Origin: Thereva unica
Taxonomy: Eukaryota > Arthropoda > Insecta > Diptera > Therevidae
Assembly (NCBI GenBank): GCA_949987705.1
Contig: OX465281.1
Coordinates: 141,904,876 to 141,968,875, forward strand
DNA length: 64,000 nt
Direction: 5' to 3'
Within the stretch, counting starts at the first letter, position 1; every line of letters starts with the position of its first letter. Shown here piece by piece: positions 1 to 64,000 of this stretch. The notes beneath the pieces are model-generated. The model ran no database searches. It worked only from the letters and a program-made list of their open reading frames with translations, and was not told the origin of the DNA. A program made the translations under genes and the position numbers.

Positions 1-1
1 G

Positions 2-602
2 GTACAACAGTTTATAGGAATGGTAAACTACTTCCATAGATTCATTCCTCGACTAGCAGAAATATTAAGCCCGATTCATAGCCATCTAGCTAAATTATTG
101 AAGAAAGCCAGGAACGTGAAGAACTTAGATTGGACAAAGGAATGTGAGGACGCTTTTGTCAAAGCTAAGAACGTATTTATTTCAGCAACTTTATTGGTTC
201 ATCCCTCAGAGAACGCTATTTTTAGTTTGACAGTTGATGCATCGAACGTGGCTGTAGGACCAATGCTGGAACAAATAGGCAAAAATGGGCCAGAGCCATT
301 ATCATTCTATTCGAAGAAGTTAGGCGCCGCGGAATCGAAATGTTCAACCTTCGATAGAGAACTTTTAGCCATATATTTGGCAATTAAACACTTCAGACAT
401 TTTCTGGAAGGTCGTGAATTTGCCATTTTCACAGACCACAAGCCGCTAACTTCGGCAATATGGACCAAAGCTGAAAGAAGTCCAAGACAAGCGAGGCAGT
501 TGGAATATATGTATTACACAATTTACATCTGATATTAGATATATCAAAGGAAAAACCAACATAGTAGCAGATACATTATCACGAGTAGACATAGATACGT
601 AG
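2..602 (+). pseudogene. Ty3/gypsy pol fragment: end of RT and RNase H
   Basis: The translation opens in the RT thumb/connection (FIGMVNYFHRFIP), followed by an RNase H domain with TVDASNVAVG, FDRELLAIYLAIKHFRHFLE and FTDHKPLTSA, and then GKTNIVADTLSR at the RNase H end. These are the standard order and motifs of a Ty3/gypsy polyprotein. The frame is lost near 505 and the tail continues in another frame, so this is a dead copy. The element enters from outside the left window edge. It is followed directly by integrase remains at 604-1430, which fits a single gypsy copy. Confidence 0.9.
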
Positions 603-603
603 T

Positions 604-1430
604 AAGGAGTGTGACGCTATTAAAGAAAACAAAATAGATTTGGAGATTATGGCGAAAGAACAGAGAAACGATATTGAACTGCAACACCTAATGAAGAAAC
701 CTGGTAGAAATTCAAGAATAATTTTAACAGAAAAAGAGGAACCTTTAACAAATAATAGAGTAGAGACAGACCATTTATTCCCAAAGCTCTTGGACGAAAC
801 GTTTTTAATATTTTACATAACCTAGCACATCGGGTATTCGAAGTACAAGAAAGTTAATAACAGGAACATACTTACAGCGAAATTAATTTATGGGCGAAAA
901 CATGTGTAGAATGTCAGAAAGCGAAAATTTATAGACATACTAAATCCCCAGTTAAAAAATTTAAGACGCCAACAGGAAGATTTGAGCACATTCATGTAGA
1001 TATAGTCGGACCACTCCAGCCAGCAGAAGGCATCACATACTTATTAACGATCGTTGACCGTTCCACCTGGTGGCCTGAAGTCTACCCTCTTAAAAGTATC
1101 ATTTCACAGGTGGTCGTAAGAACCTTTTATGAACAGTATTTTCCAAAATTCGGAATTCCATTAACTATTACCACGGACCAAGCAGGTCAGTTTGAAGGAA
1201 AAATGTTTGAAGAGTTCTCGAAGCTCTTGGGTACACATAGAATCCGAACCACGGCATATTATCCGCAAGCAAACGGAATGGTAGAGAGACTTCACAGACA
1301 ACTTAAAGTTGGAATTAGTTACTGCATTTATCAGCTATTTTGCTGGGTCTGCGGACTACCATAAAAGAAGACCTGAAGTGTAGTCCAGCAAAATTAGTGT
1401 ATGGTCAAGGGGAGTTATGTAGAAATCGCT
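604..1430 (+). pseudogene. Ty3/gypsy integrase fragment
   Basis: A linker (MAKEQRNDIELQHLMKKP) is followed by the end of an H2C2 zinc finger (CVECQKAKIYRHTKSP) at about 904-950 and then an integrase core. All three catalytic positions of the DDE triad can be read: D in HVDIVGPLQP, D in TTDQAGQFEG and E in NGMVERLHRQ. Several frame breaks and stops interrupt the segment and the zinc-finger histidines are not readable in frame. Homology stops near 1430, so the integrase C-terminus and 3' LTR are missing. It is the continuation of the RNase H fragment just upstream. Confidence 0.88.
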
Positions 1431-1972
1431 ACGCATTACTTTGGTTTTTCTCTTGTTACGAGTTTTTGTTTTTAATTATCGAATTCAAATATATGTACTT
1501 ACAATTTTGGAGTACAGTGTGCGTTACGTCATCGTTTTGGATTTTCACTACTACTTTGAAAATACACTTTAGAGAAATCACAATCACGTACGCTAACACT
1601 GTATAAGTATTGAATGTTTAAAAAACATAGATACACGAATTTATTGACATGTAAAACTAGAAATAAAAATATATCAGTATTAGTCAGATACTATTAGTAA
1701 GTAGTCTCATATATAAATAACGTTCTGGCTGTATGTAACCGTTGAAAATAACGATAACTTTAAATAAATTAAATATAAAAATATAAGTTAAACGTTTATA
1801 ACTACCAAGTAAAACGTTTATAAACTATAAAGTAAATATTAAAATAAATTAATATAAATTAATTTAAAATATAATAAATAGTTTATTTACAATTTTAAAC
1901 TATTGATGTGTTTTGGAGTTTCGATATTGATACAAAAGATTTAAGACCCAAGATAACATTAAGGTTCACTTC
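1431..1972. other. AT-rich spacer, no gene seen
   Basis: Very AT-rich DNA with short open frames that look like chance. No LTR end, TIR or target duplication could be identified at the gypsy fragment edge. Confidence 0.6.
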
Positions 1973-2640
1973 TCAGGTTGTAGTTATTCCCTCTAAATGA
2001 CGCGCGCGGCTTCTTAAGAAACCAGAGTCCACCTTGTCATTCATCAATCGATGAACGAATATAACGTAAGCGACCTCACGGCGCTTATGGAAAGAGCTTA
2101 AGTTAAGCCATTTAAGGGTGTTCTCATAAGGCGGAAGAGCAAGTGGGTCATCCCATGGGGGGTGGCTGAGTGCAAACCGGACGAACTTCCTTTGAACCGA
2201 TTCGATTCTACTAACATCGGAGGAATAGTAAGGAGACCATAACTGGGAAGCATAGTCAAGCAAACGCCTAACCAAAGATACGTACAGGTGTTTAGTGATG
2301 AGGGGGTTGTTGAACTCTTTGGACCATCTTTTTATAAATCCCAGGACTGAATTGCCCTTGGAGGAGATATAATTGATGTGGGTGGAGAAATCCAACTAAC
2401 TATCTAACCTAACCCCAAGATTACAGATTCAGTACGGGAGACCTTGTTGTCAAGGAAGTCATATAGTCATAAGTTATAACACCACGTTTCCTACAAAAAG
2501 TCATGATCTGGCATTTACTAATATTAAGCACAAGGTTGTTGTTGGAACACCAAGAATAGAAGGTGTTTTGATCTGCTTGCAGAAGTTTGCAATCCTCTAT
2601 ACTCCTTATAGTCCCATCAATCTACGCAAATCCATCTAGT
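1973..2640 (-). pseudogene. Jockey-like non-LTR RT, C-terminal fragment
   Basis: Read on the minus strand, 2640 to 2396 encodes RSIEDCKLLQADQNTFYSWC and ISKCQIMTF, which follow the YADD box in Jockey-type RTs. The open stretch 2395-1973 carries the post-RT region (LGFIKRWSKEFNNP, SLVRRLLDYASQLWSPYY, IESVQRKFVRFAL). The same signatures occur in the better preserved copy at 44740-46467. The catalytic box itself is degraded, at least two frames are needed, and the RT fingers and palm are missing. It may be the 3' part of the element whose endonuclease and ORF1 lie at 7820-9149, with the satellite block in between. Confidence 0.82.
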
Positions 2641-2935
2641 AATTGCCAACAGAAAACAAAAAATATGGTCATATAGGAAAAAAAACCTAAAAAAGATAGC
2701 GTCTTTTTTTTCGAAATTTGGAATGGCGAACCTAACGTAAAAAATTCTGGAAACTGAAAAAAAAAAACGGTTTTTAGCGAATAAAAGAAAAAAGTGACCT
2801 CGGATCGAAAAAAATCAAATTATAAAGTTGTAGCTATTCAAATTATCTTTCGATTGATGTATATTGAGTTATAGGTTAGGGCACAAAATAAAGAGAAAAA
2901 TGGAAAAAAACTGTCGAAAATCACGTTTTTAAATT
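2641..2935. other. AT-rich flank of the satellite block
   Basis: Poly-A/T-rich sequence without a coding signal, leading into the first satellite unit. No target duplication was found for the left edge of the satellite-bearing block. Confidence 0.5.
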
Positions 2936-4459
2936 CTTTTATTTAACTTGCACTGTTTGTCGTCAAATCTTGGAAGTTAAATTTGACCCACTTCCCGGTT
3001 TCGGATAGAGCTGAAATTTTGCATACACGTTTAGTTTGGATGACAATGCAATCTGGCCATTTTGTAAAAATATCAAGATAGCGGTTCCAAAATGGCGCCC
3101 GCTTTTATTTTACTCACACTGTTTGTCGTCAAATCTTGGAAGTTAAATTTGACCCACTTCCCGGTTTCGGATAGAGCTGAAATTTTGCATACACGTTTAG
3201 TTTGGATAACAATGCAATCTGGCCATTTTGTAAAAATATCAAGATGGCGGTTCCAAAATGGCGCCCGATTTTTGAAATTGTGCTCCGCGGCCCTTTGAAA
3301 TGGGTATCAAATAAAAGGATATGACAGGTAGAACACAATAAGCTATGTGGCGTCATTCCAAATTCAAAATGGCGGACAACACTTACACTGTTTGTCGTCA
3401 AATCTTGGAAGTTAAATTTGACCCACTTCCCGGTTTCGGATAGAGCTGAAATTTTGCATACACGTTTAGTTTGGATGACAATGCAATTTGGCCATTTTGT
3501 AAAAATATCATGATGGCGGTTCCAAAATGGCGCCCGATTTTTGAAATTGTGCTCCGCGGCCCTCTGACATGGGTATCAAATGAAAGGATATGACAGGTAG
3601 AACACAATAAGCTATGTGGCGTCATTCTAAATACAAAATGGCGGCCAACACTTGCACTGTTTGTCGTCAAATCTTGGAAGTTAAATTTGACCCACTTCCC
3701 GGTTTCGGATAGAGCTGAAATTTTGCATACACGTTTAGTTTGGGTGACAATGCAATCTGGCCATTTTGTAAAAATATCAAGATGGCGGTTCCAAAATGGC
3801 GCCCGATTTTTGAAATTGTGCTCCGCGGCCCTCTGACATGGGTATCAAATGAAAGGATATGACAGGTAGAACACAATAAGCTATGTGGCGTCATTCCAAA
3901 TTCAAAATGGCGGCCAACACTTACACTGTTTGTCGTCAAATCTTGGAAGTTAAATTTGACCCACTTCCCGGTTTCGGATAGAGCTGAAATTTTGCATACA
4001 CCTTTAGTTTGGATGACAATGCAATCTGGCCATTTTGTAAAAATATCAAGATGGCGGTTCCAAAATGGCGCCCGATTTTTGAAATTGTGCTCCGCGGTCC
4101 TCTGACATGGGTATTAAATGAAAGGATATGACAGGTAGAACACAATAAGCTATGTGGCGTCATTCCAAATTCAAAATGGCGGCCAACACTTACACTGTTT
4201 GTCGTCAAATCTTGGAAGTTAAATTTGACCCACTTCCCGATTTCGGATAGAGCTGAAATTTTGCATACACCTTTAGTTTGGATGACAATGCAATCTGGCC
4301 ATTTTGTAAAAATATCAAGATGGCGGATCCAAAATGGCGCCCGATTTTTAAAATTGTGCTCCGCGTCCCTCTGACATGGGTATCAAATGAAAGGATATGA
4401 CAGGTAGAACACAATAAGCTATGTGGCGTCATTCCAAATTCAAAATGGCGGCCAACACT
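2936..4459 (+). repeat. Satellite array 1 (one 166-bp and five 269-bp units)
   Basis: The marker CTGTTTGTCGTCAAATCTTG recurs at about 2953, 3119, 3388, 3657, 3926 and 4195. The spacing is 166 and then exactly 269 bp four times; the last unit runs to about 4459. Units differ by only a few substitutions. The long unit has an extra segment of about 103 bp with CATGGGTATCAAATGAAAGG and AAAATGGCGGCCAACAC. Each long unit yields a 90-codon open frame on the minus strand that runs into the next unit; because 269 is not a multiple of three this is an artefact and not a gene family. Confidence 0.95.
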
Positions 4460-5016
4460 AAATTGCGGAAAGCTTATAATAGACTAAAAACTAGAAAATA
4501 TAACCGATCAACTTCCAATTTTGCACACACTCGTAGTTCGGGTGGTTAATGTGTATGAATGATGAGATGAATAGTTGAGTTAAGGGTGAGTTGATAATAA
4601 AGAAGCAATACACGTTACAAAAAATCACAAACAAACACAGAGATGCTGCTGTCAACTAAATTCAACTACTCAAATACTGAACTCATGTCCGTATGCATAA
4701 TTTCAACTAAACCCAGGTAGCAGAGCTGAGTCGAGTTCAGTCAACCTTAACCCAACTCGACTCCCGTTTACATGTAGTTAGACTTGGGTTCAACTTGAGT
4801 TCAACTCATCATGTATAAGTACTAAATGCAATCTGACCTTTTTGTAAAAAAATCAAGAAGACGGTTCCGAGATGGCGGCCGTTTTTGCAATTATGTTCCA
4901 CCGAGCCCACGACATGGGTATCAAATGAATACAGTAAACTGTGTGACGTAATTTTAAATCTAATAGAATTGCCATCATAAAATGGCGGAATACATATAAT
5001 AAACTAAAAAGTAGAA
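4460..5016 (+). repeat. Satellite-related spacer with an embedded insertion, copy 1
   Basis: The edges resemble the satellite consensus (CCAATTTTGCACACAC on the left, AATGCAATCTGACC and GAGATGGCGGCCG on the right). Between about 4543 and 4828 lies an unrelated block rich in AACTC/GAGTT words, as if a small element had inserted into a satellite-like unit. The same block occurs at 6305-6859, so the insertion came before the duplication. No clear terminal inverted repeat or target duplication could be defined. Confidence 0.7.
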
Positions 5017-5416
5017 AATAAAATAAATGGTTAAAAAAAATTTTTAAAAAAAATTCTTTACATTAACTAAAAAATGTACTGAAAAGTAAAAAATAAAAAA
5101 TATTTTAAAGAAAGCGTGAAATTTCAATTTTAATGAAAAAGTTAATTAAAAGAATGGCGCATTTTTCATCAAAAAATTTTGTTAGAATTTGAAATTAACA
5201 AAGCAAAAAATTGAGGGTTATTGTAAATCTCACGCGATTTACAGTTATATTTTCAATTTTTGATGAAAAATGCGCCATTCTTTTAATTAACTTTTTCATT
5301 AAAATTGAAATTTCACGCTTTCTTTAAAATATTTTTTATTTTTTACTTTTCAGTACATTTTTTAGTTAATGTAAAGAATTTTTTTTAAAAATTTTTTTTA
5401 ACCATTTATTTTATTT
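5017..5416. repeat. Long inverted repeat (palindrome), copy 1
   Basis: The left arm (about 5017-5177) and right arm (about 5256-5416) are near-perfect reverse complements of about 160 bp. They are separated by a loop of about 80 bp. Key words are AAATAAAATAAATGG at the outer end and GAATGGCGCATTTTTCATC at the inner end. A transcript through it would form a long double-stranded hairpin. The element recurs at 6860-7260. Confidence 0.95.
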
Positions 5417-6304
5417 AAATTCTTTTATTTACCTTACACTGTTTGTCGTCAAATCTTGGAAGTTAAATTTGACCCACTTCCCGGTTTCGGATAGAGCTGA
5501 AATTTTGCATACACGTTTAGTTTGGATGACAATGCAATCTGGCCATTTTGTAAAAATATCAAGATGGCGGTTCCAAAATGGCGCCCGATTTTATTTAACT
5601 TACACTGTTTGTCGTCAAATCTTGGAAGTTAAATTTGACCCACTTCCCGGTTTCGGATAGAGCTGAAATTTTGCATACACGTTTAGTTTGGATGACAATG
5701 CAATCTGGCCATTTTGTAAAAATATCAAGATGGCGGTTCCAAAATGGCGCCCGATTTTATTTAACTTACACTGTTTGTCGTCAAATCTTGGAAGTTAAAT
5801 TTGACCCACTTCCCGGTTTCGGATAGAGCTGAAATTTTGCATACACGTTTAGTTTGGATGACAATGCAATCTGGCCATTTTGTAAAAATATCAAGATGGC
5901 GGTTCCAAAATGGCGCCCGATTTTTGAAATTGTGCTCCGCGGCCCTCTGACATGGGTATCAAATGAAAAGATATGACAGGTAGAACACAATAAGCTATGT
6001 GGCGTCATTCCAAATTCAAAATGGCGGCCAACACTTACACTGTTTGTCGTCAAATCTTGGAAGTTAAATTTGACCCACTTCCCGGTTTCGGATAGAGCTG
6101 AAATTTTGCATACACCTTTAGTTTGGATGACAATGCAATCTGGCCATTTTGTAAAAATATCAAGATGGCGGTTCCAAAATGGCGCCCGATTTTTGAAAAT
6201 GTGCTCCGCGGCCCTCTGACATGGGTATCAAATGAAAGGATATGACAGGTAGAACACAATAAGCTATGTGGCGTCATTCCAAATTCAAAATGGCGGCCAA
6301 CACT
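5417..6304 (+). repeat. Satellite array 2 (166/269-bp units)
   Basis: The same marker word is found at about 5439, 5605, 5771 and 6040, so two 166-bp units are followed by two long units of 269 and about 264 bp. Sequence is nearly identical to array 1. Arrays 1 and 2, each followed by the same spacer and palindrome, show that a composite block was duplicated with different numbers of units. Confidence 0.94.
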
Positions 6305-6859
6305 AAATTGCTGAAAGCTTATAATAGACTAAAAAGTAGAAAATATAACCGATCAACTTCCAATTTTGCACACACTCGTAGTTCGGGTGGTTAATGTGTA
6401 TGAATGATGAGATGAATAGTTGAGTTAAGGGTGAGTTGATAATAAAGAAGCAATACACGTTACAAAAAATCACAAACAAACACAGAGATGCTGCTGTCAA
6501 CTAAATTCAACTACTCAAATACTGAACTCATGTCCGTATGCATAATTTCAACTAAACCCAGGTAGCAGAGCTGAGTCGCGTTCAGTCAACCTTAACCCAA
6601 CTCGACTCCCGTTTACATGTAGTTAGACTTGGGTTCAACTTGAGTTCAACTTATCATGTATAAGTACTAAATGCAATCTGACCTTTTTGTAAAAAATCAA
6701 GAAGACGGTTCCGAGATGGCGGCCGTTTTTGCAATTATGTTCCACCGAGCCCACGACATGGGTATCAAATGAATACAGTAAACTGTGTGACGTAATTTTA
6801 AATCTAATAGAATTGCCATCATAAAATGGCGGAATACATATAATAAACTAAAAAGTAGA
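6305..6859 (+). repeat. Satellite-related spacer with embedded insertion, copy 2
   Basis: Nearly identical to 4460-5016, including the AACTC/GAGTT-rich insertion at about 6403-6688. Only a few substitutions and small indels separate the copies, for example GAGTCGCG here against GAGTCGAG in copy 1. Confidence 0.85.
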
Positions 6860-7260
6860 AAATAAAATAAATGGTTAAAAATTTTTTTAAAAAAAAATTC
6901 TTTTCATTAACTAAAAAATGTACTGAAAAGTAAAAAATAAAAAATATTTTAAAAAAAGCGTGAAATTTCAATTTTAATGAAAAAGTTAATTAAAAGAATG
7001 GCGCATTTTTCATCAAAAAATTTTGTTAGAATTTGAAATTAGCAAAGCAAAAAATTGAGGGTTATTGTAAATCTCACGCGATTTACAGTTATATTTTCAA
7101 TTTTTGATGAAAAATGCGACATTCTTTTAATTAACTTTTTCATTAAAATTGAAATTTCACGCTTTCTTTAAAATATTTTTTATTTTTTACTTTTCAGTAC
7201 ATTTTTTAGTTAATGAAAAGAATTTTTTTTAAAAATTTTTTTTAACCATTTATTTTATTT
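6860..7260. repeat. Long inverted repeat (palindrome), copy 2
   Basis: Second copy of the palindrome at 5017-5416, again with arms of about 160 bp. It carries TTCATTAAC and GTTAATGAA in its two arms where copy 1 has TACATTAAC and GTTAATGTA, so the arms of one copy agree with each other better than with the other copy. Confidence 0.95.
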
Positions 7261-7585
7261 TTAATTTGTTATGAACTTTTGTTTAACATCACTTAGATAT
7301 TTGTTATTTGGCACAAATATTGCTTCTTGCTAGCTGAAAAAACGGTGTAATTTTTGTTGCGAAATATTGAACAGTTTCTTTGAAATTTCATTTTTTACAA
7401 AAAAAGGCGCTGTTGTAAAAACGCTCCTCTTGTCCATGGATTTTGCTGGATCAACGTTCGAGAGCTTAAACTTTTCTTCAAACCTTGTACTATCATATAC
7501 AAGTAAAAAATAGTGGATTTTAAAAGAGTACAATGCTCAAAATGGTCCCCAAAAACTTATTAATAAATAAAATATTGGTCATAGC
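7261..7585. other. Unassigned stretch with a short minus-strand frame
   Basis: A 67-codon minus-strand frame (7330-7533) has no motif that I recognise. The neighbours are a palindrome on the left and an RTE insertion in Jockey-like DNA on the right, so this may be eroded Jockey ORF2 linker or unrelated DNA. No function is proposed. Confidence 0.3.
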
Positions 7586-7596
7586 AATTGAGAAAT

Positions 7597-7808
7597 GCTA
7601 GCCAAACAGGCCCGCGACTGGAATCCGCAAGGATCCCGTCGAGTCGGAAGACCTAGAACAACGTGGAGGAGAACCCTACTAGCAGAAGCCGCAACAACTG
7701 GGAGATCCTGGTCGGAGCTGAGAGCTGTCGCGCAAAACAGAATCCGCTGGAGGGCAACTGTTTCCGCCCTATGTCCCATAAGGGATTAAAGGAGCGCAAT
7801 GATGAATG
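7597..7808 (+). mobile_element. RTE-like retrotransposon, 212-bp 3' end fragment
   Basis: Encodes the last 60 or so residues of the RTE-like protein that is also seen at 19500-19701 (ARDWNPQGSRRVGRPRTTWR to RWRATVSALCP), then the same short 3' end (GGAGCGCAATGATGAATG). It is flanked by an 11-bp direct repeat, AATTGAGAAAT, at 7586-7596 and 7809-7819. This shows a strongly 5'-truncated target-primed insertion into Jockey-like DNA. Confidence 0.92.
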
Positions 7809-7819
7809 AATTGAGAAAT

Positions 7820-8783
7820 TGCATGGAAACTCACAGTGTCTTTCCTTTTTAGGTAGGTTTTCCAGAGTTTATTCTTCAAGTTTTTGGTACGTCTCAACTC
7901 ATTGTTGTAGCACGGGGGGTTGATCTGGACGATAGGTACACAGGATGCGAAAGTTTCATACAGGACGGAGTAAAATCTTGCTACATCAACATCCAACTCA
8001 ATAGAGGAGAGCAAGAAATTGAAATCAACCGAAGTGAGCTTGGTTGAGAGTTCTTCGAGGTTGGCGTTTTTAAAGTTGAAGGTAAAAGTTGACTCCTCTG
8101 GGATTAGCTTATTGTTAAAAGTAGAACAATATCTCAGTAGGAGAGGAGGGTGATACTTATCGAAAGGCGACAAGGCAATTGAGCTAGGCTCAACATTAAT
8201 GTTGTCTGACTCGGAAAAAAATACAAGATCTAACCGCCTTCCAAAAATATTATTCACACCGCTCATTTGGCACAAACCGCAAGAAAATAAGAATCCAGAA
8301 AGCTGGATTCTCTAGAATTAAGGTTGTTTTCAGGAAGGTAGTTATCGTCAATATCGCAAGTTACCCATTTCACATTGGGTAAGTTAAAATCGCCTACGAG
8401 TAGGAGTTCGTCTTTGGGATCCATCATATCTAGGATATGATTTGTGCAAGAGGTTAGAATAGGTTGTTCTGGACAAGGGAGACTTTAAGAGCGAAGATCT
8501 CAATGTCCAGAGAGTTTGAAAACTTAGGAAGCGTTATTAAGCAACAGTTGGGAAGGACAGGCAAGTAGTACACCACCTCCACGAGCCTCCGAGTCAGTAG
8601 ATATATCTATCCCTCCGAAAAACTTGGAAGGAGGTATCGAAAAGTTCGGCATTCAGAATTCCACTATGTAACCATGTTTCTGTAAAAGCGATTATATCGA
8701 AATCGCTGGCCGAAGTCGACAGAAACACATCTTGGGTTTTGGATCTGATTCCCCTCACGTTTTGATAATAGAGGGAAAGCGTC
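7820..8783 (-). pseudogene. Jockey-like endonuclease (ORF2 N-terminus)
   Basis: Reading from the right, YYQNVRGIRSK and DIIAFTETWLHSGILNAELF give the start of an APE-type endonuclease. ARGGGVLLAC and a later LDLVFFSE box follow. The tail has the charged linker (LRRTKNLKNKLWKTYLKRK) that joins endonuclease to RT in this group. Reading requires frame changes and the segment is cut by the RTE insertion, so it is inactive. It would nick target DNA for target-primed reverse transcription. The ORF1 remnant abuts it at 8784. Confidence 0.85.
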
Positions 8784-9149
8784 TTAAGTTTTTTGAAACC
8801 TGTAAAGTGTCACGGTGTACACGTGTGCAGGGAATAAAACACTTTGAAAAGGCACCAGGAGGCCAGAACGTCGAGTCAGGACGAAAGACGCAACCAGTTT
8901 GAAAACATTGCTGATCTTCCTGCAGGAAACTGTAGCAGGATTAATAGCTTTAGCCCAAAGGTATTCTTTAATTGCCTCGCACGTAGCTTCAGGGGAGAAA
9001 CGCGAAATGAAAATATTTCGCGGTCTGGGTACCGTTATCAAATTGGCGCAGGTTGCCGAAGACTCAGCATCCCCTGTGCCCGACGGTTCAATGACATAAA
9101 CAGAAGAAGTTGTTGCCGGATCCGCTTCTGGGGTATAGTCTGATCCCAT
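8784..9149 (-). pseudogene. Jockey-like ORF1 (gag-like), C-terminal part
   Basis: The frame contains NIFISRFSPEATCEAIKEYL, typical of the RNA-binding C-terminal domain of insect non-LTR ORF1 proteins, and ends with FPAHVYTVTLYRFQKT. The middle part reads poorly and looks frameshifted. It lies directly upstream of the endonuclease frame on the minus strand, as expected for ORF1 before ORF2. The 5' half of ORF1 and the zinc knuckles are not seen. Alternative: a different non-LTR clade with a similar ORF1. Confidence 0.7.
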
Positions 9150-10267
9150 TGCGAATGAGGGGGTGGGGATTTTTTCTGTGTCTCATACCCTTTTCTTATG
9201 CCGCACAATGCACACATAATTTGTTTTATTAAAATATAAAGTCTTGCAGCATTTGCGATTTTATCCTTGTCAGCATGCCGTTTTTAGTTATATGCATGAA
9301 CTCAGTTCATCCTACCTATTTTCGTTGAATTGACCAGAGTTGAAAAATCTTTAAAAAAAAACTCTTAACTATGCCTGTTTCCATGACGTTTAACTCGGAT
9401 TGAACTCTCTTGGAAAATCAGTACTAGAGAGCGGCGTATTAAAGAAAATTTAAATTTAATTTAAGCGATTTTTATTCTGGAGCCCCAATTCTAAGAATTC
9501 ATCTGAAATTTAATTCAGTGTGAATCCACCTTTCCGAAATTTCTAGTTTTAAAGATTTTTTTTACAAATTTCGTAATAAAGAGTAGTTTTTACACTTTCA
9601 GACTTTATGAATTAGAAATAATAGTACAAACAAAATGAGACTTTAATTTATCATTGTTAAATCGTTTTTCAATTTTATGTCAAAAGGGGTAGGTACCTTT
9701 CACCACCTAAAAACAAAAAGCCCACATCATCATCACAATATAACTTTTGAAGAGGAGGTTAAGGCAAGCTTAGTTCCCAAAATGTCATAAAAATCGGTGC
9801 CGTCCAAAAGAATTCGGAGGTGACACTATACTTTACCGCTATCCACTGGACTATACGATTTGTAGCTAATTTTCAACGAAGCTCTCTATGTCGGTCCCAC
9901 CTAGGAGTGGCTTTTAAAAGTAATAGAATAGCCTATGTTCTTTCTTTTAATGAAAATAACACATGGTTAAAATTTCATCAAAATCGGTTGCACGCTGTAG
10001 GAGCCTATTCGGGACATACATACAGACATACATTCATTTATATATGATGAAGTGCCTCAAACAACGAGTACATGTAAAATTAATGCAAATTTTCAAAATG
10101 TAACTATTCATAACCTGTACCTGTACCTGTTTCCGTAAAATTTCATGACGTTAGATATAATATGCTATTATAATAGGTTTTACCGGTAGAATACTATAAC
10201 CAAGGTATTATCTATATAAATATAATTGTAGTGTCTGTCTGTGAATTCAAAATAATTGTGTTTTTTA
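9150..10267. other. Non-coding, old repeat pieces
   Basis: No coding region is supported. The segment 9960-10045 has the motif AAATTTCATCAAAATCGGTT followed by CATACATACAGACATAC, a kind of tail common to many insect interspersed repeats. From about 10200 the sequence TCTATATAAATATAATTG and GTGTCTGTCTGTGA matches 50036-50100. It is the left part of a repeat that continues at 19788 on the other side of the nested insertion. Confidence 0.6.
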
Positions 10268-10399
10268 ACTTCCCAGTAAAGGAAGTTATTGTAATCGGTC
10301 CGAAAATCGAAATCGAAAATTTCAACGTATTTTCATCTTTCAAGGTCCCAGGAGCATTTTAAGCAAAAAATTGGGAGAAAGTATGTGTGTGTGTGTATG

Positions 10400-11060
10400 T
10401 GCGTACGGATGTGGTCATTTTTTCCTGCACGATTTCGCGCGAACCAAAACTGATATCGACTTCGTTGAGGTGTCGTTCGAAGCGTATTAACCAAAATATG
10501 ATCTGAAAAGATTTTCATGACATTCGGTCCAGCCGTTTTTTTGTTTAAGCGACGTTAGTGATTTTTGTACCTGCACGATATCGCCCGAACCACGAAAGAT
10601 ATTGACTTACTTGAGGTGCCGTTCGAAGCGTATTAGCGACAATATAATCTGAAAAGATTTTTATAGTATTCGGTCCAGCGGTTTTTTGGTTTAAATGACT
10701 TAAGTGATTTTTGTACCTGCACGATATCGCGCGAACTATAAAAGATATCGACTTAGTTGAGGCGCCGTTCGAAGAGTATTAACCAAAATATGATCTGAAA
10801 AGATTTTCATAAAATTCGGTCGAGCCGTTTTTTATTTAAGCGGTGTAAGTAATTTTTGTACCTGCACGATATGGCCCGAACCACAAAAGATATTGACTTA
10901 CTTGAGGTGCCGTTCGAAGCGTCAATATATTCTGAAAAGATTTTTATAATATTCGGTCCAGCGGTTTTTTTGGTTTAAATGACTTAAGTGATTTTTGTAC
11001 CTGCACGATACGGCGCGAACTAAAAACTATATCGACTTCATTGAGGTGCCGAAACACATT
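10400..11060 (+). repeat. Tandem repeat of about 145 bp inside HINE-like copy 1
   Basis: The word CCTGCACGA recurs at about 10424, 10570, 10716, 10861 and 11000. The units are diverged and share GAAAAGATTTT, TTCGGTCCAGCGGTTTTTT and CGTTCGAAGCGTATTA. HINE-type elements often carry such central minisatellites. Copy 2 has about four units at 43930-44420. Confidence 0.88.
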
Positions 11061-11220
11061 AATACCTAATCTTATAAGTGCGCACATTTAGTTTGACATT
11101 TTAGCGAAAATATTGATAAACAATTGTGACGAATTCTCGGTATTATACATATATTCTATATTGCCTATTGTTCATTTATTATTAAAATATCCAATCATAA
11201 TATTCAACAACCATCATACT

Positions 11221-11629
11221 TCTTCGCCGCCCTGAATGGTTCATTTACACAGGAACCTCAGGAAACCAGCAACAATGCACAGCCAATTCGAATCACCACC
11301 CGGGCCCCATCCAAGACGGAAATAGTAACCGCAATTCATGCGATGGCCAATGGTAAAGCAGCTGGAAAAGATGGCATCCCGCCAGAATTGTTGAAAGCCG
11401 AGTCAAGCCTCATAGCAGATGCGCTTCAGCCAATCCTACAAATAGCATGGAACACCTGTACCTTTCCGGAGGATTGGACGGAAGGTATCATAGTCAAAAT
11501 ACCAAAAAAGGGGGACCTAACAATATGCGACAACTGGAGAGGCATCTGTTTACTATCTACTGTGGGCAAAATTTTGTCCCACATATTACTATCTAGGATA
11601 AGTGAGGCAGTAGACCGAACGCTTAGGAG
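11221..11629 (+). pseudogene. RTE-like RT, N-terminal part
   Basis: An open frame from the truncation point reads through AMANGKAAGKDGIPPELLKA, LQIAWNTCTFPEDW and IVKIPKKGDLTICDNWRGIC, the first RT blocks of the RTE-like group. It ends in SRISEAVDRTLR at the LTR insertion. Joining to 18516 keeps the frame (QQAGFRKGRSC follows), so the host ORF was open when the LTR element entered. It cannot be functional now because the endonuclease is missing and the ORF is split. Confidence 0.9.
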
Positions 11630-13448
11630 TGTAACAGCATAATGGCGCGATATAAATAGTGGGCGCCACTTATGCGAGGTGTTACCCCCTTAGCCACAAG
11701 CCCGGAAGAGCATGGCCAAGGAGCCAACACCATACATAAGAAATAAAAAGAAAATCCGGAACTCCTACGCCGGCCACACGGAGTTGTCTAGCTCGCCGGA
11801 GGGGTCGTGGGGTGTGTGGCCGGGCCTTACCGCGGTTGGTTCACCACTTACCTGTGACTATAACACTCATCTTCCGACTCCATCCTTCGGCATCGCCTGA
11901 ACCGTGTCACTGTAGTGCGGTCCCGTGCCAACTCGTGGTATGGATAACCACCAGCTGACCAGGAAAGGCACTACCTAAGACTCCTGAAAAAAAAACGCCA
12001 TCCGCCCCAACCATTCAAAAAAGAAGAAATCTAGCACATTACTTTCATCATTACAACCATTACAAATTCTTTGTTTATTTCAGGTTCATACATCAATACA
12101 AGAACACCAGGAGTTAAAAATCAATATTCAATAATAATAAAGGCAATGAACTCGAATCATTGTCAGATACAACTACATCTACGTATTCAATTTCAAAAAA
12201 AATTGTATTTTACAATAGTAACTGCCCAGATAAATCCGGTCGATACTAGATATGGAAACGCGTCGCTTTGGTACCAATACGATTAGTTTCTTACAAATGA
12301 TATCACAATTATTGTGTTCAAGATACGGGAAACAATTGTCCCGGAAATAACAAGAAAAACTATTTTCACCAAATGAGCAAACAAACTGACAAAATCATGT
12401 GATTAAGATTAAAAAAAATTAATATGAACTGCGCTAAAAATTATTGTATAGTGCTAAATTAAAGAATGTACGAATATTTTATTTTATTTTGTGTATTTTT
12501 GTTTTTCTTTTGTTGCGTTTTGTTTTGTATTATTTATATTTAATGTATAATTACTTATTTCATAAGGTTCGTACTCACGAAAAATATAATCAGAAACCTC
12601 TTACTAGTAATACCATCCGAAAAACCTTGCTGAAAAATGGCTGCGGCCGTTGTTTTAGTAATTAGCTGCTGTCGGTCAAGGACTGCATTTTTCACCTCTG
12701 GAACGCCTCTGATACCACTAATAACCAAAATGAGCCACCGTTGCTCTTCTCCAGCACCTAATATGTCTCAAAAAAAATCTTCAGAATTGTTCCCCGTCGA
12801 TGAACGGTATTTCGGGGCATTGGCCCAAGGGACAAGAAAAGAATTAATCCAGATCTCCTCCTACTACACAATAATCTGCAGCTACTAAGATTTATATTAT
12901 TTATATCTTCATGGGTTGTTCGCCTTGCACCAGGACGACAGTCCACTTCCAAACACTAGTTTAGGTCTGCAACAGTACACTCTGGGACTCTGGATATCCT
13001 AGCTGGAACACGCCCATGCAAAATTTCAGCTTCGTGGATACTCTCTTCTACTTCATAAGCCGCAATCACATATGCTCAGCACCAGATCCAAAATTAATGT
13101 GCATAATAAGGAATCGCCGTCCAAAAAACTTCCTTTTACCCGGAGTATACCAATCAACGAAATCCCTTATTCAAAATTACACAACTGCCTTTCTTAAGAA
13201 TGGTTTTTTTTCCAAATTTTACAAATCCTTTGTGGACAAATTATATACTTTTTTTCCTTTCCGGACTGACTTCCTAACTGATTCCCCAATTTTTTCCTGA
13301 CTCATCCAATTATTTTTTTTTCTCGCCTACCTCCTTTAAAATTTTTCCTTTTCCTACAAAGTGATTTACAATAAATTTCCCATTACCTACAAGGTGATTT
13401 CCAAAATAAATTTCCCCACCCAAATAAATAATAATTCCGACCGTTACA
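11630..13448 (-). repeat. 3' LTR of the MIF4G element
   Basis: 1819 bp, matching 16693-18511 almost base for base at a constant offset of 5063. Its ends on the plus strand are TGTAACAGCATAATGG and TTCCGACCGTTACA. Short open frames in it appear identically in the other LTR and have no domain; they are not treated as genes. Long LTRs of 1.8 kb are unusual for gypsy elements, although the Osvaldo/Ulysses group has long ones. Confidence 0.95.
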
Positions 13449-14637
13449 TACCCTCGGGTCCACGAGGCCGACTCGCGAGGCAGTGAGGAGCCGAAAAAAA
13501 CGGACGGTTTTTATGCCGTAGGTCTAATATGTTTGGCGCCAATGTGGGACTCAACTCACGACCTGAGAATAGGAGTCTCATGTTCTGCTCTGACTGAGCT
13601 AGCCGGGCTGTTCAGGTTCTCCACAGAGTCGTCTCCATACGGAGTGAAAAAGGAAAAGTTGGGCGTACGGTCACAACCGTATTTTCGGGATGATCAGCCT
13701 GAAAAACCTCCCGGAGGAATATCTGAAGGTACAAATATCAGGCGGAAGACAATACCACATTGTCCCCCTACTGATATCTATACGTCTCCAACCATTCTCA
13801 CCCAAACCCAGGGTGCTTTCGCTCCATCGGCACAACCTCCAGCAATGCCATATTGCCTTCGACTCATCCCGGTGAAACGACAGACACCCAGTTCGCCGAG
13901 AGACCTTCTCCAGACTGACCGAAAATAAAAAAATATCATGGTGGTGTCTGGTCTGGCAGATCCGGATGAATACTTCATCAAAGCTTGGCCCCAGACGGCC
14001 AAGAGAAACAAGGAGGTGTACCATCCGCTAGGGAAGCTACCTAAGCGGACCACGCCGGGTACCCTATCATTAACCGGTGAAGCCGGCGAGATGCCTTCTT
14101 AGGGCTACTCAGAGGAGCGCTTGCTTCGATGACACTTCTGGCATTAGACCTAACTTCCCCCAAAGAATTTTATCACAATCAACGAAATTGTGCCAGGACA
14201 TTAACCTATGTAATTAAAAATTTAACGGTTAAAAATTCAATACAAATACGGGTTGGTTCCAAATTTCAAACTAATTTTTAACAGCTCCGTGACGTTCCAC
14301 CTAATAACTTGCAACGAAAGTATTATGTTACCAACTTAAAGCAGCTACACGACCAACTTCCACAATAACAATAGCTCATACTGATAAAAAAACGACTGAA
14401 AATAACGTGAATGATCGACTAGTAATAGACCAGCAACGAATACGCTGAATTTATAATCTAACATCGGACCCCGATATAATGATGTAGTGCTTACTATTCC
14501 AAAAAAACAAAACGTAGATATGCTCAGTGTACGCCTAGCAAGGTAACATACGATGCCTAACCAGGGTGTATAAAAGAACCAACTAAGATAATCGAAAATA
14601 TCATTAAAGCGGAGTTACGCAGGTGATTCAATAGAAA
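13449..14637 (-). other. 3' untranslated region of the MIF4G element
   Basis: The first 480 bp next to the LTR (13449-13930) match gypsy-3 at 58316-59065: the boundary word TACCCTCGGGTCCAC, the tRNA-like module, and one copy of a module of about 240 bp (13688-13927) that gypsy-3 has twice. From about 13935 to 14637 no match to gypsy-3 is seen. That part could be the 3' UTR of the captured host mRNA or sequence from another family member. No ORF here is supported. Confidence 0.75.
13534..13608 (-). other. tRNA-Lys-like module with encoded CCA
   Basis: On the minus strand the 75 nt begin GCCCGGCTAGCTCAGTCAG, have an anticodon-arm-like part TGAGACTCCTATTCTCA and end ATTGGCGCCA. Length, A-box (TAGCTCAGTCAG), anticodon stem and 3' CCA all resemble tRNA-Lys. 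The loop would read CCT rather than TTT or CTT, the B box is degenerate, and one acceptor position is missing, so it is a tRNA-derived module and not a functional tRNA gene. It lies in the sense strand of the element, 85 bp from the 3' LTR. A second version lies at 58401-58469. Confidence 0.8.
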
Positions 14638-15543
14638 TTACGAAATTAATTTTAGCACAGCCTCGAGAGTTACTTTAGGACCTTCAGGTGCAGTTCCTGA
14701 CGATGCTGAATTACTTAAACCACGTATTAGTGTGGCGATTTCGGCCGGACAGTCTACTTTTAGTTCACAACCTATTATCTTACAAATGCGACACAGGCAT
14801 TCAAGATTTTCGGGAGTTGGCTCCTGGAGTAACTGGGCCATTAACAACCTTACATTTTGGCCGAGTTCCATCATATGCGATCCCCCCAACTTTAATTGTC
14901 CATATAATTCAGCGAAAAATAGAGTGATACCTCTCACCCTTCGACGGTGCATTTGCCTGTAACGCGAAATTTCATCCAGATGATAAGCTACCGTTAACCT
15001 AAGCAAACTCCTAAAAATACTATTTCCCACCGGGTTCATAGAGTCAAACAGTACATATAACTTAGCTCCTGTGTTAACGAAAGTCTGTTCGTCAATGGAT
15101 TGATTGTAAATAATTTCCATCACATTGCTTAACACAAAATGATTATCCTTCACATCTGCAAATACAGTACATGCTCTCGACGCTATGGTATCGAAAGATT
15201 CCGGCTTTTCTTTTAGACAATTAACAATAGTCCATGCGTAATTCACAGCTTTAATCTCGTCTGCTGTCGGTCCACATCTCCCTACCGTGCGAGAAGTTGA
15301 GTCATGTTCTGCCATCGGCGCAGTCTGGATGGCAGTCGACGACGAAGGATAGCCCCCAGTCCCAGATAGTGGTAGTCGTGATACCGAGCATCTCCTAACT
15401 GGAGTAAAAGCCAGGATGACAGGTGACCGTCGAGGTACAAACTCCTTTGCGAGAGGAGATAAAGATGAAAAAATATGTGGCCTTCGTAGCACCTTATGCC
15501 GGATGGGCAGGCCATAAAAGGTGCGTCCGCACAAGTCGCCCAT
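14638..15543 (-). CDS. PAM2-MIF4G protein, PAIP1-like, captured by an LTR retrotransposon
   Basis: The intact 301-codon ORF is the only one in the internal region. Residues 26-37 (SSLSPLAKEFVP) fit the PAM2 motif, which binds the MLLE domain of poly(A)-binding protein. Residues about 97-275 form a MIF4G HEAT domain: IIYNQSIDEQTFVNTGAKL, RRRVRGITLFFAELYGQL and ENLECLCRICKIIGCELK are its typical helices. PAM2 followed by MIF4G is the layout of PAIP1; eIF4G, CTIF and MIF4GD are less likely because they lack this pairing. By family knowledge such proteins link PABP to eIF4A and stimulate or tune translation in the cytoplasm. The first ATG is used because PAM2 precedes the next in-frame ATG at residue 77. 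There are no stops, frameshifts or introns, as expected for a retrocopied gene. It would be transcribed from the right-hand LTR. Confidence 0.9.
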   Translation of the reverse strand: MGDLCGRTFYGLPIRHKVLRRPHIFSSLSPLAKEFVPRRSPVILAFTPVRRCSVSRLPLSGTGGYPSSSTAIQTAPMAEHDSTSRTVGRCGPTADEIKAVNYAWTIVNCLKEKPESFDTIASRACTVFADVKDNHFVLSNVMEIIYNQSIDEQTFVNTGAKLYVLFDSMNPVGNSIFRSLLRLTVAYHLDEISRYRQMHRRRVRGITLFFAELYGQLKLGGSHMMELGQNVRLLMAQLLQEPTPENLECLCRICKIIGCELKVDCPAEIATLIRGLSNSASSGTAPEGPKVTLEAVLKLIS

Positions 15544-16676
15544 GATTACCTACTATAGTATTAACAAACAAAAAAAATTCCCCACGATATAATCAAAACA
15601 AAAACAAACGATAACCAGTAAGAAGAAGGTTGCATTAAACAAATCAACTAGAAGTTAATAATATTGTGTGTAACCCCCGAAAAAGAATCAACAGTGATTA
15701 GTGTGTAAAACAATCAAAGTGTATTAATGTCTATATATATTAGTGTATAAGAGTGAGTAATTAGCTTTAATTCAGTATAAGCGAGGAATGGTTGAGACGG
15801 ATAACATTTCCCCTCAGGGCTCCCGCATGGTCGATGTCCTCGATGGCAGTTGGTGAAAACTATGAAGCATAGTCATCACCAAGTGTCATCAAGGTCGCCG
15901 ACACAGCTTCAGGTCCGCACCGAAAGAAGGACGGAAACAAAAAGTCAAAGGGCATAGTCACGAAAGGGAAGGAAACTTCTTCAAAAATAAAAAAAATTTA
16001 GAAGTAGTCCGCTGTCCAGCCACTCCTGAGCTACCTCTCGGAAAATCAATCAGGAGGGAAGAACAGACAGAGAAAAATGGACGCAGGAAATAAACAAAAA
16101 ATAGAATTTACTAATCTGAATGGACCTTCCGAAGGAACAAGGGGCGCAGTGGCAGGCGTTAACACGCCTGTTACCAAAGACGGTTAAGCCCTTGTCCCAA
16201 CTTCGAGACCATCAGGAAAAATTAAACAGGATCTTGACCTTGGACTGACGCAGTGTCAGGCGGTATCACGTCTGTCAACACAGACATCGACCAAGAACCA
16301 AGACAAAGATGAACAGCTACTACCCCTTCACGCATGGCCAAGCAAACACCGCTTGTTAGCAAGCCGTGAAGGATAGCACGGTTCGAAGCTACTCCAAAAC
16401 GAAGAAGTTACCGCAGCAGAGAACGGGTAGGCCTAAAAGCGAAGACAAATAAAAATTCACATAGAATTTGGACAATGATGCTGCAAAAAAATTCGAAAAA
16501 ACAGACAAAGGCTAAGGCTTCGCGGTACTACCTTAGCCCACGGCGAGCGCTGGGTAAACGTGGTGAACCATAAACAAAAAATCAAACGTTGTCCGTGAAG
16601 GCACAAGTGGTACTGAACCAAAAAAAAATTTAAACTTCAAGGTCCGTGTAGGACAGTCAACGGGCTTTAAAAGCTT
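15544..16676 (-). other. 5' leader of the MIF4G element
   Basis: About 1.1 kb without a supported ORF. Large parts match the gypsy-3 leader at 63599-64000, for example CGATAACCAGTAAGAAGAAG, GGTTGCATTAAACAAATCAA and TCGATGGCAGTTGGTGAAAA. Similarity breaks off at about 15575-15600, just upstream of the MIF4G start codon, which marks the 5' junction of the captured segment. Leader retention fits a need for RNA packaging signals. Confidence 0.85.
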
Positions 16677-16688
16677 CGTTGGGCGCCA
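16677..16688 (-). promoter_or_regulatory. Primer binding site, tRNA-Lys type
   Basis: The minus strand reads TGGCGCCCAACG, 4 nt inside the right LTR. This is complementary to the last 12 nt of eukaryotic tRNA-Lys including CCA; complementarity ends after that. It fixes the element orientation as minus and explains the right LTR as the 5' LTR. Confidence 0.85.
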
Positions 16689-16692
16689 TTTA

Positions 16693-18511
16693 TGTAACAG
16701 CATAATGGCGCGATATAAATAGTGGGCGCCACTTATGCGAGGTGTTACCCCCTTAGCCACAAGCCCGGAAGAGCATGGCCAAGGAGCCAACACCATACAT
16801 AAGAAATAAAAAGAAAATCCGGAACTCCTACGCCGGCCACACGGAGTTGTCTAGCTCGCCGGAGGGGTCGTGGGGTGTGTGGCCGGGCCTTACCGCGGTT
16901 GGTTCACCACTTACCTGTGACTATAACACTCATCTTCCGACTCCATCCTTCGGCATCGCCTGAACCGTGTCACTGTAGTGCGGTCCCGTGCCAACTCGTG
17001 GTATGGATAACCACCAGCTGACCAGGAAAGGCACTACCTAAGACTCCTGAAAAAAAAACGCCATCCGCCCCAACCATTCAAAAAAGAAGAAATCTAGCAC
17101 ATTACTTTCATCATTACAACCATTACAAATTCTTTGTTTATTTCAGGTTCATACATCAATACAAGAACACCAGGAGTTAAAAATCAATATTCAATAATAA
17201 TAAAGGCAATGAACTCGAATCATTGTCAGATACAACTACATCTACGTATTCAATTTCAAAAAAAATTGTATTTTACAATAGTAACTGCCCAGATAAATCC
17301 GGTCGATACTAGATATGGAAACGCGTCGCTTTGGTACCAATACGATTAGTTTCTTACAAATGATATCACAATTATTGTGTTCAAGATACGGGAAACAATT
17401 GTCCCGGAAATAACAAGAAAAACTATTTTCACCAAATGAGCAAACAAACTGACAAAATCATGTGATTAAGATTAAAAAAAATTAATATGAACTGCGCTAA
17501 AAATTATTGTATAGTGCTAAATTAAAGAATGTACGAATATTTTATTTTATTTTGTGTATTTTTGTTTTTCTTTTGTTGCGTTTTGTTTTGTATTATTTAT
17601 ATTTAATGTATAATTACTTATTTCATAAGGTTCGTACTCACGAAAAATATAATCAGAAACCTCTTACTAGTAATACCATCCGAAAAACCTTGCTGAAAAA
17701 TGGCTGCGACCGTTGTTTTAGTAATTAGCTGCTGTCGGTCAAGGACTGCATTTTTCACCTCTGGAACGCCTCTGATACCACTAATAACCAAAATGAGCCA
17801 CCGTTGCTCTTCTCCAGCACCTAATATGTCTCAAAAAAAATCTTCAGAATTGTTCCCCGTCGATGAACGGTATTTCGGGGCATTGGCCCAAGGGACAAGA
17901 AAAGAATTAATCCAGATCTCCTCCTACTACACAATAATCTGCAGCTACTAAGATTTATATTATTTATATCTTCATGGGTTGTTCGCCTTGCACCAGGACG
18001 ACAGTCCACTTCCAAACACTAGTTTAGGTCTGCAACAGTACACTCTGGGACTCTGGATATCCTAGCTGGAACACGCCCATGCAAAATTTCAGCTTCGTGG
18101 ATACTCTCTTCTACTTCATAAGCCGCAATCACATATGCTCAGCACCAGATCCAAAATTAATGTGCATAATAAGGAATCGCCGTCCAAAAAACTTCCTTTT
18201 ACCCGGAGTATACCAATCAACGAAATCCCTTATTCAAAATTACACAACTGCCTTTCTTAAGAATGGTTTTTTTTCCAAATTTTACAAATCCTTTGTGGAC
18301 AAATTATATACTTTTTTTCCTTTCCGGACTGACTTCCTAACTGATTCCCCAATTTTTTCCTGACTCATCCAATTATTTTTTTTTCTCGCCTACCTCCTTT
18401 AAAATTTTTCCTTTTCCTACAAAGTGATTTACAATAAATTTCCCATTACCTACAAGGTGATTTCCAAAATAAATTTCCCCACCCAAATAAATAATAATTC
18501 CGACCGTTACA
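16693..18511 (-). repeat. 5' LTR of the MIF4G element
   Basis: 1819 bp, the partner of 11630-13448. It should hold the promoter and start site for the element RNA. The right edge borders the GGAG target duplication at 18512-18515 and the resumed RTE reading frame. Confidence 0.95.
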
Positions 18512-18515
18512 GGAG

Positions 18516-19701
18516 GCAGCAGGCCGGATTCAGGAAGGGCCGCTCATGTATTGATCATATCAACACCTTACGAATTATAGTGGAGCAGTCTACTGAATTC
18601 CGATCCCCCCTTTACCTTGCTTTCGTAGATAATGAGAAAGCGTTCGACTCGGTCAATAGGAGCTTTATATGGCAGGCACTACGGCGACGTGGACTGCCTG
18701 ATAAAATAATAGAATTGATAAAAGCCCTATATAACAATTCCAAATGCAGAGTTCTCCATAATGGAAAATTATCCGACAGCTTCGAGGTGAGCTCAGGAGT
18801 ACGACAAGGATGCCTACTCTCGCCTTTACTATTTCTTATAGTAATAAATGACATCCTTGTCGGCGCTCTAGATAGTAGAACAGGCGGCATACAATGGGGT
18901 TTGTTAGACCGCCTTAAGGATCTCGACTACGCAGATGATATCTGTTTGCTGGCCCACAGACACCAGGACCTCAAAAACATGATTAACAATTTGGCAACAG
19001 AAAGTAGTCCAGCAGGCTTAAGGCTAAATCCGACTAAAACTAAAGAAATGCGGATAAATGTAAACACCATTGAACGAACAGCGCTGAATAACCGTGACGT
19101 GGAACTGGTAAATAAATTCTGCTACCTCGGTAGTATTATTACCGAAAATGGCGGTGCAGAAGAAGATGTCAGTTCCAGAATAAATAAAGCACGAGGCGCA
19201 TATGCATGCCTGTTCCGCATATGGAGATCAACGGAGATCTCAACTAACACCAAATTGCGGCTGTTCAACTCCAACGTGAAGGCAGTACTTTTGTACGGTT
19301 GCGAAACATGGAAAGTCACCCAATTCATCACAGGGCGCCTACAAGTCTTCATCAACAGATGCCTTCGTCGTATCCTAAAAATTCGCTGGCAAGATAGAAT
19401 CTCAAACGAAGAACTATGGCGCCGTGCCGGCCAAGAAAGGATAGACGACCAAATCAGGCGAAGGAAATGGAATTGGGTAGGCCACACCTTGCGACGCGAA
19501 AACGAAAATCTAGCCAAACAGGCCCTTGACTGGAATCCGCAAGGATCCCGTCGAGTAGGACGACCTAGAACAACGTGGAGGAGAACCCTACTAGCAGAAG
19601 CCGCAACAACTGGGAGATCCTGGTCGGAGCTGAAAGCTGTCGCGCAAAACAGAGTCCGCTGGAGGGCAACTGTTTCCGCCCTATGTCCCATGAGGGATTA
19701 A
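18516..19701 (+). pseudogene. RTE-like RT, C-terminal part
   Basis: Continues the ORF of 11221-11629. It begins QQAGFRKGRSCIDHINTLRI, then VRQGCLLSPLLF, the catalytic box DYADDICLLA near 18930, and the C-terminal part GHTLRR, ALDWNPQGSRRVGRPRTTWR and RWRATVSALCP. The stop is TAA at 19699-19701, followed by the ATG-rich 3' tail. The frame also stays open leftwards into the LTR up to 18424, but this is accidental. All RT catalytic residues seem present; inactivity comes from 5' truncation and the insertion. The clade is called RTE-like from the C-terminal signature and the microsatellite tail. Confidence 0.92.
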
Positions 19702-19787
19702 AGGAGCGCAATGATGAAAAATGATGATGATCATACTGGGAAGTTGATCGTGTGGACCGAAAGGGTCGAACCCACATCCCAACTAGT

Positions 19788-20576
19788 TTAATTTTATATG
19801 GTTATTTACATGATTTTAAAACGAAATCACGCATTTTTAAAATTTTTGTCTGTCTGTATGTCTGTTTGTTCGGGCTGATCTCGGAAACGACTAATCCGAT
19901 TGGGATGGGACTTTCACTGGAAGATTCAGTATTTTGACGCGAATATTTTAGGCTATTTATATGCACTATGCCTGTATGTATGGATGTATGTATGTAGACA
20001 AATCTTGAAAATTGTTTTTGACCCACTTCCATATAACCGATCAGCTTCAAATTTGGAACACATGTACAGTTCAAGTGACGATGCAATCTGACCATTTTAT
20101 AAAAAAACAAGGTGGCCGTTTCAAGATGGCGGCCGAATTTCGCATTTGTGCTCGTTGACCACCGACATGGGTATCAAATGAAAGGGGATGATAAGTATAA
20201 TATACATAATTACCTATTTGGTGTCATGCCAAATTAAAAATGGCGGCCGGATCAAAATAACGGCCAAAACAGATGGCGGATTACTTTTTTATTTACATCA
20301 CGATCGGTATGGGTATAAAATGAAAAGATATGACAAGTAGAATACTATTACCTGGATGGCGTAATTCCAAATTCAAAATGGCAGCCAACTCAAAATGACG
20401 GACTGCATTTTTTACAATGCTCTCGGTATGGATACCAAATAAAAGTGTATGATGAGTAGAGTACAGAGGGTGACCTCCTATGTTTTTGTTTAAAAATGCA
20501 CTACAAAGTAAAAACTTATGTTGAATGAAACCTTTTTTGCTAAAGCCAGTATATATTGTTACATCCCAGAACACCG
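19788..20576 (+). repeat. Interspersed repeat with GATGGCGGCC modules (right part)
   Basis: TTTTATATGGTTATTTACAT, GTCTGTTTGTTCGGG and GACTAATCCGATTGGGATGG match 50100-50270. The left part of this copy is at 10200-10267, so the whole nest 10268-19787 inserted into it. Further right are diverged satellite-like units with CATGGGTATCAAATGAAAGG, AAAATGGCGGCC and GATGCAATCTGACCATTTT, related to the arrays at 2936-6304 and 39139-41460. No gene is supported. Confidence 0.75.
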
Positions 20577-20750
20577 ACAGCTCACCATTTTCATAATTTA
20601 TTTTCTTCATTAAAACCCTTAGCGACAATTCATTTCAATTCGTCTTAAATTTAATTCTTAAAAACTAAATAAACAACGTTGCATTCTTATGAGATACAAA
20701 TTGCAAGCAAATGTCGGGATTCATATTACAGTAACGTCTGTTCTCACGCG
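20577..20750 (+). repeat. gypsy-2 5' LTR, left part
   Basis: ACAGCTCACCATTTTCATAA through TTCTCACGCG matches the start of the intact 3' LTR at 48228-48436, except that 33 bp present in the 3' LTR (near 48251-48283) are absent here. It is cut after CACGCG by the errantivirus-like insertion and resumes at 27773. Confidence 0.88.
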
Positions 20751-21116
20751 AGTTTTATTTCTTTTCATTTAAATAAAAGAAAAATAATAGAATAATATAA
20801 AACTTTATTTTAAAAATAAAATATATTTATTAAAAACGGCTTTAAAGCTCTGCGACGGTCTTAAGACTGACTTAATTAATTTTTCATCATGTTAGATTAT
20901 GTTTTTCTGACCATTGCAATTTTTGCTGACCGATACATTTTCTTATCTTTGCAGGTAAGTTTTTATGGGAACAGAGTACTTTAAGTTTTCTCATTAGATA
21001 TGGTAAGTATTGAAATATGAACCTTGGTCACGTTGTACTAACGGAAATGTCGCGACCATGGGAATATTAGAAGGAGTTTTTGAATTGTTTCGCTAAGGAT
21101 TTTTGCTGACATAACT
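20751..21116 (-). repeat. Errantivirus-like element 3' LTR
   Basis: 366 bp, with ends AGTTTTATTTC and GACATAACT on the plus strand. The internal side carries CCTCCCTCCTT, i.e. a polypurine tract AAGGAGGGAGG on the minus strand directly before the LTR. The env frame runs into this LTR before stopping. Confidence 0.95.
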
Positions 21117-22564
21117 CCTCCCTCCTTAAATTTAGAACTCTCCTGATGTTCTACAAATTTATTAGTAATAGTTAATGAACTTTTCGATTTTGAAATATAT
21201 ATGTAAATTGCAATAATCACAAAAACAATTACAAATATAATAGTAGACGTTATTGAATATATGTAGTGAGCTTTTCCTTCATATTTTATTTCTTTTATCT
21301 CTTTGATATTCTCTACTTGTTGAAGGATTATATCATCAAACATAAGTTTCTTATTTAGGTTTTTTATATTCTCTAAGTAGTAAGGGATTGAAAATTTTTG
21401 TTTGAAACTCTTTCTATTATCTTGTATAATATAATTATTGATTTTAATCGAGCAATTGCTAAACTTAATAAAATAATTTCCATTTAATATAATTTCTTCA
21501 TTATTGAAAGTACTATTAAATTTCACTGATCTTTGATTTTTTGCTAATATGGTTCCCTCTCCTAATTCAATTATTTCTGACATATTATTAAAAGTTTTTT
21601 CGCAATTTCTTTTTATTAAGCAATTGTTACATAATTCTAGGTTTTTTAGATCAATGTAGCTAAAGGTTTGGTTTTCATATTTTACAATTTCTAAAGGGCT
21701 GAAGTTAAATTCTTTATTACCGTCATCACTTATAGGTATGAGAAGCATTTTCTCTAATGTTATAATTTCTTTTGGAATTCTTATTACAAATATTAAATTA
21801 TCATTATTTCTTAATACAACATCTAACTTTATATTTTGTAATTTCTGAAAATCTACCTTATATTCTAGGATTTCCTCATTTGTCAGAATGTTACTGTGTA
21901 TTATACCTATTCTTGCGGAAGCTACATTATCTTGTATTTGTTCTACGATATCCTGCAATATTTTTAGTTTCAAGGCAAAGTCAGTATACAATATTTGTCT
22001 ATAAGTTACTTTGTTATAATTTTCTATTGCATTTAATTTCTCCGATAAAAGCTTTCTATCTTTTCCTATTGTTTCCTTTAATTTTTGGAATGTTTCATTA
22101 AAATTTTTATTGATCTTTACTTGAGAATTTAAGTTCTGTATTATATTATGATTGTTTGAGTCGATTACGTCAAGGTGTTGTTCTAGTTCTTGTCTGTCAG
22201 CGTCATCCATCGTCCCATATAACCACTTATGTAATGTGCCTACAAAATTAAAAAGTCCTCGTTTTTGTTTATGAGGTATTAGTGTTTGGATTCTATTGCG
22301 AATGCTTTCTAATTGGTGTTCTAAAAATATGGCCCTATCCTGTAAGTCTGATATTTTAATGTTATTTTCTAAATCGGTAAGTATATCAATTATTTCTTTA
22401 GGATCAATTATATGTAGTATGGTATTATAATCTTTTACGATATCAACGTCTTCCAATTTAATTTCTGTGTACCCCGATTTTGTTGTGATTTTCTCAATCA
22501 TAAGATGTGCCTGGGTTAGTATTAGCATCCATGAGATTAGAAATAGCCTGAGGATCCATTTCAC
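21038..22564 (-). CDS. env: Envelope (F-like) glycoprotein of the errantivirus-like element
   Basis: The intact 508-codon frame overlaps the end of pol by 71 bp. It has a hydrophobic signal peptide (residues about 3-20), a basic furin-type cleavage site (HKQKR, ending at residue 102) followed by a hydrophobic segment, several possible N-glycosylation sites, and a C-terminal membrane anchor at about residues 433-460 with a short tail. This is the layout of errantivirus Env proteins, which are related to baculovirus F fusion proteins and act at the host cell membrane in particle entry. The stop lies inside the LTR, as in related elements. In this family env is usually expressed from a spliced RNA; the splice sites were not located. 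No disabling break is seen in env. Confidence 0.93.
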   Translation of the reverse strand: MKWILRLFLISWMLILTQAHLMIEKITTKSGYTEIKLEDVDIVKDYNTILHIIDPKEIIDILTDLENNIKISDLQDRAIFLEHQLESIRNRIQTLIPHKQKRGLFNFVGTLHKWLYGTMDDADRQELEQHLDVIDSNNHNIIQNLNSQVKINKNFNETFQKLKETIGKDRKLLSEKLNAIENYNKVTYRQILYTDFALKLKILQDIVEQIQDNVASARIGIIHSNILTNEEILEYKVDFQKLQNIKLDVVLRNNDNLIFVIRIPKEIITLEKMLLIPISDDGNKEFNFSPLEIVKYENQTFSYIDLKNLELCNNCLIKRNCEKTFNNMSEIIELGEGTILAKNQRSVKFNSTFNNEEIILNGNYFIKFSNCSIKINNYIIQDNRKSFKQKFSIPYYLENIKNLNKKLMFDDIILQQVENIKEIKEIKYEGKAHYIYSITSTIIFVIVFVIIAIYIYISKSKSSLTITNKFVEHQESSKFKEGGVMSAKILSETIQKLLLIFPWSRHFR

Positions 22565-25500
22565 CTGAAAAATATTTTTTTCTTTTAATGTTTGAGCTAT
22601 GAATATTATCTAATTTGGATTTAATATATTTGGGCTGTTCTTTGTGCCTGACACTTTTATAATTCTTAATATATCCCTCTGTTCTGTTTTCGTTGTACTC
22701 TTCCCTTTTCGCATTACGCTTATTAATATTTTTGATTTTCGCTTCACATAAGTTATTGTAAATTACGTCTTTGTCGCAAAGTCCCTCTTGAATATTTATT
22801 GGTTTCTCTTTTGTCACAGAATGGTAGATGTTATTGTACCATTCAATGGCCTTACACATTTTTTCTTTTATACTAAGATTATTACTTTCGATACCGAGTG
22901 TTCTAATTTTTTCAGCTATGGTGTTATGTAGTCGCTCCACATCGGAGTTTCCCGTATGGTTGTTAGGTTTGACTAAATGAAGTTCTATGTTCTCATTTCT
23001 AAGGTAATCTTTGATGTTTACACTTCTGAATTCATTGTCGGTTATTAGTTTTTTGAAGTGGCCTCTTTGAGATTTAAATTCTCTTAATTTTTCTATGATT
23101 GTTCGATTATTCCTGTCTTCGAGGTAAAATGCTGTTGCGAATTTGGAGAATCTGTCAATGAATGTTAGGAAATTTGCTTTCGAGTTTGTGTAGACATCCA
23201 TATGAATTATTTGTTTTATATCTTTTGGAGTCTCTGTAAGTTTAAATTTTTCCTTGATTGGGTTTCTGTCATACTTAACTTTGTTGCAAGTGTCGCAATT
23301 GTTGATATATTTTTGGATTAATATCTTTAAGTTTTGGAAAATATATCTTTCTTTTTAGTCCCTGATAGTTTTCATTTATGCCGGAATGTCCTGTCTCGGT
23401 CTTGTGATAATTGTGTATTGCTTTATATGTTTCTTCCTCCGTTTTCATATTTTTTGCGTGAAAAGAGCATCTAACAAATTTTATATTTGGAATATCATCA
23501 AAGAGTTCAATAACTTTCTGTTGGAACTTATTATATTGATTATCGCTTAATTCTGTGTATACGGCTATTTTGCCTGGTTTAATATATCTCCTAAGGATGT
23601 CTGTTAAATTATTTTCTAAGTCATTAGAGTCTATATATATAATTCGGTTTTTATGAATAAATTCAGTTTCAATTTCTTTATTATTAGTTAAAATTATCTG
23701 AGTTTTAAAACGATTAACTGTAGTATCTAAAATAGGAATATGATTGTTTAGGTTTTCGTCTTGTGAATGTATCGTCTGATTATCCGAATCAACGTTGTAT
23801 TGAAGTGACGATGTGTTTTCATGATTTTGGTCAGTACGTTCTTCTTCATTAAGATTCACTTCCTCTTTATTTTCTTCAATATTTATCATGTTTATTTCAT
23901 TCGTATCCGTATTTACTCTACTAAGGAAGTCGGCTACTTTATTATCCTTTCCATGGATGTATTCCATGTTAATATTATATTCTCCAATTTTAAGTAACCA
24001 TCTATATAGTCTTGGATTAATATCTGTCCCTTTGGTCTTGGTATAAAGCCATTTTATTGGTTGATGGTCTGTCAGTAAATCAAATTTGACACCGTATAAA
24101 TATGGACGAAAGTAGTTGATAGACCATACTATGGCCAGAAGTTCTTTTTCCGTCGTCGAATAATTTCTCTCATGTTCATTGAGAGTTCGACTTGCGAAGC
24201 ACACTGGATGGTTATCCTGTTGAAGAACGCCACCTATGGCGTAATTACTAGCATCTGTTATAAGTTTAAATTTTTTGTTGAAGTCCGGATACTTCAGTAT
24301 CGGGGCTTCAGTTATTAAACGTTTTAGTTTTTCGAAAGAATTTATATAATTGGAATCATTAACATTAACCTTAGCATTTTTCTTGAGGAATTTCGTCATA
24401 GGCTGGGCTACTTTTGAGTAGTCCCTGATAAATTTGCGATAGAAGCCAGTGATTCCTAAAAATGACTTGATCTGTTTTTGGGTTTTTGGTAATTTTAATT
24501 TGATAATATCTTCGATTTTCTTTGGATTCGGGCTAACTCCTTCGGGGGTTAGTATGTGTCCAAGATACTCTGTTTCTTTTGAAAAGAATTTACATTTGTC
24601 AAATTGTATCTTAAGGTTATGTTCTCTTAACTTCCTGAAAATTTGATTTAGGCTATTGACATGCTCTTCAAGTGAGGTGGAGAAAATGAGTATATCGTCG
24701 AGATATACTACACAAATCTTATTGATGAAATCTCTTAATACGAAGTTCATCAGCCGTTGGAAGGTGGCTGGGGCGTTCTTTAGACCAAAGGGCATTCTTA
24801 CGTATTCGTAGTGCCCTTGTGGTGTAGAGAACGCAGTTTTCCTCCTATCTTCTTCCTTAACGAGGATTTGGTGGAATCCTTTCGCTAGATCGAGCGTAGT
24901 AAAATACTGTGCTCGTCCCAATTTGTCAAGGATACTTTCTATATTGGGTATCGGAAACTTGTCATCAACTGTGATCTCGTTGAGTTTCCGATAATCAATG
25001 ACAATTCGCCATTTCTTCTTCCCAGAATTGTCCAATTTCTTAGGGACAATCCACAGGGGGCTGTTATAGGGGGAGTTACTCTCTCGAATTATACCCTGCT
25101 TAAGCATGTCGTTAATTTGTGAGAGGACTTCCTTTTCATGGACTTGTGGATATCTGTAAAGTCTACAATATATGGGTTTGTCACTAGTTGTGATAATTTC
25201 GTGCTCTATATCTGTAGTAGCAGTGAGCTGATCTCCTTCTTTAAAGAATAGATCTTTAGAATGTTTAAGAATTTTAGTTAAATGGACCTTCTCTTCGGAG
25301 TTGAGGTCACGAAATAGGTTTTGAAATTCATTTGTGTTACATGGTTCTAATTGATTTATATCTTGACATTTATACGGACAACTGCTTGAAAATTTTATTT
25401 TATTGCCGTTAACTATTAATATTTCATTCTCCATATCTATTACGGCTCCTAAAGGTTTCAATAAATTTTGCCCTATAATAGCATCAAATGGTTTATTGTA

Positions 25501-25767
25501 GAATTTGGTAAGCTTCCACAACATGTATGCATTTTCATTAAATTCTCTTGGTAAATTTGTTTTAATTTGCTTTTTAATAGTAGTTTTTGCATTTAGGGTG
25601 TTAAATATTAAAGGTACTTTCAAAAATTGTCTTTTATATTGTGGTAACTTAGTTTCATTTAGCAAAGAAGTGGAAGACCCTGTATCTAATAAGCAATTGA
25701 TTTTGTTTCCATCTACTGTGAGATTTACTATTGGTAGGTATGTTTTCGAGGTGTTGAAAGAAAATTT
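22494..25767 (-). pseudogene. pol: pol polyprotein with one frameshift (PR-RT-RNase H-IN)
   Basis: The protease has LLDTGSS near 25690. RT has [27 protein letters not shown] and the catalytic YLDD box near 24700. RNase H has ITDASNYAIGG near 24250 and ends with KVADFLSR. Integrase has an H2C2 finger (GHSGINENYQ onward, about 23300-23410) and a core with D, D and E in HMDVYTNSK, ITDNEFRS and NSDVERLHNT. The frame changes at about 23300 inside the zinc finger: one frame stops at 23275 and the rest of integrase, open to 22494, lies in another frame. Pol is in the -1 frame relative to gag, so it is presumably made by ribosomal frameshifting. Confidence 0.93.
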
Positions 25768-26714
25768 ACCTCTTGTTGAATATGGTCAACGTCCATAGGT
25801 TCTGACCTATGTACTGTTGTAGCATTGTGTCTATGATATTGGTTTGATCGATTACCAGATGGGGTTTGTCTAAAATTGCTACCGTTCGGATTATTTCTTC
25901 TAGGTTGTACCTGGTCATTAGAGTAGTTATATCTAAACTATCCCGGATTATCGTTTCTAAAACTGTTTTTACTCTGGTAGTTTCGTCCAAATTGTCCGGA
26001 ATTATTGTTCCTTACATTATTATTATTAGCTTGCCTAGAGTAATATTGCATTTTATTTAGGTTAATCTGTTTTACTTGAATATTATTCACTTTGGGTTTA
26101 CGATTTTCTCTAATTAATCCTAAGTTTTCTAACGTAAAATAAGCTTCTCGGAGAGTTTTCACATTTATATTTAACACAATAGATGCTAAGTTTGGATCAA
26201 TATTATCCAAGAATGTTTTTAAAATTAATGATTCGTTAGTTTTTGGATTAAATTCAATTGGTTTCTTAACGTCATATTCATATTTTTCATTTAATTGACT
26301 TAAAATTATTTTTAGCATATTATAATAATCTCTTACTTGGTAATTTCGAACAGAAAAAGCTTCATGGTAAAGTTGATGGTAGGACTTCTGGACGCCGAAA
26401 TTGTTGACAAGTTCCTGTTTAATTTCTTCCCAAGTGGCGTTGGACCCCAAGGTCTGGATCACTTCTAAAGCTGCTCCCTGTATTTTGTTTATTATTATTC
26501 GTTGAAAGATGTACACTTTTATGTTAGGATGTTCGTCGAGTACTGGTAAAATCGTGTCCACTTCCCTAAAAAATGAGGTGAGGGCATAACTTCCATCCCC
26601 TCTGAACTCTGTTATCCTTTGGGCATCCTTGATCATATCGTTAACGGTAAGTATGGCTGTAGTATTCCTGTTTGGAGTTGCAGCAGTTCCTTGAGAATCC
26701 TGTTGTGAAGTCAT
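25728..26714 (-). pseudogene. gag: gag with an in-frame amber codon
   Basis: Starts MTSQQDSQGTAATPNRN. The capsid-like part (TWEEIKQELVNNFGVQKSYH, LKTFLDNIDPNLASIVLNIN) is followed by an Asn/Arg-rich tail (NNNNVRNNNSGQFGRNYQSK). A TAG at 25938-25940 stops the frame after about 258 codons, yet the same frame continues with the same composition to RSEPMDVDHI, a typical errantivirus gag end, and stops at 25728-25730. The TAG is therefore either a mutation or a readthrough codon. No zinc knuckle is present, as is common in errantiviruses. Confidence 0.88.
25761..25767 (-). promoter_or_regulatory. Candidate -1 frameshift site between gag and pol
   Basis: The minus strand reads A AAT TTT in gag phase (GTA AAT TTT), a heptamer of the X XXY YYZ form. 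It lies in the gag-pol overlap about 30 bp before the gag stop. Pol continues in the -1 frame with the protease active-site box downstream. An alternative slip site is the AAAA run a few codons later. A downstream stem or pseudoknot was not evaluated. Confidence 0.5.
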
Positions 26715-27383
26715 GTTGTTTCTTATAGTTTTTGGATATATTTTAAATCTCCCGATTTCTTGTTCTGGTATGATTTTTTATTACATATATATAAATATAT
26801 ATATTTAATTTTCTTTTAGCACTTTTTTTATTTAAGTAAAAAAAGTATTTGGCTTTCAATTCTTTAAGTTAAACACAGAAAAAACGTTTAATCAGCGACG
26901 TTAAATTTCCTTAAAATAAAAAGACTACACTTCTTTTATTAGAGTAAAAAACTATTTGGGTTTCAATTCTTTAAATTAAGCACAGAAAAACATTTAATCA
27001 ACAACGTTAAATTTCCTTTAAATAAGAAGATCACACTGCTTTGTTTAATTTATATAGTGTATATATTTATCTTTATGAATATATGTATTTTCTTGGCACT
27101 TATTTTACTTGAGTAAAAAAATAAAATCAATAAAAACTACACTGTTTTCGAAAAATTTAATTCATTAAAAATTTAATTCATTAAACTCAAGATAGCACTG
27201 TTTTCGTCAAAACTGCATATTTTTCTCAACTTGTGATTAAATAGTCACCACTTAATCACTTAATAAACACCTTTAATAAAAATTTTCAAAAAAAAAAATC
27301 AATTTAATTTTAATTTAATTTCAATTTAGATCTTTGGATCAAATAACGGTTCGATTACACTGAATATCAACTCTTTTGAGAGA
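26715..27383 (-). other. Errantivirus-like 5' leader with a tandem repeat
   Basis: AT-rich, no ORF. Two imperfect tandem copies of about 115 bp (about 26825-26935 and 26937-27050) share GGCTTTCAATTCTTTAA or GGGTTTCAATTCTTTAA, CACAGAAAAA and CGTTAAATTTCC. In the Drosophila gypsy element the equivalent leader holds a repeated insulator; whether this repeat binds any factor is unknown. Confidence 0.7.
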
Positions 27384-27402
27384 TATCCTACCGACTGCGC
27401 CA
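27384..27402 (-). promoter_or_regulatory. Primer binding site, tRNA-Ser type
   Basis: The minus strand reads TGGCGCAGTCGGTAGGAT, the T being the last LTR base. The first 11 nt are complementary to the 3' end of a tRNA-Ser (CGACTGCGCCA), the primer type known from 17.6/297-like elements. It adjoins the right LTR, confirming the minus orientation. Confidence 0.85.
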
Positions 27403-27768
27403 GTTTTATTTCTTTTCATTTAAATAAAAGAAAAATAATAGAATAATATAAAACTTTATTTTAAAAATAAAATATATTTATTAAAAACGGCTTTAAAGCT
27501 CTGCGACGGTCTTAAGACTGACTTAATTAATTTTTCATCATGTTAGATTATGTTTTTCTGACCATTGCAATTTTTGCTGACCGATACATTTTCTTATCTT
27601 TGCAGGTAAGTTTTTATGGGAACAGAGTACTTTAAGTTTTCTCATTAGATATGGTAAGTATTGAAATATGAACCTTGGTCACGTTGTACTAACGGAAATG
27701 TCGCGACCATGGGAATATTAGAAGGAGTTTTTGAATTGTTGTCGCTAAGGATTTTTGCTGACATAACT
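27402..27768 (-). repeat. Errantivirus-like element 5' LTR
   Basis: 367 bp, the partner of 20751-21116 with a single visible difference of one base in length. It is followed by CGCG (27769-27772), the target duplication, after which the gypsy-2 LTR resumes with CATTGAGGTAGC. Confidence 0.95.
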
Positions 27769-27772
27769 CGCG

Positions 27773-27925
27773 CATTGAGGTAGCTAAAAATCTTGTTAAG
27801 AATCTTAGAGTTAGTCTTAATTAAGCTTTCATCCGCAACGGGTTTTCATTTTTTATTTCAATAAAAGTAACTAAAGTAAAAAGCGTTTTATTTTGTAGCA
27901 AGTGTGTTCCGAAAATAACTAAACT
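27773..27925 (+). repeat. gypsy-2 5' LTR, right part
   Basis: CATTGAGGTAGCTAAAAATC to CCGAAAATAACTAAACT matches the second half of the 3' LTR (48437-48587). It ends directly at the primer binding site TGGCCCAGTCGGTGAC (27925-27940), again of tRNA-Ser-like type with one mismatch to the CGACTGCGCCA complement. Confidence 0.9.
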
Positions 27926-27940
27926 GGCCCAGTCGGTGAC

Positions 27941-28217
27941 GATCTTATTATTTAGTAGAAATCGAATAAATAAAGGAACGCGCAAATTGAAGAAGTGTAA
28001 AAACAAAATTTCAATAATCAAAACGTTAATTTAGCAAAAAGGTGGCTTAAACAAACGAATTTAAAAGTTCATGAAAAAAAAATAATAATAAAAGCCTTCC
28101 TGAAAGCTTTTATGATAATAAAAAAAGTGAAGGTGGACGAAATGGCAAGAAGACTCGAGGACCAAAACAACTCCTAGAGGACATGCCAAAAAAAAGACAG
28201 AATACGAGTTAAGACAG
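27941..28217 (+). other. gypsy-2 leader
   Basis: Between the primer binding site and the first readable gag codons. AT-rich; no gene is seen. Confidence 0.5.
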
Positions 28218-29171
28218 ATGCCTGCAGACAATTCTTCAGAGATGACTCCTCCCTTGGTGTTAGAGATTGACCACTTAAATACATCGAACGTTTGCCCAGA
28301 TGACGACTTATTTACATTTTTAGATTTAGTAGATGTAATTACACCAAAAATATTGAAATACGATAACAGTAGTCAAACTATTTTATTAAACATTTAAAGC
28401 TAGGGAAGTGATAGAAATTAATAACCATGCACAGACTTGGTCTGAAATAAAAGCAGTGTTAATTAATAATTTTAGCGACAAAAAATCAAGTTTGCAAATA
28501 TTCGATGAATTAAGAAGTGTAAGTTTTAATACGAATAGTGTAGATCTTTATAATCAGATAAAAGCAATATTAAGAAGATTAAATAATAAAATAAAAGATG
28601 AGCCTAATGCAACACAAACTGCTAAAGCAAATATTGAAACTGGTCTGAAAATATTTAAAGAAAAGTTGTTATGTTTAGTAGAAATCCTACAACCCTTGAA
28701 AGTGCTTTGGATATCCTCTACGAAGGCAAGTATGCTTATTTTAATCCAAATAAAAATAACGGCAGTAAGAATAACAGTTTACATCGCAGTGAATTTAATA
28801 ATAGAAATTCGCGAAGTTTACCTAACAATTCCTGTAATGAGCGTCCCAAAAATAACCAAAATTTTAGTGGTAATAGTTTAAAGAATAATAATTTCAACTA
28901 CAATAATCGTGACCAAAATTATAAAAATTCGCGAAATAATGGGAATTCTTATAACAATAATTATTATAATCGTAATCAACGCAGTTATCAAAGCCGAAAT
29001 AATATTAGTAGAGTGAATGGTGTCGCACTGCATTCCCCAGTTTTTAAAAATTCTCCCAATTTACCTGAACCTATGGATGTCGATAAATCCATTTCAAGAA
29101 TAAATTATGTTGAAGTTGAAAATATGGAAAATTTTCAATTACAAGCCTCGTGCAACACCTACCTTATATAA
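28218..29171 (+). pseudogene. gag: gypsy-2 gag remnant
   Basis: The start reads MPADNSSEMTPPL, followed by a stop near 28396 and a second part (NNHAQTWSEIKAVLINNFSD) that matches the capsid part of the errantivirus-like gag. After a frame change near 28670 the segment is Asn/Arg-rich (NYNNRDQNYKNSRNNGNSYN) and ends with LPEPMDVDKS, the same terminal motif as its relative. At least one stop and one frameshift show decay. Confidence 0.85.
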
Positions 29172-29257
29172 AAGTTCAATCAAAGGGTAGACTTTTAAAA
29201 TTTATTGTGGATTCGGGATCAACAACGAGCGTCATAAATCCAGGGTTATGTAATCCC
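29172..29257 (+). pseudogene. pol: gypsy-2 protease, start
   Basis: KVQSKGRLLKFIVDSGSTT contains the aspartic protease box DSGS. It is broken at VINPGLCNP by the BEL/Pao insertion. The last five bases, ATCCC, are the target duplication repeated at 35067-35071. Pol resumes at 35072. Confidence 0.88.
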
Positions 29258-29409
29258 TGTAAAAAAATAAGAGAAATCAAGTCTGTTCTGAGCTCCTAAA
29301 TACGTTTGTAAAAAGAGAGAGAAAGTCAGTCACTTATTGTCATTTAACCAATAAAGGTCTATAAAACTGATCGCCGGGTTTTTATTTAACGAATTTTAAA
29401 TATTTTACA
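29258..29409 (+). repeat. BEL/Pao 5' LTR
   Basis: 152 bp, TGTAAAAAAATAAGAG to AAATATTTTACA. It is followed without a gap by the PBS TGGTGCCGAAACCCGGGA (29410-29427), complementary to the 3' end of tRNA-Phe. Confidence 0.95.
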
Positions 29410-29427
29410 TGGTGCCGAAACCCGGGA
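29410..29427 (+). promoter_or_regulatory. BEL/Pao primer binding site, tRNA-Phe type
   Basis: TGGTGCCGAAACCCGGGA is complementary to TCCCGGGTTTCGGCACCA, the usual eukaryotic tRNA-Phe 3' end. It adjoins the LTR directly. Confidence 0.85.
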
Positions 29428-29498
29428 ACCTTTAACTGATCGAAATAATTAATCGGACTTAAGTGACTCGATATCGATAAATTAGATCGAAATTGAAT

Positions 29499-30695
29499 AT
29501 GGATATACAAGCGCGTGCGGTTTATCGTGGTCAAGTAACACGTTTATCAAAAACCGCGAGTGAGTATTTAGCGGCTCCAGAATCGCATCCCACAACGGAT
29601 AATCCTGAATGATGGGATGAAATCGCGGAAGAACTAGCAGTGTTACTACAAAGGTTGAAAACCGCTACAGATGGCTTATCTAAGGCTAATCAGCAGACTG
29701 CTGCCAGTATTAAAGCTGAAGATTATGAACGCGAAATGGAAAGTATTGCTGAGTATGAGGATAAAGCCGTTGCGGTGATTGCAAGATTAACGGTGCGGTT
29801 GGAAAATGTTAAAAAAATGCAGCATGGGCTTTGCAATAACGGGTTGACACGTGATCGAGCTACAGAGTCTCAGCCTAGAAACACCGCCCAATGTGTAAAA
29901 TTGCAAAAATTACCTTTGAAACATTTTTCAGGTGATCATCGCGACTGGCTCCCTTTCTGGGAGCAATTCCGATCCGCTGTACATGAGAACCCTTCTATGT
30001 CAGGCGCTGATAAATTTAGTTATCTTCTCACTGTATTGGAAGGGAAAGCCGCAGAAGCTGTCGGTGGATTCATCCCAACAGAAAAATGCTATGAGACGGC
30101 TATAGCATTGCTGCAAGAGGAATTTGGGAAAAATGATAAACTCATAGACAAAATTATGCAGCAATTTATGAGTCTACAGGCAATATCGGTCAAGTCAGAC
30201 TTCAAGAGCTTACGGCGTCTTTATAATACGGTTATAACCTGTATCCGTTCATTAAATGCTTTAAATGTTCCTACAAGTCATTATTCTCTTATGCTAAAAT
30301 CAAAGTTGTTACGGTGTCTCCCACATGATTTGAGAGTGGAGTTTTATAGGATAAATCCAGAAAATAATTCAGAAGAAGCCAGTGAAGACAAGATTGAAGC
30401 AAAAAGCACAGCATCTATACCAGAAAGTAGTGGTTCTATCATGATCGAGGGCGATAGGCAGCTGAAGGCTCTCTTAAAGTTTATAAAAAGAGAAGCAGAA
30501 TCACTTGAAAATTCCTTCGATGAAAAGGACAGTCGAAGGTCACAAAAATTATATACGACAGCAGCTGGATTACTTACTACAGATGCAGGCAATCGGTGCC
30601 TTTTCTGCAAGTCGAATTGTCATGTAACAAGCGAATGCGACGGCATACACTCTCTCAAGCAACGAAAGGACATTCTAAAAAAAGATGGTCGATGA
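29499..30695 (+). pseudogene. gag: BEL/Pao gag part with in-frame stops
   Basis: ATG at 29499 (MDIQARAVYRGQVTRLSKTA). A TGA at about 29610 interrupts the frame, which then continues in phase with EIAEELAVLLQRLKTA. KLPLKHFSGDHRDWLPFWEQ and ALLQEEFGKNDKLIDKIMQQ are the DUF1759-type gag region of BEL/Pao elements. A second in-phase TGA at 30693-30695 replaces a residue of the zinc-knuckle-like cysteine motif (FRCTLRGHSAKKC follows). Normally gag and pol form one frame in this family, and the pol frame here is indeed in the same phase. Confidence 0.92.
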
Positions 30696-33665
30696 TTTCG
30701 GTGCACTTTGAGAGGTCACAGCGCGAAAAAATGCAAACAAAGACGTTTACAGTGCAAAAATTGTGAAGGTCGTCACGCTACGGCACTCTGCGATCCTAAT
30801 TATAAGCCGAAACGTCAAATTATCGATGAAGGAGCAAATTCCAATGTAAACAATCCAGCCACTTCAACAAAAACACAAAATTGCATGAGTCTCTGCACTG
30901 CAAGTAGCAGAGTCGATAAAGAAAAATTTACTGACGTTTACCTCCAAACGGCATCCGTTTTTGCGCTGAATAAAGACAGAAGTAGGCAAATATTTTGTCG
31001 GCTAATTCTAGATGGTGGTAGCCAGTTCTCCTATGTGACAGAACGATTCGTGAATGCTTTAAATTTACCGTCAGTTGGCGTAAGGAAGTTGAGTGTCGTT
31101 CCCTTTGGAAGCTCGGAGCCAATTCCGCCAAGGTTGTGCAATATTGTGAGAGTTTTTTTGAAAGGTCAACATACAAATCAGATGTTTACTTTGGATGCGA
31201 TAGTGGTTCCCGAAATCTGTTTGGATGTCGTGCCGGTGCCGTCGCCGGATCAATTTCCTGATTTAACTCTGGCTGATTCCAAAATAATTAATCATAATTC
31301 TATTGTAGGTCTATCTATTCTTATCGGTGCGGACAGATATTGGAATTTTGTGACGGGAAATCTTAAGCGTTTGAAAGGTTCATTGACTGCGGTTGAATCG
31401 GTTTTCGGGTGGACAATTCATGGCTCTGCTAGTGCAACTTGTAAGGTAAACAATATTACTTATTCTTTTTTTACTTATGCAATCGAACAATTTGATCCGA
31501 GTTCTCTGTGGGATTTAGAAGCAATCGGGATTAAAGGTGATCTTGGTGAAGAGACAGTGGTTACTCAGCAATATGCAGAGAACTGTGTAAAAAGAGTGAA
31601 CGATCGGTATGAACTTTCGCTACCGTGGAAGGATGAACGGGCTATGTTACATGCAAATAATAAAGGTGCGTTTAAAAGGCTGGTTTCACTGACAAGACGA
31701 CTATCGTCAGTGCCGCAAAAACTGATTGAGTACGACAAAGCAATGCGTGAACTAATTGGTGCTGGATTCGCGGAAGAAGTGAAGTTTACTGATGGATCCT
31801 GCAAAAGAAAATATTATTTACCTCATAGACCGGTTTATCGGGAGGAGTCCACTACCACTCGGTTGCGAATTGTGTTTGACGCCTCCGCACATGAAGGACT
31901 CAATCCTTCTCTGAATGACTTGTTGTGGCCTGGTCAAAATTTACTACCGGACATTTTTAGAATTTTAATAAATTTTAGAAACGGCGCGATTGGTTTAGTT
32001 GCAGATATTGAAAAGGCCTTTCTGCAAAGTGATCGCGATACGCACAGGTTCTTTTGGTACGCAAGTCCTGTCAATAACATTGAAAATTTACCGGAAATCG
32101 TAACGTATCGAATGAATAGAGTCCCCTTCGGGGTGACCTGCAGTCCCTTTATGTTAAATGTTACCTTACAGAAACATTTTAGGTATGAATCAGGAAAGTA
32201 TCCAGACACCGCTGGAGTGCTGAGCCAATGTTTTTATGTGGATGATCTCGTCTGCGCAACCGATAGTGTTGAATCTGCTCTTAAATTACACGAAGAGGCT
32301 ACCAAAATCCTGGAAGATGCCTCCATGTCTTTGCGGAAGTGGAACTCAAATGAGAAAAATGTTCGCCGCCACTTCGCCAATCCTCCTATTGTGCAAAAGG
32401 TGCTTGGACTTGTTTGGTATACTCAAACTGATGAACTTGCAGTCGATATTGGGCCAGTGAAACCAGTTTTAAACGAAATTCCTACTAAGCGAACTGTCCT
32501 ACAGGTAATTGCACGATTTTATGACCCTTTAGGATATCTAGGGCCCTTTCTGATGCGGCTGAAAATATTGTTCCAAGACCTATGGAGAGCCAAGCAAGCG
32601 TGGGATGAGAGATTACGGGAGGATCTTATGACAGTATGGAATTCCTGCAAACGAGATGTTGATCAGCTAGAAAATTGGGCAATTCCTAGATGCATCAGTT
32701 ATGAACGATATGAATTACATTTATTTGCAGATGCTAGGCCAAAAGGGTATGGAACCGTAGCCTACGTTAGATCAACGAATGAAGAGTTTGGTTCAGTTTC
32801 ATTCTTATGTGCAAAGCATCGCGTAGCTCCCTTTAGCAAGAATTCGAAATGTTTAACCCTACCACGCTTAGAACTGACTGCAGCATTAATAGCAACACGT
32901 TTAGCAGCTTATTTGGAATCACAATCATCATATGAATTTTCTTCCGTATACATTTGGTCCGATTCAAAGATTGCGCTGGGATGGATAAAGGGGCCTCAAC
33001 TAAAATGGAAACAGTACGTGGCGCATCGGGTCAAAGAGATCAAAGAATTGTCAGCATCATACAACTGGAGGTATTGTCCTGGGAAAGAAAATCCGGCAGA
33101 TCTACTAACCAGAGGAATACCTGTACGCAAGTTAATAGCTTCCACCTTTTGGCTGGAAGGACCGGAATGGCTAAGGAAGTGTCAGGATTTCTGGCCTGAC
33201 GAGGAGATTTCGACAGATGAAGCTACAGAGATACTTGCCTTGGCGGTAACAGCTCACCCTACCCCTCCTCCTGTCAGTGACACTTTCATACCGGAAAGAT
33301 ATAGTAGTTTTCAAAAGCTGCTCAGAATAACGGCCTATGTTTTGCGATTCGTCCACATAAGAAAGAGAAAGCCTCAAACCGGTTTACCATCTGCCGAAGA
33401 AATACATCAAGCGGAGTTTTATTGGGTCAAAAGAGAACAACTATACTATTTTCAAAATGAAATAATGGCACTTAAAGAACAAAGAAGTTTAGGTTTAGGG
33501 CGAAGTTCGAGGATTTTTACACTTAACCCTAAGCTCGATGATAAAGGACTTTTGAGAGTTGGTAGCCGGTTAGACAACTACGCCGAGGAAGAAGATTGTC
33601 GATTCCCCATACTTCTTCCAAGACATTCGCATTATCTTCTTATATTAGACCTCCATCTTAGTTAG
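30696..33665 (+). pseudogene. pol: BEL/Pao PR-RT-RNase H
   Basis: The zinc-knuckle pair (CKQRRLQCKNCEGRHATALC) is followed by the retropepsin-like box LILDGGSQFSYVTERF, then RT with RIVFDASAHEGLNPSLNDLL, FGVTCSPFMLNVTL and the catalytic box FYVDDLVCATD near 32235. RNase H follows with LHLFADARPKGYGTVAYV, ELTAALIATRLAAYL and WSDSKIALGWI, the domain called Peptidase_A17/BEL-type RNase H in databases. The frame is open for 985 codons. It ends where a 26-bp stretch (33632-33657) is repeated at 33666-33691, a 34-bp tandem duplication that breaks the frame before integrase. Confidence 0.95.
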
Positions 33666-33691
33666 TTATCTTCTTATATTAGACCTCCATC

Positions 33692-34754
33692 AAAAAACGC
33701 TTCACAGTGGATCTAATACTACGTTGACAGAGCTACGAAGAAAATACTGGATTCAAGGTGCGAGACAGCTATCTAAGAAAGTTATAAATAAATGTAGAGC
33801 CTGTCGACAACTTTTCTCCAAATCAGCAACTCAGCCATTTGCACCATTACCCATTGACCGAATGAAAACTACTAGAGCATTTCACACAACTGGACTGGAT
33901 TTTGCTGGACCTCTCTTTGTGCTTAACGACAATTATTGACCTGTTCAACTGTTAGAGCGGTTCATCTTGATTTAGTCAAAGACTTAAGTACTGAGTCCTT
34001 TCTGAGGGCCTTGCGTAGATTTTTGGCACGTAGAGGTAAGCCCAACATTATATACTCGGACAATGCTCGTACATTTCAAAGAGCAGCGAAAGAACTTCTA
34101 AATTTTCCTGGTAACGAGAAGGTAAGCACTTTTCTATCGACTAACCAAATTAGATGGAAGTTTATAGTGGAACGAGCCCCTTGGTGGGGGGGCTTTTGGG
34201 AGAGGTTAGTAAGAAGTGTGAAAAATACCCTTAAAACTAATATCCTGAAAAATACTTTAAATGTGGATGAAATGACACGCTGTTAACAGAGACTGAGGGT
34301 TGGATTAACGCGAGACCACTAACCTATAATTCTGACGATCCTTCAGCTTTGTCGCCTATCACCCCGGCTCATTTCCTTATGGGATCCTCCATTTCCAATG
34401 AAGAAGAAAATACACCCGCGACTTCTTTTAATAATGAAGAGATTCGTTTATTGTGGAAAGCTAGGATGCGTCGCTCTAACCACATATGGAAAAGATGGAA
34501 GGAGGAATATCTCTTGCGAATATCTACTCCGAACTTTGCATAATACAAAACCAATTTTATCTTCTAGGTTTAAGCAAGACGACGTTGTATTGTTAACGGA
34601 TCAGTCACTACCTCGCATCGCATGGAAGCTTGCTCGGATAGAAGAAACATTCGCCGGAAGAGATGGTAAGACGCGAGCCTGCCTTGTAAAATTAGCTGAT
34701 GGTAAGACACTGAGAAGACCCATACAGCACCTATGTCCTTTGGAGTTAGACTGA
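33692..34754 (+). pseudogene. pol: BEL/Pao integrase, broken into several frames
   Basis: TELRRKYWIQGARQLSKKVI with CRACRQ is the zinc-binding region. The core shows D in TGLDFAGPLFV, D in YSDNARTFQRA and E in WWGGFWERLVRSVK, the triad with BEL/Pao context. Frame breaks lie near 33936, 34286 and 34540. The last part (FKQDDVVLLTD, DGKTLRRPIQHLCPLEL) is the usual C-terminus. The 160 bp up to the 3' LTR are AT-rich 3' UTR. Confidence 0.92.
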
Positions 34755-34914
34755 ATTAAATAAAATTGTATTTGAAGTAATTAATGTTTTGAAAGTAATA
34801 ACATAACTTGAAATTATAATTAATTGTAAATTAAAAAAAAAAAATAAGAATTGGAATTAGATTAGATTGGATTAAAGAGAATAAAATTGACTTAAAGTTA
34901 GGCCACGGGGAGGA

Positions 34915-35066
34915 TGTAAAAAAATAAGAGAAATCAAGTCTGTTCTGAGCTCCTAAATACGTTTGTTAAAAGAGAGAGAAAGTCAGTCACATATTGTCAT
35001 TTAACCAATAAAGGTCTATAAAACTGATCGCCGGGTTTTTATTTAACGAATTTTAAATGTTTTACA
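34915..35066 (+). repeat. BEL/Pao 3' LTR
   Basis: 152 bp. I see three differences from the 5' LTR: GTTTGTTAAAA against GTTTGTAAAAA, CACATATTG against CACTTATTG, and AAATGTTTT against AAATATTTT. It is followed by ATCCC. Confidence 0.95.
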
Positions 35067-35071
35067 ATCCC

Positions 35072-37892
35072 ATTTATAAAAGTAAAATTAATCAAATCAA
35101 TGTTAAAACTATCTTAGGGGCATGTCCATGTGATATCATAGTTAAAATAGATCCGTTTTTAGAATTTGACGCAAAAAAAAATTTTGTATTTTTAGATAAG
35201 GATTTTCATGATAAATTTGATGGACTAATAGGAAATAACATATTAGTTCCTCTCCAGGCCGAAATCAGTTACAAAACTAACACTCTCAAACTAAGCACAG
35301 GCAATGAGATTTCCCTCTACTTCAGTGCTGAAGAAGAGAAAGAATATCAAATTCCTGTTCCACTCCACCAGCTAGAAGTATTTCAAAATGAAGTATTTCT
35401 TAGCAATAACGAAATAAGATGTAATCACTTGGACCCCGCAACAAAAAAAGAACTTTTTAAAATAATAAAAAAAAATCAATAAAGCATTTTATCATGAGGG
35501 AGACAATCTCTCATTCACCCACGAAATCAAACATAAAATTAATACTGTTAACGAAATTCCGATTTACACAAAGCTCTATCGGTATCCTCAAGTAGTTAAT
35601 AATCAAGTTCTCGATATGCTTCAACAAGGAATTATACGTCCAAGTGACATATTCAGCTCCTATATGAGTAGTACCCAAAAAAACAAGACGCGTCAGGGAA
35701 ACAAAAGTGGCGCATCGTTGTTGATTATAGGAAGCTGAATAATATCACTATTGACGATAAATTCCCTATCCCAAATATCGATGACATACTCGATAAACTG
35801 GGGCGGTCTTTGTACTTTACGACGCTAGATCTGGCAAAAGGTTTCCACCAGATAGAGGTGACCGAAGAGGATGTCAAAAAGACAGCCTTCAGCACAGACA
35901 ACGGGTATTTCGAATTTGTCAGGATGCCATTCGGCTTAAAGAATGCTCCTGCCACTTTCCAAAGACTAGTTAATGCAGTTTTAAAGGATTTTATTGGTAA
36001 AATTTGCTATGTTTATTTAGATGACATTATCATTTTTAGTTCTAGTAAAGAGGTACATTTCGACTCGTTACAAAAAATTTTGAAAAGGTTGCAAGATGCA
36101 AACCTCAAAATTCAATTAGATAAAAGTGAATTCTTGAAGCACGAAACTGAATTCTTAGGTCATATTGTGACTACAAACGGTGTGAAACCAAACCCAATGA
36201 AGATAGAAGCAATCCATAAATTTCCTATGCCCAAAACCCCCAAACAAATTAAATCATTTTTAGGGTTGGTTGGTTTCTATAAGAAGTTTATTAAGGATTT
36301 CGCTAAAATAGCGAAGCCTATGACTGCCTGCTTAAAAAGGATAGACGTATAGATGTCAATAATCCTGAATACAAAGAAGGCTTTAACAAATTAAAATTAT
36401 TAATAACCACAGACCCTATTCTTATTTACCCTGATTTTAGTAAGAAATTTGTACTAACTACAGATGCCAGCAATTTTGCGATCGGGGCAGTATTATCACA
36501 AGATAACCGTGCCGTATGTTATGCTTCCAGAACATTAAATGACCATGAATTGCGATATTCCACAATCGAAAAGGAGCTTCTCGCCATCGTCTGGGCGACA
36601 AAATACTTCCGGCCTTATTTATTCGGTCCAAAGTTTCTAATAAGAACAGATCATAAGCTCCTACAATGGCTCCACAACCTCAAAAAACCTCATTCAAAAT
36701 TGCAAAGATGGAAGATCGAACTGGAAGAGTTTAATTTTGATATTGAATACCTGAATGGCAAAGAGAATAAGGTTGCTGATACTTTGTCGAGAGTGGAAAT
36801 AAATGCGAATGAAACAGAAATCGACGAAATATCATCAACGGGTGCAACTGCACACTCTGCTAATGAAGATAGCACGGAACACATTCCAATATCTGAGTCG
36901 CCGCTCAACTTGTATAAAACCCAAATTATTGTAGAAAAAGGTGCGTTAATAAAAGAAGATTTCCAGAAAGTCTTCGGAAGAAATCGGAAAACTTTTATAA
37001 ATCCTAATCCAGATGAAAATTGTTTCTTAAATATCCTTAAAACGCATTTTCCGCTTAAAGGTATTGTTGGTATTATGATTAACGACATCAACTTTTATAA
37101 TGTTTTTCAAAATACTTACCTTAAATACTTCTCTAAAAATAAATTACTTAAACTAAACAAATGTAACTTCTTATTAGAAGATATAACTCAACGCCACAAG
37201 CTTCATGAAAAAATATTAGAACAACATAATAAAACAAACCATAGAGGTATTAACACTGTTTATACAGAATTAAAAACAAAGGTCTATTTCCCCAAATTAA
37301 AGTTCGAAATTCAAAAAATAATTAATAACTGTCATATATGCAATTCTGCCAAGTATGAAAGGCACCCATTAAAACTCCCATTTAAAACTACAGAAACGCC
37401 GAATAAACCGCTGGATATTATCCATATGGACATCTGGTTCAAAAGCAAAGGTGTTTCATGCCTTACGATTATTGATAAGTTTACAAAACATGCCCAAGTT
37501 ATACCACTTAAATCGAGAACTTGGATAGACTTAAAAGACGGTCTAATTCAATACATTTCATCCCTTGGTAAACCACGAAAAATTATAACGGATCGAGAAA
37601 ATTTCTTAACAAATGAAGGAATTCAGGTTCATTTTACCACACCAAAGAATCACACGAGTAATTCAGACGTAGAACGGTTTCATAATACCCTTAAATAACA
37701 CTTGAGAATACTTAGCGTAATTGAGAAAGAACAAAGAACTCCAGTCCACGGAGATCCAATCATTCAAAGCGTAAAAATTTATAACGAAACCATTCATTCG
37801 TCCACGGGAAAAAGACCGATAGACTTTTTAAATGGAAATATTGGCGTCGAAGAATACGATTCGATACATAAAAACATATTTAAAAAAAATCA
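35072..37892 (+). pseudogene. pol: gypsy-2 pol: PR end, RT, RNase H, IN
   Basis: KFDGLIGNNILVPLQAEISY ends the protease region. RT shows [15 protein letters not shown] and [11 protein letters not shown] (near 36015), after a frameshifted start at 35480-35750. RNase H has TTDASNFAIGAV, STIEKELLAIVWATKYF and NKVADTLSR. Integrase has NHRGINTVYTELKTKVYFPK with CHICN, then D and E in HMDIWFKSKG and SNSDVERFHNT. Breaks include frame changes near 35480 and 35700, one near 36350 and an in-phase TAA at 37696-37698. The protein is close to that of the errantivirus-like element. It ends at the Helentron insertion. Confidence 0.92.
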
Positions 37893-38113
37893 GGTGCGGT
37901 CATGGGACCCCCGTCAGGAACGAAGTTCCTTACGATTTTTTTACAACTGCGAATGTAACTCCAAATAAAATCTGTATATTTTATTTATTTTTACTTTATA
38001 CCATTTTTCAAGCAAATAATGTAAAGGATCGAATCAAATCAAAAATTTAATTTAATATTTTAGGAAAATATTTATTATAATATTAACATTCCAAAACTTT
38101 CCAAAAAAAAATT

Positions 38114-39138
38114 TCAAATTTTATCACCAAATTGTAACATAGAAATTATTGGCTTATGATAACTATAATAAGATGCATATACTTCAGAATAAATTTTGTA
38201 CAAGAATCTTGAAAAAACGGCATCAACTGTAGTACAGTATTTCGTTGTGTACTGTGCTGGATCATTATTCATACTCAAATTAAATGTGTCAGATAAAAAG
38301 GATGTGAAGATTTTAAATTCGTCTTTTTCATTGAAGTTAATATTAAAGTCTCCAGATAATATTAGTGGAAGTTTATGACATAGTAATTTATATTCTCTCT
38401 CAGTATATTCTAACAGGGATCGATGAATAAATAATATAATATCCTCAATCTTTTGACAAGACAATACTACAATAACTATTTCATGATCTTTTCTTATTTT
38501 ACAAATCACTGAACAAATGTCTCCAACTGATGAATGTCTAGTACTCAATGCACTCATGTTTGACAAAATAGTTTCCATATTTGGTTGGCAAATGTTGACA
38601 CTATCTTTATAGTTTTGGTATATTGCGACCCACCTGCATGAATATTGTCTCGTTTATAATGAGAAATGCAATTGAAATTAGGAAGGATAATTTCTTCTTC
38701 ATTTCTCATCCATGTTTCAGTAAGTAATAGAATATTACAATTTTCAGTAACTGGATCAATGAAATCTAAAATATGAGTTTTTAAACTTTGGCAATTAAAA
38801 GTTAATACTGAAAGACCTATTTTGTTACAAATCATATCCAAAACCATTTGCGTTCTGGTCTGTAATGTGTTTAAAGATATTCTTTGAAATTCTTGCAGCA
38901 ATTTCTCTGTTGATCTAGCTTGCTTTCGATTATGATAAAACTTAAATTTCGTTGGATCATCTTGAGGTGTTACAATATACAAATTTTCTATATTTGTTGC
39001 ACGAGATAACGCAACGTATACAAGTTCTTGGGAATGATCTTTGCTGTACTGGTAAACAATTTCACTGAAAGTTCCACCCTGCGATTTATGTATGGTCATA
39101 GCGCAAGCCGCAATTAAAGGTGGTGTTTCACTTGTCAT
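38114..39138 (-). pseudogene. Helentron helicase C-terminus fused to endonuclease
   Basis: From the right, ACAMTIHKSQGGTFSEIVYQ and ELVYVALSRATNIENLYIVT are the last helicase motifs of Pif1/Helitron RepHel proteins. After a linker, GLSVLTFNCQSLKTHILDFI and LLLTETWMRNEEE begin an APE-like endonuclease, continuing after a frameshift near 38560 with LPLILSGDFNINFNEKDEF and TTKYCTTVDAVFSRF. Helicase plus C-terminal endonuclease marks Helentrons rather than canonical Helitrons. Rep and most of the helicase are missing: the coding remnant stops exactly at the satellite edge (39139). Confidence 0.88.
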
Positions 39139-41460
39139 ACCCTTTCATTTGATACCCATGTCGAGGGAACTGTGAAGAAAATGTTAATCCGCCCTCTTGA
39201 GATGGCCGCCATGAATATAAAGACATAGCCTACTGCATTCTACTTATAATGCCCTTTCATTTGATACCCATGTCGAGGGAGTGGTGAAGAAAATGGTAAT
39301 CCGCCCTCTTGAGATGACCGCCATGGACCAAACGATATATTGAAAATACTATATTGCTTATGGTGTTCTACTTATTATACTCTTTCATTTGATACCCATC
39401 TCGAAGGGATTGTGAAGAAGATGGTAATCCGCCCTCTTGAGATGGCCGCCATGGACCAAATGATGAATTGAGTATGCTATATTGCTTATGGTGTTTCATT
39501 TATCATACTCTTTCATTTGATACCCATGTCGAGGGAACTGTGAAGGAAATGGTAATCCGCCCTCTTGAGATGGCCGCCATGGACCAAACGATATATTGAG
39601 TACACTATATTCCTTATGGTGTCCCACTTATCATACCCTTTCATTTGATACCCATGTCTCGGGTGTTGTGAAGAAAATAGTAATCCGCCCTCTTGAGATG
39701 ACCGCCATGAATATAAAGACATAGCCTACTGCATTTTACTTATAATGCCCTTTCATTTGATACCCATGTCGAGAAGGTTGTGAAGAAAATGGTAATCCGC
39801 CGTCTTGAGATGGCCGCCATGGACCAAATGATATATTGAGTATACTTTATTGCTTAAGGTATTCCACTTATCATACCCTTTCCTTTGATAGCCAAGTCTC
39901 GGGTGTTGTGAAGAAAATAGTAATCCGCCCTCTTGAGATGGCCGTCATGAATATAAAGACATAGCCTACTGCATTCTACTTATAATGCCCTTTCATTTGA
40001 TACCCATGTCGAGGGAGTGGTGAAGAAAATGGTAATCCGCCCTCTTGAGATGACCGCCATGGACCAAACGATATATTGAATATACTATATTGCTTATGGT
40101 GTTTTACTTATCGTACTGTTTCATTTGATACCCATCTCGAAGGGGTTGTGAAGAAAATGGTAATCCGCCCTCTTGAGATGGCCGCCATGGACCAAATGAA
40201 AAATTGAGTATACTATATTGCTTATGGTGTTTCACTTATCATACTCTTTCATTTGATATCCATGTCGAGGGAACTGTGAAGGAAATGGTAACCCGCCCTC
40301 TTGTGATGGCCACCATGGACCAAACGATATATTGAGTACACTATGTTCCTTATGGTTTCCCACTTATCATACCCTTTCATTTGATACCCATGTCTCGGGT
40401 GTTGTGAAGAAAATAGTAATCCGCCCTCTTGAGATGACCGCCATGAATATAAAGACATAGCCTACTGCATTCTACTTATAATGCCCTTTCATTTGATACC
40501 CATGTCCTGGGGTTGTGAAGAAAATGGTAATCCGCCCTCTTGAGATAACCGCCATGGACCAAACGATATATTGAATATTCTATATTGCTTATGGTGTTCT
40601 ACTTATCGTACTCTTTCATTTGATACCCATTTCGAAGGGGTTGTGATGAAGATGGTAATCCGCCCTCTTGAGATGGCCGCCATGGACCAAATGATAAATT
40701 GAGTATACTATATTGCTTATGGTGTTCCACTTTTCATACTCTTTCATTTGATACCCATGTCGAGGGCACTGTGAAAAAAATGGTAATCCGCCCTCTTGAG
40801 ATAACCGCCATGGACCAAACGATATATTGAGTATACTATATTGGTTATGGTGTTCTACTTATCATACTCTTTCATTTGATACCCATCTCAAAGGGGTCGT
40901 GAAGAAAATGGTAATCGGCCCTCTTAAGATGGCCACTATTGACCAAATGATAGATTGAGTATACTATATTGCTTATGGAGTTCTACTTTTCATAGCCTTT
41001 TATTTTGATACCCATGCCTGGGTGTTGTGCAGAAAATGGTAATCCGCCCTCTTGAGATGGCCGCCATGAATCTAAAGACATAGCCTATGGCATTCTACTT
41101 ATAATGCCCTTTCATTTGATACCCATCTCAAGTTGGTTGTGAAGATAATGGTAATCCGCCCTCTTGAGATGACCGCCATGGACCAAACGATATGTTGAAT
41201 ATTCTATATTGCTTATGGTGTTCTACTTATCGTACTCTTTGATTTGATACCCATCTCGAAGGGGTTGTGAAAAAAATGGTAATCCGCCCTCTTGAGAAGG
41301 CTGCCATGGACCAAACGATAAATTAAGTATATTATATTGCTTATGGTGTTCTACTTATCATACTCTTTCATTTGATACCCATGTCGAGGGGGTTGTGAAG
41401 AAAATGGTAATTCACCCGCTGGAGATGTCCGCCATGGACCAAATGATATTTAGAGTAGTG
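39139..41460 (-). repeat. Satellite array of 112/128-bp units
   Basis: The word TTTCATTTGATACCCAT recurs about every 128 or 112 bp (for example near 39145, 39257, 39385, 39513, 39641 and 39753), about 18 or 19 units in all. The short variant has ATGAATATAAAGACATAGCC; the long one has ATGGACCAAACGATATATTG. Its reverse complement contains CATGGGTATCAAATGAAAGG next to GGCGGCCATCTCAAGAGGGC, so it is a diverged relative of the satellites at 2936-6304. Open frames within it are by-products of the repeat. Confidence 0.93.
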
Positions 41461-41842
41461 CATTGTCATCGGAGCTGAAGTTGTGTGCAAAATTTCAGGG
41501 TGATCGGGTAACCAGAAGTATTAAAAAAATCGATTGCAAGATTTGTACCGGACAAACAGACAGACAAGAAAGCATAGGCATCTATCCTCGATAATGACCA
41601 ATGCAAAAAGTGTGCACGTTCGTCATGCATGACACTTTGCATTATCATTTCTTCCTATAGCTATCGGTGCAAATTGATTCCAATTTCTAAAGAAAAACAC
41701 TGCATTCTGATTTAATAAATTCACAAATTGCCTACTGGGATCGATACTCGCACGCATACATACACAAAATATCGCATTTTGTTACGTGACGATTTCTCCC
41801 AATTCACTCTACCCGCAAGCCGCGTTAAGGAACTTCGTTCCA
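41461..41842 (-). other. Helentron 5' end region
   Basis: Non-coding. On the minus strand GTCTGTCTGTTTGTCCGG and CTGAAATTTTGCACACAAC echo words in the other satellite-related repeats of this window. It ends with the subterminal hairpin word at 41824-41841. Confidence 0.55.
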
Positions 41843-42061
41843 ATAAAAAAACAACCATTCAAAAGCGAAATAGAGAAAGACACGAAGACAAACCCTGAAA
41901 CTATCTTAAATTAAATAGAGTTACTAAGCTCCAATCGTATCATAAAAAGGTAAATGTTAGAGAATCGGACGAAAATTATCAGCAAATTAACAATGAACGC
42001 TTACCAAGATACAATAAACAATTCAAAAGAAAAATGAAATACCAAAACTAATAAATAACCT
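41843..42061 (+). pseudogene. pol: gypsy-2 pol, C-terminal tail
   Basis: One frame reads KTTIQKRNRERHEDKP, a stop, then HKKVNVRESDENYQQINNER and LPRYNKQFKRKMKYQN before a stop near 42050. This is the basic tail that follows the integrase core and rejoins the pol frame cut at 37892. Confidence 0.75.
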
Positions 42062-43047
42062 ACATATTTGTTTCAGGATCTGCTTCACCCTCCTACTGAT
42101 ATTTCAAATCAGTGCAGCAAGATCGTCAATATCAATAGACGAAATCCAATAAGGAAACGGCTACGTCCTTATCCGAGAGTCGGAAGTAAAAATAATTCAT
42201 AGTTATAAACGGATAATGCATTTTGTAAATTTAAGTCAGTACGAAGATAATATTAATAAAATTGAACAAAACATAATTCATCTTCACAATAAAGCTCGAA
42301 TTCATTAAACTTTATTCTACAAACTTAATCAATTAAAAGAAGTTTTCGGTTGTCTAATCCCACACCACGTGAATAAGAGAGGACTGATTAATCTATTTAG
42401 GTAACGGATTAAATTTTGTCGCCGGAGTAATGGATAATAATGACCGTGAGGACATCCAAAAACACTTTCAACCAATATAGAAAAATGATAATCAAATTAT
42501 TAACAATTTAAATGACCTAGTCGAAATCAATAAACAGCTTTCAGACCAAATACTAAATATCACAAATCATGTGAATACCGTACAAGATAAAATAAGCACA
42601 AAAATAAACGAACTTGAAATACACGTTGATCAAATTCACAAAGAATTATAAATGTTTACCATTATAACTGCAATAAGCGAAAATTTTAACACGATCTTAT
42701 ACCAAATTTCTAACATTAAAGAAGTAATTTTAGCTAGTAAATTAGAAATTTTACCCAGAAATATTTTGTCGCAAGAAGAAATATTGAGTTACAATATTAC
42801 AATTGAAAAATTTCCCTACATAAAAAATTGTGTACTTTTCAAAAACAATTTAATCGTATTTGTACTGTCACTACAAAAGTTCGTCCATGAGATATATTTT
42901 AGAGTTTCGATCGAGAAGATCCCAAATAAAAATAATTCATTGGAACTAAATACTGATATCAACAAACTAATTACCTCTCAGAAATATGTTTTTGCAAATA
43001 TTGAAAAGAAACCCATCCTCAAAAGGGAGCTAGTCCAATTTGATAAT
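42062..43047 (+). pseudogene. env: gypsy-2 env, first part
   Basis: The start reads LLFQISAARSSISIDEIQ, then stops interrupt. NKRGLINLFR near 42375 is the basic cleavage site with the following hydrophobic stretch, at the place expected from the Env of the younger relative. From 42652 an open stretch gives NTILYQISNIKEVILASKLE and SQEEILSYNITIEKFPYIKN, similar in layout to that Env. It is cut at about 43047 by a MITE. Inactivated by several stops. Confidence 0.82.
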
Positions 43048-43359
43048 GGCCTCGATTCCCAGATCCGACGGGAGGGAAGTGAGTGCGGATTTGACACTTT
43101 GCGATTCTCAAATCCGCAGCCCCGCATTGGTTTAAATCGAAAATTCGGAGTGAAGACTCACGCGATAATGATTATATAATGATAACGATGTCGGATTATC
43201 TTAGGCGCATTTGTCGTTCAAATCCGCAGAAAATTTGTTGCGGATCACACTTTTACAGCGCGGAAAATGTCAAAAAGAAATTCGGGGTTGCGGATTTGAG
43301 AATCGCAAAGTGTCAAATCCTCACTCACTTCCCTCCCGTCGGATCTGGGAATCGAGGCC
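43048..43359. mobile_element. Palindromic MITE in env
   Basis: 312 bp with terminal inverted repeats of about 77 bp that I can match with two mismatches: GGCCTCGATTCCCAGATCCG at the left, and the same read inward from the right. It is flanked by AAT on both sides (43045-43047 and 43360-43362), a possible 3-bp target duplication, as in PIF/Harbinger-type elements. Apparent ORFs across its edges are accidental. The superfamily is not certain. Confidence 0.88.
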
Positions 43360-43788
43360 AATGATTGTATCTCGAATCTTTTAAACTTTAGAAAAATGAA
43401 ATGTAACTATAAAAGAAATAATGTAGAAGAAATCAAATTAATCGGCGACAATATTATAGTAACAAAAATTTTAAATGAGACTTTATTAGTACATACTTGT
43501 GGTCAACAACAAATTATAAAAATTAAAAGAAATAATGTAATTAGATTTGAAAATTGCACTATTGCGATAAATAATCTGCAATTTGATAATAAAATTGGCG
43601 AATATTATGAAAAAATCCTACCAAATGTAGAATGTAATATCACGATAAGAAATGTTTTAAATGAATTTCATCCTGAAAAATTTTACTTTAAGTTCATTAA
43701 TAATACTAATAAAAAGTTAGAAGAAATCAAATTTGAAAGCAATTGGAAGTGATATACAAGCATTAGTACTGACATTGTCATTATACTT
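43360..43788 (+). pseudogene. env: gypsy-2 env, second part
   Basis: Resumes after the MITE with MKCNYKRNNVEEIKLIGDNI, then IRFENCTIAINNLQFDNKIG and KLEEIKFESNWK. Just before the next insertion, DIQALVLTLSLY starts a hydrophobic segment that continues at 48116 beyond HINE-like copy 2. The order matches the Env of the errantivirus-like element. Confidence 0.82.
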
Positions 43789-44556
43789 ACTTCCCAGTAT
43801 AGGAAGTTATTGTAATCGGTCCGAAAATCGAAATCGAAAATTTCAACGTATTTTCATCTTTCATGGTCCCAGGAGCATTTTAAGCAAAAAATTGGGAGGA
43901 AGTATGTGTGTGTGCGTACGGATGTGGTCATTTTTTCCTGCACGATATCGCGCGAACCAAAACTGATATCGACATCGTTGAGGTGTCGTTCGAAGCGCAT
44001 TAACCGAAATATGATCTGAAAAGATTTTCATGAAATTCGGTCCAGGGGTTTTTTTGTTTAAGCGACGTAAGTGATTTTTGTACTTGCACGATAACGCCCG
44101 AACTATAAAAGATATCGACTTAGTTGACATGCCGTTCAAAGAGTATTAACCAAAATATGATCTGAAAAGATTTTGATAAAATTCGGTCGAGCCGTTTTTT
44201 TGTTTAAGCGGCGTAAGTGATTTTTGTACCTGCACGATATCGCCCGAACCACGAAAGATATTGACTTACTTGAGGTGCCGTTCGAAGCGTATTAGCGACA
44301 ATATAATCTGAAAAGATTTTTATAATATTCGGTCCAGCGGTTTTTTGGTTTAAATGACTTAAGTGATTTTTGTACCTGCACGATACCGCGCGAACTAAAA
44401 ACCACATATATCGACTTCATTGAGGTTCCGAAAAACAATAATACATCAATTTTATATACTTACATTTTCGTTATCCTAATCTTTTAAATGCGCACATTTA
44501 GTTTGACATTTTAGCGAAAATATTGATAAACAATTGTGACAAATTCTCGGTATTAT

Positions 44557-47500
44557 ATTTTTGTTTTTATTTTATTTTATTTTATTTTTTATTTTCGCCA
44601 AACAAGGCATGCTTAAACTATATTACACAGGGAAAGTAACTTATGAATATATACATATATCGCAAAAAGTACATTTGCATTTAACAATTTATCACAGGTA
44701 TATCTTTATAACTTATGGTACATTAGTTATAGTGTTAGTTCAGGATAATTCGGATGACAGGAAGGATATAAATTTTTTCTTGAAGGATAATTTGCTCATT
44801 CTAGGGGAGAAGCAGGAACTGTGGCCATTGAAAATCATACAACATCTGTTGAAGGGCTCGTTCTTTCCATACTCGGTCCGATTAGAATATTCCCTAAACA
44901 TTTTCGTATGCCTATTCTGACGGACATCGTCGTTAACTTTGATCCTGTCTGACAGAAACTGAACATTGATCCTATCGTTCAAGACGTCCAAAGTAAAGCA
45001 TGATATAAGCAACTTACGCATATTAAACAGAGGCATGAGATCCAACACTTTGAGCCTGTCCATGTAGGGTGGTAGGCTATGAAAATCACGCGAGTCGTAT
45101 AGATTTCTCAGAGCAAAGAGTAGAAATTTCTTTTGCACTGACTCAAACCTGTTACTGCTTACCTGGTAAATAGGATTCCAGATCGGGCATGCGTATTCTA
45201 AAATCGGGCGGACTAGCGAACAGAAAAGGGTTTTTGTAACTCGAGGGTTGTCAAATTCCTTGGCTCTTCTCTTTATAAAGCCTAGAAGTTTGTTAGCTCT
45301 TGCAATAATATTATCGTAGTGCAAATTGAAATTTAATTTATTGTCCAGGACAATACCCAAATCTACAATTTGATCAACGCGGTCTAATACCCTGCCGTTG
45401 AGATAATAGTATTGCAACTGTATGCTTTTTTTACGAGAGAAGGTAATTACGTGGCATTTACTGGTGTTTAGTTGCAGTTTATTGGTGGAGCACCAGTCAT
45501 GTAACGTATTCAGTTTCGACTGAAGGAGAGTTACGTCATCACTCGACCTTATGACCCTATATATTTTGAGGTCATCGGCATAAAAGAGATGTCGTATATT
45601 ACTTAGTTTTTCTGACAGGTCTGAGATGAATATATTGAATAAAAGTGGGCCAAGATGACTACCCTGGGGGACTCCGGAAGTTACTTCGATTTCTTTTGAC
45701 AGAAATCCTTGAAATCTAACGCCCTGTGTTCTTCCGTTAAGATATGATTCTATCCATCTTAGGACAGGTCCAGATATTCCGAATTTTAGTAGTTTTGTTA
45801 TTAAGATATCGTGGTCGACACGGTCAAAGGCCTTACTGAAGTCAGTATAGACAGCATCGATTTGATGACCGTTCTCCATACCACATAGTAGTTCGGAGGT
45901 TAGTGTCATAAGGTTAGTAGTTGTCGAGCGCCCTTTTCTGAAGCCATGTTGTTGGTCATTGAGGAGCGGATCGATTGTTTGGGCAATCTTGTTGTAAACA
46001 AGCTTTTCGAAAAGTTTAGGAATTGCTGATAATATTGCAATGCCCCTGTAGTTGTCCACCGAATGCTTATTAGATGCTTTATCAATTGGTATGAGGTAGG
46101 ATTTTTTCCAAGTTATAGGAAATTTTCCTAACGATAAGGATTTGTTGAAAATAAGATGGAGGGGAAATAGAATTTGAGTTGAGTAGCACTGCAGAAAGCA
46201 AGGAGGCAGATTGTCGGGACCGTGACCTTTATTGATATCCAGATTGTTTAAACCTGTCATGATGTCTTCGACGGATAGGGATATGTTAGCTATAAGAGTT
46301 GAAGTAACAGTGCGCGTGTGTGTTGGGTCAGTATGTGTTGTATCAGATTTTGGACAAAAGACTTCGGTAAACCTGTCAGCAAACATGTTACAAATTTCCT
46401 GTGGGCAAGAGCAGTGTTTACTGCCATTGATCATTGTAGTTGGATAGTCTAAGGTCTTTCGTTTCATATTAACGAACTGAAAGAATTTTTTGGGATCTCT
46501 TATAATGCTATCGCCAACAGAGTTAAGATATGTAGTATAGGCCTCACGTGACCTAAGACTGAACTCTGAGGCTAGCCTAGTGTATGCTAATTTCAGTTCA
46601 TCATTTGCATGGGGGTTATTTCTAATCAGCTTATATAATTTATTTCTCTGATTACGAAGAGAACGGACATTCTTATCCAGCTATGGTTCCGATAATTTAT
46701 CCCTTCTTTTAATTATTCTGGGCACATGTTTGTCAATAACGTTGAATATTATAGTGTTGAAACAAGACACCATTTCGTCTGTTCGACATTGCACTCTATA
46801 CGAAGAAAATAGATTGTCAACAGTATAAAGGGCCTTTCCGGAGACTCTAGTCTTTCACATAAAAAAAAAAATGTCATTACCAGAAAGCCTATTTTCCCAG
46901 TCAACTACGGATAATTCGAAGGCAATGCTGTTAGAGTCTGCGTTTTTATAATCATAAATGATGGAGTTATTGTATGATATACGATGATTAGATATTGCGG
47001 TATTATGTTCGAGGATCCATGCAGAATGGTGAGTAGAGTTGGTGAAAAGGTTTTCCTCAGGCGAAGCAGGCAGAATGTTCAACAACTCAGGTGAGTTAGT
47101 GAAGATTAGATCTAACCAATTACCACGAGAATTCGGAGTTCTAATGATTTGGTGTAGACCATTTCCATAAAAGGAGTCGAAACTTTATATCGATAGTATT
47201 TGTGACGTTAATCGGAAGTAAACAATTTTCTTCCTCGTCGGGGATAAAAGATATATTAGGGCGATTAAAGTCTCCGAAAATAAATATGTCGTCGCAACTG
47301 GAGAGAGATTCGTTAATATCATCTAATATATGAAGTAATTCATCATATTTAGATTCGTCAGAGTTAAGGGGTATGTAAAAAGTGCCGAAAAATATGTGTT
47401 TCCTACCCGATTCAACTCGCACGAAAACATGTTCAAAGGAATTCGAATTTTTAGTTGCCATTAGTTCACTATTCAGGGGGTCCTTGACCGCTATAAGAAC

Positions 47501-47978
47501 ACCTCCACCTCTTGATAGACTGATAGAGTTGTAGTCTCTATCGCATCTGTATATCGTCCAGGTGGAGTCTAAGATCTCCTGGTTTACAAAAGTTTCATTT
47601 AACCACGTTTCTGTGATTACGAGTACATTAAAATTGCAAGATTTCGAGTCAATGAAAAGGTTATTAAGTTTGCCTCTCATACCACTGCAATTATGGTAAA
47701 AGAGCCTTATGTTCTCAGTTGGGTCAGGGGTAGTTGAGATGCGAGTTTTTGTCGGAGAAGTGACTAGTTACGGACGATAATATCTAGCCTTTTCGTCCCG
47801 GCTCCTCTGCAATTGAGACACATGTAGTGATCTCATATGTGAGGCGTAGGTGGCGAGGTCCTTCCTTACTTGCTCAGAAGAGATCTGGTATTGCTCATGA
47901 TAAACAGTGTAGAGCTTAAGCAGGGTATTCCGATCGATGGGGAGACCTTCTTGTGGGATCGAAATAATGAGGCTGGTC
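44557..47978 (-). mobile_element. Jockey-like non-LTR retrotransposon, 5'-truncated
   Basis: The left edge is A/T-rich (TTTTATTTTATTTTATTTTA), the A-rich 3' tail of a minus-strand element. The right edge lies where HINE-like sequence resumes (ACATATATTCTATATTGCC). It contains the end of ORF1 (about 47780-47970: EQVRKDLATYASHMRSLHVS), the ORF2 endonuclease and the RT. The 5' part of ORF1 is missing. A clear target duplication could not be fixed because the flanks are simple TATA-rich sequence. Confidence 0.85.
44740..47690 (-). pseudogene. Jockey-like ORF2: endonuclease and reverse transcriptase
   Basis: The endonuclease (47680 leftwards) shows NVLVITETWLNETFVN, SRGGGVLIAV and DDIFIFGDFNRPNISF. 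The frame shifts near 47180, and an in-phase TAG near 46683 interrupts the linker. The RT frame, open from 46467 to 44740 (575 codons), contains GHGPDNLPPCFL, VDNYRGIAILSAIPKLFEKL, FSKAFDRVDHDIL, SGVPQGSHLGPLLFNIFISD, the catalytic box LFYADDLKIY near 45580, and the post-RT part RFESVQKKFLLFALRNL. The RT catalytic residues are intact, but endonuclease and RT are no longer in one frame. It makes cDNA at nicked targets; this copy is inactive. Confidence 0.92.
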
Positions 47979-48115
47979 CTGGTCTACATATACATATATT
48001 CTATATTGCCTATTGTTCATTTATTATTAAAATATCAAATCATAATATTCAACATCCATCATACTGGGAAGCTGATCGTGTGGACCGAAAGGGTCGAACC
48101 CACACCCCAACTAGT

Positions 48116-48227
48116 TTTTGTAATTTTAATAATATGTGTTTTTATTTTCTCTAAATGCAAAGGAGGTCAGACCAATGTAAAAATCAAAACGAAATTTATT
48201 CGCCAGGAGTCGAATCTTAAGGAGGCG
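48116..48227 (+). pseudogene. env: gypsy-2 env, membrane anchor and tail
   Basis: ILIICVFIFSKCKGGQTNVK continues the hydrophobic segment cut at 43788, followed by a basic tail and NLKEATAHHFHNLF running into the LTR. The purine tract TTAAGGAGG just before the LTR serves as the polypurine tract. The same layout of Env end overlapping PPT and LTR is found in the errantivirus-like element. Confidence 0.8.
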
Positions 48228-48587
48228 ACAGCTCACCATTTTCATAATTTATTTTCTTACGTCGCTAAGCAAATTCCTCAAACTCTAATTTCATTAAAAC
48301 CCTTAGCGACAATTCATTTCAATTCGTCTTAAATTTAATTCTTAAAAACTAAATAAACAACGTTGCATTCTTATGAGATACAAATTGCATGCAAATGTCG
48401 GGATTCATAGTACAATAACGTGTGTTCTCACGCGCATCGAGGTAGCTAAAAATCTTGTTAAGAATCTTAGAGTTAATCTTAATTAAGCTTTCGTCCGCAA
48501 CGGGTTTTCATTTTTTATTTCAATAAAATTAATTAAAGTAAAAAGCGTTTTATTTTGTAGCAAGTGTGTTCCGAAAATAACTGAACT
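48228..48587 (+). repeat. gypsy-2 3' LTR
   Basis: About 360 bp, ACAGCTCACC to AATAACTGAACT. It contains the intact target CTCACGCGCATCGAGG where the 5' LTR received the errantivirus-like element, and a 33-bp stretch missing from the 5' LTR. Several substitutions separate the LTRs, so gypsy-2 is older than its invader. Confidence 0.9.
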
Positions 48588-48599
48588 ATATATAATACT

Positions 48600-49290
48600 A
48601 GCTGGAACCCGTTGCGCCTCGCTGCACCCATCAATGTGGTGGATGGTTACCATTCAGCTCTTTCCGCAGCATTATCCGTTGTACAATATATACGCTGGCC
48701 ATTTTCTAGATGTCCAACCAAATGAACAACAGTTTCATATATCTTTTATGAATGGCGAATGAAAGAAATTGCCATACCGCTAGATTATTGATAACATTAC
48801 GTCCCATTTAATATTGTGTTATTTTGCCGATCGAATTTGCATTAGCAGCACCAATAGCAGCCATGTCGCTCCCCTTCATTATATATTTGAATATGAATTT
48901 GATTGATTCGACGGAGTTGCAAAATTCAACATTTATGAGAGCATTGAACGTCTTGGACAATAATGGCGAATAGAGTACGACCCAACGATTGTCAGCTTCA
49001 CAATCGTAACCTTCCAAGTTATCTCTTTGCCATTGACCTTAGTCGGTCGAGGAAGATACATTGGGTAACCTTTGTTCCCGATTACATTTTCTGAAATCAA
49101 TGCTCTTGAATACCGATTTTAATATTTCTAACATGCATCATGATTCAGTACCATCCCATTGTGGATTGCAAGTAAAAGTTATGAACAAATCTGACGACCA
49201 TATTGATATTGGACATATGCTTTCCGGCACACAATGCATCAACGATTTTCCAACGTTCGTTTCGAACTGTATCGATTTTCTTTACTGAAC
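48600..49290 (-). pseudogene. Helitron Rep (Helitron-like N domain) fragment
   Basis: On the minus strand YSPLLSKTFNALINVEFCNS and VESIKFIFKYIMKGSDMAA match the conserved Helitron-like N (Rep) domain. To the left GHLENGQRIYCTTDNAAERA continues the same region after a break. To the right the homology fades. Stops and shifts show decay. The left edge near 48600 begins just after gypsy-2. Confidence 0.8.
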
Positions 49291-50035
49291 CTAACTAAAA
49301 TTGTTAAAGTAACCGCTCGGCTGCGCCAACTTTGATATTTTTTGTTCTTTTTCACATATGCCTTTGTCGAAAACTACTAAATAAAATCCATTTTAACATA
49401 AAAATTGGGTCAATAGCAAGAGAGGGAAGTATTGTACCTTGTTCAACAAAAATTTTTGCTTAAAAACTAACACATGCACAAATGCCTTATAGATAAAGAA
49501 ACATTATTCGGCCATAGCCGTTGATATCCCATCTAAAGATAATAAGTTAATCTTGGTGAAGCAAGACCCATGTAACCCGCGAGTATGATAACAAACCGGT
49601 TAACCAAGGGTTGAATATTGACCCGTGTACGCCAGCCTAATGAGAGTAACATGTAAACGCACTCTAACGTTACTACTGTTACGTTTCGGTTAATGCATTT
49701 ATAATTTGACACCACTATCGCTGCTACAATCCTTTTTTAGAACGATTTTACTTTTTTTAATTTCATTTAATAAAACAAACCGATTTCACGTACAAATCAT
49801 ATCAATTAAATGCAAAGAAAAAATTTCCAATAAGGATATCGACAATTCGCGCCATTACAAAAATACCAACAGGCATAATCATGAAAACTATATTCATAAA
49901 CCTTGCTATTGAGGTCTTCTAACATAAACCACACTCAATCACTCATTTCATACAGCCAATTTTTCAAACATCGATTACATACAAAACAATGATTCATTTT
50001 TATATATATAGATATGGGGCGCTAGCGAAAAGATG
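49291..50035. other. AT-rich spacer, no gene seen
   Basis: Only short chance frames. The left part may be eroded Helitron sequence continuing from 49290. No repeat or boundary could be defined. Confidence 0.5.
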
Positions 50036-50337
50036 CAGTAATCTATATAATGTAAATATAATTGGAGTGTCTGTCTGTGATTTCAAAATAATTGTGTTTT
50101 TTTAATTTTATATGGTTATTTACATGATTTTAACACGAAATCACGCATTTTTAAAATTTTTGTCTGTATGTATGTCTGTATGTCTGTTTGTTCGGGATAA
50201 TCTCGGAAACGACTAATCCGATTGGGATGGGACTTTCACTGGAAGATTCAGTATTTTGGCGGGCATGTTTTAGGCTATTTATATGCACTATATATTAGCT
50301 CTACCTGTATGTATGTATGGATGTGTGTATGTAGACA
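50036..50337 (+). repeat. Interspersed repeat, uninterrupted copy
   Basis: Matches 10200-10267 joined to 19788-20000 (GTGTCTGTCTGTGA, TTTTATATGGTTATTTACAT, AATCCGATTGGGATGG). It thus shows the empty site of HINE-like copy 1. It ends at GTATGTAGACAA, where the poly-A end of the next non-LTR element begins. Confidence 0.85.
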
Positions 50338-50781
50338 ATTTTTTTTTTTTATGAAACAACCAAGCTTAGGTGTAACCCTTTGTACTACCAGTCCGTCATG
50401 TCGTTCAGTTCATGGTGCAATGTCTAGTAGTAGCTTGGTTTGAAGAATAGAGGAAGAAGGGTTAGAGGGGGTCTGTAGGGTGTAGAAGAAAATGACGATG
50501 AACCTCACGTTTGAACTCTAAGATGTTGTACGAGTTCGGAAATACTGACTGCGGGAGATTATTCCACAGTCGAGTTGTTCTATTCATAAACGAACTTCTA
50601 AACCGTTATTGTGCGTGAACGAGGGGGCTGTAGGGTATGGGGGTGAGCCGAGCGGGCTAGTCTTGTGTTGCGGGAAAAGTATTGCCGTGCAGGCAGGAGG
50701 TCCTGAATTTCGGTGGAACAGTCGACATGGTAATAGCGATAAAGTATGGAGAGGGCTGCTACATTCCTACGGTGGGTCAAG
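50338..50781 (-). pseudogene. Non-LTR RT C-terminus, 3' part
   Basis: Plus-strand T run (50338-50352) is the poly-A tail of a minus-strand element. Above it the minus strand encodes RRNVAALSILYRYYHVDCST, HPHTLQPPRSRTIT and, after a frameshift near 50600, SSFMNRTTRLWNNLPQSVFP, the usual end of several insect non-LTR polymerases. It is interrupted at 50782 by hAT-1 and continues at 55764. The exact clade is not determined. Confidence 0.85.
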
Positions 50782-51217
50782 CAGTGGCGTAGCGAGGGGG
50801 GGCAAGGGGGGCTTCATGCCCCGGGCGCTACTCACAAAGGGGCGCCAAATGGTCCGCAAAACAAAAAATTGCTGGATAATTTTTATTTTTATTATTGATT
50901 TCTGGAAAATAAATTTTAAATTTACTGCCAGTGTAATATAATAAACTAGTGGGCCCCTGTTTAAACACAAAACGTATAATAGCAAAAAAGTCAAACACAA
51001 AAGGAAATTCTGTTCTGTAAAAAATTTTGTTCCGACCAAACAAAACGACAGAAAATAATAAGAAATTTTCTGAAAAAAATTCTAGTTCGATTTCTTGGAA
51101 AATGTTGAAACTGGCACAACTAGAATATTGTTATATGTAGATGTTAATTCGTAAATAAAAAGGAAAAAAGAGAACACTAATATAATAGTCTAAATCAAAA
51201 ATTAAAAAATTTGTTAA

Positions 51218-51888
51218 CAGGTTGCCTGTCCAATGAATCATATGTGATTCATGGGACATGTTATGTACCAAATTTTATACGTTAATGAATCACATATATG
51301 ATCAAATTTAGAGTTAAAGGAGGTGGGTCACAGCCTATACAAAATTAACCCAGGCCCGCCGTAAAAGAAAAGGATCTCAGATTATCGGCTATAATAAGTA
51401 TTGAATTTCTGTATAGTTATTATATTCCGTAACTGTGGCTAAGGTGTTAATAATGCTATTTCTTTTTATTCGGCCGAAATGACTAATTAACCCTGTATTT
51501 TTGTAACGCCATCACATGAATAAGGTATCAGTGTACGCAGAATACTCCCACCTATCTAAAATTGTAAAAACGACGGTACCACAGTACCATCTTCCAGAGT
51601 TATGAGTCGTCAAGTGAAGTCAAGTCGTCAAGTCAAATTATGAGTCAAAATTTTTTTTTTTTTTTTTTAAACAAAAATGTCACTTTCAACCACCTTTTTC
51701 TCCAAAATATTCATAGTCAACTAATGTTTTTTTTTCCAGAATAAGAAAGCTTGGAGTGTTTCCTATGAATAATGTCCAGACAAATTTTATGCTACGGCCT
51801 TTACTTTCGAAGTAATAAGCAATTTAAATGCGAAATAGCGGGACGTATACAATTCCTAAAAGATTATTGTATGGGGACAGGCAACCTG
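51218..51888. mobile_element. TTAA-flanked MITE inside hAT-1
   Basis: 671 bp with inverted ends CAGGTTGCCTGTCC and GGACAGGCAACCTG, directly flanked by TTAA (51214-51217 and 51889-51892), the target of piggyBac-type transposases. No ORF is supported within it. A small palindrome ATGAATCATATGTGATTCAT lies next to the left end. Confidence 0.88.
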
Positions 51889-52807
51889 TTAACAGTGTTC
51901 AATAAAACAATTGAAGAAATAGGCATTTTCAATTTTTAATACTATTTATAGTAATAAAAATTCAGAATTCTTAATTAATCGTAAATATGGCTTATCTGGG
52001 GGACAACCTAAAACCAGCAACTTTTTTCTACGCTTGTCAAAACTATCACATTAAAAAGCATTGGATTTTGACGTCTCTTAAAGCCAATTTAAACAACCTA
52101 CCTTAGTTTAATTTTAAATTTAACTATAAAAAGATAGTTTACGAACTCTGTAGAAAATTAAGATAAAACTACCTAAACTCACTTTTTTTTGCAGTGTATC
52201 ATCTTTTCAAGTATAGTTTATAGTTAAGCTGAGCTTATCTTAATTTGGCTTTACAGTTGATTGGAATGAATATAAAACCTTGTTGCAAGATTTGGCTGGT
52301 TGCAAATTGGTTTTGTACTTAGATTTAAAACCTATAAATTTAAAAACACAATTATTTTTTCACCTTCCTGTTGTCTTCTCAAATAAGCTTGTTTAGAAAA
52401 GGCTCCCAAACACTGTAAAATGTCAACTCAGTTTTGTTCCGCCTACTAAACTACCTATTACTTTGCACTAACGAGCAGGCCATGAATAGTAGTAAAATAA
52501 AAATTGTAATTTGTTTTAGTTAGTATTAAAAATATTGTTAACTTGGTCGGTAATGAAATAAATGTATAACGCGGTTTAAACTCGTGTTTGAAAATTAATA
52601 AATACAATTTGAGCAATTTGTAGATCCACCGAGCAGGATCAAACTAGTGTTCACGTGCTGAACACATTCACATTCTCGGAGTAGAATACTTGTTCACGTG
52701 CAAAACAAAGCTGCATTTTGTTCTCTTTTTATATTTTCTTCACTGGTGCGTTATTTAACAGTAATATCTTAATTAATTTAATAAAAATTATTTAGACCAT
52801 TTAGACA

Positions 52808-55408
52808 ATGTCAGCGCCAGGAAAAAAACTAAGCGGTTCCCAGAATAGGAAAAGAAAACTACAACAAGGAAAAGAAACTTTGAAATCTAGAGTAATAATG
52901 GAATCATACTTAGGAAAAAAATCGCAAAAAGAAAATCCAGAAGATAAAAAGGATGAAGAGGTAAAATCAGATTCAGAGTCAGAACCAGATTCAGGTTGTT
53001 CACCTACTGCTGAAAAACGTTTATGTACTAATAACACAACTCCACAAATACAAGACTCTGAAGAAGGTGGCCCAAGTACATCAGAAGTGATAAATCCTTG
53101 TGCACATCTAATAAAAAGCACAGAAAACACAACAGAAACACTTGCTGTAATTCCGGAAGTTCTGGAGTTCAAGGATGTTGCTTATTTAAAATTTAGCAAC
53201 AATATTCCAATAATATCGAACCAACTTCGAAAAGAACTGATTATTCGTGGATCTTGCACATTTCAAAACGAAGCCAGTTTAAATGCACCAACAACATCAA
53301 CTAATCGTCTAATGCCAAAATCTTGGTTTTCTCGACGGGTCGGTAATGAAGAGGAAGGAACTGAAGTTAACCGGTCTTGGTTACTATATTCACCAAAAAA
53401 TAATGCAGCATACTGCTTTTGTTGCTTACTGTTTATTACATCAAATTCCTCTACACAATCATCTTTTGCAACCTCTGCTGGTTTCAATAAATGGAAGAAA
53501 AAAGATAAATTGGACCATGAAAGAAGTCCAAATCACCGAAAATCACTTACGGCATGGAAAGAAACAGAACGAAGATTAATAAGTAGAACGGGAATTGATG
53601 AATCATTAGAAGCGGGCATTCAGTTCGAAAAAGAACGGTGGCGAAATATATTGCAAAGAATATTAGCTTGCATGAGGTATTTAATTGTACAAAATCTTCC
53701 TCTACGTGGCCATGTTGAAAAACTAGCACTTCAAGATGGTACAAATGTAGGAAACCTATTATCTTTACTTAGACTTGTAGCTCAGTTTGATCCGCTACTA
53801 GCAAATCATCTTAAACATGCCACAGAAACTCCAAAAACTGTATCATATTTGTCACCACAAATTCAAAATGAATTCATTCATCTTCTGGCATCTACAGTTC
53901 GAAATCAACTAATAAACGATATCAAAAGAAATAAATATTATGGACTTTTGTTTGATTCAACTCCTGATATCTCTCATCGAGAACAAATGTCGCAAGTCAT
54001 TAGGTATGTAGATGTTGATTTTATCAATAAAAAAGTCTCCATCAAAGAATCTTTTTTGGGTTTTATTGAAATACATGCTAAAGATGCAGCCTCGATCGAA
54101 AATACAATTTTAGAGAAATTACATTCCGATGAAATTTCATTAATAAACTGTAGATCACAATGTTACGATAATGCTGCCGTGATGGCAGGTCACACATCTG
54201 GCGTTCAACAAAGAATAAAGGAAAAAAATCATAAAGCATTATTTGTAAATTGTGATAACCATTCATTGAATTTAGTAGGAGTTACTGCAGCTAAACAAGA
54301 TCCAATCGTTGTGACATGTTTCGGAATAATTGAAAACATATATCTCTTTTTCTCACGTTCAACGTTACGATGGGAATTATTAAAAAATGCTTTAACAATA
54401 ACTGTGAAACGTGAATCTGAAACACGATGGAGCGCCAGAATACAAGCGGTTAGCGTTATTGTCAATGGGCTAGAGAATATAGTGGAACTATTAGAAAAAT
54501 TAGCAGAGGACACTACCACTACAAGCGACACCAGAAGTGAAGCTACAATTCTATTGCAAAATATACTAACTTTTAGTTTCATAGCTTTAGTTCATTTCTG
54601 GTATGAAATCTTAAGGAGGATTGATCGTGTGCAGCTCAGATTACAAGATCCTAGAATGAATTTTAGAGAAGCGTTCCATGATCTTGAATCATTAGCGACT
54701 GAACTAGCCGAAATTCGAGACAAGCTCTGTGAAGAGGCAATAGAAAAAGCGAAATTGCTCTGTGAAAAATGGGATATTGATACAGCAATACGTGTAAGAA
54801 GACGCCGCAAAATGCCCGGAGAATTGGCTAGAGATGTTGGTCTTTCCTCAGAAAGTGAAATTTCTCGCGTCATGAAAAGCGTCCTTGATCGCCTCCAACA
54901 AGAAATATGTACACGATTTACACGATTGAGGGACCTTAATTTCAAATTTGGATTTCTACTAGACGTTGAAAATTTATTGAACAAGGATAATGTTAACCTT
55001 GAAAAATATTGTAAAAATTTGGGTGAATTTTATAATACAGATTTCAATGGAATAGAACTCTTTAACGAAATATGTGACTGCAAAATGTTACTCCGCAGTA
55101 GAAAAGAAATTCAACCTAAAACTCCGTTAGAATTTCTTACTCTTATAATCTCGTATGGAGAAGATGTTTTTCCAAACCTGAGAGTGGCACTTCAAATACT
55201 CCTGACTATCTCAGTATCAATTGCCAGCTGCGAACGTTCATTCAGCAAATTAAAATTAATTTTGACGTATCTACGATCAACGATGGGACAAGATCGCCTA
55301 AGTGACCTAGCATTTTTAAGTGTGGAACGGGAAAAATTTGATATAATCAACTTTGATGATATTATTGATAAATTTGCTTCATCAAAAGCAAGGAAAATTT
55401 ATGCATAG
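52808..55408 (+). CDS. hAT transposase (DUF4371, ZMYM1-like)
   Basis: The ORF has 866 codons without breaks. A Lys/Ser-rich N-terminus (about 1-110) probably holds nuclear localisation signals. A TTF-type zinc finger region covers about 190-270 (SWLLYSPKNNAAYCFCCLLF, DHERSPNHRKSLTAW). The DUF4371/RNase H-like core has D383 (LLFDSTPD) and D454 (SQCYDNAAVMAGHTSG). The C-terminal hAT dimerisation domain has SIASCERSFSKLKLI around E809. The length is normal for this group. The enzyme would excise the element and insert it with 8-bp duplications. The first ATG (ATGTCAGCGCC) is used; a later Met would remove the basic region. An intact ORF with good ends suggests recent activity. Confidence 0.95.
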   Translation: MSAPGKKLSGSQNRKRKLQQGKETLKSRVIMESYLGKKSQKENPEDKKDEEVKSDSESEPDSGCSPTAEKRLCTNNTTPQIQDSEEGGPSTSEVINPCAHLIKSTENTTETLAVIPEVLEFKDVAYLKFSNNIPIISNQLRKELIIRGSCTFQNEASLNAPTTSTNRLMPKSWFSRRVGNEEEGTEVNRSWLLYSPKNNAAYCFCCLLFITSNSSTQSSFATSAGFNKWKKKDKLDHERSPNHRKSLTAWKETERRLISRTGIDESLEAGIQFEKERWRNILQRILACMRYLIVQNLPLRGHVEKLALQDGTNVGNLLSLLRLVAQFDPLLANHLKHATETPKTVSYLSPQIQNEFIHLLASTVRNQLINDIKRNKYYGLLFDSTPDISHREQMSQVIRYVDVDFINKKVSIKESFLGFIEIHAKDAASIENTILEKLHSDEISLINCRSQCYDNAAVMAGHTSGVQQRIKEKNHKALFVNCDNHSLNLVGVTAAKQDPIVVTCFGIIENIYLFFSRSTLRWELLKNALTITVKRESETRWSARIQAVSVIVNGLENIVELLEKLAEDTTTTSDTRSEATILLQNILTFSFIALVHFWYEILRRIDRVQLRLQDPRMNFREAFHDLESLATELAEIRDKLCEEAIEKAKLLCEKWDIDTAIRVRRRRKMPGELARDVGLSSESEISRVMKSVLDRLQQEICTRFTRLRDLNFKFGFLLDVENLLNKDNVNLEKYCKNLGEFYNTDFNGIELFNEICDCKMLLRSRKEIQPKTPLEFLTLIISYGEDVFPNLRVALQILLTISVSIASCERSFSKLKLILTYLRSTMGQDRLSDLAFLSVEREKFDIINFDDIIDKFASSKARKIYA

Positions 55409-55763
55409 TAATTAGTTTTATTTAAGTATTATAATCATATTATTATTAAATATATGTATCTTAGAGATAATAAATATTTACTTTTTAATGTACATTTTTA
55501 AAATATTTCTTTATAAATATATAAAATAAATAATAGGTATCTTTTGATGATCACATACATTTCAAAATCTAGTCTTGTTTTCGCAACTACATTTTTTGTC
55601 TAAAATTAAAAGTCTTGCTTGAGCCTATGACTTTATTTATTTTACTTTATTTATTTATTAATTTACGAGTATATTTTACACATAATATAATATGGTTTTC
55701 GAAGGGGGGGGGGCGCTAAAAAGGTATTGTGCCCCGGGCGCGTGTTAGGCTCGCTACGCCACT

Positions 55764-55834
55764 GGGTCAAGGTGTCTATGGAGGCGCGAAAGGGGCCATC
55801 ATCAATGAGTTTGAGGGTTGGAGGGGATTGAGAG
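55764..55834 (-). pseudogene. Non-LTR RT C-terminus, 5' part
   Basis: The minus strand reads SQSPPTLKLIDDGPFRASID up to the hAT-1 target duplication and continues in frame into 50781. It is cut again at 55835 by the start of hAT-2, so the rest of this element lies beyond the window. Confidence 0.8.
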
Positions 55835-56529
55835 CAGTGTTGGCACCGTAATTTACCTCAAATTATTTACTTAGTTATTTACGGGTAAATAACATAATTA
55901 TTTACAGGCAGTTTTAATGCGTAAATAAAGTAAATAATGTATTTAATGTAAAAAATCACAAAATATCGAATTAAAAAAATTATAAATTAGTAAAAAGATT
56001 TATTTTATTATTGATAAAAAAGTTAAAAACTTAAATTTCAGTCACTCCATCAGGTTCATCGTCTCCGTTATCATCGTAAATCTGGATACAATCTTCCATT
56101 CTGAGTGTCATATATAGATGCATAAGTTTTTTTGATTTTTCAAACGAGAGCCTATTTCTAATTGGGGTATGAATTAGGCTCCATTTAGAAAATGTACGCT
56201 CTATTTCTGCAGACGAAGCTGGTATTTTCAATAGTCTTATGGCTATCTTAGATAAAGAGGGAGCATAAAACTCGGCAGTTTTCCAAAATAAAATTGGACA
56301 CTTTATATCCTTTTGGTACAGGGATTCAAATATGCCCTCTTTCGATTTATACTTATCCCATTCATCTAAACCATCTACATCCAAATTCTTTAACAGAAAG
56401 TTGTGAATAGCTGATAGGTTACTTTTAGATAAAAGGTCATTATCGTAATGCGGATGAACATAGTATGCCGTCAAGGCATAGTTGCTTGCGGCCATTTCCA
56501 AACGCGAATTGTAATAATGTTTGAAATCT
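55835..56529 (-). mobile_element. hAT-2 transposon, 3' part only
   Basis: It starts CAGTGTTGGCACCGTAATTT, a hAT-type end, inside the non-LTR frame (preceding 8 bp ATTGAGAG). It is interrupted at 56530 by gypsy-3; its other end must lie beyond the right window edge. Non-coding up to 56030. Confidence 0.8.
56031..56529 (-). pseudogene. hAT-2 transposase, C-terminal fragment
   Basis: The minus strand encodes NSRLEMAASNYALTAYYVHP, then a hAT dimerisation domain (PILFWKTAEFYAPSLSKIAI, PASSAEIERTFSKWSLIHTP, RNRLSFEKSKKLMHLYMTLR) with a stop at 56031. The apparent extension of the frame to 56633 is LTR sequence and not transposase. The sequence differs from hAT-1, so it is a separate family. Truncated by gypsy-3. 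Confidence 0.9.
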
Positions 56530-58315
56530 TGTACCAGCATAATGGCGCGATATAAATAGTGGGCGCCACTTATGCGAGGTGTTACCCCCTTAGCCACAAG
56601 CCCGGAAGAGCATGGCCAAGGAGCCAACACCATACATAAGAAATAAAAAGAAAATCCGGAACTCCTACGCCGGCCACACGGAGTTGTCTAGCTCGCCGGA
56701 GGGGTCGTGGGGTGTGTGGCCGGGGCTTACCGAGGCTGGTTCACCACTTACCTGTGACTATGAAAAATCTTAAATTCCACCTCCATCCTTCGCTCGTCGC
56801 CCGAGCCGCGTCAACCCTGAAAAGAAAGGATCCCCCCCTCAACCATTCCACCGAAAAAAATCTAACACAGAGCCATTCTCATGCTTATAATCATTTAATG
56901 CGAAAACTCAACATAAACATTACATACAATATCAACAACACGGATTAGTTGCCCATGTCAAATAAATGTGAACAGATACAATTAAAAAAATTACATACGA
57001 GTTGCGTACTTTATGAACGTTAACAGTAAAGTGCGCAGTATTGGCCAATACCCCTCACTTTGTTCAATGGATGATACAATCACCAGAAGAGGAAAACAAA
57101 ATTTCCTGAACCAACAAAAAAACCAAAATGTAAATATCACAGACAAGGAGCAACCAAACTCAGAATTAATTATAAATAAGATTCAAAGTTATTGTTAATT
57201 CTACGCAAAATGATTATTTAGTAACAAATGTAATAAATTAAAGCCTAAAATTTTTTTATTTTATTTTGTGTAAATTCTTTTGTGTGTCGAAGCAAAACTA
57301 ACAATCACAGCTTGTCGTGTATGTGCTATTAAATAATAATGGATAATTGAATATATAATATATACATATAGATGATGACTAAGTAGGTAGACAATGTCAC
57401 GATTACTGGTTCGGGACCAAAAATACGGATGATTGCGCCTTATCGACTTATCCCAGGGGTTGTATAATCCGCACAGCAATCCAGAAGTAATGAACTCACA
57501 AAATATTGGTTTTCATTTGACTATGGTCGGTCTAAGTCACAGTCTTGATAGAAAAGTGACGTCTGCAACTTTATTGGTAAATAACCTAACGCAGTGAGAT
57601 ATAATTTGCAGTACAATAGGTAATTATTTGTTTTTTTTTTAAACGGTCCAAATCACCAAATCACCAAGGACCCGTCATATTTCGTGTGATTATAAGTAAT
57701 CCTCACACCTTACGGCGAAAATCCTCTTATCAAGCTCAATCTCGTTTTGATCCGCCACCAAATATATGCAGGTATAAATTTAAATTATCTTTTACCTACC
57801 GGTTTCAATAGAAGCAAAAAAATTACGGTCCCTACGCCTTTGACCTGTTTCTTTCCTCTTCTTCTATATTTCTTATTCTGGGGGTTAATTTTCCTTCAGC
57901 AGCCTTTTCCTGAAGAGCAGCCTACACCTTTTTCCCTTCGTTATCCTGGATTTCTTTCTTCCATATATAATCAATTCGTCCGTATTTTTAGATTTTACGG
58001 CACCAACCCAAAAAAAATAAATCCCAATTCTATTGATTCAACGTCCTTCCAACTGTTTTTTTTAACTTTTTTTCCAAAATTTCTTCACATACTACTTTAT
58101 TTACAACTTTTTCCAAATTTTCCGACCATTTTCTTTCCAACTTTTTTTCCAACTCCCAAGAAAAAACTCCTTTCATTCTTCATTTTTTTTCTCGCCTATC
58201 CTGTTTAAATTTTCCTTTTCATCCCAAGTAATTTACAGTAAATTTCCCCTTGCCTACAGGGTGATTCCCACACTAAATTCCCCAATCAAAATAAATTTTT
58301 CGACCGACCGTTACA
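56530..58315 (-). repeat. gypsy-3 3' LTR
   Basis: 1786 bp with ends TGTACCAGCATAATGG and CGACCGACCGTTACA. The first 230 bp or so match the MIF4G element LTR closely (GCGATATAAATAGTGGGCGC, GGAGCCAACACCATACATAA), the middle is diverged, and the end matches again. The 153-codon frame at 57747-58208 is low-complexity Phe/Pro/Leu sequence inside the LTR and is not called a gene. Confidence 0.93.
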
Positions 58316-59090
58316 TACCCTCGGGTCCACAAGGCCGACTCGCGAGGCAGTGAGGAGCCGAAAAAAACGGACGGTTTTTATGCCATAAGACCTAATTTGT
58401 TGGCGCCAATGTGGGTCTCGACTCACGACCTGAGAATAGGAGTCTCATGCTCTAGTGAGTTAGCCGGGCATACGTGAACTAGTAGATAATATACGAACCG
58501 AGTGAAAAGCTAACTATAATTTAGGTTCATGCTTGCAACCGTAAGTTGCGATGGCCAGTCTGGAAAAATCTCCCGGAGAAATATTTGGAGCTGCGAATAA
58601 CAGGCGGAAGACAATACCACATTGTCCCCCGACGGATATCAACAAGTCTCCAAACATTCTCACACAAACTCCGGGTGCTTTCGCTCCACCGGGCCAGTCT
58701 CCAGCAATACCACATTGCCTTTGACTCCCCCCGGTGCAACGATAGTCAAACTGTCTGCTGAGAGATATTCTCCAGACTGACCGAAGAGGAAGGACAGTGT
58801 GAGGAGTGTATACAAACCTGTTGACCGTTGGACAGTCTGCAGGTTCTCTCGGAAGAATATCTGGAAGTACAAGGATCCGGCTGAAGGCAATTCCATATTG
58901 TCCCCTTCCGGCTCCCGTAATCTTTCAGAAATTCTCGCCCGAACCAGTTTCCCCTCGCACCATGGAGTTAATCTCACGCAATCCCACATCGCATGTGACT
59001 CACCCCAGTAGGACGACAGGCAACTAATTCGCCGAGGGAAACCTACGCCTGACCAAAAATCAAAAGGTGAAGAGGACCCCTTGAGGAAAA
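58316..59090 (-). other. gypsy-3 3' region with repeated modules
   Basis: Next to the LTR lies TACCCTCGGGTCCAC, as in the MIF4G element. Two degenerate modules of about 240 bp (about 58542-58800 and 58826-59065) share the order CTCGGAAGAATAT or CCCGGAGAAATAT, CATATTGTCCCC or CACATTGTCCCC, and GACTGACCG or CCTGACCA. The MIF4G element has one such module (13688-13927). No ORF is supported; the role is unknown. Confidence 0.8.
58401..58469 (-). other. tRNA-Lys-like module with encoded CCA, second version
   Basis: 69 nt on the minus strand: GCCCGGCTAACTCACTAGAG at the start, TGAGACTCCTATTCTCA as anticodon arm, GTGAGTCGAGACCCAC as T arm and ATTGGCGCCA at the end. It is shorter in the D arm than the copy at 13534-13608 but better in the T arm. 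It lies at the same distance from the LTR, so it is an inherited part of the family. Confidence 0.8.
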
Positions 59091-61214
59091 TCAACGACGT
59101 ATGTCTTTGCCGTGATATACACCTATGATTTTACCGGCCAAATCCTCCAGCTCGTACAAGCTGGTTCCAATTTTTTTACGTATCCGAGCCTTCAAGAACC
59201 GGGGTGCTAACTTGGCACTGAAACGACCCGCTCGGTTACTCACCCAGAAAGTCCTCCGGTAAACCTCATCTCCCGGACGAAAACTGCCCGCACGGCACCG
59301 TAAATTGTATCGAATTTTATGTCTGGAGTGTGCGGCGGCTAAATTCAGCGCGATCCGCTCTCGAAGCATCTGCATTTTGTCCGTCAATGGTAGAAAAGCT
59401 ATGTCACCCTCCTGAAAAACGTTCAGTTTCTTCAGGACTGGATATGCTGATCCGTGCAGGATCATGTGGCTACCAAACAGGGCCTGATACGGGGACATGC
59501 CGATCGCCTCGTGGTGGGTACTACGAAGAGCACATTCAATGGACGACAGATGTCTATCCCACTCACGATGATCCTCCTTTAAGTACGCCCTAATGGCGGT
59601 TAGGATGGATCTATTCACCCGCTCGGAAGCGTTGGGGTGCGGCGAATATACAGCCGTGCGCACATGTTGTACGCCATAATTCTGTAGTAATTTAGCAAAC
59701 TCCTTGGAGGTGAATTGCCGACCATTGTCGGAGAAGACCGTTTCAGGAACTCCAAAGGTATGGAAGATAGTTTGCTCGAGAAACTTGACGGACACCACCG
59801 TGGTCTCAGCGGACACGGGGTGCAGGAAGACAAACTTGGTGAATGCATCCAATACAACAAATACTGCCGTGTGGCCTTTCTTCGACCTGGGATAAGGACC
59901 TAAGAAATCGACGTATAAAAATTGGAACGGCCTCGACGCATCCATGGGGTTTCCCATAGGTGGTCGAAGTACTGAACTGGGGGCTTTGGTGGTCTTGCAG
60001 ACCTCACACTTGGCGATGAATTCCCGAACTTGTTTTGCCATACCTGGCCAAAAGTACTTGCATCGCAATCGGGCTAGGGTTTTCCCTACTCCACCATGCG
60101 AGGCTTGGGGTGGCGAATGAGAAGACTCCACGAGAGAAGCGGTCAATTCCATCGGAATCCACAACTTCCATGTCAGGTCGTCAACAATCGGGTTTCCAGT
60201 ACGTGGTGAGGTACGCTTGAAAACGTACCCATCTTCAACTCGCAGGTCTGGTAGCTGCGGTGAGGCTTGCCTGAGGCTATCACCCAGACGAAGATATTCC
60301 GGGGACTTGAAAGACGGGGCATTTAAGTCCACGTCGAAGCACAGGGACAATTCGTCAACGCAATCCATGCGTGACAAGGCATCGGGAAACACATTGTGGG
60401 TGCCTTTACGGTGTTCGATTGTAAAGTCGAACCCCTGAAGCTTAAGACTCCACCGGGCTAAACGGCCGTTAAGCTCCTTCTGGCTCATGAGCCATTTCAG
60501 ACTTGCATGGTCAGTAATGACCGTGAAAGTCTGTCCCTCAACATACGCTCTAAACTTTTTTATACTCAGCACGGCTGCGTAGCATTCGAGCTCAGTAATG
60601 GTGTAGTTCCGTTGTGCTCCGTTCAATTTCTTGGACATATAAGCAATTGGATGTTCTCCTCCATCCATGTCCTTTTGAAAAAGCACACTACCTACACCAG
60701 TCCTGCTGGCATCGCACTGAATATAGAAAGGCTTAGAAAAATCTGGAGTGACTAAAAGAGGAGCTTCCGTCATCAGCTTTTTCAAGGTCTCGAACGCCTG
60801 CTGGGCCTCATCAGTCCAACTAAAAGATTTAGACTTCAAACAATCCGTGATTGGAGAAGCCACGCTAGCATAATTGGGTATAAAACGCTGATACCATCCG
60901 GTCATTCCCAAAAACCTCCGAGTCTGCTTATGCGACTTCGGAGTTGGGAAGTCCATGATGGCCGTCACCTTATTAGGATCGGTTTTCAGAGTCCCATCAC
61001 CGATTATGAAGCCGAGATACTTGACTTCAGTCACGCAAAATTTGCTTTTAGATAAATTGATGGTTAACCCAGCACGACGGAGACAGCTGGCGACTTCGTC
61101 CAGAAGCTTTAGGTGGGAGTCAAAGTCAGGTGAAACAATGAGCAGGTCGTCCAGATAGACAAAAACGTTTTCACGTAAATGGCCCGGGATGGCTTTATCC
61201 ATCAAGCGACACAT
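59091..61214 (-). pseudogene. pol: gypsy-3 pol, second part: RT end, RNase H, IN
   Basis: Continues RT after a frame change near 61214 with the catalytic box VFVYLDDLLIVS (near 61160) and FLGMTGWYQRFIP. RNase H: IQCDASRTGVGSVLFQ, YTITELECYAAVLSIKKF and VITDHASLKWL, ending NVFPDALSRM. Integrase: finger HGGVGKTLARLRCKYFWPGM with CEVCK, core D/D/E in FLYVDFLGPY, FSDNGRQFTS and NASERVNRSI. It ends with a GEVY-like C-terminal domain (FRPGDEVYRRTFWVSNRAGR). 707 open codons. All catalytic residues are present. Confidence 0.94.
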
Positions 61215-62485
61215 GCGCTGTGGGGCGTTGCCAAGCCGAAAGGCATAACTGTGAACTGGTACAGTGGACGACCAGGGACAGTGAAAGCTGTCCGCTCTCG
61301 CGACTTCTTCTCTAACGGGATTTGCCAGAAGGCGTCCTTCAGGTCTAAGCTCGTGATGAACTTGGTGTCTTGAAGACGACCAAGTAGACCATCAATGTGT
61401 GGAAGAGGATAGGCGTCTTTCACCGTGACACTGTTCACCTTGCGAGAGTCAAGGCACAGGCGGACCTTACCTGGTTTACGAACCAACACCACTGGAGAAT
61501 TCCAGGGACTATTTGATGGCTCAATCTCCCCCAGCGACAACATCCTGTCTAACTCACCATACATCAGCTGTTGTACAGCGGGTGAGACGGGATAATGCCT
61601 CTGTTTAATAGGAACTGAGTCACCAGTGTCAATGATGTGTTCCTCCAGGTTAGTCTTTCCCAATCCGAAGACATCGAAAGAGGGAAATCTGGCCTTGACG
61701 CGTTCCAACCGTTCGCATTGCGTGGACGTTAAGTCGTGCATTTTTGCAGACACGGATGGAGCGTTTATCTCGCCGACTATTTGAGGAGCTAGGCCGAAAA
61801 GATTCCAAAAATCCATCCCTAGGTACAGTCTCTGGCTGAGACTGGGCACCACATAGATGGTTATATCACGGGTCCTTCCTCCAAAGGATATCGGAACTCG
61901 AATATAACCGCAAAGTCTCTGAGGAGCCCCGTCAGCAGTATGCACTACAGAGCGCAAAGTGTAGACTGTCACTTCGGGATGATTAGCTAGAAACGCTTCG
62001 GCATCTCTTCCCAAACAGCTAACAGTGGCACCACTGTCCAACAAACCAACCACTTCCTCGTTAGCTACGAGGACCTTCGTAAACAGACGAGGATCTGACG
62101 AATCAGAGATGAAGGCAGAAACAATTTTCTGCAAACATTGTCGCTTCTCCTTAGCTCGTACTCTAATTTGGGGAGGGGTGCGCTTGGAAGTGAGGGAGTC
62201 CACGAAAGGTGGCTCCGAAAAGATGCGGGCACGAGTGGAGATATATCTCTTCCAACGGGAAAGGAACGAAAGTTTAACCTCCTTAGTGGGAAAATCAGGA
62301 AGAGCATCAGTTGACGTAAAGTCGCTGATGGCAGTCATATCAGGTGTAGATAAGGAATGGGTAGGGAAAACGGGCGAGCTTAGCTCGGGCGTGGACTCCC
62401 GTTCGATCTCGCACCCCCGCTCCGGTTTCCCTGACAGGTGGGGCACACTGGCGTGATGACTCCTGGCTTGCCACACTTGTAGCAA
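61202..62485 (-). pseudogene. pol: gypsy-3 pol, first part: protease and RT start
   Basis: Overlaps gag by about 105 bp in the -1 frame. Protease: VGLLDSGATVSCLGRDAEAF. RT: YPVSPAVQQLMYGELDRMLS, NSPWNSPVVLVRKPGKVRLC, SLDLKDAFWQIPLE and the FGLA block, where the frame runs out at 61202. The following RT sequence lies in another frame from 61214 on, so a single small frameshift separates the two pol parts. Otherwise there are no stops. Without this break pol would be one frame. Confidence 0.94.
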
Positions 62486-63489
62486 AATAGGCCACGAGTT
62501 TCAGACGGGCAGTCCATGAATGGATGGCCCGGTTGCTGGCAATTCCAACACCGGAGCGGTCGTGGATTACTCTGGAACTGACGCGGCGCCGTCATTTCAT
62601 CTATTTTTTCCGCAGACATGTCCGGAAGGGTTTGGTCCGCCGAATACGGGGACGAGTATTCAACCTCGTGCACCATTCGCTCGGGCCTACGCTCTAGCTT
62701 TTTCAGTTTATGCCAGCGTTCCACGCGAACGCAAGTCTCCCGCAATTGTTGAAGGCTGGTGAAATTATGCCCTATAACCGCTGACCCTAGCGTAAAATTC
62801 AAATTTCGGACTACGATTCCTAATAATCCGCTTTCCGACATTGGCTGAGCCATGCGGTTATGTAGCGACAGCAGCTGAGCAGTGAAATCGTCGAAGGAAA
62901 GATTGTACTGTTTAGTATCCATCATTTGTAGAATCAGCTCTTCATCGGACTCCCTAGCGCGAAAATGTCTGATGAACTGTGTTTTGATGGTTTCCCAATC
63001 AGGGTCCAGATGATGGCGTCGAAACTGCGACCAGTACCAGTCGGTAGCTCGACCTGACAACAGCGAGGCGAAATGCCTGCAAATTTCGGCTGGGCCGACT
63101 CCATCATCGCGAGCCTTCAGCTCCACCCGGAACAGAAATTCCTCCGCCGACAACACCTTGTCCTCGCCGGAGAACTTTAGGTTCCAGAAGGAAACCGGAG
63201 ACTTGCGATGTTGGGTCCCAGACCAAACATCTAGCCTGCCAACCGCAGGTGTGGAAGCCTCCGGGGTGGACTGCTGATCCCTGGGTACCCCAGGGTTCAT
63301 AGGGACCTCAGCAGGTCGCTGCTGCATTAGCAGGGTATCTAAAACCTGCCTCAACTGGGCAACTTGCTCCTCCAGCGAAGGAGTAGGGTTGGGGAAGGTT
63401 GGTGAGTCACCCTGGCCGGCTTCGGTTCCGTTAGGGAGATTGCCTCCACCAGAAGTGGTACCTGCAGTCCTTCCACTTCTGAGTTCCAT
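62380..63489 (-). CDS. gag: gypsy-3 gag
   Basis: The intact 369-codon frame starts MELRSGRTAGTTSGG. The capsid region (FWNLKFSGEDKVLSAEEFLF, LLSGRATDWYWSQFRR, IKTQFIRHFRARESDEELIL) is the retrotransposon gag domain. Two CCHC-like knuckles near residues 316-350 (CWNCQQPGHPFMDC, then CYKCGKPG...C) bind RNA. It forms the cytoplasmic particle in which reverse transcription occurs, and could package the RNA of the MIF4G element, which shares the leader. Pol begins in the -1 frame within the gag end. Confidence 0.95.
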   Translation of the reverse strand: MELRSGRTAGTTSGGGNLPNGTEAGQGDSPTFPNPTPSLEEQVAQLRQVLDTLLMQQRPAEVPMNPGVPRDQQSTPEASTPAVGRLDVWSGTQHRKSPVSFWNLKFSGEDKVLSAEEFLFRVELKARDDGVGPAEICRHFASLLSGRATDWYWSQFRRHHLDPDWETIKTQFIRHFRARESDEELILQMMDTKQYNLSFDDFTAQLLSLHNRMAQPMSESGLLGIVVRNLNFTLGSAVIGHNFTSLQQLRETCVRVERWHKLKKLERRPERMVHEVEYSSPYSADQTLPDMSAEKIDEMTAPRQFQSNPRPLRCWNCQQPGHPFMDCPSETRGLFCYKCGKPGVITPVCPTCQGNRSGGARSNGSPRPS

Positions 63490-64000
63490 AGTCTAACCCC
63501 AAGATAAATTGATGTAAACTCACAAGCAAAAACTTCCCCCGGAAGAGTCGACGAAAAAAAAAAAATTCGTTGCGAAAACGGATTCAAATGGATGACAAAA
63601 AAAATTATAAGAGGTAGTATGTATCCCCCACGAAAACCAAAACAAAAACAACCGATAACCAGTAAGAAGAAGGTTGCATTAAACAAATCAAATAGATAGT
63701 AACACTAGTGTGTGTATATATCAAAGAATCAAAATCAACGCCGCTTAGTTTGTATAGACAGAACAATAAAAGTGTATTAGTGTGTATGAACAAATCAAAT
63801 AACTATTGGTGCTATGGGAGGGTACCTCAAAAAAAATCAACAACGATTAGAGGGTAGCAATAAAACAATAAAAGTGTGTTAGTGTAGGTAGATAAGTGAT
63901 TTGCTTTAATTCAATATACGCGAAGAATGGTTGAGACGGACAACACTTCCCCTCAGGGATCCCGCATGTCGATGGCCTCGATGGCAGTTGGTGAAAACTA
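63490..64000 (-). other. gypsy-3 5' leader (partial)
   Basis: Non-coding. From 63599 it matches the leader of the MIF4G element at 15575-15861 (GTAAGAAGAAGGTTGCATTA, TCGATGGCAGTTGGTGAAAA). The 110 bp just before the gag start are not found in the other element. The window ends within the leader. Confidence 0.88.

What the first reader, a model, noticed from the sequence alone, without database searches (positions are those of the whole stretch)
11630..18511. A host-type PAM2-MIF4G translation-factor gene carried by a young non-autonomous LTR retrotransposon
Seen: paired 1819-bp LTRs, GGAG duplications, PBS, no gag/pol, and one intact 301-codon ORF (14638-15543, minus) with a PAM2 motif (SSLSPLAKEFVP) and a MIF4G domain (FFAELYGQL, LECLCRICKIIG). 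Known: PAM2 binds the MLLE domain of PABP; MIF4G domains bind eIF4A or related factors; PAIP1 combines both. Inference: the element took up a retrocopy of a PAIP1-like mRNA and kept it open. The product could favour translation of the element RNA or compete with host PAIP1, giving it a role beyond that of a passive passenger.
Basis: partly seen in the sequence, partly recalled or inferred. Interest (0 to 1): 0.96.

Follow-up and report, generated by a model that had tools for sequence, protein, structure and literature searches.

The report
Retrotransposons with a stolen translation factor
Many retrotransposons in this genome carry, where their own replication genes should be, a shortened relative of a host gene like the translation factor Paip1, and the changes among copies show selection has kept its protein intact, so it likely helps each element's own RNA to be used and spread.

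Summary
Window 11630-18511 is a recent, gag-pol-less LTR retrotransposon (minus strand; 1 LTR mismatch in 1819; GGAG duplication) with an intact 301-codon PAM2-MIF4G ORF; its predicted fold best matches human PAIP1. It is not a one-off: about ten groups of elements carry ORFs that differ by up to about 60% yet mostly stay open (frames of 180 codons or more in 50 of 52 loci read). A host Paip1-like gene lies on another contig; one element still carries sequence from just upstream of it. A gag-pol Ty3/gypsy element in the window shares LTRs (99%), leader (90%) and 3' region (97%) with one such element, whose cassette sits where gag-pol was. Between groups pN/pS is 0.39-0.50 in eight pairs (0 of 500 neutral simulations as low in each). 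Among 15 copies of the window's group, variants shared by copies are 7 silent to 0 replacement; private ones look neutral. This suggests action in cis: I propose that the protein binds PABP on its own RNA's tail and boosts that RNA's translation, stability or packaging. Capture and selection are well supported; the role is inferred. Expression and taxonomic spread are untested.

The parts
16693..18511 (-). 5' LTR of the element (sense strand is minus), 1819 bp
   Evidence: pair with 11630-13448, 1 mismatch in 1819
11630..13448 (-). 3' LTR of the element
11626..11629 (.). target-site duplication GGAG (left copy)
18512..18515 (.). target-site duplication GGAG (right copy)
16677..16688 (-). primer binding site TGGCGCCCAACG
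   Evidence: same 12-mer in 18 of 19 related element loci
15577..16692 (-). 5' leader shared with the gag-pol element (pieces of 87% and 77%); the full leader up to the ORF is 1149 nt with 13 upstream ATGs
14638..15543 (-). Paip1-like ORF, 301 codons: conserved N-terminus, PAM2, linker, MIF4G
15430..15471 (-). PAM2 segment, codons 25-38 (FSSLSPLAKEFVPR)
   Evidence: PF07145 above cut-off at residues 24-38; most constrained of five segments, pN/pS 0.22
14737..15228 (-). MIF4G domain, residues 106-269
13449..13923 (-). 3' internal region shared with the gag-pol element
56530..64000 (-). related gag-pol Ty3/gypsy element (likely type of helper); continues to 66620 beyond the window; LTRs 56530-58315 and 64832-66620, 99.7% identical; PBS at 64816
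62380..63489 (-). gag of that element (Ty3_capsid)
   Evidence: 111 scored gag matches at 82-100% in the genome, this copy included
59091..62485 (-). protease, RT, RNase H, integrase of that element in two overlapping ORFs (RT split between them in this copy)

Best explanation
This is a non-autonomous Ty3/gypsy-type retrotransposon lineage in which a shortened relative of a host Paip1-like gene stands in the place of gag-pol, and the encoded protein likely acts in cis: it is predicted to bind PABP on the element's own poly(A) tail and so would raise that RNA's translation, stability or packaging. Shown: the anatomy; the host Paip1-like gene; sequence from upstream of that gene in one element; a gag-pol element with matching LTRs, leader and 3' region in the same window; an ORF open in most copies read across about ten groups; purifying selection between and within groups. 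Inferred: movement depends on Gag and Pol from the gag-pol relatives; PAM2 binds the MLLE domain of PABP; the benefit falls on the RNA from which the protein was made (because replacement variants were not found shared between copies, although intact copies are present in the same genome). Not shown: transcription, translation, PABP binding, any effect on RNA fate.
Against: No expression data. The leader has 13 upstream ATGs, so translation of the ORF needs splicing or another device that I did not find. One recently active group (G: L025, L026, L043, L053) has a degenerate PAM2. Short-ORF groups (L045-L048, L054, L055; 183 codons) have lost the second half of MIF4G. The host's acidic C-terminal tail (the place of PAM1) is missing in all 11 element ORFs aligned. 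Five of the 52 loci lack the conserved start. In close pairs the between-group test is weak: A-C (0.45) lies inside, and A-B1 (0.42) and A-D (0.52) at the edge of, the range of 300 simulations. The within-group test rests on 7 shared mutations in copies picked by protein similarity. Codon ratios cannot tell translation from packaging or RNA stability.
Confidence: 0.5

Rival explanations
1. The protein works in trans on the host: it competes with host Paip1 for PABP (it keeps PAM2 but lacks the tail) and changes host translation to the element's benefit.
For: All 11 element ORFs aligned lack the host C-terminal tail; PAM2 is the most constrained segment; short-ORF groups keep PAM2 but only part of MIF4G.
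Against: A trans benefit would be shared by all copies in the cell, so replacement variants should spread between copies; shared variants are 7 silent to 0 replacement.
Confidence: 0.18
2. The protein is a packaging adaptor rather than a translation factor: by PABP on the tail (and perhaps Gag through MIF4G) it brings its own RNA into particles built by the gag-pol partner.
For: The element shares leader and 3' region with a gag-pol element and has no Gag of its own; constraint is strongest in the predicted PABP-binding part.
Against: No sign of a Gag-binding feature was found; MIF4G is known from translation and RNA processing (recalled). No PAM2 pattern in the partner Gag and no PAM2 hit there in Pfam at E 0.1.
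Confidence: 0.22
3. Passive passenger: the ORF came along by capture and stays open because the copies are young.
For: The window copy itself is very young (1 LTR difference in 1819); in close pairs neutral change is not excluded (A-C).
Against: Groups at 40-72% protein identity stay open; neutral simulations for the eight pairs average 3.4-9.0 stops and pN/pS near 0.87.
Confidence: 0.03
4. The constraint is on the RNA (packaging or splicing signal inside the ORF), not on the protein.
For: The N-terminal block is strikingly similar across groups, and an AG just before the ATG recurs in many (by eye).
Against: Silent sites in the same block have changed (pS 0.43 N-terminus, 0.56 PAM2).
Confidence: 0.04

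Closest known systems
Maize Bs1 (LTR retroelement with transduced host gene pieces)
   Same: LTR element with captured host coding sequence (PMC7264820 and PMC13317346, passages read).
   Different: Bs1 carries segments of three other host genes (passage); here one translation-factor gene recurs across about ten groups with selection on the protein, in the place of gag-pol.
Host Paip1-like gene / human PAIP1
   Same: PAM2 then MIF4G; 58% protein identity to the host gene; same predicted fold as human PAIP1's middle domain.
   Different: No acidic C-terminal tail (PAM1 place); shorter linker; carried by LTR elements in many copies.
Mimivirus viral IF4F (vIF4G)
   Different: A giant DNA virus with a cap-binding complex; nothing on PAM2 in what I read.
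SARS coronavirus SUD-Paip1 interaction
   Same: A parasite exploits Paip1 to raise translation of its own RNA (PMC8167360, listing and two passages read).
   Different: The virus binds host Paip1; these elements carry a Paip1-like gene of their own.
LARD/TRIM and other non-autonomous LTR elements
   Same: No gag-pol; move, by inference, with a partner's proteins.
   Different: Those lack conserved coding capacity (recalled); this one has a selected ORF.

Membership tests
Ty3/gypsy-type LTR retrotransposon, non-autonomous | paired LTRs with TG..CA ends and short target duplication | tested here: met
   duplications in 11 of 19 related loci
Ty3/gypsy-type LTR retrotransposon, non-autonomous | tRNA primer binding site after the 5' LTR | tested here: met
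   TGGCGCCCAACG 4 nt after the LTR
Ty3/gypsy-type LTR retrotransposon, non-autonomous | related element with gag-pol sharing ends and leader | tested here: met
   56530-66620; Ty3_capsid, protease, RT, RNase H, integrase
Ty3/gypsy-type LTR retrotransposon, non-autonomous | polypurine tract before the 3' LTR | tested here: inconclusive
   no clear tract by eye in the 40 nt before the 3' LTR
PAIP1 | PAM2 motif | tested here: met
   PF07145 above cut-off
PAIP1 | MIF4G middle domain of PAIP1 type | tested here: met
PAIP1 | C-terminal acidic PAM1 region | tested here: not met
   an acidic tail is present in the host gene and absent in all 11 element ORFs aligned
PAIP1 | binds PABP and stimulates translation | not testable with these tools
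   needs binding and translation assays
Host-gene transducing retroelement (Bs1-like) | element sequence homologous to an identified host gene, in sense with the element | tested here: met
   L019 host gene; L024 keeps sequence from upstream of it
TRIM/LARD | no conserved coding capacity | tested here: not met
   selected ORF

The most novel reading that the evidence does not exclude
A two-part retrotransposon system: one RNA carries gag-pol, the other carries a captured PABP-binding translation factor that works only for the RNA that encodes it, giving a parasite of a parasite its own translation-initiation advantage and long-term persistence through many family splits.
Probability: 0.3. Interest if true: 0.95.

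Novelty: new variant of a known kind. Interest (0 to 1): 0.87.

Why it matters
[quoted passage not shown] Here a translation-factor gene has become a standing part of a whole retrotransposon lineage, kept by selection while it diversified, in a genome that also holds a likely donor and a gag-pol relative. It makes a general question testable: how a non-autonomous element that depends on another's proteins can gain a private advantage. It also offers a natural series of Paip1 variants (full, MIF4G-cut, PAM2-degenerate). Six of my ten literature searches bore on novelty; in their listings I saw no report of a Paip1- or MIF4G-carrying retrotransposon. The library holds open-licence papers only, the lists are capped (15 of 2,245 papers shown), and I did not open the two papers or the three, which by title and abstract concern other subjects.

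Tried and rejected
Protein database searches with the ORF and with a 12-row alignment found nothing at E 0.001 and 0.01; even PAIP1 was not returned, so this database probably lacks relevant animals and says nothing on spread. Rooting the ORF tree with the human PAIP1 middle domain failed: that row is too distant and the host gene falls in an unresolved centre, so one or several captures cannot be told apart. The shared ORF end (..VLKLIS or VLELIS) in the A, B, E and F proteins aligned, and shared N-terminal residues, favour one capture for those. PAM2 pattern in the partner Gag: the pattern was faulty (wrong spacing); with the right spacing Gag and the first pol frame have none, and the second pol frame has one match near its end, taken as chance. 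Rfam on the element: two matches far below their gathering scores. Host sequence downstream of the gene in the elements: none at E 0.01. L056 was fetched but not analysed. An intron-bearing Paip1 elsewhere in the genome was not seen but is not excluded, as genes are matched exon by exon. Organism: not identified; the genome is 910 Mb in 930 contigs.

Selection caveats: codon counts are Nei-Gojobori type on MAFFT alignments; simulations use one start sequence and a simple mutation model; no codon-model likelihood test was run. Of the eight pairs, six lie within two clades of element ORFs that exclude the host gene (F, J, M and G, H, I), while A-E and A-F join lines around the unresolved centre. 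Loci were picked from tables sorted by similarity, so intact copies are over-represented in the counts. The 52 rows include one place twice (L007 and L032) and the window's own copy (L003); L019 and L029 (host) and the window sequence itself were left out. Frames there are counted from stop to stop. In one search, 18 copies were read, four identical tandem copies counted once, 15 used; the copy at 95% with a changed start (L030, L062) was left out. In one search, 30 (host included) of 43 distinct ORFs were used.

Full report

IT IS A LARGE, OLD AND STILL ACTIVE FAMILY. The ORF has 201 matches in the window's own genome, with 131 of 288 candidates scored; 18 listed ones are full-length, without a stop and 99-100% identical. 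I sorted what I read into about ten groups (A to M in the calls). I read 20 loci of 8-10 kb, one of which is the host gene. Of the 19 element loci, 18 have the same primer site, 16 have an LTR pair at 97.9% identity or more over the aligned part (incomplete in several), one (L028) has 87%, and in two (L021, L022) I found no pair. Eleven of 19 have a perfect 4-bp target duplication. So several groups with very different ORFs have moved recently. Over all 52 ORF loci read, 50 have a frame of at least 180 codons; 46 have a PAM2-like motif and 43 the strict form; five lack the conserved start.

THE LIKELY DONOR. L019 (contig C2) holds an open frame of 409 codons from its ATG with a similar N-terminus, the same PAM2 core, the MIF4G domain and an acidic C-terminal tail, no LTR pair around it and no primer site. 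It gives the best match to the human PAIP1 middle domain in the genome. I take it as the host Paip1 gene; its coding sequence has no intron here. Pfam reports only MIF4G for it at E 0.001, though it shares SSLSPLAKEFVP letter for letter with the window ORF. All 11 element ORFs aligned end before the tail. One element, L024, still has sequence that lines up, with gaps, with the 200 nt before the host start codon (presumed 5'UTR): local score 71.5, where 200 shuffles reach at most 40 and no other element read exceeds 37.5. This is direct evidence of capture of Paip1 sequence, from RNA or DNA. Whether there was one capture or several is open.

THE PARTNER. The same window holds a gag-pol element, 56530-66620 (its last 2.6 kb beyond the window), with LTRs 99.7% identical, the same primer site, a Ty3-type capsid, protease, RT, RNase H and integrase. 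In this copy RT is split between two overlapping frames, so the copy itself is probably inactive; I describe it only. Its gag has 111 scored matches at 82-100% in the genome (of 2,625 candidates), 105 of them without a stop. The window's Paip1 element shares its LTR ends, leader and 3' region at 77-93% in pieces. Another element, L027, shares the whole LTR at 99%, the leader at 90% and the 3' region at 97%: between these its 1.3-kb cassette takes the place of 4.7 kb that hold gag-pol, with the junctions 290 nt before the gag start and 55 nt after the pol stop. The L027 and L052 ORFs are only 50% identical, while the leaders of L027 and of L028 (same group as L052) match the gag-pol element at 90% and 88% (the L028 piece includes some LTR). 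This points to exchange between backbones, as expected if different RNAs share particles (inference).

SELECTION. Between groups, in eight pairs, pN/pS is 0.39-0.50; none of 500 neutral simulations per pair is as low, and simulations carry on average 3.4-9.0 stops. Six of the eight pairs lie within clades of element ORFs that exclude the host gene. In an earlier round with close pairs the test was weak: A-C lies inside the range of 300 simulations and A-B1 and A-D at its edge. Constraint is uneven: PAM2 0.22, N-terminus 0.32, MIF4G 0.51, C-terminus 0.71, linker 0.78, with silent sites changed in every segment (pS 0.43-0.58; pooled over 11 representatives). Within the window's group, 15 distinct copies show 34 codon variants. 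Those carried by two or more copies, and so passed on through copying, are 7 silent and 0 replacement (p 5e-5 against the neutral share of 0.76). Those private to one copy are 7.5 silent and 20.5 replacement, as expected without selection (p 0.36). So a copy whose protein is changed seems rarely to be the parent of further copies, although intact proteins should be available from sister copies. That is the pattern of cis preference.

HOW IT MOST LIKELY WORKS. PAIP1 binds PABP through PAM2 (C-terminal PABC/MLLE domain) and through PAM1 (RRM1-2) and stimulates translation; PAM2 is also tied to eIF3 binding (PMC8167360, passages read). The element protein keeps PAM2 and, mostly, the MIF4G domain and lacks the tail. 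I propose that the fresh protein engages PABP on the tail of the RNA being translated, favours that RNA's translation, life span or entry into particles made by gag-pol relatives, and thereby gives this parasite of a parasite a private gain. The captured anatomy and selection are shown; PABP binding, cis action and RNA fate are inferred.

WHAT DOES NOT FIT YET. Group G has a degenerate PAM2 and is recently active. Short-ORF groups have half a MIF4G. The leader has 13 upstream ATGs, and an AG precedes the start codon in many groups (by eye), so the ORF may come from a spliced RNA (untested). No expression data were available, and the species is unknown.

KNOWN OR NEW. Host-gene capture by LTR elements is known (maize Bs1; passages). 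Viral use of Paip1 (PMC8167360, passages) and a viral eIF4G (PMC12621921, abstract and outline) are known. In the listings of six searches of an open-licence library I saw no report of a Paip1- or MIF4G-bearing retrotransposon. I therefore call it a new variant of a known kind, with unusually strong signs that the captured gene works for the element.

Noticed in passing
window 13534-13608, minus; and the same region of the gag-pol element near 58400: A tRNA-like stretch (ARAGORN calls a 70-base tRNA in the window element at relaxed settings, none in the gag-pol element; it resembles the primer tRNA-Lys, recalled) lies between the coding part and the 3' LTR in both elements, 85% alike over 85 columns. 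It may be a copied primer.
   Followed up: partly
window 21041-22564, minus, beside 22494-26714: An intact 508-codon envelope-like protein (Pfam Gypsy and Baculo_F) next to gypsy-like gag and pol frames (by eye): an errantivirus-like element. Described only.
   Followed up: no
G000 C4:58686877-58702956; C1:147170422-147175905; C2:78985526-78995112: Paip1-type ORFs repeat head to tail at about 5.06, 4.6 and 4.2-4.7 kb, near the length of one LTR plus one internal region: tandem arrays, probably from LTR recombination. Four C4 copies are identical in the ORF.
   Followed up: partly
L025, L026, L043, L053: Group G has a degenerate PAM2 (SSPLSKEFVL type); the two loci read in full have LTR pairs at 99.4% and 99.9% and a full-length MIF4G part.
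   Followed up: partly
L045-L048, L054, L055: A short form (183 codons) keeps N-terminus and PAM2 but ends inside MIF4G; many further copies of similar frame length appear.
   Followed up: partly
window 15544-16692, minus: The leader before the ORF has 13 ATGs and AGs 8 and 11 nt before the start codon, recurrent in other groups by eye; the ORF may need splicing to be translated.
   Followed up: partly
window 29640-33665, 44740-46467, 52808-55408: Other mobile elements: a frame with DUF1759 followed by a pol-like frame (BEL/Pao type, recalled), a non-LTR reverse transcriptase, and a hAT-type transposase with DUF4371.
   Followed up: no
window 2936-6304 and 39121-41457: Large tandem arrays with units of 166/269 and 128 bp; by eye, a repeat of the 269-bp type also flanks L025.
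   Followed up: no
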